Made by a program: the position numbers and the translations under genes. From Pohlia nutans (lineage: Eukaryota; Streptophyta; Bryopsida; Bryales; Mniaceae): DNA of 64,000 bases. The DNA is taken from assembly GCA_022496805.1 (NCBI GenBank), contig CM040097.1, positions 22,310,072 through 22,374,071 on the forward strand. The letters are read 5' to 3'. The notes beneath the pieces are model-generated. The model did not search any database. It was not told the origin of the DNA and worked only from the letters and a program-made list of their open reading frames with translations. This document shows positions 1 through 64,000 of the stretch, piece by piece (the first letter of the stretch is position 1; each line of letters starts with the position of its first letter).

Positions 1-519
1 TTGAAATAATTCTTAACTGATTTTGTTTTGATTGATGCCCCCGAATGGCAATGAATTTCATATGAATTCAGATGGATGTTGTACTATAACTACACGGATG
101 TCGTACGAAAATAATTTGCATTATGATAGATGCTGAAATCGCACAGATATAATAAAAGGCGTTAATATGATACGTATACGATACTAAATCCGCATTAAAG
201 GCAATCGCATATTATCCGTGTCTTATTAGCCATGTAATGTAGATACACGATTAACGCACGGATTTCGTCAAGCACGACTTTCGTGCGGAAACAACATTTT
301 TCCAATAATCATTGTAAAAACACTGCATCAACATCCTAGTATTGCATGTCACTTCCGTATCATAATGACACTTCTAAATCCACGTATGACGTGCGGAATC
401 AGTGTTTAACGATAAACGCCCTAAAATCGTTAAAAATCCGTGGGGTCCTAAATTCCTAATGCACTATCACTAAAGTGAGTAGTGGAAGATTTAAGAATCA
501 ACATGGATGTTTTGATTTT
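1..519. other. Non-coding stretch, probably decayed retrotransposon interior
   Basis: No convincing coding frame is visible. Because a polypurine tract and an LTR follow directly, this is most likely the eroded 3' internal part of the retrotransposon whose LTR starts at 534. A very short frame reading MDVLILKWGRM ends at the LTR border, but it is too short to identify. Confidence 0.4.
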
Positions 520-1083
520 AAAGTGGGGGAGGATGTAACGACCCCAAGTCCAAATGGGGCCCCTTGGATAGGCCGTGGCGCCGCGAGGCGCCACGCTACG
601 GGGCACCACCAATGCTAAGACCAAACAGGAAGGTGTTGTGGTCCGAAACGACCTTAACCCGGAAACGTCTGAACGTGCCGTGACGACCAATGGAATACAA
701 TGTATTTTGGTTGTATTTGGAACGGATCTACACCCTTAATGAGTTTGGGTGTAGAAAGGAAGTTGAAATTTACATCAATGCGGTCCTAATGAGCTATTAA
801 GATCTCAATTTAGAATTTATTGTTGGTAGCAATCTCAATCATACGACAACGTATATACGATCCCCATGGGACGTTTAAGGGTTAAACTACTTAGGCTAGA
901 GAGCTGGACTAACCCGGCGTCACGGGGTGGTCCCCTCACGACGCTACCCCCAAAAGGGGAAAAGTAGTCTTGTCTGGGTCTCCCACACTGGGGACTAACA
1001 CTTGGTTGGATTTTGTAGGTAATTAAGGAGTTCTAAGAAGGGAACTCAAAGCGTAATGGCCGTCACGAGGTGGGGGCGTTACA
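520..1083 (+). mobile_element. Polypurine tract and 3' LTR of a retrotransposon
   Basis: A purine run (AAAGTGGGGGAGGA, 520-533) is followed by a 550-bp segment that begins TGTAACG and ends CGTTACA at 1083. That is the TG...CA border with 7-bp inverted ends typical of an LTR, and a polypurine tract just upstream marks it as the 3' LTR of an element lying to the left, outside the window. The lineage (Ty3 or Ty1) cannot be told because no pol is visible. Part of the LTR (about 680-800) recurs in reverse at 46775-46930. Confidence 0.7.
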
Positions 1084-2085
1084 GCCCTATGTAATCGTGA
1101 TGCTCCCCTAGAGTGAGTTCTATGTTATCAGTTCTCTACGACTTTCATTCATCCACATTGCAAAGGCGTACATTTATACATCAAGAGTCCAATAATTCCA
1201 TCTGTTGGACTTCAAAAACCTCACCTTTAGACTTGAGAAGTTGAATAAAAGAATGAAATATGAATTAAACCCTAATCCAAGGGTAAAGTCATAGGGTCTA
1301 ATTTGAAGGTTTACAAAGTTGGATTCTGTTTCAATTGAACTAGGTCCAACTATAGTTGTCCAATAGGAATACTTCAAAAAACTGGTATTTATTAAATGGC
1401 CATTGGATTCAAAGCAGGAACGAGTGCTCTCTTTTGTGCCTTGAGTCCAAACTTTCGGTCCAAAACTATGACACTTAGGCGCTACATCATTTTGGAACTT
1501 GGAGTAATCTCTTGGTTTCAAACCCTAATGTCAGCCCTTGGGTCCAATTTTCAACCCTTGGCCAATATGATTGTTTGATTTTGGGGTTTTGTAGGACCCA
1601 TGTTTTATGTGAACACTCCAACATCTCTTATTTGGCTTATGTGTGATGGTAGGTTTATTTTGTTTACATACTTCAGTAGAGAATGCATTACAAAATATCA
1701 CTGACCATGATAAATTGAATTGATGCTTAGTTGATATAATAGGTTACCATATTATAAACTATAAAGTTTGTTTTGTAAATAATCAAATTTATTTTGGAGT
1801 TTGTTCAAAATTTGAGAAATTTGTTACACATTTTTCAAAAAAACCCCAAAATGATCAACCAATAAAAAATAAATTTTCATACAAAGAATTAATTAAACAA
1901 TAAACAAGATAAGTTTAAAGAACTTATCTTCAAGTGTTGAACCATAGAATTCTAAAAAGTAAACTATGTGTACATAGAAGAGCAACTGGCCAATTGCATG
2001 CATCACATTAAAACTTCACCACATTGGGGGCTACTTATTTAATAGGTCACTTAATTACCCCACCCGTGCAACTTGCTATATATAT
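1084..2085. other. Intergenic AT-rich DNA, nothing recognised
   Basis: Both strands hold only short frames with no recognisable product. I see no tRNA, no coding exon and no clear terminal repeat. Confidence 0.4.
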
Positions 2086-2650
2086 CCCTAATTGCCCAAC
2101 CTTGCATAATTTGCATGATGTACAGAAGCAAAATCCGTTTTTTCATCCTTTATGCAATTTTTGTAGTGTGAAATTTTTATTGAATTTTCTATGGGAAGTT
2201 AGCTTAATGCACATATGATCCGATTAGAATGTTGATGATTTGTGAAACTTTTTGCCTCATTTCATGTTGTAGTCTTTCACCAAAAATTTGAATTTTTTAG
2301 TCTAAAAATGCTCTTTAAAAAGTCAACTCATAAAATTAAGCAACCAAAAAATCTCTAAAATCACTACACTTAGAGTGTTTTATTTCAACCCATCACATAA
2401 ATTTCATCTTCAAATTTTCAATATCTTATTCGCAATCAAAATTACAAATTAATTTTGAGTATTAAGTTTCACATTTCATAGAAAAATATTAGCGATAGCA
2501 ATTGCAAATTTAACTATATGGATAGAATCTAAATTTCATAATGTATAGCTTTTATTCATACATCAAGTTCAAAATATCCCTCTTAATTGCATTTTACAAT
2601 GCATCTTTGCAAAACTACCCAATTTGAACATGGGTGAGGACGTTTAAGGG
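2086..2650 (+). mobile_element. TTAA-type MITE, first copy (about 565 bp)
   Basis: The left end reads CCCTAATTGCCCAACC and the right end GAGGACGTTTAAGGG, followed by TTAA (2651-2654). The left flank is TATA, so the target duplication has decayed or the site differed. The interior is similar throughout to the copies at 50332-50889, 58646-59213 and, inverted, 60579-61148; for example all share GATGTACAGA near the left end and GGTGAGGACGTTTA at the right. There is no coding capacity. Confidence 0.75.
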
Positions 2651-2654
2651 TTAA

Positions 2655-3368
2655 CTTTCAACTAATTGTATGACTTCTAATGTACAAAAGCAAAATTGAT
2701 CTTCATCATTAAATATCCAAATTTGTGATTGTAGAAGGAAAAGTAGTATTTGCCTTAGTTAATCAACCATGGCAAAAATTGACTACTTTTCATGGCAACA
2801 AAAATCTTTTGGCAGGTTCAAGTATTGATTGTTTGTTTTACATTCAACAATGTCTTCTTCATCTATTTTGAAGAGCTAATAGCGATGTTCTAAGTGTTGA
2901 ATTAGTCTTCAATGTTGTAATCAAATTTTTCATATAAGATTTTGAGAGGTCCACGCCACCTTGAACCAATTACAAATGGACATGTAGCACTTTTGGCATC
3001 GTACTATTAAGTAACGTTGAGTTCCCCTGGACCGTGCTCCCGCTAGCTACATTCTTGGTACAGTTGGAAAGCTCTCAACGATGAAAGTGCACCAAAGTTC
3101 TTTCATCGTTCTTGAATGTACGATGTTATTTTTGAGTGATTTTGTCACTATAAATTGAATTAAATTATGAAAATTGGGAATATGGGAATTTTGATGTCAT
3201 TCTTGACATCATAAAAAGCTCTTGACCAATAGAGGTGCACCAAACTTGTTATGACCTTTTGGACCCTACAGTGTGAAATTTTTGAAATTTTAATTGAATT
3301 TTGTCACTGTAAATTAAATTAGACTATGTATAAATTATTTTAAAATAAAATGAAAAGTAAATGTATGA
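2655..3368. other. Intergenic repeat-like DNA
   Basis: No gene is seen. Positions about 2938-2990 (GAGAGGTCCACG ... GGACATGTAGCACTTTTGG) match a diffuse repeat also found at 34890-34985 and 45085-45175. The rest is AT-rich and unrecognised. Confidence 0.4.
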
Positions 3369-3372
3369 CTAG

Positions 3373-3950
3373 CCCCTAAACGTCCCAGGGTGTCCCGAGA
3401 ATTGATAGTTTGAGAAAAATCATTATAAAATGCTATTTAGAAGAATATTTCATAATTGTTATACAAATGAAAGTTGTAGATATTGAATTTTAGGTCCCAT
3501 CCGTACGGTTAGATTCACCAACGCCATCACGGATATTTCATTATAAAATTTCAAAGTTATAATTAAAATCTCCTTCTAAATTTGATTACAAACAAAAGTA
3601 TTGATATTTTTTGAGTGAAATTTGTGGAATGGATTTGAAATGAGATACTCTTGAAATGGTGATTTTTTGAAAATTTTGTGTTACTTCAATTTATGACCTC
3701 ATTTTAGCAAGCTCACTTTTGAACTAAAGTCAATGAAATTTTGGCTTGGTCAACTGCTTGACATACTTCCACATTTGTAATCTAAAAAAAATATGTACAC
3801 TAGTAACACCAAATCCAACCGTTAGATAAGACAATAACTTCATAAATATTTTCAAAAAATTGAATGAGTTTCATCCATGAAGTATTGTGAGTGTAGTGTG
3901 AGTTGGAATCTGTTCGTCGTCCAGAAATTGGACGCTGGTACGTTTAGGGG
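3373..3950. mobile_element. MITE with CCCCTAAACG ends at a CTAG site
   Basis: The left end is CCCCTAAACG and the right end CGTTTAGGGG. Both outer flanks are CTAG (3369-3372 and 3951-3954). The ends match the TTAA-type MITEs elsewhere in the window, but the 4-bp palindromic target is CTAG instead of TTAA. The element is 578 bp and non-coding. Confidence 0.7.
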
Positions 3951-4363
3951 CTAGACCACATTGTCAAGGAACATTGGGCCAACGGTAGAGGCCCACACTA
4001 GTAAATAAATTAACTAATTACGACCACAACTTCAGTTAGGGTATTGAACCGTCTCGAAGATCCGGCGGTTGTCTACCGTAATATGATGCCCGGGAAGAGA
4101 ACCGGGCAACGGGATACCCGTCTTCCTCGACTTCCTTCCCATTGCGGCTTCCAGCTTAGAACTTGAACACCAAGTCTGTTGTCTGGGAGAGCTTGGGGAC
4201 ACCGCCGAATTGTTGCCAATCAATTCGCGCATCGGGGCAACAGGAAAGAGACCATTTGCGGTTTGGATTGTTTCGTTTTTCAGCAGCTTCAAGTTGCGCT
4301 TGATTTCAGCGATTGAGGCGTCTTGTAGAGGGAGAACGAGGCGAGAATAGGGTTTCTGTAAGG

Positions 4364-5969
4364 ATGTTTAGGAACCAGTACGACACGGACGTGACGACAT
4401 GGAGTCCTGCGGGGCGTCTGCACCAAGTGGAGTACGCCATGGAGGCCGTGAAGCAGGGCAGCGCCGCGATCGGGCTGCGGTCCAAGACGCACGTAGTGCT
4501 GGCGACCGTCAACAAGGCCTCCTCGGAGCTTTCTGCGCATCAGAAGAAGCTGTTCAAGATTGATAATCACATTGGGATTGCCATGGCCGGGCTCACTGCC
4601 GACGGGCGTGTCTTGTCGAGGTACATGCGATCGGAGTGCATCAATCATCATTTTGTTTACGAGACGCCGCTCGCCGTTGGCCGTTTGGTGGTCCAGGTTG
4701 CAGATAAAGCTCAGGTATAATCCTTTGATATTTCCAGATCGGATAATTCTTCGATCGTCGCCAATCATGTATGGTGACTCAATAATTTCAAATGTGTCTC
4801 CTGAGAAAATTTAGGTTTCGTCCCTGGGAAACAAATAAAGATCTCTGAATCTGCTTTAGGGTTTAGTTTCCCTGTCGTCACGAGTGGCTGATGTTACAGG
4901 CAACCCTCTATAAATGTTAACCTTTGGAGTAGGAATTTCTTAACATTTACTCTACCTTAACAAGTAGAGAGGGAGGACTTTCAAGAATTAACTCTTATAA
5001 AAAAACACTTCTTTATTATATTTTGAACTTCACATAGGATGAAAATATGAATCAATGGTGCTTTGATGCGACTCTGTAGCAAAACCAAATGTCAAATCCT
5101 TCTCCAATCCTAAGAGGTTGGAAATTTCTCCTGAAACATCATGAGGACGTTGTTCTAAGTAGAAATTCAAGACTGCACTTCTCCATAGGTGACGTGGGCA
5201 GGATTAGGCATCTGTGATGCTTCTCCTAAAATGAGTTCACAGTTATGAAGTTCTAATTAACAAAGGAGTATAAGGGAGTCGAATTTTGTTAACAATTACC
5301 GTTTAGCACTTTATAGTTAGCAATATTGGTGAGTATGAAAATGTTAACAAATATAGTGAGTTAACGTTTATAGGCGTAACCCTAAACCACATTTATGGAT
5401 GTTTGACTGTATTGCGTACGTAAGTCGTTACCGATCTGTTTGTTAAGTAATTACAAATTTCATTTCTGCAGGTTTGTACGCAACGTTCATGGAAGCGGCC
5501 TTATGGCGTAGGTCTTCTAGTGGCAGGACTGGATGAAACTGGACCTCACCTGTACCAGACCTGCCCTTCTGGCAACTATTTCGAGTTCACGGCGTTCGCT
5601 ATTGGATCGCGGTCACAGGCTGCAAAGACATACCTGGAACGTAAATTTGAGACTTTCATGGACTGTTCCAAAGACGAGTTGGTTCGTCATGCGCTTCATG
5701 CTGTGAAGGAATCACTTCAAGATGAGGAGCTGAGCAGTGCCAACTGTGGGGTTGCCATCGTCGGTATTGGAGAGCCCTATGTCATCCTCGACCCCAAATC
5801 ACTTCAAGCATATATTGATTCATTGGAAGGTGGCAAGGATGATCAAGCGGCTAAAATTGAAGTAGAGGAGGAAAATAGAACTGCGGCTATTGATCGACAG
5901 GATATTTCAGGTGGAGGTTCTGTTGGGGTTGGTGCTGGAGGTGAAGGTCCTACAGACATGGAGACTTGA
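4364..5969 (+). CDS. PAF1: 20S proteasome subunit alpha type-1 (PAF1 family)
   Basis: Alpha-ring subunit of the 20S proteasome core, which gates and scaffolds ATP/ubiquitin-dependent protein breakdown in nucleus and cytosol. Two exons: 4364-4714 and 5472-5969, with GT-AG borders (CAG|GTATAA, CTGCAG|GTTTGT) and phase 0 across the junction, giving 282 residues. The product starts [25 protein letters not shown]; the segment after TTWSP is the alpha-subunit N-terminal signature (GRLxQVEYAxEA). [13 protein letters not shown] and [19 protein letters not shown] are family landmarks. No catalytic Thr is expected in alpha subunits. The acidic tail ends PTDMET. ATG 4364 is the first ATG that gives the family N-terminus. 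The 757-bp intron holds a possible MITE (about 4893-5382). Confidence 0.95.
4893..5382. repeat. Possible MITE inside the PAF1 intron
   Basis: The left edge (GTTACAGGCAACC ... TATAAATGTTAAC) and the right edge (GTTAACGTTTATAGGCGTAAC) are imperfect inverted copies of each other. No clear target duplication is visible, so the borders are approximate. Confidence 0.4.
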
Positions 5970-6174
5970 ATGCATGAAGCTTAGAGACCGTTGGAAACGG
6001 ACGGAGTTGGTCCGTAGTTTTTTGCTATTTTTTCTGCAAACGTCTCTGTTTCTCAAAGGTGAACAATTTCAGCAATGCACCATATGTAAAAGTTTCCAGT
6101 ACTTTCATTGAAGCTCCAGTACATTCGCCCGGCTGCTAAGAATTCTTGCCTTCGGCATTTTTCAAACATGTTAA

Positions 6175-6748
6175 CCCCTAAAGGACCGTAAGGCCCCCAC
6201 GGGGCTTTTGGAACTAGAAAGTGAGGAAATGTGGGTTCTTGGGTTTTGAATTGTAGAATGGGCAACAAAGAGACCCTGGCTCTTTTTGAGAGCCAAATCT
6301 GTAGGTACTTTTTGATCGGAAATTCATCAAGTAAGCGATTTTTGGTGATTTTTTTGAGTTGCACGGTGGGTATCTAGGCGTCACTTCAGACCCTCATATC
6401 TTCTTCCTCGCACCTCCAAATCACTTGAAATTTTTTCTACATCTTTAAAATGATGATTTCTACTCACAGTAAAAAAATTAGAATTTTTGGAGAATTTTAG
6501 AACAATCCGATTTCAGCATGTGTACAAAATACCCCAAACAAGTTCCATCTATCTTCTCAACGGTGGCATTTTCTCAAAAATCATGCGATTTTGTTGATCT
6601 TTTTTTCATAAAAAAGCTATGTAAGTCTTCTTTAACTTCGACGGTGCCGATCGTCAAAATTACCCCGCATCAATGAGGAATTGAGCTTGCTAGAAGAGCT
6701 AGTCAAGAAAACAAGAGCTAAGTTCAACACCCCCCAGTCCTTTAGGGG
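6175..6748. mobile_element. TTAA-type MITE just 3' of PAF1
   Basis: Perfect 12-bp inverted ends CCCCTAAAGGAC / GTCCTTTAGGGG are flanked on both sides by TTAA (6171-6174 and 6749-6752). The element is 574 bp, has no gene, and lies about 200 bp after the PAF1 stop, so it may form part of that gene's 3' region. Confidence 0.85.
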
Positions 6749-6762
6749 TTAATATGAACAAT

Positions 6763-7237
6763 AGGGGGTGTCACACCTCTTTCTTCCCATTCTAAATCTT
6801 CAGAGAATGGGGACGTGGCACGCTTTCCTTGAATGGCGGAGGGCCCATTCTCTGAAGATTGGAGAATTCCATTCTTCTCCTCCACGGTGAAGAATGGAGA
6901 ATGGAGAACGGCCCATGTTTGGAGGATGAGTAACCAACTAACAACTTCTATTCTCCATTCTCAATCTCCACAAACCACAAAAGGGGTGTCACACTTTCTC
7001 CATGGAAAAGCTATCCTATTCAGGGTTTTTTTTTGCACTATAGCAGTGCTTCATGCATACAATGGAGGGTGGTCCCTCCAAATTTAGACCATTGTGATTG
7101 TGCCACGACATTGGAGTCTGGCTCCAAGGTGCCAGGAAAAAAATCCCTGATCCTATTGGCTCCTCTTTTTCCTCATTCTCCATTCTCCATTCTCCCATTC
7201 TCCATTCTCCATTCTTTGAGGAGGTGTGACAACCCCT
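6763..7237. mobile_element. Non-autonomous element with GGTGTCACACC-type ends
   Basis: The left end AGGGGGTGTCACACCTC and the right end GAGGTGTGACAACCCCT are near-perfect inverted copies, with AAT on both outer flanks (6760-6762, 7238-7240) as a possible 3-bp target duplication. The interior consists largely of ATTCTCC-type short repeats, and a 129-bp hAT MITE is nested inside. The superfamily is not clear. Confidence 0.6.
7021..7149 (+). mobile_element. hAT-type MITE (129 bp) with 8-bp target duplication
   Basis: It begins CAGGG and ends CCCTG and is flanked by the perfect 8-bp direct repeat ATCCTATT (7013-7020 and 7150-7157), the hallmark of hAT insertion. The interior matches 41610-41739 in opposite orientation, which has its own 8-bp duplication. 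It is inserted inside the element at 6763-7237. Confidence 0.88.
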
Positions 7238-7240
7238 AAT

Positions 7241-8340
7241 GTTCAAACGTGTGGTCGACACCAAAACTGGCAATTGAAATGCCAGGTCCGAGGGATCTGA
7301 GCAACTGTTACTGTAAAAAGTATTTGTGCCACAATCGTGGCCACGATTTGGAAATCACCCAATATTTCTTGATAAGTAAACCTCTGAATTTGTGCCACAA
7401 TTGCGGCCACAATTTGGAAATCAAGTATGTTTTCCACTATATATACTAGCAGTGTACATATCAAAATTTTAAATGTAAGAAACTAATACATAGTGATCAC
7501 AAAGTCGCACAAATAGGGTGTTTTTCTTATAGTGAAGGAAACAATCCAAAGACGTAGCTATGTTGTATCATGCCATTCAACTAAGTACAATATGTATATT
7601 CTAATATTTTAAGTTTTTACACAAGGGGAATAATCTCCAAGGCAAATAATCCCCAAGGCGAATCCCTAAGGTTGCACTAAGGTGGTACATACGGAATAGT
7701 TTTTAAAACCGGCATGGGGATATGAACTCGACCTCATTGGTGCAAATGGAAGAACCCTTAGCCCTTCGCAAGGGTAGTTTAGCCGGTCATTTCAGACAAG
7801 CATGTATGTTTTGGTTTGTATTTGATCTGCCCTACACAAACGATTGAGTATCAAAAAGTTACTCCCTTTGTATGGAAACAAGTGTTCACGTCATTGTATG
7901 AATTGTATCTGGAAATGAGCGTTCATTTAACAATGTGGTACATTTACCGGTAAAATCTTTGCATATGCATGGTATCCAAATCATGCATTCTTTTGTGCAT
8001 CTTTCAGATTTTTTTTGTCACTATCTTCCTATGTCAACAAAATAATAATAATAATAATATTTTTTTTTTCAATAATAGTAACCAAACAGGTGCTATAAAA
8101 TTCTATCTTCAAATTTTTAATGCTTAGGTACCAATTTCTAAAGCTTAGAAACAACAAATTCCACTACTTTTTGCAAATAGTGCCACATACACTAATTGAT
8201 TTAAAAAGGCTATAACTTTTTACGCAAAATGAATATTTTTACCAACTATGTTTACATTGTTCCTCCTACATGTATAGTTTCAATACCTTTTTTTTGGTAA
8301 ATATATTCATGTTGTGTAAAAAGTTATATCCTCAAGTAAA
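7241..8340. other. Intergenic DNA with a short direct repeat
   Basis: No gene is seen. A 35-bp unit (TTTGTGCCACAAT...GGCCAC...ATTTGGAAATCA) occurs twice at about 7324-7358 and 7390-7424. An AAT-trinucleotide run followed by poly-T lies near 8040-8070. The remainder is unrecognised AT-rich DNA. Confidence 0.4.
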
Positions 8341-9232
8341 TAGTTAGTTTGGGTCGGTTTTTGAATTCCAATTGGGCTACATGGATGATTTGCATTCAAG
8401 TCTTTTTTGTGAAGGATGTTTGTTGGTCATGCCACATCTTCAAGTTAAATTCAAATTAGTCAAGTTATTTTTGGATTTTACATGAGGTCCCAACTACTAA
8501 AGAGTCGTGAAAACCATTCACCATGTAGTGTATTTTGAATTTTTTTGTTTTTCCTACTTACATTAAATTTAGGCCATGAAAATGAGTTATATTTGCATTT
8601 GAGATTAACTAATAAAATGAAGCTTACCAAGTCTAGTTTCTACTCTACTTTTAATTTTTGGAAGAATTTGAAAATTGAGTGTTTTAGTGTAGTTACAAGT
8701 ACGACGTGTATTACCATGGTGTAGCAAAAAATTATGAATTTAGATACACATATGATTTTCATTTAATGTAATATTCATCGTTGCAATTTACACCTTCAGT
8801 AAAAGAATCATAATTTTTAAGTACATTTTGTAACTGATATGAATTTTCTTCACAATCACTTCAAAAAATTATAGTAATTTCAAATTTTCCCCAAAATTTA
8901 TCAAAAATTCATGATTTGTAATAGACACGTGGCTTCATCTATTAAAAATAAAAAGTTGAATTCTTATATTATTTATAGTGGCAAAATTGACTATGACATG
9001 TAAAATATCATAACATAATAGACGAGTGCAATGGAACACCTTTTGTTAACTGAATAGAAAGAGAATCTTCAATTAGATTCGTTTTTCTAAGTAATAAAGG
9101 AATGTCACTTGTATATCACAAATTTTGGGACTACCATGCCGTTGCCATGTAAAGTTAGTTTCTAATTGTAACTAGGGTGTTGGCTCCCATTGCTATGATG
9201 ATTCCATGGTCTTAGGCCCAGGCATTTAGGGG
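8341..9232. mobile_element. TTAA-type MITE, longer subfamily, left end eroded
   Basis: The right end (GCATTTAGGGG, then TTAA 9233-9236) and the interior (TTCAAGTTAAATTCAAAT, CACCATGTAGTGTATTTTGAAT, CCATGAAAATGAGTT) match the copy at 59400-60124 and the split copy around 50221-51530. The left end is unclear. The right end lies immediately before the presumed 5' leader of the FARSB copy. Confidence 0.65.
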
Positions 9233-10945
9233 TTAAGAATGTTATGGCGGGAAGTGGACAAAAGAGTTTTCAAAAAACCCTGCGGGTTGCTCTGTCAAGA
9301 CTCGCTGTCTGCATCCGTTTTGTGATTCAATTGCCATCGCTCTCGTCTCCTGCTTCTGGCCATCCACCTCCTGCCTACCTTGTAGGTTTATGCTCTGGGA
9401 GTTTTTCCTCTCGTGTGATAGCCGACGTGATTGTACGCAATGTGGGAGTGAATTTGCTGTTTCTGCTTCTTGGTTTAGAGAAAATCGCGTGTGAATTTGA
9501 CCTAGTAGAGAAGCTTTTAGTTTAGTTTAGGGTTTGTGTATTGTCAGGGGTGTCAATTAGGCTTAGTTTTGTGACTCTCAGTTTGACTGACCTAACCGCA
9601 TTCAGGAATTGCCTTGATTTTTATTTATTTTTGACTCTGGAGGTTTATGATTGACGTTTTTGTTTCACGAAGGTGGTGTTTTGAGATAGGCATAAATTGT
9701 AGTTCTATCTGTAGGAAACGGATTATTGTCTGTAATTTCATTGCATTCACTCTGTGTCGAATCTCCACCATAATGTTGACAGAATGATATGTGTTTTTTT
9801 TTTTCAGATTTGTTTTGTTGAGAGCCGAAATGCCGACTGTGAGCGTGGGCCGCGATCGCTTGTTTTCTGCCTTGGAGAAGACTTACAGTAAGTGTTGACT
9901 AGTTGTCTGTTTGGAATTCTATGCTATATTACTCTTGAGAGATTCTAGGTACAATGCGCTAGCTCACGTTTCCGTTGTCATTGGTGCAGCTGACCAAGAA
10001 TTCGATAAGCTCTGCTTTGAGTTCGGAATTGAGCTCAACGATGTGGTATGCGGCTTATCAATTCTAATGCCTATTCATACATTGAGATTCTAGCTCCGCA
10101 GTGGATTTGGATTCGGCCCAGTACACCCATTATCTTGATTACTCCGACTTGGACTAATAACAAAAATTTGGATTAATTATGGAATTAGAAGAAAGTCCAA
10201 CTGCGAGGAATTGATACAACTCGTTGTAATTGTGGTAATGTAGGTTTTGTGTTGCCTGTACTAAAAAGTTGTTATCCAATTTACTATGAATTTACCATGT
10301 CAAATATGAGTAAAATATTCTTATATTACTATTTGTAGACGTTAAAAAATTCTAAACAAAATAGTAATATTTTATTATCATATTCTCGGACTAATTTGGA
10401 TAGTTCATACCAAAATTAGTCGGAGAATTTGTAAAAAAACTTGGACTAATTGTGGCTCCCAGAGTAAACAAGATAGTGGGTGTAATATTCAGTTGTGATG
10501 GAATTTGAACTCGTGCAAACCACTGAGAAAGAGTTGATGCGTAAGCAGAAACATGTGGATGAGGAGGCAGGTGCAGACGAGGAGATCATTTACAAGATAG
10601 ATGTGCCTGCTAACCGGTTTGTAATGCGACCCTGTTTATTGCCTTCGTTGAAAGATTTCCTTTGGAGAATTTAAGGGGATCTGTTACAGGGATTTGGAAT
10701 TGCCTCACATTGTAGAAATTTGGTGTTTTGCATGCAGTTATGACTTGCTGTGCTTGGAAGGGTTGGCGAAAGCATTGAGGATATTCACATTGAAAGATCC
10801 TATTCCAATTTTCCGCTTGTCTGATATCCCAAGGAATTCAGTGCAGAGGATGGTTGTGAAACCCGAGGTGTGTAGCGACTTGAACAATCTATTTCATTCT
10901 ATTAGAGTCTTTATTAAAGCGTATCAGCTGGCCAGAAAAATTATA

Positions 10946-11351
10946 CTCCCTCCGTCCCATAATAGATGATGCTTTTGGAAAAACTCATAAAATTAAGCAA
11001 ATTAGAGTGATTTCATCAAATTTCTAAGTTTCTAAATACAGTAAGTTTCATTTCGGAGTAGCTGTCTATCGAAGCAGTATTCTATTGTGTCGATAGTATG
11101 TGAGACATGTGGCAACATGGTGATGTTTGATGCAACAAACATATGCTAGCATTGATTTTAGCTAGTTCATATGTTGTTTGTGATCCACACATGAGCAAAG
11201 ACAAGCTTCACAGACAAGAACACTTCATGTGCACTTGTCTTGTGATTTTGCTTCGTTAGAATCTGTAAAACAACTTCAAATTGAATAAGGGATTTGCATC
11301 CAGAAATCTGGGACAATTTTTTTTCTGAAAAAATTGTATGGACGGAGGGAG
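10946..11351. mobile_element. Stowaway-like MITE in FARSB intron 4
   Basis: The ends CTCCCTCCGTCC / GGACGGAGGGAG are inverted copies and are flanked by TA (10944-10945, 11352-11353), the Tc1/mariner Stowaway signature. The element is 406 bp and non-coding. Confidence 0.88.
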
Positions 11352-12937
11352 TATGTTTTACTCTTAAGATTCTACCTTCCTGAGGGCTGCTGTGGAGATA
11401 TTTCTAAAATACTGGTGATGATGATGTCACAGACGTGAATGTGCAGACATCGTTGATCAGACCGCACATTGTGTGTGCCGTTCTCCGGGGACTTACTTTT
11501 GACGAAGCGCGTTACAATAGTTTCATCGACCTGCAAAATAGGCTTCATCAGAATTTGTGCAGGTAGGTTTGCGTTGCAACTTCCAAAGAGCCACTCATTT
11601 TTTGTAGTCGTAATTAAGCGAGGTCGATCAATTCTGATATCAGTTCTGATACCTGAGCAAATTGCATCGTGGAACTTCGTTTCCTTCGCTTTAAATATCC
11701 TTGGCATGTATTTGGGCCTGTGAAATTGGATGTGGCTTATCCTTGACTTTCAACCTGTAACTCAAATTGGTGTGTAGGAGGAGGACGTTGGTTGCAATTG
11801 GCACCCATGACCTTGATACCCTTGAAGGTCCTTTCACTTATGAGGTGCGGTCTTGTTTCAGTTTTAAATGAGTTCCCTTTTTGTGGTTGTCCCATTGTAG
11901 CACAACTTAGCAGGCGTCCTAGTACATGGTAGTGATTTTCCAACTCATAATCAGCGATTACCTTTAATCCTCGGTACACGTAGTTTTCCATGATATTTTC
12001 GGCTTCCGTATTTGTATTACTATAGATTGAACGTGTTGACATGTTTTTTTGCAGGCTCTTCCACCAGCCGATATCAAATTTGTTCCTCTGAAGCAGGTGG
12101 GCTTGTTTTTATGTGCAGATGTAGATAAATATGCATAAATGGAAGGTTACTGGTAATCGTCGGTTAGATTTGTGGGAATTTACAAGAAGTTTAATGGATT
12201 GGTGTATGCCCTGTTGGCTTTTGTGTATCTGCAGACAAAAGAGTTCAATGGTGTAGAATTGATGGAGTTCTACAAGGTGACTCCAGCATGACTACTCTTA
12301 TATTCTATTTTGGTTTTGAGTGTAGATTGAAGTTGGGAGACCATTGTCAAGATTGTAGTTGCTGGAATCTTTATCAACAATCGACGGGGATGTGGATTTC
12401 TTGGCTCTCGGAGTTAAACTGAAGGAACAGAGATACACTACAATATGTGAATTGATTTTGTTGTGTTTTCCTTACAGTCAGATATGAAATTGAAGAAGTT
12501 TTTGCACATCATTGAAAGCTCTCCCGTGTATCCTGTAATTCACGACAGCAGAAGGTAGTTAACTGAGGTTGTCGTCAAGTGTTGCAGATATTGGAATAGA
12601 CGATAGAGCTGTCTGTCTGATCAACTAGTTTCTGCTATCTTAGAATACAATCTCACTCTGCAGTTTTGATGATCTTGTAAGTGGTGATCTAGAAGCAATC
12701 AGAGTTGTTTCTTATCAGAAGACTGAGTTTTTTTTTTGGCTGCGGTTCACCAGGAGAGTATTGTCCTTACCCCCAATCATCAACGGAGCACATTCTGCAA
12801 TTTCCCTGAAGACGAAGAATGTTTTTATCGAGTGCACAGCTACGGATTTGACCAAGGCAAAGATTGTGCTCAATACTATGGTATGCTATTCAGGTGCTTT
12901 GGCGTATTGTACTTGTGAATGCAGTTCTTCCTTTGTA

Positions 12938-13118
12938 CTCCCTCTGTCTCATTGAAATCCATGGATTAGTGGGACAGGGAGGCAACACTTGTCACTACTG
13001 GGATTGGCTTCATGCACATGAGGATAATTACTCAAAAGTGTGTAAGACCGGGAATCAGGGTTTTATTTTGGGACAAAATTTCAGTGGGTATCGTGGTGTT
13101 TTAGTGGGACAGAGGGAG
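12938..13118. mobile_element. Stowaway-like MITE in FARSB intron 10
   Basis: Ends CTCCCTCTGTCTC / GGGACAGAGGGAG with TA on both sides; 181 bp. Confidence 0.85.
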
Positions 13119-13472
13119 TACTATTAATGATGAGGTCCTGACGAAAGTGTTGTTTTGTGGTGATGCGTTACATGGGGGATAGGTTACAATGTTCTCGCAG
13201 TATAGCAGTCGTCAGTTTGAAGTGGAGCCTGTGGAGGTGGTCACAGCTGATGGAAAGCCCATGCTTTGCCCAGATCTTTCACTTCGTACGTTTGAGGTGG
13301 ACGTGGGCTACATCAATCGGACTATCGGAACCTCACTGACTGCGAAAGAGGTGAGCAAATCAGACCATCATCGCATTCGTATCACTCAGGACCTTGGTTC
13401 TGAATCCTTATCCCATCACTATTCGTAGGCTTCTGGAGGGACAGTGGAGTGGTAATCTTTTGCTTGCAGTTA

Positions 13473-13689
13473 CTCCCTCTGTCCTGAAATAAAAAAGCAC
13501 CTTTGAGATTACAAATACATGATTAAATCGATTGGGCGAGCCATAGTGTCATTGGTTAATTAATGCGATGTTCAGCGCGCTTGACGACGTAAGTTCAAGC
13601 ATAATAGGCGAGTGGAATAAGCAAACGGTCGTTTTATTACGGAACAAAAAATATGTTCCTACGTGATTTTTATTTCGGAACAGAGGGAG
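13473..13689. mobile_element. Stowaway-like MITE in FARSB intron 11
   Basis: Ends CTCCCTCTGTCCTGAAATAAA / TTTATTTCGGAACAGAGGGAG with TA on both sides; 217 bp. Confidence 0.82.
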
Positions 13690-14136
13690 TAGATACTTCA
13701 ATGTATTCCTTTGCAAACGGAGGAGTAAAATGTTGCACTAATAAGATTACGAAATCTGATTTGAACTGATGTTTTGGGTAAGCATTTTGAGTACAATAAA
13801 GCTTGCAACCCAGTTGAGTAGTCTCAACGGATGCATGTGCTAGCTGTGATTCATGATGTGCATGCAAGAGTTTGTGACTATTGGGTGGGACGTGTACGGT
13901 AGCCGTGAGTTAGTAACACTGATGATTTTGCTAAATTGTTTGTGGTAGGTCGCAAAGTTGTTAAACAAGATGCAGCTGCAAACAGAGGTGCAATCTGAGT
14001 CGAGAATTCGAGTATCTGCCCCACCTACAAGGAGTGACGTTCTGCATGCTTGTGATGTTGCCGAGGTGAGCATCCTTTTCCAGATCAATTTGTTTGCATG
14101 ATGTAATTCAGCTGATTGGGAGCGGATGAGTACTGG

Positions 14137-14438
14137 GAGCCAAGTTCCATGGGTTTGTGAAGTTGCCCATGGAAGTAGGGAAGAGGACGGGAAAACTGGA
14201 ACTTGGGTTTGTCTCATACCCGGCCATGAAGTTTCATGGACTTGTTTGAGGCGAAACATGAACAAATTTGATTACTTAGGGAGAAGTTGCCATGAAGTCT
14301 TGGGCTTGAAACCCTCCATACTTCATGATAACTTTTCCACCACTTTTTACTCAAAAGCTCACTTTAAATGTGGAACTTAACCCCGCAAAGTCCCGAACTT
14401 GACTTTTAGTGAGATACTTCACCCATGGAACTAGGCTC
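14137..14438. mobile_element. Harbinger/Tourist-like MITE in the last FARSB intron
   Basis: The inverted ends are GAGCCAAGTTCCATGGGT and ACCCATGGAACTAGGCTC. Most of the length also matches 52320-52650 in the ESF2 gene. The target duplication is not clear here; in the other copy both flanks read TTA, which fits the 3-bp TWA sites of PIF/Harbinger. Confidence 0.65.
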
Positions 14439-14500
14439 TGAAGGTGCCGCACTTTGCAGGACGTTGCAATAGCATATGGTTACAACAACGTTGCAAGGAC

Positions 14501-15436
14501 CGGGCCGCGGTCACGTACTCAAGGCAAACGAAAAAGAGGCACACAAGTCTTCAAGTTGGGCTCCTTGCATGGGATGGTCGAGCCTCCCCTGACGGGCTTC
14601 AAGAATCGAAGGTTTGAGTGCCTACGTCGCCGCTCCCCCTAAACCAGACTTAAAAATTGGAGGAACCTGAAACTCAGCTAATGTTAGAGGCTCCTTGAGC
14701 TAATGTGATTATTAAGATTATTAAGAGCACCCACAGCTCTCCGCAGCATAGTCTCATGGCATGGCATGGGAAGGGAGGCTGCCGTGACAGGTAGCAGGAT
14801 GAGGGCAGAGTGAAGCAATTGTGCACATGGTAGCCTTTGTGTTTGCTATAAATTGTTGGTGTTTGGCTGGCTCTGAGCTGAAATTTGGTGGGTCACAATG
14901 GGGTAGGAATTGCTGGTGAATGCAACCAGCCCTAGTGGCCGTTTAGACTCCGAAGGAACATACAAAATACAGTTAAGGTATTCGTAAATACCAAAATCAA
15001 AACAAAAACAACACTCCACAACAACAATCCACTCCAAAACATCTCTTCAAACCTTCACACCACAACAACACTCCACTCCATAAAGACAACTTTAAATTAT
15101 TGTGGTAACTTGGTTTGAGCTTTGATATAAAACAAAATGAAGAATGCAACTTTTGTTGGTTATGGATGAGGTGTCCGATTCTCAAGGTCGGAAAAGGAAT
15201 AGTTGTAATAATGTGCAGTATTGTACTGTACATCACAGTCAAATTCAAACAACTTGCAGTATTGTAAGGTAGAGGACCCGATTTCCAACCGGGTCCAATT
15301 CCCGACCAGTGCCAGGGCGTACATTTTAGGTTGGACCTCGAAATTCTCATGTAGCCGGTATGGACATTTTAGGGGTGGACGGTTTTTGGCACCTCTACAT
15401 CTCTAACTTCAAAAATTCATTAGTAATTCAATAATA
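14501..15436. other. Intergenic DNA after the FARSB break
   Basis: No recognisable gene. The sequence after 14500 does not continue FARSB. A pair of short inverted GGACCC/GGGTCC blocks lies at about 15276-15307, and a weakly similar inverted copy of the GTAAGGTAG-GGACCC motif occurs at about 32797-32818 on the other side of the large inverted-repeat region. Confidence 0.4.
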
Positions 15437-15468
15437 AACACTGAATTAGGAATTTTTGCACTTGGCCA
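15437..15468 (+). repeat. Left 32-bp inverted repeat of the candidate transposon
   Basis: Perfect inverted match to 32642-32673. The inner half overlaps an 18-bp perfect palindrome, TGCACTTGGCCAAGTGCA (15458-15475). Confidence 0.85.
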
Positions 15469-15790
15469 AGTGCATTGTCCGATGGCCACAATGGTGCAAA
15501 ATTTGCACTTTTTGAAATTTTACCCCCCTGAAATTTTATATATTATCAATTTTAAAATAGCAACAATACATTCATTCATATCAAATTCTCCATGTATTAA
15601 ATGAAAATGAAACATAATGAGCAATATTGTTTTATTACTATCTGATAGAAAATCAAAACAAAACGCTTCATTCCATATATAAATGAAAGCACGCACTACA
15701 AAGTAAATAATATTTGCACTATCCTACTACATCAAAGGGTTCCACCTACAGTACTTTCCTAATCTGTACTACTACTCCATCTCTTGGGTC

Positions 15791-18700
15791 TCAGGAATCA
15801 CGTGAGAGGACTGAGTTTCTACCTCCTCTCCTGTTTCGTTCTCCAACTGTTGCTCCCTCATTAGTGATTAGTGCTCTAATCTCTGAAGGGGTTCCAGGAT
15901 CAGCATAATTCAATGCTCTCGTGACCATGGCTTCCGCCACCGGAGAAGGAATGCTACCCGCGTTCAAGTCACCCTCTAAAATGGAGGCGACCTGCTCATA
16001 TGTGTAGTTACCCTCTTCTCCCACACGACGATACTTCACTCCCTCAAGGTCATGGTACAATCCGTCATCTCCAAGTGTCATACGATGATCTGCCAAAGCC
16101 CATGCAAATGACAGCGTCTTAGACTCCGTACCAGTAGTCACTCCATGTGAAGGTAACACCACTGAGCTCGGTACAGCAATCACATCTGAGAACGAAGTTG
16201 CTACCTCCATAGGTTCTTCGCGTACCTCTGGAACATCACAAATACCAGACGGAGTACTTTGGAATGTAGCACCTACCCCAACAACTCCAACCGTTGGTTT
16301 TTGTGCTACAATACGCTCCTCATTCATGTCAAAATGCTCTTCGGTCTCCTAAGCCGAATCGTTCACGTCCTTCGAGGCTAATGACTCCTCTTCTACATCT
16401 GATGAATTCCCTGGATCATAAGACTCATCCTCTGAAACATCGTCTCCTTCACCAGAATCCACGAGCTCTCCTCTTCTCTCGAGTGTATCTTCGGAGTGCA
16501 AACTTTCGCCATCCTCCTCTTCATTGTCCCCGCTTTCTTCGAACTCAGATATCTCATCCTCCGAATAATCCCCCGAATCATCTTGAGAATCATCCTCTGA
16601 CTCATCTTCAGAATCATCTTCTGACTCATCCCCCTGTTCTTCTTCATCTGCCTCCTCCTCGTCTCTAGGCTGTACAACAGAGACAGAAGCACGTTCAACA
16701 CCGATCATAGGAACTGAGGTAGATGGCCCTGCTGTATCTCCAATATCATCACGGTGTATCATCTGCAGCTCTGAATCGAATACCTCCTGTAAAGTGTTGT
16801 ACACAAAACGTGTACGAGTGGATGAACTATCCAAAACAATCACTTGATCACCGACAAAACTATCTTGCACAATGTCTGCAATGGCAGTTGTGATACCCAA
16901 TGCCACTAGCCCCCACTCCTCTGGTAAATACGCCTTCACGAGCCTACACAACTCCATTGGCGATCTCTCAAATCTGTCTGCAGCCCGTAGCATTCTTTCT
17001 TCGTTCCACATGTCCAAAAAGGCCAAAGGCAAGTTCTCTGTATTCTGCCGTAGATTTGGTGTAGCGCTAGAATCCTTAGGAAATTGCATCAGGATTGCCA
17101 CATCTCCAATAGGCTGCATACGACGCTCCACTTCCCTACCATGCACCAGATCACGCACATTCGTCGGCACCGTCTCAGATTGAAATATCCATACGCCTCG
17201 TCGTGTAGTGCTCTGTGGTGGCATCACCATCAACTCCCGCATCCTCTCGTCAAAGTCTATTCCGACAGGGAACAAGAATACCGCATTCCATCGATGAACT
17301 CCTGCCATCCACTTTTGCAACAGCTCCAAAGACCTCTTGTACTCCACATCTGTCCAGGATACATCATCTCCTCCCATGCCTCCCCGCCTACAATCAAATA
17401 TCCATAGACAAGGTTCTCCTATCTCCACGACCTCCTGCCCAAAAAAGCCTCCTCTACATCGAATAGGAATTTGACCCGTGTTCTTCCCTCCTATAGCACA
17501 CGGCACTTGTACTTGCCAATCCCACCGAGCACTTGCAATGTTTGCGACTACTCTCCGATATCCTTCATATCCTCTGCCTCCCGCAACAATGTTGGAATAA
17601 TGTTGTCTAATCATTGGAAGTATAAGTTGTTCAAACTTCTTCAAGGCCTTCACAGTCTTCACCGTTGGAGCGGCCCACGCAATCTTCATAGATTTGTCGA
17701 TGTCGGAACCCAGCACTTGGAACTGACGATGCTCTTCGCCTCCAAATTTATCTACCGGAATGGCGAAGAAATCCGACAATGACTTTAGCCGCTGCTCCCC
17801 AGACTCAACCAACATCCACCGCACTGCATTTCGGACTGCTTCTCGCCTCTGAATCTGATCCACCACCCACGCTAAAGTCTGCTGTGGGGGCTTTGCGCTT
17901 GAAGCCTTGTTGAAGTAATATTTTTGTTTCAGTCGCGTTCCATCCACAACTGTTCGTGTTGCCATGCTCCAAGCAAGACGCAGGTATTGCTGCTTGGGAA
18001 CCCTAGACAAAGGTCTCAACCACAGCCGCTCCATCCTTCTTCGATCTTGACGCACGTCCACGTTGCGATCCAACGAATGCTTCTTTGCATATGTCTCCCA
18101 CTTCCTCTCATCCTCCTTGCTGTACCAAAGCAATCCTCCCTCGTAGTCCTTGCACACTTGGAGGACAGCCTGGTAGCACTCATCATCCTCATGCCAAGCA
18201 TGTCAAGTAATCTCTAGCATCCGCTTTGCCATCTTGCCCAACGGTTCGGACTTTCCCACCAGCGATACCGTCCAATGTAATGCACTTGCTGACATTGCAA
18301 TCGCCCTCGCTCTCTGAGCATCATCCGATCGAATCTCAGGATCCGGTCTACCGCATGCATCCCAAATGGCCCGTAATTTCACCATATCCTCGTACAATGT
18401 CGTGTAGAAGCGTCGCTCAAATTCCTTCGCGTTTATTCTGACCGATGCCTCAATGTACAACTGTGGATTGTTGAATACAATGAATTGTGCCTTCCGCTGC
18501 GCATATATTTTGTTAAAAGCCTTAGTGGACAAAAGTCCATTCCGCTCCTCGGTTTGTGCCTGCTTACAAGCTGCCACAATGTGCTGACCGTCCACCGGCT
18601 CCCAAATGATATGGTTCCGCAACCAATCCATCCTATGCATGTTGGGTGCAATTGGATCATCCATCATAAAGCGCAAATAAGCTGCCTCGAATTCCTGCAC

Positions 18701-20098
18701 AGCACGGTCCGCTCGAAATTTCACTTCCCTTTGCTGCCTCTGACCATCCAAACCAATTGGCTCATCTACTATGTAGGCAAGGGGTTGAAGTGTGAGACAC
18801 GTAACAAGAGGCTCATCCGGCCCGGCTAGTTGATGATACATAAGCCTCACTCGTTCGTCCAACAAACAACGATGGTTTGTCTCCACATTTTGTACTGGAC
18901 GGATGTGGTCAATTGGAGCATCAAAAACTGCATCCATTCCCCAAATACACCCAGCTCGATACTCTTCGTCTGAGGGAAATGATAGCACTTTTCCTCTTGC
19001 TGTTCCAGTTCTTGGAATATGAACACCTTCATCATCATGAGGGACCACATCAATGTCCTCGGCTTCCTCTTTGTTCCTGCGCCGACTCCTTCCAGGATGT
19101 TGTCTTCGTGGAACGCTCCTTTGTGTACCAGCTACCGGAGCTGTCGGAGCCCTTGAAACACGAGGCTGAGATAGTGTCTCCATCCGAGCAGACGTCCTCG
19201 TCTCAAGTCTCTCGGAACCCACTGTTTTTGACAAACTTGCTCTACGCTCAGCTGCCCTCAATGACTCCCCTTGGCTTACGGTTGGTAGGACCCTTCTTTT
19301 TTGCTCTACGCTTGTAGTAGAAGATGACAACCGTAGTCCTCTCGCTGAAGAAATTATCCTTTGAGCAGATACACCCCGTGTTCGTACTGGTGTAGATATA
19401 GTACGGTCGGTTGATGCTCTCGGTGGTGCTTCATCAGTCCTACTCCAAACCCTGTGGGATGCACTAGTCGTGGGTGCTGTAGGTTCCGCAGTATCCTGAA
19501 CGGGTGCCGGTGCCGGGCGCCTTCGAGACTCTTCTGCTTGCGGCGGTACCCAATTCACGTTCAAAGCTGATGCAAGAATCCTATATATTGGATCAATTTC
19601 TTCTGGTTCCTACAACGGAGAAGAATCTTTTGGATCGTGAGGCAACTCCTTTGCCAGCTCCTCATATGTTGTGTGCTCCCGAACAGCCTTCCGAACTTTT
19701 ACAACATCTTGTGGGGTAAATGCTTTGAACTTCAGCACAGATGTCTCACGTGCTATACGAAGGTTCTCAGGCATAGTGGACTAGAGCACCTTTAGAGGCT
19801 TCAATCCCCTCAATGGTGGATTAACCTCAAGCAACACCTCCGGAACAGGGGCCATCAGGAACTTCCTTTACAACCTGATCTTTGTCATTGGTTCATTCTC
19901 TGTTGTCACAGAAAATACCAAGACATCGTTTGGTGCGGTATCAATAGATAGTATCTACCCAAACACTGTACCTAACGTTGCCCAACGTCGTCCCTCTAGT
20001 ATGGCATGCTCTGTAATCCACAACATAGGTTTGAGTGAATTTTCGGCCTCAATCCACCATTCGTGCTCTTTCCACTGGTTAAGAGTCTTAATCGTCAT
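15791..20098 (-). pseudogene. ParB-like-domain protein of the candidate transposon, damaged
   Basis: From ATG 20098 to the stop at 15791 one protein can be followed; from about 19915 onward it is a single unshifted frame of about 1,375 codons broken by five stops (19868-19870, 19781-19783, 19610-19612, 18203-18205, 16349-16351). The first 180 bp needs two 1-bp shifts (near 20035 and 19915) and holds another stop at 19956-19958. Around 18410-18925 a ParB/sulfiredoxin-like pattern is visible in order: APIDHIRP, LLDERVRLMYHQL, EPVDGQHIVAAC, AQFIVFNN, ASVRINAKE. A later part contains LWIFDCRRGG, WTDVEYKRSLELLQKWM and WNAVFLFPVG, possibly a decayed methyltransferase-like fold. Then comes a strongly acidic Ser/Asp/Glu stretch (about 16480-16680) and a conserved-looking tail. 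I do not recognise the family; the ParB call is fold-pattern inference. Confidence 0.6.
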
Positions 20099-20099
20099 A

Positions 20100-21961
20100 A
20101 CTGTACAAAAAAAACAAATCAAAACACAATTACTACTTCAAGCCTTTAGATTGTGTTGAACATTGGTCAATATTGACATGCATTCAAGATTAAAAGAACA
20201 GGTGAGAAAAACATAAACACAACAAATAATGATTCAAAAAGCTAATAAACAGCTTAGGAGATTTATAGAATCCAAAAAAAATCTTACTGGAAACAACTGA
20301 ATATAATCACAATGTACAAAACATAAGAAGTGTGATTTCAAATAATATAAATTCATAGCCTTCTAGTTTGATTATATGCATTTCCTACATGCCTTTTTAA
20401 TCCCATTATTTCACATTCAAGTAAAAAAAAATTTAGTTCTCCAAATTAAAAGATATCTATTATAAAAAACTACAAGAACTTCAACAATTGAAAATAAAAA
20501 TCTTCTATTTTCCTCTAAAGTAATTTCTTTTACATTTTTATAAAACCTTCTACAATTACTATTTAATCTACTCTAGCAACAATTATCACATTCTATAATT
20601 TACTTCTTACACTAACAAAACAAGAGCCCTCTACATTCAATTGACACATAATTTATGTTCAATAGGCAAAATTTGCTACAGTTGCCACCTTTTGACAATA
20701 CATCGCCAAACTCAACTTTACAATTTACATGCCCCTAACAACTATAAACCCTAACGAATCTTTTGTTCTTCAAATTGAAAAAAATACGTCAAATTTGAGC
20801 ATTTATGCCAAAAGTTGCTGAATATAGCAGCTTGTGACTTTAATTTTAGGAATCCAACATGAAATTTGGGTGCCTCTGACTTCTAAAAGCCCTAACGATT
20901 TTATTGTCCTTCAAATTGTGGAAAAATACGTCAAATTTGAGCATTTATACAAAAAATTGCTAAATATAGCAGCTTGTTGTTTTAATTTTGGGAATCCAAC
21001 ATGCAATTTGGGTGCCCCTAAACTCTACAAGCCCTAACGATTTTGTTGTCCTTCAAATTGTGGAAAAATACGTCAAATTTGAGCATTTATACAAAAAATT
21101 GCTAAATTTAGCAGCTTGTGGCTTTAATTTTGGGAACCCAACATGAAATTTGGGTGCCCTTGACCTCTACAAGCCCTAACGATTTTTTTGTCCTTCACAT
21201 TGTAGAAAAATATGTCAAATTTGAACATTTATGCAAAAAGTTGCTAAATTTAGCAAGTTGTGACTTTAATTTTGGGAACCCAACATGAAATTTGGGTGCC
21301 CCTAACCTCTACAAGCCCTAACGATTTTTTTGTCCTTCAAATTTGGTCAAATTTGAGCATTTTTGCAAAAAGTTACTAAATTTAGCAGCTTGTGACTTTA
21401 ATTTTGGGAACCCAACATGAAATTTGGGTGCCCCTAACCTCTACAAGCCCTAACGATTTTTTTGTCCTTCAAATTTGGTCAAATTTGAGCATTTATGCAA
21501 AAAATTGCTAAATATAGCAGCTTGTGACTTTAATTTTGGGAACCCAACATGAAATTTGGATGCCCCTAACCTCTACAAGCCCTAACGATTTTTTTGTCTT
21601 TCCATTCGGGGAAATCTACATCGAATTTCAACATTTTTGACAAAATATACTAAGTTTAGCAACTTTTAACAGTCAATATAATAACCCAACATGAAATTTT
21701 GGTGCCCATAATCTCTAGGGACTCTAATGTAGAGTTTTTGTTTTAATTTGCTTTAATTTATGTGAATTTGGATGTTCGAGGTCTAAATATGCTAAATATA
21801 GCAGCTGATGTCTATATATTCAATTCAAATTCGATGTTTAAAATGTGATTGCTCATAACTACGTGCAATCAATTGTGAGATCAAATGATTCAAGGTGAAA
21901 TCTACATATAAAATAAACGTTTTTGAAAATATACAAATTTAAAAATAAAAATAAAACTTAC
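20100..21961 (-). other. Predicted leader intron of the ParB-like gene
   Basis: On the minus strand a donor (CTGCAG|GTAAGT, exon end 21962) and an acceptor (TTTTTTTTGTACAG|TTATGACG, exon start 20100) frame this stretch, placing the acceptor two bases before the ATG. The intron would contain the 7-copy tandem repeat. No coding exon lies inside. Confidence 0.55.
20700..21735. repeat. Tandem repeat, about seven copies of 132-144 bp
   Basis: Each copy contains GTCAAATTTGAGCATTTAT, TTGCTAAATTTAGCAGCTTG, CCAACATGAAATTTGGGTGC and CAAGCCCTAACGATTTTT in the same order. Repeat marks fall near 20787, 20929, 21073, 21211, 21346, 21478 and 21615. The outer copies are the most diverged. It lies in the predicted leader intron of the ParB-like gene. 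Confidence 0.85.
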
Positions 21962-22005
21962 CTGCAGTTGTTATAAGTCACGACGTTCTCTCCAATAAAT
22001 CACAC
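21962..22005 (-). other. Predicted second 5' UTR exon of the ParB-like gene
   Basis: On the minus strand it is bounded by an acceptor (AATTTTTGTAG|GTGTGA) and a donor (CTGCAG|GTAAGT). It has no in-frame start and is predicted to be non-coding. Confidence 0.45.
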
Positions 22006-22167
22006 CTACAAAAATTTAAAGAAATCAATGTTAAAATCATCTTACATATGCATTTTTTAAAAATTGATAAAAAGAACTAGGGCTATATGTCATACAATGA
22101 CTATATATTAATTCTTACAACCAAATCTAGTGTCATTTGCAAAAAAAAAGAGTGGTGAGAGAATTAC

Positions 22168-22225
22168 CTTTGAGAGGAAATATGTGAAATGTGAGGTTTT
22201 AGGTGGGAAGGTGGGCCTTATATAG
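22168..22225 (-). promoter_or_regulatory. TATA box and first leader exon of the ParB-like gene
   Basis: The minus strand reads CTATATAAGGCCCACC (TATA box 22217-22225), followed about 50 bp later by a donor site CTCTCAAAG|GTAATT (exon end 22168). The spacing suits a plant core promoter with transcription starting near 22190. Together with the downstream leader exon this gives a plausible intron-containing leader for the ORF starting at 20098. Confidence 0.55.
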
Positions 22226-22283
22226 TTAGAACTAGTAGTTCACTTTTAGAACTAGTAATTGGCTTTTAAAAAAGACATTTGAT

Positions 22284-22480
22284 CCTTTGGCGCGTCCTCC
22301 CAAAGGACGCGCTTGCCAACCCCGCGGAGCTCCGCGGGGTTGGCAAGGCTAGCCGGCCAGGCCGGGGCCGGCCGGCCTTCTGACCCGCCCCGTCCCGCCT
22401 GAGCGGCGGGCGGGCCAGGAAGCCACTGCAGAGCAGCGGCTCTGCATGAGCAGCTGCTCTGCAGCAGCCGGCGGAAAAAA
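22284..22480. repeat. GC-rich palindrome cluster between the divergent genes
   Basis: In otherwise very AT-rich DNA, three hairpin-forming blocks follow one another. GCGCGTCC...GGACGCGC lies at about 22290-22312. A 34-bp perfect palindrome is centred on GAGCTC (22313-22346; outer arm TTGCCAACCCCGCGGAG). Blocks rich in GGCCGG/CCGGCC and then CTGCAGAGCAG/CTGCTCTGCAG run to about 22470. Confidence 0.8.
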
Positions 22481-23400
22481 ATATTGTTATTATTATTATT
22501 ATTATTTTTAAATTTTTTAAATTTTTTTTTTTTAAATTTTTTGTTTTTTTAATTTTTTGTTTTTTTGTTTTTTTGTTTTAAATTTCGTACATTTTATTTT
22601 TTTGCTTTTTGTTTTTTGTTTTTTATGATTATTAATGCTAATACTATTTTATTGTTGGGAGAAAATATGTTTTTTAAATGTTTGAAATTTCTTTAAAATT
22701 AGTTTGTTTTAATTGTTTCAATAATTTAAAAAAAATTATGTTTGACATAAATTTAACATGAATTTTTAGCATTAAAAATTTATAAATTTTTATATGAATT
22801 TTCAAAATTCTTTGCTTTAGAAAACGTTTTGAATTTTTCTTTTTCTCTTTTCTTCTTTTCTCTTCTAAATTTTTTTTTCTTCTCTTCTAATTTAGTTTCT
22901 TCCTTTATATCTATTACACAAATGGTTTTCAATTTTTAAAGTTGTTTGTTTTAAAATAATTTTTGAATTTTATTTTTCTCTTGTCTTGTCTTCTCTTCTA
23001 AATGTTTTTTTTTCTGTTCTCTTCTAATTTCTTTTCTTCCTTTATATGTAGTATGCAAAGTTTCCTAAATTTTTTAAATTGTTTGTTTTAAAACATGTTT
23101 GAATTTTATTTTGTTGTTTTGTTCTCTTTTCTTCTAAATGGTTTTTTTTCTCTTGTCTTCTCTTCTATTCTCTTCTAATTTTATTTTTCTCATGTCTTCT
23201 CTCCTCTTCTGTTTTCTTCTAAATTTTTTTACTTCTCTACTGTTCTATTTTTTTTCTTCTCTTATATGTAGTACGCAAATTTTTTTGAATTTATAAAATT
23301 GTTTGTTTTAAAATATGTTTTGAATTTCTCTCTTCTTTTCTCTTTTCTTCTCTTCTAAATTTTTCTTCTTCTATTCTCTTCTAATTTTTGTTCTTCTCTT
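22481..23400. repeat. T-rich low-complexity tract
   Basis: A TTA microsatellite (about 22484-22507) leads into long T and TTTTG runs and then about 0.5 kb of TCTTCTCTTC-type pyrimidine repeats with recurring TTAAAATTGTTTGTTTTAAAA-like blocks. No gene. Confidence 0.7.
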
Positions 23401-24256
23401 TTATCTAGTACACACTTAAAGACATGTGTTTTATTGAACCATGTACTTTGGAATATGTTCAGGTCACATGGGATGGATGAAATGTGAAGTGGCAAAGAAA
23501 ACACATCTCATTATGTGAGGTACGATAAATCAATTTCACCTTTGTTGTGTATGAAGTAGAATATTAACATTCTTTGAATGTAATTTGTTGGAATGAATTG
23601 TAAAAGAGGTTCTTTTGACATGACAAATTACTGATTTTTTTTGTTCTATAAATGTATGACTACATTGTCACAATGCAATTTTTGAACTAAAGACAATGAA
23701 ATTTTTGAATTCGAGTCAATGAAATGAATAGTCTAAAAATTAGACATTGGGACATATAAGGGTCAGTGGTAGGAATTTTTTTGTGATTAATTCCTAAATG
23801 TCCAACCAAGAAGAATGTGGACGATGTACAATATCAAACACAGATTTCTCATCCTTCATTGATTTTTGCAGTGTGGAATTTTTAGTATATATTTGATGGA
23901 AAGTTAGCTTTATGCATTTGATCCGATTAGAAAGGGAATGATTTGTGAAAATTGTATGCCTCATTTCATAAATTTAAGAAACCCAAAAATCTCCAAATGT
24001 CACTACACTTAAAGTATTACATTCCAACCAATCACCAAACAAATTTATGTACAAATTGTGGATATCTTATTTGTAATCAAAGTAGAACAGAATTTCCAAT
24101 TTTAAGTTTTAATTTTTATACAAAAATATTGTTGACAACTATCATAGATCTAAACGTATGAATAGAATTAACAATTCACAATGTACAAATGTTATTCATT
24201 TATCAAGTTCAAAATATCTCTCTTAGTTACATTTTATTTAAATTGTGAATCAAAGA
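23401..24256. other. Remnant of the TTAA-type MITE family and flank
   Basis: From about 23795 (CCTAAATGTCCAACC, GATGTACAATATC, TTTCTCATCC) to about 24240 the sequence follows the 565-bp MITE family. Its right end was lost and replaced by the hairpin cluster. No coding exon. Confidence 0.5.
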
Positions 24257-24484
24257 AGTAATAGCATGTTGACGTAAGCTTGAGGTGGACCTCAAACCTA
24301 CCTCAATACACTTTTACTTTTTTGATCTAATATGTATATTTAAGTAAAAGCGTGTTGAGGTAGGCTTGAGGTGTACCTCAAACCTACCTCAACACGCTTT
24401 TACTTTTTCAGTGTAAATTATATTTTAAAATAAAGGTAGGCTTGAGGTGTACCTCAAACCTACCTCAACACGCTTTTACTTTTT
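24257..24484. repeat. Triple hairpin repeat (AGGTAGGCTTGAGG type)
   Basis: Three related long inverted repeats follow one another: 24257-24322, 24342-24406 and, with a shortened left arm, 24434-24484. In the middle one the arms (GTGTTGAGGTAGG / CCTACCTCAACAC, extended by AAAGC and TAAAA) pair over 23-24 bp around a small loop. Confidence 0.85.
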
Positions 24485-26620
24485 AATTTGATCTACATTT
24501 AATATAACTAGTGAAAGACCGGTATATATACCAACAATTTCCGGTAAAAGTATGAAGTAATTTCACAGTATCTACAAAATGCAATAACCATCAAATCAAA
24601 CCAACACAACCCATTTTGAGAATATTCCTCTATATTGGTATTTTGAAATGGTATTCCTAAGATTCTCAATGTATCAACCCCTGTGACTTTTTGGGGTTAA
24701 CCTTTCAGCGTCTACACTAAAGTTTTGTGCTCAAATCTCATTAGCTTCTCACATTAAAAATTATATTATTTTTTTCTTGTACTTTTTCATAATTACATAA
24801 ATGATTTAGTAATTCCTTAATTTACTAAAATAGTATGAATTTTTTTTAGGGAAAATGAAAACAATAGTGATGACCTACAAATTGTAGGTGGCATGCTTTT
24901 TGAGCCTACATAGAGAATTTCGATAGGAAAACTTTTGTAATGATGTGAATTGGAATTTTAAGGTTTGGAGTTCTAAACTATTGTAAAAAAATCAATTTAA
25001 CAATTTAGATGAGGGGTAAAAATGTCAAAAATCTTTCCCTTTAAAATCGGTGCACACTTAAAATTGATAGTTTTTGGTTGCTTAATTGAATGACCACATT
25101 TTGGATTAATTGAGATTTCGAGAAGAATAAGGATTAAAATTGAAATAAAAATTAAAACTAAAAAGGATGAAATTTGTTGTGATGGGTTCAAATGTAACCG
25201 TAAGTGTACCTAAGTGTAGTCAAAATCTTATTCCTATTCAAATTACAAAAGAGTTTTGAATTTTTAGTTTCAAACTTTATTGGTGATAGCAATCGTAGAT
25301 CAAACCGTATGGATAGAATCTAAAAATCATAATGTACAATTTTTATTCAAACATCAAGTTATCCAATGTACAATTTTTATCCAAATATCCCTCTTAGTTG
25401 AATTTTATGATGCATATTTGCAAAATTGCCGAATTTAGAGAAGGTGGGGATGTTTAGCGGTATAACCGTTGGGCCGTCTGCTTGGGTGTTCGTTGTGCCA
25501 TCCGCGGGGGTAAAACCGGTGTGCCATCTTTCTACCCCGTTGGTAAAAAGACCCAATTTTCCTATTACGTGGACGTTGGGACGCGAACGTTCACGTCCCA
25601 GCGTCCAAACAACCCTGCACTTAGAGTATTACATTGTAACCAATCACCAAAAGAATTCATGTACAAATTGCGAATACCTTATTTGTAATCAAATTACAAA
25701 AGAATTTTCAATTTTAAGTTTCAATTTTTATACAAAAATATTGTTGACAACTATCATAGATCTAAACGTATGAATAGAATTAACAATTCACAATGTACAA
25801 ATGTTATTCATTTATCAAGTTCAAAATATCCTTCTTAGTTACATTTTATAAGACATCTTTGAAATTCTTGAATTCTGAAGTGGGGTGAGGACGTTTAATA
25901 GTGAACCTCTAAAAGCCCGTGGGATATTGGACAAAACATAGATGTATTATAGTATGTGCCTTCCATATGTTTGATGAAGTGTGGATCAATGGACAACATG
26001 TACAACATCATCTCTACAAATTAGGGCCATACGGCCAAACTTCAAAAAGAAATTGTAGAAATTTTTCTAATGAATTCAAAAGCATTAACTTTTGAGAAAT
26101 TGTATAAATTATAATTTTCACTTGTAGAATTTAAAATTTATCATAATTGGTTAAAGTTGGTTTATCTATTGTAAACTTCAAAAAAGAAAAAGAAATGACA
26201 AAGGGAACATCATTACTAACCCCAAATTGCGAATTCTATAACATTTATACAATGTTCAGGTGATTCACTTTGAAAATTTCTCCCCAGTGGAGTGAAACTG
26301 GGATAGACATAATTCAAATTTAGTTGAAAAGTAGATTTGATGAAGTAGTTTAAAATATTATTTATTTCTTCAAATACTTATTTTTATATTTCAAGCAACC
26401 TGTTAAAATCGGACAGCGACGAAAAATGGTCTCTTGGGAGCTTAGGGGTGAAAGAATATCTTTTCAAATACACGTACACTTAATTAGTTTCTAATTGTAA
26501 CCTCATTGTAGTCCCATTGCATAAGGGTGTTGCCGCCTATTACTATAGTATGTTATTTCTATTTTTAAACTTTGAAATTATTAAATGATATTGTAGTAAA
26601 ATGAATCAATGGATTTGCAG
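24485..26620. other. AT-rich DNA with further MITE scraps
   Basis: No gene. Positions about 25200-25450 and 25610-25900 resemble the interior and right end of the 565-bp TTAA-type MITEs (GTGGGGATGTTTAGCGG, GGTGAGGACGTTTAATAG), with unrelated sequence (about 25455-25610) between. A single GGGGTTAA end lies at 24693-24700. Confidence 0.45.
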
Positions 26621-28576
26621 TTTGAGTAGCCATTTTCTTTGGAGTGGAAGGAAAAATGGACGGGAGAGCATTTGGAAGTCCTGTGGCAACGGTGAATGCA
26701 ACGATTTGCGCACTTAGAAGTGTGGGACACAAAATTATCCGAGCTACTCGCATCCGACTATTTCAAGAACCTTGTCCATCGACACAACAAGGCACGGAGG
26801 TCCGAGAAAGAGGCATTGTGGAGCTTCTAAATGCAAACAACATTGTTGTTGGGACGGGAGTGATAGACATCAGCCTTAAATGTGGAATGGAGTTAAATGC
26901 GGTGAAATTATGTCCTTTTGAAGTTGCTATCCGTGTTGTGCATGTTTATGATGGCTTTGTATGGACAGGGGAACTTGTTGGAGAACGCTTAAGCCAATGT
27001 GTGGGTCTTACCATACGATGGGAGAAGGCACGTGAACGTACTCTAGAAGGGACGTCAACTAGTATTGGCCAATCAAGTGAAGGACAAAATTTCTCATTTC
27101 TTGCAGTTGTAGCATCGCAATTTGAGTTTGAAGATGAAGTTATGCCTTCCAGCCGCTCTAATGGTGTACCAAACACCCCAGAGGACTATGGTACTATAGG
27201 GAACATGTCTCCTTTGACAGAGGGTTTACGTTGTAGCACTGGAGAGATCCCACGTGTTGACGGTTTACCAATGGAGACCCAAACGAGGCGTTATCATATG
27301 CAAAACCGCAGGAGGCGAGCACAGACGCCACGTGAGAGGGGAGAACCACTGGGCCAAAAAGTTACATTGGACAGTGTTTTGGCAGGAAAGAGGCAAGGGG
27401 GGTGCAAACAAAACTGTTTGAGGGATGTGGATGAGAAGTACATACTAGACCAACGGTACATGGCATGGGGTCAAAAGTATGAGCAACGGGCGACATGGAT
27501 GTTGCAGATGTTGAATGCGTTCTACTCTCGAACGGAGGGGATAAGGAGGGACAAGTTTAAGACAAAGTTGGACGACTTAGACGTATGCAATGCATGCTAT
27601 GCAAAAGCCCTTGAATACTCTCAATTGAAGGTGTCTCACCAAGTGTACGGAAGAGTTGCAGCTGTACATGGAAACACGTGCAAGCTAAGAGAAGGTGCAA
27701 AGAAGTCTGCAGCACGTGAGTGTTTCGGGGAGTTTGTGAGAGAAGTCGGTTGTACACAACCGCATCGACAGATACGGCGGAAGTTGGACAATACTATCGT
27801 GCCTCTGATATTGCTGCCCATGAACACCACAAAGGTGGATGTGTTCCACTATGTGAACGAGGAGGTGAAGAAGCTGGTTAATGGGGAGCCGCTTTCAATC
27901 ACTTCATTTCATAGATTGTGGCGCATTGAATTTCCACACATTCAAATACCGCCATTCTCTAGATTCTCAAAATGCTACCATTGTTGGGAGTATAAGTGTG
28001 GAATGGAAGCAACTACTAATGCAGCTGCAAGAGTGGAGATCAAGAAGCTGTACATCGTGCACATCAATCATCAAATGGAAGAGAGACGTGACTATTGGTT
28101 GTTCAAGAGGTCGGCAATGATAACTCTTGACTTCTACATGTGTTTGATCGTGGACGGCATGGACCAGAACACGACTATGGTTCCGAAGATGAGGCAGACG
28201 GTGAAGAACATAGAGTCGAGATTTGTGAAGACTCACTTGTGTGGGTTACTTGTGCACGGGATTGGTTTGTATGCGGATGTCTGGATAGATGCACACCACA
28301 AGCACGACAGCAACCAAGTGATTACAACAGTGATGCATGTGATTGCTGACGTGAAGAAGAGGAAGGGCAAATTGGCGCCGACATTGCGAATTCAAGCGGA
28401 TAACACAACCCGTGAGAACAAGAACATTTACATGTTTGCCATGTGTGCATCACTCGTGGGGTTGGGGTTTTTTGAGGTGCAACTTTGTTTTCTTGTAGTA
28501 GGCCACACACACGAAGATATTGATCAGTGCTTCAGCATCATATCGAACACGTTGAAGAGAACAAACATTGACTCAT

Positions 28577-30244
28577 CACTACAAGGAAATGGGTGTCGAA
28601 ATGACAAGATTTTGATAGAGAAATGTCCAAGATGATGATTGCAACAATTGCCTTGTATAGGCCTGTCATATCGGTTAATTTTTGATTTTTTATCAACTTT
28701 TTGTCAATTTTTTGTCAACTCTTGTTGCACTTTATAGCGTGGACGCACAAAGTGTGCTGGAACTAATGATAATTTTACTTGCAAAATTACCTGCAAGACC
28801 ACTGCTACTGGAGAGGCACCACGTGTAAGGGCGGAATTTTTGTACAGGTCGACGTGTACAGATTGGATGAATGCATGTGGATGAACGGAGCGACAGTAAA
28901 CCCACGTCCCACTACCGTAAATGAGCCTGGGGTGTGAACGCAACCCCAAACGACACCGTTGGATCCTCACAACATCGGATGGCACAAAGAGCGATTAGGT
29001 TAAAGGAAAACCCCAAGCTTCGTCCCTTTGCGACCCCTCTTTGCTGTGTGACACTCTTGGTTGATGAAGGTTGAATTCAATGAATAAGAGATTTAAATGT
29101 CGGGGGTGTGCTTTGTAGATTGTGCTTCCTGTTTCTGTTTGCGGGCTTTTTGAACTTGAGGAACGGATTTGTCAAAGACAGAGTTAGTGGTATATATTAC
29201 CTCAAGAGGTGGCCACGGTGCTTGATATCTTGCTCAAATGATCTAATGAATGTAATGTTTCTGCTTGCGGACTTTGAGCTCAAACAACGGATTCATCGAG
29301 GCACAGTTAGAATAGTAGTATATATTACCCATCCTAGACTCAAGTGTATTACTAAGGGTGATATTAAAATCTTGCTCCTCAACACTCATTCTTTCGATCT
29401 TTGGAGGTGGTGACCTTGTTTTTGGTGAAATAGTAAAGGTGAATCTAATTAGTATAATGTTGGAGAGTCTTGGTTTTTTTCTCAAGTGGTAATATAGAGC
29501 TTTCGAACATTCAAACTGCGTAGACTGTATCTGTATTCCAAGGTTTCAGAACCCGTGTAAAGGAGTTGAAATCCGTGGGTTTATTGGCAGGGGTTTGAAT
29601 CCGTAGATTTATTATTTGCAGGGGGGGTTTGCAGCGATGATCACGATGCAGGATGTGGCGGGGTCACTGGGAATCGGGGTGCCGATGCTGTGGTTTTTGG
29701 TGTCGTTCATGGCGTCGATCCCGGCGAGTTGGCTGTGGCGATTCATGCCGGGCGTGCAGGTGCGCAATGTGTACGCCGCGGCCAGCGGCGCCGTGCTGTC
29801 GCAGTGCGCATTCGGCGCGTCGTCCAACGCCTACTTCATGCTGCCCATCGTCGTCATGTACGCGGCCATGGTGCTCAATCGACGCAAGTGCGGCGTCATC
29901 TCGGCGTGGATAGGAAATAACTACGAGAGGACCTACTCAAAACAGCCAAAAATAGAAACATAATAATATACCCAGTCTAGGAAACTTCCACAAAATCCAT
30001 GAAACTCACTGGAAATTTTTACCCGTGCACGAAAACTAACTACTGTCCACATAGACTGCTGACTTGGCTAGGAATTCCACCGTGGCGACGGCCATGCATC
30101 TGATGTGTATCTATGTCCGTATTGACAGACGAAATGACTAATTTTTGTCAACAAAGTGACCGAATCAGGGTCTCCTAATTGACGGAGCAATTGACAATTT
30201 TTTGTCGAAACTTCGTCAATTAGGACACAGATCTCCTTGTAGTG
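28577..30244. mobile_element. Non-autonomous CACTA element carrying a gene fragment
   Basis: The ends CACTACAAGGA / TCCTTGTAGTG are perfect inverted copies (11 bp, then TGTC/GACA again after a 6-bp mismatch). The flanks are CAT on both sides (28574-28576, 30245-30247), the 3-bp duplication expected for CACTA/En-Spm. TTTTTGTCAA-type motifs repeat near both ends (28690-28725 and 30115-30230), as in subterminal transposase-binding regions. It is 1,668 bp and has no transposase; it carries the 5' part of an acyltransferase gene. Confidence 0.9.
29637..29915 (+). pseudogene. MBOAT lysophospholipid acyltransferase, first exon only
   Basis: ATG 29637 begins MITMQDVAGSLGIGVPM, followed by FMASIPASWLWRFMP, YAAASGAVLSQCAFG and RRKCGVISAWIG. 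This is the N-terminal transmembrane part of plant LPCAT/LPLAT-type membrane-bound O-acyltransferases, which reacylate lysophospholipids at the ER. Homology ends near 29915 without a donor GT, so the catalytic His/Asn region is absent. Upstream sequence (about 28745-29636, including an acceptor-like TTTGCAG) looks like the gene's own promoter and leader, so a 5' block seems to have been copied into the CACTA element. GC content is well above the surroundings. Confidence 0.8.
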
Positions 30245-31470
30245 CATTGAAACAGCTTCTCCAACTGGTGGAGAAAGGATCATCATATACAGAGGCCTTT
30301 GTGAGCGCAAGACATTTGGAGAACGTGAGGGACTGGAAATCGTTTATTACACCTCATCTTTTAACGAGGGGCGATGCACTCACCGACATAACCTTCCCAC
30401 ACCACATGAGATTTTATATGGAGAATGATGTGCCTCGCGTACAACACAAGCATTTTAGCAAGGACGCATGGGAGCCAACAGAGGGGCATTTGTGTTTACG
30501 TTCCTTGCCTAGTGTGTCGGAGAAGCCTGATCTGGCGAAGGTGTTTGGTGCGGATGAGAGGGAGCTGAAAGCTCTGGATGAGTTTATTAGATACAAAGAA
30601 AGATGTGTGGAGAGATTACAGAATGTAGAGAGGAATCTGGAAGCCATTGATGAAGTGAAATGGTTGGCCTCATATCTAAAAGAGTTTCCGAATATGAACA
30701 GGGATGATGAGAGGACAAAACCATTTTGGGTGGATGAGCCGGGAAGAGATTCAAGTGGGGTCACTGAACCGGATGGAATGGTTGAAGGGGACGATGACAC
30801 AAATGCAATGAATACGGAGGTCGGTTTAATCATGGCAACTATGCCAAATCCAGAAGCTCGACGGTACTTTGGTCCTCGTAGGGGGAGACCTTCGGCAGTG
30901 GCCGTGACAACGGTACCAAGGAGAAGAGTTGTGGTTGCTATGGATGGAACAACAACCACAACATCTACTGTAGGAGCTGAAGATCCTTTCCCACCGTTCA
31001 ATCCGGAAAGTGACATCAGAGTTGGGCACTTTGTGGCTCTCACCGTGGAACCAGTAGAAGTGCGAGCTGGTGTACCGTTCTATGTGAGGAAGGTGCTAGA
31101 GTTTGGATAAGGCAAATGGGCTGCAAAGATGAAGGTTGTGTGGTATTGGCCCATGAGAGGATGGGGAATGCAAGATGAGCGGGAGTCTAGTAGAGCGAGG
31201 TATACGAATTGCATGGAAGCATTTTGGGAGCCATCTGGTGAGGGACACGGATGGGTTGTCAAAGACGCGGCTATATTTTCATGGGAAAATGCACCGATAA
31301 GAACAAGGAGTGGGCTTGTACATGAGAACAATGTGCCAGTGCATGGCGAGCTGACGGAGGCAAAGATCAAAATTCCAACAGAAGCAAAACCGCATTTGGT
31401 GGAGTATATTGCACTACAATTGGAAGAGATGGACAACGAACGTTTGCAGAATGACCTTGATGCATATTAA

Positions 31471-32641
31471 AAGGTTTAGTACGTCGTATGAGACACATGA
31501 TACTATGAGTTGTATTACGTAGCAGCGATAGCTGTATAGTATAGCGCAACGTGTATTATTTGGTTGATCGTGCATGAGTGATTTGAATGACTTGATGTTT
31601 TGGTAGAAAAATGTCCATAACTTTGTATCCATTTTGACTACCTCCCTTAATAGGGTGGTTGCAAGCTACGGTCACCCAAACTTTTTGTCGCGGCATGCAA
31701 ATTTGTGCACTTACCCAATCTTTGGAAAATCATTAATAAATATTGGAATGGAATTTTGTGACGAAACAAATTGCATTGTTTCTAGAATTCTAAAGTTAAG
31801 ATGTCTACCACAATAAATTTTGCAAATTTTCAATCTTTCTATCCAAATTAAGCATTTCTACTTAGATTTGGTAGCATGTCGCTTGTCAAAAGTGCACCTG
31901 TTTTCTGGGAAATGCTAGAAGGGGGTCAAAATTGAACTTCAAAAATTTATAGCAACATACCACAAGTGTGTACAAAGGTACCATATTTTATTTTTTTGGG
32001 TACTACGCTTACTTATTTTTTAATTAATTGTTTGGTGATGTTTTTGTTTTTTAAGATTTTCGTGCAGTTAAAACTTTTTTTTGGATTTTTTTTTTTGGAA
32101 ATGAAATAATGGTTCAATTTCAGAGGTGGGATATGAAATGTATTTTTCATAAAACCTAGCTAAGGATGTTATGTAAAAAAGGCTCTAATTACCCCTACTC
32201 GGTAAAAAACAGAAAAGGCTATTGAGTAATGCCCAAAGACTTGAAATTAACTTAACAATTGCTAAAGTGAAAGTATTAGCATAAACCCTATTTGGGATGG
32301 TGAAATTTTTGATCTAATTGAAAGTTGAGAGGTGCGCATTACTACGCTAGTGCACGAGCTGCATAGCCTTTAGCTGCACAAGCTGCACTCCCCACTTGGT
32401 AGACCGTAGCTTGCAATCACCCAATACATTGGTTTGGAATAAATGGAGTACCAAATGCAACATTTTAAAATGCATGTGTGACCAAATTTGCTTGATTGGA
32501 GTAAGTTGAAACCCCCAAAATTCCCACTTTAACACTTCCTAAATTCACAGCCCGTAAAACCCACGAGTACCAAAATTATACCCCCCCCGCAACTTGGAAA
32601 AGGTCAATTTCTATTCGACGGGCAACAAGTGCATTGTCATA
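31471..32641. other. Inner right flank of the candidate transposon
   Basis: AT-rich DNA without coding exons between the transposase stop and the right inverted repeat. A C-run lies at 32581-32588. Nothing else recognised. Confidence 0.4.
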
Positions 32642-32673
32642 TGGCCAAGTGCAAAAATTCCTAATTCAGTGTT
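32642..32673 (-). repeat. Right 32-bp inverted repeat of the candidate transposon
   Basis: Perfect inverted match to 15437-15468. It is followed by AATA, also present outside the left copy. Confidence 0.85.
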
Positions 32674-32677
32674 AATA

Positions 32678-35030
32678 GTCTGAAAAATATGGTTCAAGTT
32701 GGATTGGGCTTGTACAAACTCTGCACATATTTTTGAATCATTTTGATAGCCACTCCAAAAACAGAACTTGCTGAACCTGAAATTCGGACGAGAATTGGGT
32801 CCGCTACCTTACATCAATTGAAATCAAAATTTCACGTTATATTTTGAAATGTGTCTGTCATCTCAAAACCTATTACGAGACGACACATCGTGTTTTTTGA
32901 CAAACATTAGTTAATTTATGTTGAAATTGACCGTGACTTAAGGTATTTATACTCACTCATTTTGAAAAAACATTGTTATTAATCGTTACATTGCATAAAA
33001 TGTGTAAAGATTTCAAAAATATATTGGGAATATTCTAATATATTCTAATATAATATAAAATGTGTGGAAAAGATTCCTAGTAGTATGAAAATATTTCATT
33101 TTGATATATTTTTGAAAAATCTGTAATTATTATATAGTGTTAATAACGCAATAATGACAAATATGACACCCTAGTGTGAAAACACCCTCCAAATCATCAA
33201 CCTCCTTAACGTTTGATGACTTCAGTTGATGTCCCAAATTCACATGCTTTGACCTTTTAGTTTTTTCCCGCGGATCAATCAACATAATTCCACATCTTGA
33301 AAGATTTTTGTGTGCTCGTAATGGACATCTACGATGCTCTAAGTAACGTTGAGTCAAAATTATGGAATCTTGATAATAAGATTGAGTCAAAATTATCAAA
33401 ACAATGAAAATGATATCTCAAAATGATGATTAGACAATTAAGACAATGAAGGAAGCAATTTAGTACAACAATCAAATAAATCTCTTAGGTGGAATAGGGT
33501 GTAAATGGAGTAGTTTAAGTCAACTAAAAACTAAATGTGAATGATTATAGAGCATTTTTGAGATGTCATGGCCCTCACTTAGGGATGGATTTGTATTTCT
33601 AAGGCATACTACTTTGAAATTTAATAGAAACTACAAATTTTATCGAAGAAAATATGATTTTAGTTGGATTCAATTCCACTGAGGTTTATCTTTCTCTCAA
33701 AATTTTGTGACACACTTAGTATGTACTCCAAGATGTTCAAATTGTTTAAATGGATGGTTATAGGTACTTCCACCTTAAGGCGATCTTGCAAGTACGTGAT
33801 GTGTTATTTTTCTCAATTCATTAGACTAAAACTGTGATTTAGTATCTAAAAAGAATTAATGTTTTTACCATAATTTGTTTGAAGGTAAGGAGAAATAGTG
33901 TCTTTACAATACATAGGAATTTGCCACATGTCATTCCCACTTTCATTAAAGGTGCATGTCATGTGCCTTCTAGATAATGATATAACATTCAATAGCATGT
34001 GTTGGGGTATTCAGATAAGCAAAGTGAATGAACAGAAGATGAGGAGGAAATGAGATAGTGGACACATGACAAACATAAGAAACATCAATGTTTTCTAAGA
34101 GAAGGACCAACATTCATTACTCCCATACCTGCAAATGAGATGGTGGATACATGTACTACTCACTTACAATTGTATGTTCCTAATACTGGCAACTCCCTAT
34201 AAACATGGATAGCTGCTGATTTACCATGTTAAAAATACAAAATATGTTGTAGGCTTGCTGAGAACCAAAAGCAAAGCCAAGCTCTGCTACTGAATGTTAT
34301 GTAGAGTGACATGAGCTGGCATGCCATGTATTTTAGAAAATTGCCATTTGTCATTGAAACACTACAATTGTCCCTCTCTATTATGACATGTTTGAAAAGC
34401 CCTACTTCAATGTGGCAAACATGGACTAGTCACATGAATGATTTGTCACGTGTATTGCTTGAAACAATAATATTGTCACATCATGGAGTGTCATTGTGTG
34501 GAGGATATAATACACATCCAAAAGGTTTACTTGAAATTTTGATCATTTTAAATATCACAATATTTTTTTTTACGGGGCACTATATCTCCAAAAGGTCAAA
34601 TAGTACCTGTGTTGAGAAATAGCGTCTTGACACTACACTGAGATCACCACACATTGTGGGTGGATAATTGTTGGGGATACATTCATCCATTTGGACAAAT
34701 TCTCATATTTTTGAACAATGTTTCATCCATTTGAACAAAGTTTAATAATCAAACTTGAATGAGAATTTTACCATAGCATTTGGGAAAAATAATTATTAGT
34801 GTGGCCGTTCAAAAGTACAGTGGGCCACAGTACCGTATGTGAGGGTCAGATTCGGACAGTATTGTGTCGAAATCTAATTTCCACATCATATTTTGAGAGG
34901 TCCATGTCACCATAAATCAATCACAAGATGACATGTGGCACTTTTGGACAAAAAGTAATTAATTAATGTCGAAACTGACCACGACGTAGGGGAGATGTTG
35001 ATTTCAGTGTAGTGCAGCGATTCATTCACT
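32678..35030. other. Intergenic AT-rich DNA
   Basis: No gene or clear element end. The piece at about 34830-34985 (TATGTGAGGGTCAGATTC, GAGAGGTCCATGTCACC, AATCACAAGATGACATGTGG) is a copy of a repeat also in the first intron of the PHD gene (45030-45180), with a weaker relative at 32840-32940. 35031-35412 is the probable promoter and leader of the PDI-like gene. Confidence 0.45.
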
Positions 35031-35412
35031 GATCGTGACAGCCGCGAAGTTAGTGAGTGTAAACATCTGAATCCTTGAAGCAGCCGAGCTTCGGTGATTC
35101 CTGTCATACGAGCATTTCTCGGGTACCTTTCATTTCGTTTTCCTCTTTCGGAGCTGCCAGACATGCTTCAGCACGCCTGTTTTTCGGAATTTCCCACCAT
35201 TTCCCGGAGACAGACACACAGATCGACACACAGACGGAGAGGCTCTCTGCAACAGCAGTGAACGTGGGCATCCTACATCAACTAACGCGGCGCTAGCTCA
35301 CCAGATCTAGCTACATTTCCCGTGCACTAGGTTTCTAGATTTCGTTTCTCGCTCAGGTTCTCGTCGATCACAGTCTGAGATCGAGCACGCCCTGCAGGGT
35401 TGTGGCATTGCG

Positions 35413-38400
35413 ATGGGGTGCAAACGGTGGTTGCTCGTGCTGCTCGTGCTTTCCGCTCTGTCCATCCAATGCTTGGCACACATCGACACCGAAGACCCAG
35501 AGGAGCTGGATGATCTGGAGGATTTGGAAGAGGGAATGGACACCGAGGAGGATCCAGCCGGCGCGGGGTCTAACTCCGCGGCGGACGCGCTGGCCGTGGC
35601 GAATGTGAACGACGAGGACGTGGAGCGCGTGGTGGCCAAGTTCGAGTTTCTGCTGCTGCTGGGGTACGCGCCGTGGGACACGCAGAGCCAGGAGGTCCTG
35701 CCGGAATTCGCCGCGGCGGCCGTGCGCTTGAAGCAGCTCGGCAACCCGTGCGTGCTGGCCAAGCTGGACGCTGTCAACAACCCGTCCGCGGCGTCGAGAT
35801 ACGAGATCCGCGGCTTTCCCACGCTCGTCTTCTTCGTCAATGGAACCCGCCTCGCGTACTCCGGTGGATACTCCAGGTTTTTCTTCAAATCCCATCTAGT
35901 TTTTTGCAAATGTAGAACATATAGCTAGATAGTGGCTTGTTAGAACCACATTGTTTATATCACCTAGAAATCTCCAACAACGAACTGCTTGTAGTCTTTT
36001 TTCTGTAGCTTTCCTACAAGATATCACTCAAATCATTCAGTAGAGAATTGAGAGAGCACAAATTCTTCGTTTGAAATTCTCGGGCCACCTAAAAGTAAAA
36101 CTTTTTCCGATCCTTCCGTTGACAAAAAACCCTAGACATGACCACTGCCATTGTTTAGACGTACTCTTTTAGAGTGGTGACGGATTAGTGATCATAATAT
36201 TGACATATGAAAAGTAACCAGCAGGAAATAAACAGAGATCAGGTACAAAAGCTTGTCCACACTTGAAAAAACTTAGTAGCAAACGAAAGAGAATCATATA
36301 GCAAGTTGTTTTGTACCGCTCCCATTCTCCAGGGATTTTCGAGGTTGAAATTTGATACTAGAGTGTGAAATCAGATTCAACTGCCATTTGTTTGTGAGAA
36401 TCCGTGCTTCCCTTGTAGTGTTGCATTTTGTATCCATGGTGGGTGTTTTGCGTTAACAAAGCTAGTGGCATTGCGATGAAGCTGACGAGCTGTGGAGGGT
36501 TGCAGGGAGGAGCTAGTTCTGTGGGTGCGGAAACAAACGGGTGATGCGGTGACGACCATCACGAGCAAAGACGAGGCCGAAGCTTTTCTGCGCAAGAATG
36601 TGACTGCTGTCATCGGTTTCTTCGCCAATCTCGAGGTACCGGTAGTCTTTTGTTGCATGGCCAGGGTTTAAGGTGTTTTTAGGGTTTTTTTAGGGTTCTG
36701 TGGCTAAATGAAGGTATGGAGAATTTGATGCAGGGCCCAGAGCATGATGCTTTTGTTGCAGCGGCGCAAGCAGCCACCGGCACCGAGTTCGTGCGAACCA
36801 CGGTCAGTGAAGTTGGTGAGGTTTTGTTGAGTCCACCGTTTAAAGCACCGTTTCTTGCACTGCGGAAACAAGAACCGGAGCGCTTCTCTGCCTTTGGTAT
36901 GGGTTTGGCCTTTGTGCTCTTTCTACTTGCAGAACTAAGAATAGCACATTTATTGTGTATTTTTTTAGTACTTTTTGAGTGAATAATGTGGGGATTTTCT
37001 TTTCTTTTTTTACCAATACATGCTATTCTTCACTCATCAAAATTTGGCAGTCACTGAATTCTGTTTTTCACAATATGATCATTTTAAAACCATGACACTT
37101 TGGTAATGATGCAGACGGTAGTTTCACCACAGAAGAGATCATGGCATTCGTGGAGATCAACAAGCACCCTCTTCTCACAGTCTTGAATGGCAAGAATGCA
37201 AATACAGTTTATGGAAGCGCTATGAAGTTGCATGTAACTCATTTTCTCACTTCTTTCTTTTTCTAATTCCTCCTTCTAAAGAAAATGGTGAGGAGACATG
37301 TAGAATAGCGAACCTCAGTGTATTTATAAAAACCCAAGATCAATGTGATCAACCCCTAGGGCACCCTAAACCCTAATTTTTAAATGCAAACTTACGTAGA
37401 ACAGCCTACAGCTGTTTGTCCTTATCACAAACTTCACTCACTCTGCTCAGTAAGGTTAGTGATTTACAAAGGCTCGCTATTCTACATGCTATCCAATATG
37501 GTGTTGCCTGTAATGGTTTTGAATCTTCAAAGATGCAAGATTAGGTGAGAAAGACAAAAGCGATGACAGCATGTACCGCTTGGTTTCAGGTCGTGCTATT
37601 TGCACAAAGCAAGGATTATGAAAACGTTAAATCTTCGTACCTGGAAGCAGCAAAAGACTCAAAGGGGAAGGTTCGCAATCGATCCTACTTCTTTCTGTTG
37701 TTTCCATTGTCCTGAAATTAGAGTCTTGTGCACTGGCCTCTTCCATTTCCATATTATTTTGATGCTATACATCCTGTACGAGAGGTGAAACAGGATGGAT
37801 TGCACCAACTTGACAAAGTTAGGGTTTACTGTTTGGTGCAGGTCATGTTTTTGGTGATGGATATGGAGGACACAGAATTTGCAATGCCTATGCTTGGTGT
37901 GTACGGTTTGGACACCAGCAAACCAGTTGTAAGATATCAAGCCTTCTCAAGTGCTCTGGCTCTGAAATGGTTATTCATTTAAGTCTGTATTATATAAAAT
38001 AGTGCGCGGTCTGTAACATGTAATAAATAGAATTGTTGATTTTAAAACCACGAATCCTTGTTCCTTTACAGAGATTGAGTTATAAATTTGACTTACCTCG
38101 TACCACTGGCTTACTTGATTCATTTTCTTGGTTGTTCGGGCAGGTTGCTGGTCTTAACAATGAAGATGGTTCACGCTATGTTATGGAGTCAGACCTTAAC
38201 GTTGAAAATTTAAAGGTAATGAAAAAACTCAGCTGCGTTGAGTAGACTCATGTGCCTGCCTAAACCCTAAACCAGGCTTATGAATTGCAGAGTATATTGA
38301 ATGGCCTCCTTGTATTTTTTGTGAGCATTATCTCAACCGCGTAGTGAGAAAGTCTTCCTCCATATGTTCCTTTTTTTAATCACTAAAATGTCAGGTTGTA

Positions 38401-40093
38401 TGGTACTAGGTTGGCCTTTGCCCGAGTTTGGCATGACAGTTTTAGTGGCAGAATTGTCTTTGAGAGTGTGCATGCACAGTCTATTGTATTCTATAAAAGA
38501 ATTTTGTTAGCTTTTCAGGCACATAGCACTCTGGCAGAGATATAGAGATATCTGCTTATTGAACCTGGTTTTCTCTGATGAAAATGCAGAAATTTGCAGC
38601 TGATTTCTACGCTGGAAAACTTCCAGTATATTACAAGTCTGAGCCAGTTCCTATTGAGGTACGTTCTGTCTCTGGGGTTTTTTTTGACGAATGTTAGTTC
38701 TGGAACCTCTTTATCTGAGTACTTCAAAGACATGTATTCACTTATTAAACATTTGCATTCGGTTTGGTCTTTGTGAATCTTGGAGCTCCTGATTCTACTA
38801 TTCACATGTGCAGAATGAAGGTCTGGTCAAGAAAGTTGTGGGGAAGACTTTTGACGCAATCGTGATGGATGACACTAAGGATGTTTTTCTTGAAGTAATG
38901 CCCTCTTCTCCTACTTACACAATCAGAGTGTAGACATGACCTATGCTACTGTTACATTTTGAACTCATTATCACACTCTCCTATACCATATTCTGGTATC
39001 TGCAGAGAATATTTGCTTTTGTATACACGTGGTTGGACACTGGTTTGCAAGGGGGTGATATAAAAGAGTTTTGAGTGTAGTATAGGGAAACCCCCCCATG
39101 AATTGCCGAGAAGATTCTCTTTATAATGTTGTCAAAAAATCCTGAAACGGTTTAATTTTACCAGAATAAGCAAGTGGCTGATATTTTGTGTTGGAATGTT
39201 GACTTCATTAGATCTATGCGCCTTGGTGCCAACCATGTGACAAAGTCACTAAAGTTTTTGAGAAATTGGCCAAACACGTCCGAGACGTGCCTTCTCTTGT
39301 CATGGCGAGGTTTGATGCTCAAGCAAATGAGCACCCCTTCTTACAGGTAAACATTACAAACTTCTTTTATAATTTTTGGGGCATGGGAGCCGGGTTTGCT
39401 GTTTCATTTCCAAATCTTGAGCAAGAACCAAGAGATCTAAATTGGGCATCATGTTTTCCTTTTTGCATTTTTTTCGTTTTTGAGCAGGTCCTAAGATATG
39501 TGGAGTTCCTTTTGTTCAAAGTTATTTATGTTTTAACAATTTTCTTTACTGAGTCTGGTGATATAAAATTTGGTTCCATTTGAATTAGTTTTTTCACAAT
39601 ATGATTGATTGAACTTGTCATTTCAAAATCATGAATCCTTGGTCTTTTAGGGGTTAAGGAAGGTTTACACATGCTTGATTTATTTGCTACAGGATGTATT
39701 AGATTTTCCAGCGCTGTTACTGTACCCAGCAGGAAGAAAGTCAAGCAAACCGGTTCGTATACAGTCATTCCTTACTATTTAAGTTTCAACCAAAAATAGA
39801 AAGTTCTCTTTGGAACCTCATTCTCGAATATCTCTCTGTGGCTTAAAAATGCATGACACAGTTTTGTCTTTTGGCAAAATCCCACGGAAGGGGAACATGG
39901 CAATTTACCGGTAAATTTGCTTGCATTACAGGGCCATTTACAGAATTCAGGTCCTGACTTGGTTGAGTTGGTTGCTGCACAGATTGCAGCTCAGACATCA
40001 AAGACAAGCTGGAAAAAGCTTCATGTATTTTTGAAAGAAAACGTTGCTATTCCGTTTCCTGAGGACGAGGCCATTGTGAAGGATGAACTTTGA
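35413..40093 (+). CDS. Protein disulfide isomerase-like protein (PDIL1-5/1-6 type)
   Basis: ER-lumen thioredoxin-fold protein. Twelve exons: 35413-35876, 36506-36635, 36734-36896, 37115-37233, 37590-37670, 37842-37928, 38144-38215, 38590-38658, 38814-38894, 39212-39346, 39693-39752, 39932-40093, all with GT-AG borders and compatible phases, giving 540 residues. A signal peptide is visible (MGCKRWLLVLLVLSALSIQC), then an acidic stretch, a first thioredoxin domain (FEFLLLLGYAPW... GFPTLVFFVNG), two non-catalytic b/b'-like domains, a second catalytic domain with IYAPWCQPCDKV, and a C-terminal KDEL retention signal just before the stop. The first domain has PWDTQS in place of CxxC, so only the second can exchange disulfides. 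Arabidopsis PDIL1-5 and PDIL1-6 have this architecture. Intron 10 ends with a TTAA-type MITE end. Confidence 0.93.
39535..39653. mobile_element. Right part of a TTAA-type MITE in a PDI-like intron
   Basis: The sequence GGTGATATAAAATTTGG ... TTTTCACAATATGA ... CATGAATCCTTGGTCTTTTAGGGG followed by TTAA (39654-39657) matches the arms of the element at 47135-47598. The left end is missing or diverged. It lies between exons 10 and 11 and leaves the splice sites intact. Confidence 0.6.
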
Positions 40094-40505
40094 TTGAATG
40101 GCCGGGAGATGAAAATTAGTGTGACCAATTGAGAGGCCTGAGATTGGATTTGTAGGCGATGTGAGTGAAGAGGTGTTGCCAATGACACCCTCCTTTAGAA
40201 GGTCAAGATACCTTAGTTTTTACCTTTGGCATGATACATCGTTTTTGTAGTCCTATGAACATCATGAATTAGTGTTGCTATTGATGAGCTATATGTACTG
40301 CGCTTTGGAGTGGCCACTTGTTGCTTTTGAGTGACTAATCACTCAAGTGGTTCTTGATTGTGGTTACAAAAATAATTTATTTTGTAGAATTGGTTTGAAT
40401 TTGTAGAATCAGAATAAATTTAGTTATAGTTCACAACTGTTTTGTGTATCAATTCTGTTTCCAACCTCCGAATTTCTTTCAGTTTCAAATTCATGCATTG
40501 ATTAA

Positions 40506-41062
40506 CCCCTCAAGGACCAATCCAAGTTCGGTCAGCTCACTGTGGAATGAGTATTAATCCTCAATTCTTGAGATTTTTTGTGGTGATTCTACTCTTTGTA
40601 ACGAAGATGGGATGGTAATTTATGTACATAGGTGATGTATAGATCAAAAGATATAATCGTGGAAAGGTGAAAAACCTAACTGCGGGCAGCTCCTGAAAAT
40701 TTTCATACAATGAGCTATGCCTCTAAATTTTCGCACACAATGAGTTAACACCCTCATGCACACAATTGCCAAATTCATTTTACCAAATTTGAGACTAAAC
40801 TTTGCATTTTCGGCATTTTCAAAAAGTTTCAAATATGGGCAGCATGCCAAAAAAAAAGGTGCAACCAACTTTGAAGCTTATAATCTTACTATTGAAGAAC
40901 CTTGAACGGTTGAAAAATTGTAGGTTGTAATAAATTCAAGTTGGTTGAGATATTCTACGGTTGGATTGGTCAAAAAGGTCATAGATAAAAAAAAATTGTG
41001 TTTTTATGAGAAGGGGTACTTTGGAGTTTTTGGAGAGGAACATAGCTGTGGTCCTTTAGGGG
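40506..41062. mobile_element. TTAA-type MITE 3' of the PDI-like gene
   Basis: Ends CCCCTCAAGGACCA / GGTCCTTTAGGGG, flanked by TTAA (40502-40505 and 41063-41066). It is 557 bp and begins about 410 bp after the PDI stop. Non-coding. Confidence 0.82.
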
Positions 41063-41066
41063 TTAA

Positions 41067-41601
41067 TCAAATTGCTACCAAATTCGTTGAGGTCAGTTTT
41101 AGGTATCAACTCCAGGTATTTACATACATATAATTAATTTCTGCGTAAAATTTTAGATTTATTTCATCGATTGTCAATGGTCAAAATTCGGTCTCTCTAC
41201 TTTGCTATTTTCTTGAGTGACAAAATACTGTTTCAGAAATTAACGTGAATCAAGTTGAATGAGAAAATTGTGTTGTTACTGACCTGTTTTGAGCAGCAAT
41301 CCCAAAACTGGCTAAAATGAGCTGCGTTTCTGCCAAACAAAATTCTTGTACTATTCGTATGTTGTAGGTAAAAATAGTCATGAGAAAAAAACTGACAAAT
41401 TTTATAAGTGAGTAGAAAATTTGCTATGTATTATCAATAAGAAGCAATTAAGGCTTCAGAAGTACTTGGCAACCTGAACTGTGTACATATGTTTTGTAAG
41501 AATAATTTTATCCTTCCTTTTCTACTTCTACATACTTGGGTAGCTAAAGTAGCCGACCTTCTGCATGGGTAGTAGCATTTGCACTAAATAGCAAAACTAC
41601 T
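41067..41601. other. Intergenic DNA, nothing recognised
   Basis: No gene, element end or repeat was identified between the TTAA-type MITE and the hAT MITE. Confidence 0.4.
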
Positions 41602-41609
41602 CATGAGAT

Positions 41610-41739
41610 CAGGGCTTTTTTTTCTGGCTACTTGGAGCCAGACTCCAATGTCGTGGCACAGTCGCAGTGGTTTAAAACTAGAGGGACCACCTTCCATTGC
41701 ATGCATGGAGCATTGCTACAGTGCAAAAAAAAAGCCCTG
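41610..41739 (-). mobile_element. hAT-type MITE (130 bp) with 8-bp target duplication
   Basis: It runs from CAGGGC to GCCCTG with CATGAGAT duplicated on both sides (41602-41609, 41740-41747). The interior (GGAGCCAGACTCCAATGTCG, GGGACCACC) is the inverted relative of 7021-7149. Confidence 0.9.
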
Positions 41740-41747
41740 CATGAGAT

Positions 41748-42613
41748 CACTGGTTTGGAGTGTGAACAATTAGAGTACCACTATTATTTATGCAAATAAC
41801 GAGCATCAATTGCCTTGACAACAATGATGCGCTCGTCAGACAGACGGAGTAAAAATCGTCCAATGCAAACCAGAATCTCAGAAGGCGCTTTGCAATAGAC
41901 TGAAGCGATTTCCAAACGACTTCGTTGGCACTTGTCAACGTCTAAATGCAAGTTGTTAAACGTTGAAATGGGACGGGGTACTTTGAAATTCTATCTTCTC
42001 TCATTAAATATTTAGTGGAGGAAGGTGAAACTGCAGCAGTGGAAGCATGAAAATGAATCGAAATCGCAACGCATGAAGACGAGTTCTCAACATTGAAAAC
42101 CATTAGCCACCCGCCTCAAATTGGCCAGTGCACCACATAGCAAGTTCTACCCAAAGATGGAAGTGGCTACTCTGAAACCCACTATTGCTCTGCTCCGCCC
42201 ACTTTTGCATACTGGATTGGGGAAGGCAGAAATGGGAGCTACTTACTTCCTCAAGTCGATCAATAAGACCTGCAAGAACAACACTGTAAGACCGTCAATC
42301 CTTTTCAGAAGTTCTTATGCCCTAACACTCCTTGAAACTGTGGCATACTGGAAGTCTGAACTTTTTCCTCTGTAGAATTTAGAATGCGGTGCAAGATGTA
42401 CCTTCCCAACGACGAAGACCTCGACTCCATTTCGGCAAACTGTGGGAAGCAGCTTCTGCTAGGTCGGGGAAGAAATAAGCAGACAGATTGAATTTGGTTG
42501 TCTGCAACCTGAATTTCGAAGTCGGTATGAAACCGTGTACATCTTAGCTGTGATAAGCTAATGTAGCTAGACTAATAAACTTAGTGCCTGCATAACTACC
42601 GGCATTCGTATCA
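41748..42613. other. 3' flank of the PHD gene
   Basis: No recognisable gene on either strand. An open frame near 42121-42375 has no familiar motif and is probably chance. Part of this stretch should be the 3' UTR of the minus-strand PHD gene. Confidence 0.4.
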
Positions 42614-45600
42614 TCATCGCAATTTAGACCTCTCAGACGCTTTGGCCTTCTGCGGCTGCTCACGAGAAACAATTTTGTACTTGGAACGTCCACCCTTCCT
42701 TGCCTCCTGTTGCTCCAACCAATAATCATCGAGATGGTAAATTATGGTGAAAAATGGATTGGAACATAATTGCCACTGTGCTCAGCATTCAAAACAATTT
42801 CAACAGAAATGACAATTCCATCGATCAGATCAAAATATAGGAAGTAGTGTGCAAATAGTTGGAAGGGGTACCTCATCCCAAGCAGCCGTGTGTTCCGGAC
42901 AGAACGAGATAACGATGTTACCATGTCGACCATTACGGAACTCTAAAGCCAGATCTTTCTTCAAAGCGCAAGAAACATGGAAGCTCGCCTTGCATCCAAT
43001 CTCTGTGCAATCAATACAAGCACCCCCATCTGATTTGCAGACACAGCATGTGGAAAGCCATCGCTTGCTGGGAACATGCGATGTATCAATCTCCTCCAAA
43101 TCATCAGCCTTGCGGAAGAATACCTGCAAATTCGAACACCTCTGTTAAAAACAGTTACCTCTATCTATATAGGTCAACTGAAAGACGCAAAATTTATTCA
43201 AAATGGAGTAGGAGACTAACAGTAAGCACCTGCCAGATGTTCTAGCCTTGAATAGAAGAGATGAAGGAGACACAAACAACACTTGGTGTTTTCTCTAAGA
43301 AAGAAAAAGGTTGCAGAAAATTAGTGCATCAACCAACTTACCTCTGGCACAAAGACAGCGCAAGATAAATGAGCCCAATTCCCATCAGTTGTCATTTTCA
43401 TTGCTCCACCAGATCGAGGACACAGGCAGCAACCTCGAGAGTTCGGATTTCTGTGTTGGCATTGCGCACAGAACCAATCTCCTTCTGGGACGCCATGACT
43501 GAGTGGGTTGCCATAACAGTCGGCGTGGACTGGAACGTCACAACCATCACAATACACGATAGGGTCCGAGGGGTCAGCATCTGGGTTACGGCATATATCA
43601 CAACCACCGTCATCATCTTCGTCTTCATCTTCATCTGCCTCGTTTTCTACGTTTGTGGAATCGTCGATTTGTAACCACTGACCAGGTGCTTTCACACGCT
43701 GCGTCATCCCACTTCGCTTGCCAAAACTAAAGCTAGGAATTTCCATCTCAAGATCCCAGTCACTAGAATCTTCTTTGGACGATTTACAGTCCGCTTCTTC
43801 TGCTTTTAACCTACTGCTCCCTATGTCAATTTCTTGATCCTCGGAGCACACAGAACCCTCATGGGCTTGAGAGCTTTCTGGCACCTCACTAATCAGTGGC
43901 ATGTTATGGCCTTCCTCCAATACATTGACAGTGGGTCTTCCTAGATCATCCTCTGAAGATTTCACAGAAATAGGAACAGCGTCCTCTGATTCCTGAGATT
44001 TTGAAGTAGACCCACCTCCCACCTCTATGCTATCAACATCGTTCACTCCACTAAAGGCCAAAAAAAATTTAGACAAAGAATTAGCGATACTGTCCTGCTC
44101 AACCTCACACCCTTCAGAACCCTCTCTTTCAAACATTCGGTTGAAAAGATGAATTTCCGCCCGTTCATCAATTTCGGCGAGTAATCTCTCTTGCTTTGTT
44201 CCAGTCTCTTGTGTATCTGCCACCACTCGTTCTTTGTTTTCTACAGCATCGAGACACACAACAGCGTCTATGCCTACCTGAGTAGCAGGCTCTTCGTGCT
44301 GCCCTGCTGAGCATATTTTACCATCACTCGGATTCAGAAGAGTCTTGGCAGATACTGTCAGTTCCTCTGATATGTTTGAAGTCTCAGCAGATGTGTCACT
44401 GACAATGGGAGTCAGTGGATCCGAAAACTGGGAAGAGAGAGCCTCTGGTACTCCAACAGTAGCGCTGGTTGGATGTTCAATCGGTTCCTCTGAATCACGT
44501 ACTTGTAACAGTGTCTTGCCCTCCTCAGATTCCAGAACAGCATCGACATCTGTCGGTGAAGAATGAGAAACATCAGCAACATCTGCAACAAAGCATCCAA
44601 TATTTGCAGTGACGATCCCAGTTGCAGCGACATTTGATTCGTTTCCTTGCTCTTCCGCATGTTTGACATCTTCCTTGGGAGCAGCTCCGACCATGTGGTA
44701 ATCACTTGCGACTTCATTGTTGCCAGGCTCAGAAACCAGATCAGGATCTGACGATGTTGTGCTTACATACATTTCAGAGCTCGAACTCAAGACAGGGACC
44801 GGCTCCCACACCATCATTTCGACGTCGTCTTCTTGTGCTTTGTTGATGGAGCAGGTAGTACCTTTCGCCATTGCCCACGCCTTGGCATGTTCCTGATGTC
44901 GTTTAAGCCTAGATCCTGAATCCTTGAGGCCATGCTTGGATCCTGGAGCCTCTGAGGGTATGGAACCTTTCTTCGGAGAAGGACTGCCCCAAACCTTGAA
45001 AGCCCTGGAAGAGAGTGAATAACACAATGCCGTATGTGAGGGTCAGATTCAGAGAACTTGTTGTCAAAATTGAATTTATTTCGAGAGGTCCACGTCACTG
45101 TAAACCAATCACAAGATGACATGTGGCACTTTTTAATGAAAAAACGAATTAATTTATGTCGAAGCTGACGACAATCGATTTGACAATTTTCCAATTGTTA
45201 AAATGAGGTGTCACAAGTGCACAAGATACACAAATCTTTGCTGTTCCAACGGAAAGGTTGCCGATTAGGTGAAAATTACCTTGAATGAACTTTCTCGCCC
45301 TGAAACTTGAGCCGAATGGTGGGCGGCGCAGACAGCGGCAGAGCTGGTGCGAACTCCTTCCGTTTCACAGCAACAGGCCGTGGTGGCAGCGGCGGCAATA
45401 ATGTTTCTGGGACGAGATTCTCTTGTTGCTGGAGTCTGTACTTCTGCTTTTCCAGCACCAGAAACCCCTGCGAGCTTGCCATTGCTACATTTGTAACATC
45501 CTTGCAAGGGGAATGGAGTCCTGGCGATGACTCCTCTTCTTCCGCTCGTCGTCGTCGCTGCTGCTCCATTACTTTAAACCGCTTCCGCGGCGGTAACCCT

Positions 45601-45626
45601 GAGAGTTCCGTCCCCTCCTCCGCCAT
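42614..45626 (-). CDS. PHD / extended-PHD zinc finger protein (PZP module)
   Basis: Probable nuclear chromatin reader. Four exons on the minus strand: 45280-45626, 43342-45004, 42872-43123 and 42614-42712, with GT-AG sites and matching phases, giving 786 residues. The N-terminus carries basic ARKRFKV-like stretches and MAEEGTELSGLPPRKRFK; a long acidic low-complexity region follows. Near residues 580-670 a classical PHD finger is visible (CDICRNPDADPSDP, YCDGCDVPVHADCYG, WFCAQC), then a Zn knuckle and extended PHD (CCLCPRSGGAMK, WAHLSCAVFVPE, CCVCKSDGGACIDC, SFHVSCALKKDLAL, FCPEHTAAWDE). That PHD-knuckle-ePHD order is the PZP module of JADE, BRPF and AF10 and of Arabidopsis At3g14740-type proteins, which bind the histone H3 tail. 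The exact acceptor of the last exon (42712) is the least certain border. Confidence 0.9.
45025..45185. repeat. Dispersed repeat in the first PHD-gene intron
   Basis: The sequence TATGTGAGGGTCAGATTC ... GAGAGGTCCACGTCAC ... AATCACAAGATGACATGTGG ... TTTATGTCGAAGCTGAC matches 34830-34985, with a weaker match at 2938-2990. Its borders and class are unknown. Confidence 0.6.
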
Positions 45627-45692
45627 TCCGTAACTTCAGCAACCCAAAAAAGCTAGTTCTCCGAATCCGTCAACGGTCACGATCGAAACAAA

Positions 45693-45709
45693 ATATATAT
45701 ATATATAGC
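45693..45709 (-). promoter_or_regulatory. TATA-like run upstream of the PHD gene
   Basis: The minus strand reads CTATATATATATATATTTTG about 70-80 bp before the ATG at 45626. The position fits a core promoter with a short leader, although an alternating AT run can also be a microsatellite. Confidence 0.4.
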
Positions 45710-45845
45710 CAAGACTGACTACCCCTGTATCATCAAGCCAATAGTTAGAATAGCAGCATTACAAAAACGCGAACATTGGGCTTCATTTTTTGATGACATT
45801 CGTTCTTCGCAATTCTTTACGGTCTTTGCAATTCTGTGTTCTTAA

Positions 45846-46098
45846 CCCCTAAGCGTCTAAAACGCCCAATAGGGCCCATCTGCATCACTGAACTTTGCAA
45901 CGGTGGGATTATCTCATGTTACCTCGGTTTTCTGATTGCAATACATCATTTTAAAGCTCTTGTTCTACACTACAAATACTACAAGATCAACAGTGTCGAC
46001 CATATCAAACTGAAGTCACTTTCACACAAACAGATGATTTGCTGCAGGAGGTTCCAATTTTCCTACACTACAGAAAATATCCAGTGGACGCTCAAGGG
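45846..46098. mobile_element. Short TTAA-type MITE (253 bp)
   Basis: Ends CCCCTAAGCGTC / GACGCTCAAGGG, flanked by TTAA (45842-45845, 46099-46102). It lies about 220 bp upstream of the PHD-gene start codon. Confidence 0.75.
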
Positions 46099-46389
46099 TT
46101 AACCTGTAAGTACACAGATGAATATTGGAAAACGTTCAAAACACTACGAGGAAGAAACCGGAGAGGACGTTCTATAAAAAGCAAAGGATTCACACTATTA
46201 TGCCATTCAAACTACGATCAAATGCCGTGCAGTTGAACCCACTCACTGATACCAAACGCAAATCATTACTGTCGTTAACTAGGTCTGAGTCGAAAGCAAA
46301 CGACCACGAAGCGAAATGACTTCAATAGAAGAACTCCGACCTCAGACTCACACCGGCAGAAACAAAACCTAGGTAACAGAGAAGAACCT

Positions 46390-46565
46390 CGTACCTTGTA
46401 AGAAAAATATGAAACCCCACTCAGGCAGAGAGAGCTGGATATTTCTGCAGCAACGCGATGTGCTCCGCGCAAGCCTGTGAGAATGATCTACACGGCTGCT
46501 GTCCCGCGCAGCATAAGCGAAGGGGAAGGGGAAGGCGAAGGCGGGAGAATGGCGGGAACTTCAAA
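46390..46565 (-). promoter_or_regulatory. Promoter-like GC-rich block with two E2F-type sites
   Basis: On the minus strand TTCCCGCC (46551-46558) and CTCCCGCC (46540-46547) lie close together, followed by a GC-rich leader-like stretch and a donor-like TTACAAG|GTACGA near 46395. This could be an alternative first non-coding exon of the PHD gene, with the TTAA MITE in its intron. No coding frame supports a separate gene. Confidence 0.35.
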
Positions 46566-46774
46566 AAACCGAGGGAAATTCATATTTCGTAAGTAGTCTA
46601 TTTTCACATTCCCCGCCAGTGAAGAACGAAATCTGTCATAGTGGATGGATGAGAGAGCGGTTTCTCATCCCTACGCTGCCGCCCACTCCGGGTAGGTCAG
46701 GAAAACATTGCTATCCCCTGCCCGAGCTGCCCTGCGCTGCCCCTGAGTGCCGTGGCTCCTCTACCAACAAGAAA

Positions 46775-46930
46775 CTCTAAATTGGGATCTTAATAGCTCA
46801 TTAAAACGGCATTGATGTAAACTTCAACTTCTCTTTTGCATCCAAACCCATTAAAGGTGTGGATCCATTCCAAATACAACCAAAATACATTGTATTCTAT
46901 TGATCGCCACAGCACGTTCAAACATTTAGG
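46775..46930 (-). mobile_element. Fragment of the LTR found at 534-1083
   Basis: In reverse complement it follows about 680-800 of that LTR: GAATACAATGTATTTTGGTT, GTATTTGGAACGGATC-like, TTACATCAATGC and TAATGAGCTATTAAGATC all recur with small changes. Neither LTR border is present. Confidence 0.75.
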
Positions 46931-47134
46931 GGTTAGGCCTGGTACCCAAACGACTAACAGAAATCCAGATTCAAGGCAATCCAATCTACTAGTTTCTGGA
47001 AGGGGACTTTATAACAAAATAGAAATTATACTGGTTATTAATTAATTAGGGATTCTTGCTTCTTATTTTGACTCAAAAATTGATGTCTCATGAGTGACCT
47101 ATGGTGGTGGAGGCACCTATAACCGCTCATTTAA

Positions 47135-47598
47135 CCCCTAAGGGACCAATGATTCATGGTTTCAAAATGACAATTTAAATTGATCATATTGTGAAAAACA
47201 CTATTAAGATGAGACCAAATTTTATATCATTGGAAACAATGAAGAACAATGCATGTGTTGCTTCAACAACAAATAAATTTGAACAAAAGAAGGCCCACAT
47301 AGGACCTTCATAAAACTACTAAAACAAACTTGAGAACCAGTTTGAGCTTCTTATTCTTTTAGGATTAACCCCTAAAAGCTCAAGAAACCCAAATTGAATC
47401 TCATGCTTTTTTTAGTAGTTTTATGAAGGTCATACGTGGACTTTCTTTTGTTCAAATTTATTTGTTGTTTAACCAACTCATGGAATGATCTTCATTGATT
47501 CCAGTGACATAAAATTTGATCTCATGTGAATTATTTTTTCACAATATGAGTGATAGAATTTTTCATTTTAGAATTATGAATCCTTGGTCTTTTAGGAG
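47135..47598. mobile_element. Palindromic pair of TTAA-type MITEs
   Basis: The left end is CCCCTAAGGGACCAATGATTC after TTAA (47131-47134); the right end is its inverted copy, GAATCCTTGGTCTTTTAGGAG, before TCAA (47599-47602). The arms are inverted copies of each other over most of their length, and the centre contains another TTAA (47365-47368) followed by CCCCTAAAAG. It looks like two about 230-bp elements head to head. Confidence 0.7.
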
Positions 47599-47602
47599 TC
47601 AA

Positions 47603-49177
47603 GCTACTATGGCCGGAAAGCTTTTTTAATCGTTTTGGGACTATTATTGGTTGATAGACAAACAATATTCATGGATAAATGTGAAAATGTTTTCTCGATT
47701 AAGATGAAATATATATGAAATTTGAAAGCAAAAAGTTAGTTGCCATAAAGGTAGTGGTTTTTCCAACACAAAAGTATCATGAATTGCATTCTGGATGTCC
47801 CAAATAGGTTCATTGGTCAGATATAGGTTCCTTTGTTGGATTTAGGTTCTTTAGTCGGATTTGGGTTTGTTGGGTGACAATAGCTTGGGGTACCAAGCGG
47901 CAGGGGGGAGGGGGGGTAAGATGCTTCCACCTTAAATGAAGGTAGAATGCCCTTACATTGTCCATTTAAGTTACCATACTTGGAAAAAATAAATTGACTT
48001 GAGAATGTTTTTAGATGATTAAATAAGATTCATGAATCAAATTTTAAAAGATTTATTCATTAAAATTGTAATTTACATGAATTTTGAAAATGAAAAGATA
48101 GTGACACCTATTTAACCCTTAAAGTTCTTTGAGTGTATTTAGTAAAAGGTAGTTTCAAAGAACCTTTCCCAAAACAATGTTAAAACTCCCAAACTAATGT
48201 CAAAAATCTTATATTATTTATTTATTTGGATAAAATTTAACTATATAATTAATTCTTTAGTTAACTTCTTGGAAGCATGTCTTCCTAAAATTTTACAAGG
48301 ATAGCTTCACTAATTACAAAATAAAAAATGCTAGAGCTTTAAAAAGAAGTTTTTTTTTTTTTTTTTCACTTTTTCACAATGGTGAAAATTCATTTTTCAA
48401 TCTTTAAAATTTAAAAAAAATGTTTGTGTTTTGTGCTCGGTGACTCTTCAAAATATATTGGAGAATTGAGTTGAAGTTCTATTAAAAAATCTTAAGGGGA
48501 ATGTTTTTTTAGTATCATTCTTTTTGAAGTCATTACTTCAAAAGATGTTCAAGATTAAAGAAAAAATTATAACACTAATAAAATCAATTTGGAATTGAAC
48601 ATGCCAATTTCGATGGCAAAATTGTTGTAGCAAGCTATCTACATTGTTTACATCTTCTTGTTTCTGAAAATTATGGAAATTGAGTTCAAAAACAAATTTT
48701 ACGGGGAATGAATCAAATCATTTATGGTATATATGAAAATTCTTTACAAAAGAAAACTGAATCACAATTAAAGGTATATATTTGAAACTTCTTTTAACTA
48801 AAATATATTTGGAACCTTAATGAAACATAGGTTCCTATCAAGAAGATAGTTTGTAGAAGATTTTATAAAAATGAACTCATATTGAAATATAAATAGACCA
48901 AAAATTAGTCTATGATGAGTTGGGAGACAATCTAAAGCAAGGCACTGCCATTATTCTCCACACCTCGCTATGACTCTCACACCTTCCACCAAAGTTCCAA
49001 GCCCATAGCCCAAAAAGGGACAATCTATAACACAACACTATTCAACCCAAGTATAGTTCAATAGAGAGGTTCAAAATAAAGCAAAAAGGGAGGTTAGATG
49101 CACTTTTTTTGGTTGACTCAAATGTCAAAAAATAATTCAAAATTTTGAATTCACTAGAGCATGCCCATAATTGTTAA
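47603..49177. other. AT-rich intergenic DNA
   Basis: No gene seen. A short G-rich run lies at about 47900-47917 and a T-run at 48350-48367. No element end was identified. Confidence 0.4.
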
Positions 49178-49727
49178 CCATCTAACGTCCCGATTCAACA
49201 TTGTCTTCAAAGAAGCGTTATAAAATGTTTGATGAAAACCAAAAAAATGGGGTTGATGGTCAAAACAAAGCTGTAAATGTCAATGTGAAGATCACATCTG
49301 TACGGTTGGATTTATTCTGTTTTGTTTAATATTTATAAATTAATTTTGAAAGGTTTTCTCTTGAAATTCAATTTTAAACCCCAATTTAGCACAAAAAAAT
49401 TTTAAAAAATGGTAATGAAATTGGAATAACATGCACTACGAGATGGTATGTTTCCATTATTTGATTCTACTTCTTTTGGACAATCATATTTAAGGTCCCA
49501 GTTTTCGAACTAAGAATGAAACTTGACATAAACCAATTTTGTTGTTTTTCTAAAACTCATAATAACCTATTTTGAAGATCCAAACCGTACAAAGGATAGT
49601 CAACTTGCTCAAGAACCAAGAGAATTTTGGGTGGATGAGAATTGTTCAATTTGGATGAAAATTTAGCAGTTTCAATTTGTGCATTGTCCACATAGTGGAC
49701 ACTAGCGCGTTAAAGGGTTAAAGTTCT
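49178..49727. mobile_element. Probable TTAA-flanked element (550 bp)
   Basis: TTAA lies at 49174-49177 and 49728-49731; the ends are CCATCTAACGTCCCG and GCGCGTTAAAGGG, only partly inverted. The left 150 bp (GTCCCGATTCAACATTGT, AATGTTTGATGAAAA, GTCAATGTGAAGATCACAT) recur at 57105-57235, so a second, unbounded copy lies there. Confidence 0.5.
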
Positions 49728-50220
49728 AGTATAGTCATTTTAATTGTTTAGGGGTTAAGACACATTGATTTTTTTTATTTTTTAAATTTAAAAATAAATA
49801 AATGGATGCATTATTTCCATTGCACAACAACATATTACAAACATTACACTGTGAACGAAGAGAGCATGTTTCCATTGCTCCCCCGCGGGTGATTTTTTGG
49901 ATTTTTCTTCTTATAATATTAGAACTAAACCCAAAGCTCCTAATCATTTCCAACTGTGAGCAACGCCCCCACTATAACATGAGGCTCGGGAGCAATCCCC
50001 GTCATGCCTAAGGAGAGCCCACCTTCTGACTATCACCTAGGTAGTTTAAAATGATTCCGGACCATAGGTGGTGTATTTATTGATACACAAAAAATTACAA
50101 GTTCCTCCTTTAGAAATTTCAATTCTATCCACCAATAAAAGCCCTTGATTACAATAAGTATTGCAATATTCATTGAAAACTCCTTACAAGGTGGAAATTG
50201 TGAACGGACTTAATCCTTAA
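49728..50220. other. Short intergenic stretch with a lone MITE end
   Basis: A GTTTAGGGG end followed by TTAA (49755-49758) occurs without a matching partner. The rest shows no gene. Confidence 0.4.
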
Positions 50221-51530
50221 CCCCTAAGTGACCAAATAGACTATTTTCTGGTCGCAGCCCAAACAACGGTGACCGCCCATGGGTAGGAAATGACATTTTC
50301 AAGTTTTGGATTTTTGTTTAACCCTTAACTGCCCAACCATGCATAATATGCATGATGTACAGAATCAAACTCCGATTTCTCATCCATCATGCATTTTTGC
50401 AGTAAAATTTTTTTAGTGAATTTTTTTATGGGAAGTTAGCTTTGTGCACGTGTGATCCGATTAGAAAGGGGATGATTTGTGAAACTTCATGCCTCATTTT
50501 ATGTTGTATTGTTTCACCAAAAATTTCTAAGATTTTAGTCTAAAAGTGCTCTTGAAAAAAAAAGCTCATAAAATTAAGAAACCAAAAAATCTCCAAAAAT
50601 CACTACACTTAGAGTATCATATTTAAACCCATCACAACAAATTTCATCCACAAATTGTCAATATCTTATTTGTAATCAAATTACAAAATAATTTTGAATT
50701 TTATATTCCAAAATTTATTGAAAAATATTGGTGAAAGCAATCGCAGATCTAACCATATGGATAGAATCTAAAATTCATAGTGTACAACTTTTATTCATAC
50801 ATCAAGTTCAAAATATCCATCTTAGTTGCATTTTATGATTCATCTTTTCAAAACTCCCCAAACTGGACAAAGGTGAGGACGTTTAGGGGTTAAATTGGGG
50901 GTCGAGATCATGTTCTAGTGCTTTTTGATACATTTCATTTGCAACATTTATTGGTCATGCCACTTCTCCAAGATAAATTTAGGCCATTAAAGCCATTTTT
51001 AGATTTTGCATGGAGTCCCAAGTACAAAAAGAGTAATAAAAACGGTTCACTATGTAGTGTATTTTGGATTTTTTTGTTTTTTTTGCTGAAACTAAATTTA
51101 GGCCATGAAAATGAGTTCTATTGCATTTGAGCTTGACTAAGAAAATAAAAGTTACCAAGTCTAGTCTCTACCCGTCTTTGAATTTTTGAAAAACTCTGAT
51201 AATTGAGTGTTTTATTTGGAGTTACAAGTTCAGTGGGTATTACCAAGGTGTAGCAAAAAGTTATAAATTTAAACACGGATGATTTTCATTTATTGTAATT
51301 TGCACCTTTAGATAGAAAATTGGAATTCTTGAGTACATTTTGTAATTGATATGAATTGTTTTTACAATCACTTCAAAAAATCATATTAATTTCAAATTTT
51401 CACCAAAATTATGAAAGAGTCATAATTTATAATAAACACATGGCTTCATCTACTAAAAATATATGGTTGAATTTTTATCTTCTTTATAGTGACAAAATTG
51501 AGTGTCACATGTAAGCATGATTCTATGCCT
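50221..51530 (+). mobile_element. Longer TTAA-type MITE split by a second one
   Basis: The left end CCCCTAAGTGACC (after TTAA 50217-50220) resembles the start of the 59400-60124 copy, and 50900-51525 follows the middle and right part of that copy (AAATTTAGGCCAT, GTAGTGTATTTTGGAT, CATGGCTTCATCTACTAAAAA). Between them sits the complete element 50332-50889. The terminal right end is lost. Confidence 0.6.
50332..50889 (+). mobile_element. TTAA-type MITE (558 bp), nested
   Basis: Ends CCCTTAACTGCCCAACC / GAGGACGTTTAGGGG with TTAA at 50328-50331 and 50890-50893. It is closely similar to 58646-59213. Confidence 0.85.
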
Positions 51531-51835
51531 ACTTTTCATCCATTCCACATTCATCGCCCGTTCGTGTTATCCACGTCAAACTGGAGTGACGTCCACGTCA
51601 CTTACATCCAGGGGTCCAATATGCCGACATGGCTGATGAGGTGGCTACAAGACTGGGTTTAGGGTTTCAGGCTCACCTTTCGTTTCCTCGCTCTCTGTTT
51701 TCACTCTCACACAGGTGAGCTCGCCGCATCTGAGCTTGCCAGTACTTTTGCTATTGTTGTTGCTTACCTGTTGGAGCTCGCTCACTCACTCGCAAGCCAG
51801 TTTACTTCATTAGTACTCCTTCCATTCATTCCATC

Positions 51836-54800
51836 ATGGGAGGAAGAAATATTTTCCGGTGGGGAGATGCGGCGGAAGAGGACGACGGACTGGAGGGCGT
51901 GTTGCCGCCCACGCAAGTCATCGGCCCCGACGAGAAGGGCGTCAAGATCATCATCGAGTGGCGCAAGAACGACGAGTGTCAAGAAGCAGGTACACTAACT
52001 ATGGCGGTAGTTCTTTCTAGGGTTTTCGGGGGGAACCTAATTCAGATATTTCTGCTCTTTCCGTCATTTTCACCAATACGTAGGACTACGCTTTCGTTGA
52101 GAGATCACGATAGAGAGGTCACAATTTTTATCACTATGTGGTGATTTCTAGACCATTATCGAAGGGACAGTAGACAATCACATTTTCATTCAAAAATCAG
52201 TGGCGTAGACATGTAGCCAAGTCATGCTTACTCCCAGCTTTGTAATTGAAGGCCAACGAAGTGTTGAATGGTTGATGTTGTAACAGGGCTCAGTATAGGA
52301 GGTTATAGTGATTAGGTTAGAGCCAAGTTTCATGGGTTTGAGAAGTTGCACATTGGAAGTAGGCAAGCGGAGGGGAACAGTGAAACTTGGGTTTGTCTCA
52401 TATTCAGCCATGAAGTTGTGCATGTTTCATGGATTTGCTTGAGGTGAAACATGAAATTTGATTGGATGAGGTAGAATATGAAAAAAATTGATTGGTTAGG
52501 GAGAAATTGGCATGAAGTCTTTGGGCTTGAGAACCTCCTTATTTCATGAAAAAATCTCTACCAAAAGCTCACTTGAAATGCGAAACTTGGTCCCCAAAGT
52601 CCCTAAAAACTTATCTTTTAGTGAGATACTTTACCCATGGAACTTGGCTCTTACTCCCAGCTTTGTAATTGAAGGCCAACGAAGTGGATGGTGTTTGTAA
52701 CAGGGCTCAGTATGAGAGGTTATAGTAATCAGGTAACAGTATCTTCTACCTTACGACCCGTGGGGTTGGTACAGAAGAGTTTTTGAGCAAGAAGGAAGCC
52801 CGAAGTCGGAAGCGGCAGGCAAATCGTGTGGAACTAGCAGAGTTGCAAGGAGGAGAACAACTAGAGGATGGTAGGGCACTGGCACCGGAGAAGAAACGTT
52901 TGAAAAAATCACTGCAGGATGGGCGTGCTGGTGTCCCTGGGAAACGAGGAGTGGTGTATCTTAGTCGCATCCCTCCGCACATGAAACCGTTGAAATTGCG
53001 CCATTTGCTTGAGCCGTTTGGAGAAGTGCTGCGCATTTACCTTGCTCCCGAAGGTAGGTGAAGGTTTAGCTCAATTAGGGTTTCTCAACACACCTGTCTG
53101 TGGACTTAGTTTTGGCATTACATGGGTTTCTCGATGCATTTTCGTAATTTGAGCTAAAATAGGGTTTCTCAAACACCTGTGGACTTAGTTTTGGCATTGC
53201 ATTTGCTTTCTAGGTTTTCTCGATGCATTTTCGTAATTTGAGCTAAAATAGGGTTTCTCAAACACCTGTGGACTTAGTTTTGGCATTGCATTTGCTTTCT
53301 AGGTTTTCTCGATGCATTTTCGTAGTTTGAGCTGAATTAGGGTTTCTCAAACAGCTGTGGTCTTAGTTTTGGCATGGCAGGTGCATTTTAGGGTTTCTCG
53401 ATGCATTTTCGTGTATGAGGATCTCTCATGCATCAGTCAGGATTACAGTGGTTTTAACTGCAGAATGGTTGCAGTGAATGAACTTTCCATGGAAATTATC
53501 TTCTCTCTAGCGGTAGTTTCTAAGAATTATGTTTCCAAGTATGCTTTTAGTGCAGCTTAGTTAATTCTCAAAACAAGAACACACATTCCTTTAATAGTTT
53601 GTATGTGTAAACAAGCAATTTACAGCTGGTATGGATCTTGTGCTGAATCGGTCTGTGCTTCTACAGATACCGCAACAAGGTTGCGCCGAAAACGTACAGG
53701 TGGAAACACTGGCAAGAATTTCACTGAAGGGTAAGGCTTTTGTTTTTCATTTTACATGGAACTACGATCAGTAGCATAAGTGTCTTGTATGCTCATTGGA
53801 ATGACCAGGTTCTGTGAGTTCTGTACTTCTTGTTTGTACACCCCAAGCTCAGAACAGGTAACTTGTGCACATTCGAGTCTTACGATGGTGTCATGTGCAG
53901 GTGGGTAGAATTTGCTCATAAAAGTGATGCAAAGTGTATCGCCACAATGCTTAATGGGGAGCCGATGGGTATGTTCCTTCGAGCTGTTTCTTCTGTTGAC
54001 TTGTAATTTTGAATCTGTAGCTGCTACTCCCTCTGTTCCACTAAAAAACCCATGGTTCTTGGCATTATTTATTTTTTGCAATATTTGTCCTGTATTTTTT
54101 TCTTCAAATGGAAACCCTGTCCACTTTCAAACGGGATGGACAATGAGAGTGACACAAAAACTACATACTAATATTGAAGATAAACCATTTCTCGAGTATT
54201 GTGACCGCTTTTTTTTGGACCAAAAAAGCGTTAAGTTAGAACACGCCAAAAACCACGGGTTTTTTTTAGTGGGACAGCGGGAGTATGAGAAATGTTGTTC
54301 GTTCCTTCCGGCATATTGGAGAAGATGTCACCATTGCATTTGATATCAAGGGTTTGTATGGTGTGAAAATGCGGGCTGAGGCTAGTTGAAGATTTGAGTA
54401 ATTTAACCGGAGGTCCAAAAACATTGACCAACAGGATTTTCTTGTGTGGCTTAACAGAAGCTTCAAAACGCTCCGCGTACCACTATGACCTCTGGAACAT
54501 GAAATACTTAAAGCGATTCAAGTGGGACAATCTTACTGAAGAAATTGGTATGTGTATTTCATTACTGTCTTGGACTTGTAGGGTTCAGCCAACTTGAAAG
54601 AGTTATTTTCTTTGTCCAGGCATGCCGGTTTCTTGTCATTGATTTAGGGGAAGCATTGTTTCTTTGGCATGAAGAAATGTCAATAACGTTGACCTTTGTC
54701 TGCAGCTTATAAGAATGCTGTTAGGGATCAAAGAATGGCTGCTGAAATTTCTGCTGCCAAGAAAGAGCGTGATTTCTACTTATCGAAGGTTGACCAATCT

Positions 54801-55699
54801 CGAGCTATCTCTTCCATGGAAGAGCGGAAGAAAAAGGTACCTCATTTCATAGTCGTTTTATAAATGTTTTGCAACTATTTCTGATGCTCATGAAGCAAAA
54901 GGTGTAACATGTCAGAATAGTTGGGTATCTGTCCTATAGGAATAATCCTCCCATGGTCATTTTGATCCCCTTCCCAAACTGTACTTAACATTTTTTTGAA
55001 TGGGCTTGTAGAAGAAGGAACTGGATTCACAAGAATCCGAGAAGCCTGCTACTGAGAAGCCTGATGCTGTTGAGAAACCAAGGGTGGCACGAAATTTCAA
55101 TCAAAAGAGACCTGTTGCTGATGGCATGACGAGCAATGTCGCCACTCTTTCTCATGATGTGCTAGCAGGGGTAAGTGTACTGTTTCTCTTTGTCCATCAC
55201 GAGTGCACGTGCAATTGTACAACACTCTTTATTACCAATTTATTCTATAAAGTTATGAAACTATACCGTACCTCACTTTCTGGTTCGGCAAAACATAATC
55301 AATTAAGAAGAGTATATCGGATATTTTGAAATTCAGTGAAGAAAATGCCAAAATTACATGATATTGGATCCTCAGGGTGTAGACCGCATGCCTATATATG
55401 GCAATGGAGGAAATGTTAAACAATTATGACCAAAGGCTCTGAATAAGTAATACATGTCAGACTTCATTCACTTAAAAACAATTTTTTTGAAAATTGTATT
55501 TACTATAACCGAATTATTATTTAAAAACTTCAAAAAATAACATCTTTGGCAAGTGAATGCCAAACCAAAAAGTGAGGTACGGTAATCACTCGGAAGAAGA
55601 CTGTTGACTGTGCTGTACTCTGGCTCATGACCTTGCTATTATGCTTCCAAAGATCTAATTTTACACTTGCATGTTTGGCAGGTTTTTGGCAAGAAATGA
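51836..55699 (+). CDS. ESF2/ABT1-like rRNA-processing protein with eIF3g first exon
   Basis: Eight exons: 51836-51989, 52775-53053, 53667-53730, 53901-53968, 54458-54547, 54706-54836, 55012-55170, 55682-55699; all GT-AG and in phase, 320 residues. From exon 2 the product matches ESF2/ABT1, a nucleolar RRM protein of early 18S rRNA processing: KRGVVYLSRIPPHMKPLKL, LRIYLAPEG, WVEFAHKSDAK, YDLWNMKYLKRFKWDNLTEEI, AKKERDFYLSKV, and the short end VFGKK. Exon 1, however, reads FRWGDAAEEDDGLEG, LPPTQVIGPDEKGVK and IEWRKNDE, the N-terminus of translation factor eIF3g. The join (phase 1, ...CQEA|EEFLSKKEARSRKR) is open. No other eIF3g exon lies in intron 1. Either the gene is a true chimera, or exon 1 is a stray fragment and translation starts elsewhere. 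Confidence 0.85.
52320..52650. mobile_element. Harbinger/Tourist-like MITE in ESF2 intron 1
   Basis: Inverted ends GAGCCAAGTTTCATGGGT / ACCCATGGAACTTGGCTC with TTA next to both. Similar to 14137-14438. The host sequence on each side is itself a duplicated block of about 88 bp (52227-52317 and 52651-52738). Confidence 0.7.
53060..53420. repeat. Tandem repeat in ESF2 intron 2
   Basis: Three to four copies of a unit of about 115 bp, each with AGGGTTTCTCAAACACCTGT, GGACTTAGTTTTGGCATT and TTTCTCGATGCATTTTCGT. The borders are eroded at both ends. Confidence 0.8.
54027..54283. mobile_element. Stowaway-like MITE in ESF2 intron 4
   Basis: Ends CTCCCTCTGTTCCACTAAAA / TTTTAGTGGGACAGCGGGAG with TA on both sides (54025-54026, 54284-54285); 257 bp. 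Confidence 0.85.
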
Positions 55700-57800
55700 G
55701 TTTGCGCTTTGGGAATACACATGTATCTAGGTAGGAGAGATTAGTACAGTGTTAGATGAGGGCACCGTGAATTGTCATTTCCTTGGCTATAAGTAGAAAT
55801 TATTCATGATTTTGAGTTACAAGTTCTTCAGTGACTATTGCGGTTCATGGTGCATCGTGAATTCTCTTTATAGAGTTGCTATTTGTTTTATGATTGAGCG
55901 TGATTACGTTTCTACATTCTCTGTATAGGGTTGCTATTTGATTGGTGACAAGGATTCTTGTCCTGGGTCTAGACAATGCCGGGAAGACTATTCTCTCTAT
56001 CCAGTTTAGGCCCTGAGTATGATGAGGTTGATTATATAGCATTTTCGTGCTCCTGGTAAATTTTATTGTCTAGTTTCGATTTTTTAAAGAAGAAATTACT
56101 CTTAATTTTTTTCGAAAACTAGACAAGAAAATTCATCAAGAGGGATTGTGATTTTTAAATTTTTTAAAAATATTTTAGGTTCTTGAGGAAGTGACATGAT
56201 TTTTGTGAATGTATTGGGATGTACCTATTGGGAATAGTTGTTCGGATTTTTCTTATTTTTCTTCCAAGTTTTGGTAAGGTCGTCGTCAACATCGGTCGTT
56301 GTATTCTATTGGATTCTGCAACCAGGAAACGAACATTTGTATTTCTGAATTCCTGTAGATCAGATCGATTGCAAGTTGGGGAGGTCCTCTGAACCATCTG
56401 GGGTAAGTGAAATTTTTAGCAATTGCAGCAGTCAATATGTTGATACCTCATTTCATGGCAAAAATGTAGCTCTAAAGTACATGGTTTATTTCTTCATATT
56501 CAAAAATAATTCATGTACCAAGGAGTAACATTTCCCTTTGAGAATGAACAAAGCAGGTACATTTTAACCGTTTAAGGTCATTGACGGTTTCACAACATGC
56601 TATATTAGCTATAGTGTAAGTGGGGTGGAGGAATGCATTCTACACTATTTGTTGGCTTAGAGGCTACGTGACGATTTTCACTCTTTGAGAGTCCACTTCC
56701 TATTGGGCACATTGTCCATTTAAGATTGGTTTAAAATATATGCCGTTTCACACAAAACTAACTAAATCAAGAAAAACTTAATTTCGCAAGCAATGTATTG
56801 TCCTAATAGAACATGTGTTATCTTATATTTGTAGTAGTATATATCATCTACACATTTATATTACTCCAACAATAAAAATTTAATTTTGAAAACTTGTCGA
56901 AAAACTTTGAACAAATATAAAGAAGATTAGAACAAAGCCTCGTGGTTATACCGTCTTTGTTTCCATTCTATAGACCCTAAAACCCACAATAATTTGATAA
57001 TGTAATTACACCTAATTTAAATAAGGTTTTTTATATAGATACTGGGATAATCTTTGATGATAAATACATATTGATTTTGAGAATGTTCATGACATTAACG
57101 TTTTAATGTCCCGGTTCAACATTGTTTTCAAAGATTCGTTATAAAATGTTTGATGAAAAACAAAAATGGAGTTGATGTAGATAGCAAAGTTGTAAATGTC
57201 AATGTGAAGATCACATATGTATAGTTGGATTCATCATATTTTTTATTAATATATTTTTTATTAAATTTTCAAGGTTTTCTCTTGAAATTCAATTAAAAAT
57301 CCCAAATTAACACAAAAAATAAAAAATAAATTGTAATGAAATTTGAAATAACATGCACTACCTCAAAATGCAGTACTCATTGGAAAATCAAATTATTAGG
57401 TGATTAGTTGGCACACTTAAAATGAACACCGGTACACCATTCTCGAAAAGTAGCAAAGTTGCAGCCTCTCCTTTGTTCACCAATCTAAATTTCAAAAGTT
57501 TGACAATCACTCGTGAATGCATCGTTGTACCAAATAATTTATTTCAAAATCCTCACAATCGTTGTAGGGTGCATGGATAAATTGAATAAAAACATCACAA
57601 AAAAAGACTCTGCATTTTGAGCTCAAGATGTTGTATACCAATTACAACGTCTTCATTGACGATTGGGTTAACGTACACCAATTATTCTAAGTTTGGTTAA
57701 ATGTTTGTGCAATAATTTGTAAATGCATAAATTAATTTACAACAATCTCATTAGAAGGCTGAGTGGATGAGTAGCAACAACTGCATTAGAGTGTTGTATA
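55700..57800. other. Intergenic DNA after ESF2
   Basis: The first part is probably the ESF2 3' UTR. A short block (ATTCTCTTTATAGAGTTGCTATTTG-like) is repeated at about 55860 and 55916. 57105-57235 is a copy of the element interior seen at 49185-49320. No intact gene. Confidence 0.4.
55951..56013 (+). pseudogene. ARF/ARL GTPase P-loop fragment
   Basis: Translation gives RILVLGLDNAGKT followed by ILSIQFRP and a stop. LGLDNAGKT is the P-loop (G1) signature of the ARF/ARL small GTPase family. No other G-motif, upstream start or downstream exon was found nearby, so this is an isolated remnant of one exon. Confidence 0.6.
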
Positions 57801-58049
57801 CTCTCTCCGTTTCATAATAAGAGTTCACCTTTTTTGACATTTTTTCCCCTAGTTTTTGTCTTATATTTATACTTCAAAACATGAACACTGTTCACTTCAA
57901 ACAGGGCAAACCATGAGAGTTACACAAAAACTTCATACTATAATTAAAGATAGTCCATTTTTTGAGTATTGAGATGATTTTTTTGGCAAAAGATATGTCA
58001 AGTTGAAACATGCCAAAAAAGGTAGACTTTTATTATGAAACTAAGGGAG
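57801..58049. mobile_element. Stowaway-like MITE
   Basis: Ends CTCTCTCCGTTTCATAATAA / TTATTATGAAACTAAGGGAG with TA on both sides; 249 bp. Confidence 0.82.
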
Positions 58050-58641
58050 TATGACTTTAACGTTTTTAATATTTTTGAGTGCATATAGAGTATAAGATGT
58101 TCCAAGGGCCTGTACAAATATTATAAAAATATTGCGGGACAATTTTAATTAGGAAATCATACATTAATATACGATTTATGATATATGGACATTGTAGTAT
58201 ATCCTATATGTACCATTTGATAATCATATGATACACATTATACATAACATGATATATGGTGTGTACAATATGATATATGGTATAGGTCCATCTCAAAAAG
58301 TCATTGAAGCTAATCAATTAATTGTACTAAACCAAATGCGCACATTTGCTTGAATAGAATTCCAAGGCATTATCAGTCAAAAGTGAACTTTTTATCTTCA
58401 TTTTTTAAAATCTTTTCATTGAATACATGTATGGTGCAAGACGTTATTCATAGTTGACGAGTATATTTGGGTTTGGATTAAGAGAACCTCAATTTTAAAT
58501 TAAAAAATCATTTTAGAAATCCCACTATATATTTTTGGAAAATATGATGCTACTACAAAATCATCCCAATTCATATTTACTAGAATAGATTTGTAACATA
58601 TTTTAATGAGATTTAATTATTAAAAATATGGTATATGCTAT
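58050..58641. other. AT-rich DNA, nothing recognised
   Basis: Contains several near-repeats of TGATATATGGTGTACAAT-type text (about 58180-58285) and no gene. Confidence 0.4.
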
Positions 58642-58645
58642 TAAC

Positions 58646-59213
58646 CCCTAACTGCCCAAGCAGGCGTTTTTGGCCTGATGTACAGATTTCATCCGTATTT
58701 TCTCATCCGTCAAGCACTTTTTGTGGTGTAATTTTTTTATTGAATTTTTTATGGGAAGTTAACTTCATGTATGTGTGATCCGATCAAAAAGGAAATAATT
58801 TTTGAAAAAATTATACCTCATTTTGTGTTGTAGTGTTTCACCGAAAATCTTGAAGATTTTGGTCTAAAAGTGTTCATGAAAAAAAAAACTTTTAAAATCA
58901 AGCATCCAAAAAATCTCCAAAAATCACTACACCTAAAGTACTACATTATAACCCATCACAACAAATTTCATCCACATATTGTCAATATCTTATTCGTAAT
59001 TGAATTACAAAGTAATTTTTTATTTTATGTTTCAAAATTTATAAAAAAAGATTAGTGATAGTAGTCATAGATCTAACTGTATAGATAGAATCTAAAATTA
59101 AAAATGTATAACTTTTATTCATACATCAAGTTCTAAATATTCATATTGATTGCATTTTATAATGCATCTTTGCAAAACTGCCTAAACTGGACATAGGTGA
59201 GGACGTTTAGGGG
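58646..59213 (+). mobile_element. TTAA-type MITE (568 bp)
   Basis: Ends CCCCTAACTGCCCAAGC / GAGGACGTTTAGGGG with TTAA at 58642-58645 and 59214-59217. One of the best preserved copies of the family. Confidence 0.88.
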
Positions 59214-59399
59214 TTAAATATTGTTGAAGAAATGCCCAAAAATGTAAACTTGAGTGGTTTTGTACTAGCAAAGACCAATCCAAAAAAAACCAATAGCCTT
59301 GATAATCACAAAATAGAAGAAGCCATTCAAAAAAGGGATTGTCTCATGAAACCTATACCATAAACAATTTATCCTTGAAAGATTCATCAATTTCTTTAA

Positions 59400-60124
59400 C
59401 CCCTAACTGCCGGCAAGACCAAAAATTGGTCGATGACTGAATTTGACTGTTCAATTCCAACTGCTGTGTGGACAATTTCCATCCAATTCCTTATGTGAAG
59501 GGCTTTGCTTGGTGATGTCACTCTTTCAAGTTAAATTCAAATCATTCAATCTATTTTTAGATTTTACATGGGGTCCCAACTACAAAAGACTCGTAAAAAC
59601 GGTTCACCGTGTAGTGTATTTTGAATTTTTTTGCTTGTTCTACTTAAACTAAATTTAGGCCATGAAAATGAGTTCCATTGCATTTGAGCATAATTAACAA
59701 AATGAAGCTTTCCAAGTCTAGTTTTTACTTTACTTTGAATTTTTGGAAAAATCTGAAAATTGAGTGTTTTATTGTAGTTACAAGTTGGGTAGGTATCACC
59801 AAGGTGTAGCAAAATTTCTACATTTAGATAAACGGATGATTTTCATCAACTGAACTTTTTTTCATTGTAATTTACACCTTAGGTAAGAAAATCGGAATTT
59901 TCTAGTACATTTTGTAATTGATATAGATTTTCTTTGCAATTACTTCATAAAACCATAGTAATTTCAAATTTTCACCAAAATTTATGAAAATTTCATGATT
60001 TGTAGTAGACATGTGACTTCATCTACTAAAAATATAAATTTGAATTCTTGTATTATTTTTAGTAGAAAAATTGAATGTGACAGATAAAACATGATTCCAT
60101 GGTCATAGGCCCAACCTTTAGGGG
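59400..60124 (+). mobile_element. TTAA-type MITE, longer subfamily (725 bp)
   Basis: Ends CCCCTAACTGCCGGC / GCCCAACCTTTAGGGG with TTAA at 59396-59399 and 60125-60128. It serves as the reference for the eroded copies at 8341-9232 and 50221-51530. Confidence 0.85.
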
Positions 60125-60194
60125 TTAAAGTTGCCTCAGCATTTACAAAATAAAGAAAACCTTTTGAAAAGGGATCTGCATGGGAGTTGAATTA

Positions 60195-60275
60195 CTCCCT
60201 TAGTTCCAATTTGATTGCCGCAAATGAATAAAGAAATAGTGTTGAATTATGGCAATCAAACTGGAACAATGGGAG
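60195..60275. mobile_element. Very short Stowaway-like MITE (81 bp)
   Basis: Ends CTCCCTTAGTTCCAATTTGA / CAATCAAACTGGAAC...GGGAG with TA on both sides (60193-60194, 60276-60277). Nearly the whole length can form one hairpin. Confidence 0.75.
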
Positions 60276-60574
60276 TAGGAAGTTATTGCACAAATTGGAC
60301 ACTCAAACCAAATACAAAAGGTACTGATAACCAAGATGACAAAATCAATGCTTAGTTCTTAGCCAAATGTTTTGAGCGCATCTCGTTGAAAATGCATTTC
60401 TAATGAGAGATGACAAAATCAATGCTCAATTCTTAGCCAATTGTTTTGAGTACTATCTTGTTGAAGATGCGTATATAATAAGATCATGATACTCTTTAAG
60501 TCCTAGACTTCATACCCCTACTGAAGTTTCCAAGATTTTCTCCAATGCTCTTGGATGCTCTTTGTTCTCACATC
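60276..60574. other. Short spacer with a local duplication
   Basis: A block ATGACAAAATCAATGCT-AGTTCTTAGCCAA appears twice (about 60338-60365 and 60411-60440). No gene. Confidence 0.5.
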
Positions 60575-60578
60575 TTAA

Positions 60579-61148
60579 CCCCTAAATGCCTAGAGCCCTC
60601 TCCAAATTCGGCAGTTTTGCAAAGCTGCATTATAAAATGCAACTTAGAGGGATATTTTGAACTTGATATATGAATAAAAGTTGTACATTATGAATTTTAG
60701 ATTCTATCCATATAGTTAGATCTATGATTGCTATTACCAATAATTTTGTATAAAATTTGAAACGTGAAATTCAAAATTATTTTGTAATTCAATTACGAAT
60801 AAGATATTGACAATCTACGGATGAATTTTTTGTGATTGGTTGAAATGTAATACTCTAAGTGTAGTGGTTTTTGGAGATTTTTTGGTTGCTTAATTATATG
60901 AGTTGACTTTTTTTTAGAGCACTTTTACACTGAAATCTTCATTATTTTGGGTGAATCACTACAACATGAAATGAGGCATAAAATTTTCACAAATCATCTC
61001 CTTTCTAATCAGATCACATATGCATGAAGCTAACTTCCCATAGAATCTACAGTAAAAATTCCACACTGCTAAAAGTGCATGGCGGATGAGAAATTATGGA
61101 TGAAATCTATACATCGTCCAAAAAATGGACGCTTGGGCAGTTAAGGGG
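60579..61148 (-). mobile_element. TTAA-type MITE (570 bp), reverse orientation
   Basis: Ends CCCCTAAATGCC / GGGCAGTTAAGGGG with TTAA at 60575-60578 and 61149-61152. The interior is the reverse complement of 58646-59213. Confidence 0.85.
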
Positions 61149-61152
61149 TTAA

Positions 61153-62152
61153 GTTTGTCTTACTTGCTTGACTCCTCCTAAATTCCCTCATATAATGGCA
61201 AGTGTCATCTTTCACTCCATATTCCAAGGAAAGTTACTATATCAGTAAATAGCCAACCAAGCAGTATACAGTGCAGTACCCTACTGCTGAAGAATGTTGT
61301 GATATAACCCATAATTCAAAGTATTGATAGCACAGTACAAAATTGTAGATGAATGGTAAAAGCCAACACGCGGTTCGTTTCTTGGGACTGCTTGCTCACT
61401 TCTTGGTCGAGTCTTGCAGGTAAAAAATTGAGATAGGTTGTTGCAAGTATTCACATGTTTTGATTTTTAGTACTGAGATTACATTTCGATATTTAGTACT
61501 GAGATTGCAACCAAGTTTACTGTCTAGGGTTTCAAATATTAGACTTTTATACCCGACGTTTCAGTTTAACACCTCAAGTAGTTGAGGCAGCATACACCGT
61601 GTAAAACGCAACTCCAACCCTAAACCCTAAACCAATCACTCTGGGATATTACAGACAACTATTCTAGACTATAAATGGTCAAACATGCACAAACTCAAAT
61701 CCACAAAACTCCAGTCTACCCTCTATAATATGACCCTCCATAATACGACACCATAATATGACGATATTATTGTTTCATGTGTGACTAATCCATGCATGCC
61801 ACCTTGAATTTAGGGCTTCCCAAATATGTCATAATAGAGAGAAGCAACTGTAATTCTATTTATACATCGTCTGAATAACATAGTACACGTAGAGAGCAAT
61901 GATCCAAACCCCAATCTCCTCTGCCTCTGTGTACACTCTCACATCACCGAGTAATAACAAAATTTATGTACTTCAGAAGGTGACAAAGATCACTTAGCAC
62001 TGCAACTATAAGCCACTAGAAAGTTTTGGGATCATAAAAATTCGGTGTATAACAGAAGTACTATCTGAAAGCGTACACATTGCCAAAGACACAATGCATT
62101 TAGATCGCCAACACCCCATACGATGTGTAATCACTAGTTAACGTAGAGATCC
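61153..62152. other. 3' flank of the HMA gene
   Basis: No gene seen. A pair of plant telomere-type motifs, AACCCTAAACCCTAAACC, lies at about 61616-61633. The part nearest 62152 should be the 3' UTR of the minus-strand HMA gene. Confidence 0.4.
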
Positions 62153-63769
62153 TCAATAGTTGCCAATGTGCTTTACGTAGTTAGGGTTTTCCACAGGAAT
62201 CTTAGAGAACGATACCTGGGAGGAGAGGGACGGGCGGTCATTGTATGCCGAAGTGTACGAGGATCCGGACTCGTAAAAGGTGCGGGGATTGTACTCGCGG
62301 TCGTCTGTGGTGTACTCGGCGTCGTGGTTACGGTGGCGGCCCAAGGATGGCATCCGGCGGATGGGGGCGAACGACCGCTGATCGCTAGGCTCCGGTCGCT
62401 GGTCGAAGCTGGTGATGTACTCGGCGTCATTGTACTTGTGCTTGCCTAACGAAGGCATGCGACGGAACCCAGTGTAGTCTTTGGGCTCGTAATCCTGGCC
62501 GCGGGGGCCGACGCCGTCGTACTGCGTCATCTTGCCGCTCGCGAACGACGGCATCCTGACCAACTTGCTGCCCGGGCCTGGACTCGGCCGACTAACAGTC
62601 GGAGGTGCGAGGATGCCAGACCTTTCCACGGCTTCGTAGTAGCCAGACGGGGTCGTCTTCTCTGGGCGATTACTGGAGCTGTCGTCGGCTCGGTTGCTGA
62701 TCAGCTCGCATTTCTTCTTCACCGCTCGCTCCGCCTTCGTCAAGCATCTGTCAATGTCGATGAACTTGTCACCCGTGACAATCACCCGGGAGTTTTTCGG
62801 GTCGCAGCGGACGGTTTCCACGCCATCCACTTCGCTCAGCTCCTCCTGCACCTTCTCCTTGCACTTGTCGCAGCACATGGGCACCATGAGCTCGATCACG
62901 GATCCGCCGGAGGATTTCCGGTACTCGCGCGGGGATGCTTGTGACGTTCTTACGTACTCACCGACACGAGGGGAGACCTCGGCGGGGCGGCGGGGTGATG
63001 ACTCGCTGATGCCATAGGGCTGGCGGTACTCGGATCCACGGGGAGAGGAATCGCTAATACCATATGGCTTGCGGTACTCTCCCCGTGACTCTGTTCTGGT
63101 ATCATAGCTACTCCGGATGTAGTCGTCGTCCAAAGCTTGGCCGAATGGCTTTCGGTATCCGCCAGCAGTCCCGTTCGCTGGATAACTGCTGCGCGGTTCA
63201 GGAATCGAGTTCGCTGGGTACCCGCTGCGCCCATCGACAGTTGGGGTCACTGGATATCCGCTGCGCGCGTCAGGAATTGAATTTGCTGGGTATCCGCTGC
63301 GCCCTTCGACAGGATAGCCACTGCGCCCTTCAGTAGGATAGCCGCTGCGCCCTTCGGCAGGATAGCCACTGCGCCCTTCGACAGGATAGCCGCTGCGTCC
63401 TTCCGCAGGATAGCCACTGCGTCCTTCGACAGGATAGCCGCTGCGCCCATCGGTAGGATAGCCGCTGCGTCCTTCAGCAGGATAGCCGCTACGCCCATCG
63501 GCAGGATAGCCGCTGCGGCCTTCGGCGGGATATCCGCTGCGCCCATCGGCAGGATATCCACTGCGCCCATCGGCAGTGGCGTTCACTGGATATCCGCTGC
63601 GCGAGTCGATCGAGTTCGCTGGGTACCCGCCACGCCCTTCGCTTGGATACCGGCGCGCTTCGGCAGACGCATTCGCAGGATCCCCATAGTATCTGTTGGA
63701 GCCTGGGGACTGGCGTTGGTCGTACCGATACCAGTACTCTTTTTCATCGTCGTCTTTTCCCTTCCATAG
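62153..63769 (-). CDS. Heavy-metal-associated (HMA) domain protein, 5' exon missing
   Basis: Probable cytosolic or membrane-linked metal-binding or metallochaperone-like protein. The visible exon gives 538 residues in one frame down to the stop at 62153. Its left border is a likely acceptor (CCATGGCAG|CTATGG, exon from 63769); no in-frame ATG lies before an upstream TAA, so the start codon is in an exon further upstream, perhaps outside the window. The visible part opens with LWKGKDDDEKEYWYRYDQR and a Tyr/Pro/Gly-rich stretch. Then come 12 tandem 8-residue repeats GRSGYP[A/T/V][D/E] (about 63285-63575) and a single HMA domain (about 62690-62905) with ELMVPMCCDKCKEKV, where the two Cys of CxxC are C-DK-C. 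The tail has MPS-rich motifs and ends NPNYVKHIGNY, without a CaaX farnesylation box. Similar to plant HMA proteins outside the isoprenylated HIPP class. Confidence 0.85.
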   Translation of the reverse strand, partial: LWKGKDDDEKEYWYRYDQRQSPGSNRYYGDPANASAEARRYPSEGRGGYPANSIDSRSGYPVNATADGRSGYPADGRSGYPAEGRSGYPADGRSGYPAEGRSGYPTDGRSGYPVEGRSGYPAEGRSGYPVEGRSGYPAEGRSGYPTEGRSGYPVEGRSGYPANSIPDARSGYPVTPTVDGRSGYPANSIPEPRSSYPANGTAGGYRKPFGQALDDDYIRSSYDTRTESRGEYRKPYGISDSSPRGSEYRQPYGISESSPRRPAEVSPRVGEYVRTSQASPREYRKSSGGSVIELMVPMCCDKCKEKVQEELSEVDGVETVRCDPKNSRVIVTGDKFIDIDRCLTKAERAVKKKCELISNRADDSSSNRPEKTTPSGYYEAVERSGILAPPTVSRPSPGPGSKLVRMPSFASGKMTQYDGVGPRGQDYEPKDYTGFRRMPSLGKHKYNDAEYITSFDQRPEPSDQRSFAPIRRMPSLGRHRNHDAEYTTDDREYNPRTFYESGSSYTSAYNDRPSLSSQVSFSKIPVENPNYVKHIGNY

Positions 63770-63986
63770 CTGCCATGGCCGAGCACACAGACGATTTTCA
63801 GTGATATAGTGAAACCCTTACGCAATCGAGAAACTTCATGCACATATGCGTGGCAACAGGAAAATGTAACCGGCACCGACCAATAGATGTAATACGAAAG
63901 GCTCTAGTTGTAAGACGAACCAACAATATCCGGTCCCAGAATTTCTCAAAATTTTGTGCACTCTCCTCATCAAGTTCAAGATTCTA

Positions 63987-64000
63987 CTCCCTCCGTTTCA
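63987..64000. mobile_element. Stowaway-like MITE end at the window edge
   Basis: The sequence TA then CTCCCTCCGTTTCA is the conserved Stowaway end; the rest lies outside the window. Confidence 0.6.

What the first reader, a model, noticed from the sequence alone, without database searches (positions are those of the whole stretch)
15437..32673. Candidate new two-gene DNA transposon: ParB-like protein plus DUF7869 transposase
Seen: a perfect 32-bp inverted repeat 17.2 kb apart, AATA directly outside both ends, and two divergent damaged genes between them with a shared control region (TATA box, leader exons, GC palindromes). Known: divergent two-gene layouts with inverted ends occur in DNA transposons such as Harbinger. 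Inference: the ParB-like gene and the DDE-type transposase travel together. I do not know a described plant element with this pair.
Basis: partly seen in the sequence, partly recalled or inferred. Interest (0 to 1): 0.9.

Follow-up and report, generated by a model that had tools for sequence, protein, structure and literature searches.

The report
Dead copy of two-gene plant transposon
This stretch looks like one broken copy of a large plant jumping gene that carries two genes pointing away from each other, a likely cut-and-paste enzyme and a partner protein of unknown fold; whether the two genes always travel together could not be checked here.

Summary
A perfect 32-bp inverted repeat (15437-15468 / 32642-32673), seen only at these two places in the window, is flanked by AATA on both sides and encloses two divergent broken genes. 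Gene 2 (26656-31470) is a DUF7869 protein, 94-95% identical to an intact 1053-aa relative; fold matches hint weakly at an RNase H-like transposase. It has one stop and a nested CACTA element (28577-30244) whose empty site restores the relative's sequence. Gene 1 (20098-15791, minus) is one 1435-codon frame with six premature stops and no frameshift; six long relatives exist. "ParB-like" was not supported. Best fit: a giant Sola-like (DDD, 4-bp duplication) transposon with an opposite-strand accessory gene; that layout is in print for a brown-alga Sola1 element. The duplication is ambiguous (AATA with a 32-bp repeat, or TAA with 31). Other loci with both genes could not be sought: the genome search was unanswered in 16 tries and four protein scans plus one end scan found nothing. 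Verdict: a real, decayed two-gene transposon, probably a variant of a known kind; obligate partnership unproven.

The parts
15433..15436 (.). left copy of 4-bp target duplication AATA (alternative: TAA at 15435-15437 with a 31-bp TIR)
15437..15468 (+). left terminal inverted repeat, 32 bp, perfect
15467..15479 (+). subterminal motif CAAGTGCATTGTC, repeated in direct orientation at the other end; overlaps palindrome GCACTTGGCCAAGTGC at 15458-15473
   Evidence: sequence. Its core GTGCATTGTC occurs once more in the window (3 in all, both strands)
15791..20098 (-). gene 1 (partner protein): ATG at 20098, one frame of 1435 codons, six premature stops (low coordinates 19955, 19868, 19781, 19610, 18203, 16349), no frameshift
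20730..21717 (.). tandem array, about 7 copies of a 142-bp unit, between the genes (perhaps in a gene 1 leader intron)
22216..22225 (-). TATA-box-like CTATATAAGG, candidate gene 1 promoter (by eye)
   Evidence: sequence; untested
22290..22465 (.). GC-rich consecutive hairpins upstream of the TATA-like site
   Evidence: (22280-22480 folded as DNA): -83.9 kcal/mol, shuffles -52.4, z -9.1
23778..25897 (.). partial copies of a dispersed repeat (copies of about 580 bp elsewhere in the window) and a tandem array of near-palindromic units at 24256-24484
26656..31470 (+). gene 2: DUF7869 transposase-like protein, one premature stop at 31108-31110, two small in-frame deletions relative to P0026 and one nested element
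28577..30244 (+). nested CACTA (En/Spm-type) element, ends CACTACAAGGA / TCCTTGTAGTG, 3-bp duplication CAT at 28574-28576 and 30245-30247
31653..32422 (.). nested MITE-like element, ends GGGTGRTTGCAAGCTACGGTC (20 of 21, by eye), flanked by AATA on both sides
   Evidence: I16; sequence printed
32626..32638 (+). subterminal motif CAAGTGCATTGTC, right copy
   Evidence: sequence
32642..32673 (-). right terminal inverted repeat, 32 bp, perfect
32674..32677 (.). right copy of 4-bp target duplication AATA (alternative TAA at 32673-32675)

Best explanation
It is one decayed copy of a giant (17.2 kb with nested inserts) cut-and-paste DNA transposon, probably of a land plant, Sola-like in mechanism. Gene 2 would encode the transposase: an SH3/Tudor-like N-terminal module and an RNase H-like core with acidic residues D505/D508, D587 and D627, which would bind the 32-bp ends, excise the element and join it to a 4-bp staggered AT-rich target (inferred). 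Gene 1, on the opposite strand, would encode a large partner protein with an acidic tail that acts on the element's own DNA, most simply by binding the subterminal or GC-palindromic sequences to help synapsis or to control expression and silencing (inferred; no domain was identified). This copy cannot make either full protein, so it could move only in trans. Shown: ends, gene order, DUF7869 identity, decay, nested CACTA. Likely but ambiguous: the 4-bp duplication. Inferred: transposase activity, Sola-type chemistry, function of gene 1, coupling of the two genes.
Confidence: 0.6

Rival explanations
1. Same transposon, but gene 1 is a captured passenger with no role in transposition; the DUF7869 gene alone is the transposase.
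For: No shared contig length between gene 1 and gene 2 hits was visible. Giant DNA transposons often carry additional genes, most of unknown function (PMC12477816). Gene 1 carries six stops against one in gene 2 outside the nested insert.
Against: Gene 1 keeps an unshifted 1435-codon frame, and a family of long relatives exists (six of 1037-1339 aa), which is unlike a random host fragment. The published Ectocarpus element has a large opposite-strand gene too.
Confidence: 0.25
2. A Harbinger-like two-gene element: 31-bp TIR beginning ACACTG with a 3-bp TAA duplication, transposase plus partner.
For: TAA flanks both ends if the TIR is read as 31 bp; two-gene layout.
Against: Pfam scans of gene 2 and P0026 list DUF7869 and a sub-threshold ToxB_N only, and scans of gene 1 relatives list no Myb-like domain.
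Confidence: 0.08
3. A CACTA-type element with CACTG ends.
For: The TIR contains CACTG from 15439; CACTA elements also have two genes (recalled).
Against: Flanks of CACTG..CAGTG (AAA / TTA) do not match at 3 bp. No CACTA transposase domain in Pfam scans of gene 2.
Confidence: 0.03
4. Chance: two unrelated ends of a dispersed repeat happen to lie in inverted orientation around two host or pseudogene loci.
For: Two other 30-bp perfect inverted repeats in this window come from longer repeats.
Against: Those extend over 136 and 175 bp; this one stops sharply, has no third copy in the window, shares a subterminal direct motif at both ends and is flanked by the same 4 bp.
Confidence: 0.04

Closest known systems
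Sola1-1_Ec32 of Ectocarpus (PMC12477816, section 5 read)
   Same: giant DNA transposon (21.5 kb); large accessory gene (1104 aa) on the strand opposite to the transposase; nested unrelated TEs are common in such giants
   Different: its accessory protein has ParB-like and N4/N6 DNA methyltransferase domains; here neither was detectable; host here is probably a land plant; sequence relation not tested
Sola superfamily in general (PMC10741241 passages; PMC3627910 passages)
   Same: 4-bp AT-rich duplication (if read so), TIR within 11-1124 bp, DDD pattern, can exceed 15 kb, known in moss
   Different: AATA does not fit the AWWT pattern of one Sola2 group; no accessory gene of this family in the passages seen; no direct sequence comparison possible
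CACTA (En/Spm) elements
   Same: CACT- start inside the TIR; the nested insert 28577-30244 is one, with 3-bp duplication
   Different: the outer element lacks a 3-bp duplication next to CACTG and shows no CACTA transposase domain
PIF/Harbinger
   Same: two genes; a TAA reading of the duplication is possible
   Different: no Harbinger transposase or Myb-like domain found

Membership tests
Sola | 4-bp target site duplication | tested here: inconclusive
   AATA on both sides with a 32-bp TIR, but TAA with a 31-bp TIR fits too; one copy only
Sola | terminal inverted repeats | tested here: met
   32/32 perfect
Sola | DDD transposase | tested here: inconclusive
   D627 20 of 20 against E626 18 of 20 in homologues with letters there; RNase H-like fold only weakly supported; no activity data
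Sola | sequence similarity to known Sola transposases | not testable with these tools
   no Sola reference sequence was available
DUF7869 (PF25273) | profile match above gathering score | tested here: met
   130.6 bits against a cut-off of 26; P0026 170.8 bits
ParB (ParBc) proteins | match to a ParB profile | tested here: not met
   no ParB family listed for 26 (E<=1) and 16 (E<=10) gene 1 sequences in Pfam or 3 in NCBIfam; PHROGs listed only unnamed families, one member each, best E 0.078 (26 sequences)
ParB (ParBc) proteins | ParB fold | tested here: inconclusive
CACTA (En/Spm), outer element | 3-bp duplication directly next to CACTA/CACTG | tested here: not met
   AAA / TTA
CACTA (En/Spm), nested insert 28577-30244 | CACTA ends with 3-bp duplication | tested here: met
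   CACTACAAGGA / TCCTTGTAGTG, CAT / CAT, empty site in frame with P0026
PIF/Harbinger | profile match to a Harbinger transposase and a Myb-like partner | tested here: not met
   Pfam scans list neither
PIF/Harbinger | 3-bp TWA duplication | tested here: inconclusive
   TAA fits with a 31-bp TIR

The most novel reading that the evidence does not exclude
A land-plant lineage of DDD transposons that always carries two divergent genes, a DUF7869 transposase and a large partner protein of a family with no known domain, where the partner is an obligate DNA-binding cofactor or self-epigenetic regulator (possibly a worn-down ParB/methyltransferase of the kind seen in algal Sola elements) acting on the subterminal and GC-hairpin sequences.
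Probability: 0.3. Interest if true: 0.75.

Novelty: new variant of a known kind. Interest (0 to 1): 0.5.

Why it matters
If the pair is constant, DUF7869, a Pfam family without known function, becomes a transposase family, and a second, uncharacterised protein family becomes a transposon partner in land plants. That would extend to plants the idea, put forward for algae (PMC12477816), that giant DNA transposons carry proteins to read or mark their own DNA, and it would give genome annotators a name for many 'hypothetical' genes.

Tried and rejected
Viral contigs (gene 2 profile, gene 1 profile, exact 30-bp end) and GTDB genome contigs (gene 2 profile, gene 1 profile) gave no relatives; 6, 24, 53 and 7 stretches matched a peptide pattern but none was confirmed. 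Rfam and tRNA scans of the window were empty. PDB sequence searches with either gene gave nothing significant. Literature: 'DUF7869' is in 0 papers of the library; nine further searches (listings seen) led to the Ectocarpus paper and two Sola descriptions, and I saw no described land-plant element of this pair in those listings; the library holds open-licence papers only. Iyer 2011, Bao 2009, the KDZ paper and the Bostrychia paper are not held and were not read.

The nested CACTA contains an ORF (29607-29963) that I recall as like the first exon of a plant lysophospholipid acyltransferase; Pfam and PDB searches did not confirm it. A first frame count of gene 1 used the wrong frame and was redone.

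Full report
Observation. The window carries AACACTGAATTAGGAATTTTTGCACTTGGCCA at 15437 and its exact reverse complement ending at 32673. Its 21-bp outer part (3 mismatches allowed) and 16-bp inner part (2 allowed) occur only at these two places. Length alone is not decisive: two other perfect inverted pairs in the window reach 30 bp, but they are cores of repeats of 136 and 175 bp, while this match ends sharply. AATA flanks both ends (chance about 0.005 given the boundary), yet a 31-bp repeat with TAA on both sides fits equally well. Just inside the repeat both ends carry CAAGTGCATTGTC in direct orientation, and the left end forms the palindrome GCACTTGGCCAAGTGC, as expected for protein-binding ends (inference).

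Gene 2. The plus-strand gene starts at ATG 26656 and ends at 31470. Its protein matches DUF7869 (E 7.1e-38), and an intact 1053-aa relative, P0026, is 95% identical over 649 residues and 94% over 426. The window copy has a stop at 31108, two small in-frame deletions relative to P0026 and a nested CACTA element, 28577-30244, with ends CACTACAAGGA/TCCTTGTAGTG and CAT duplications. Joining the flanks gives TNIDSLKQLLQLV, exactly the P0026 sequence. So gene 2 was in place before the CACTA element came in.

Gene 1. The minus-strand gene is a single frame from ATG 20098 to a stop at 15791-15793, 1435 codons, with six premature stops and no frameshift (one relative aligns in one piece from 20101 to 15968). 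One search found 25 relatives (E <= 0.001); a profile search found 77 (E <= 0.01), 58 of them new, six of these 1037-1339 aa long (P0065-P0070). No Pfam, PHROGs or NCBIfam family with a name fits. The ParB label was not supported by profile, hhalign or fold comparison. By eye I see a ParB-like motif and a C-terminal layout like a methyltransferase that has lost its catalytic motifs; this is recalled, and the few comparisons I could run were negative or noise.

Space between the genes. 20.1-26.6 kb holds a 142-bp tandem array, a TATA-like site and splice-like signals read by eye, GC-rich hairpins far stronger than shuffles (z -9.1), and pieces of a dispersed repeat. A second nested element, 31653-32422, is itself flanked by AATA (by eye).

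What it is. DNA transposon, decayed, autonomous type in design but dead in this copy. Sola is the best-fitting known kind: DDD transposase, 4-bp duplication, size up to and over 15 kb, presence in moss (PMC10741241 passages); Sola2-type duplications reported in two amoebae are AT-rich, though AATA does not fit the AWWT pattern of one of them (PMC3627910 passages). The closest published design is Sola1-1_Ec32, 21.5 kb, with an opposite-strand ParB/methyltransferase gene; [quoted passage not shown] I could not compare sequences with any Sola transposase, so membership is open.

What could not be shown. Co-occurrence of both genes elsewhere, copy number of the ends, and empty sites of the outer element. 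The genome search was unanswered in 16 tries; the permitted collections gave no relatives. No longest-contig length is shared between the hit lists of the two genes, which is weak evidence because one length per cluster is shown. Host genes in the window (proteasome alpha-type subunit, thioredoxin-domain, PHD and HMA proteins) show nuclear eukaryotic DNA; a land plant is inferred, not proven.

Noticed in passing
window 28577-30244: Nested CACTA element with CAT duplication holding a GC-rich ORF (29607-29963) that I recall as like a lysophospholipid acyltransferase first exon, i.e. a possible gene-capturing CACTA; Pfam and PDB searches did not confirm it.
   Followed up: partly
window 31653-32422: 770-bp MITE-like element with GGGTGRTTGCAAGCTACGGTC ends and AATA on both sides (by eye): a second element with a 4-bp AATA duplication, perhaps of related chemistry.
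   Followed up: partly
window 2074-2657, 50318-50896, 58636-59219, 60575-61152 and parts of 23778-25897: A dispersed repeat of about 580 bp, 78-84% identical between the long copies, with further partial copies inside the transposon's spacer.
   Followed up: no
window 24256-24484: Tandem array of 86-bp units (about 2.8 copies) that are themselves near-palindromic (GGTAGGCTTGAGGTGTACCTCAAACCTACC).
   Followed up: no
window 22290-22465: Run of GC-rich hairpins (z -9.1) in otherwise AT-rich DNA, just upstream of the TATA-like site of gene 1.
   Followed up: partly
window 62153-63817, minus; repeat 63294-63576: ORF with an HMA domain and a 24-bp tandem repeat coding for an SGYP-rich stretch.
   Followed up: no
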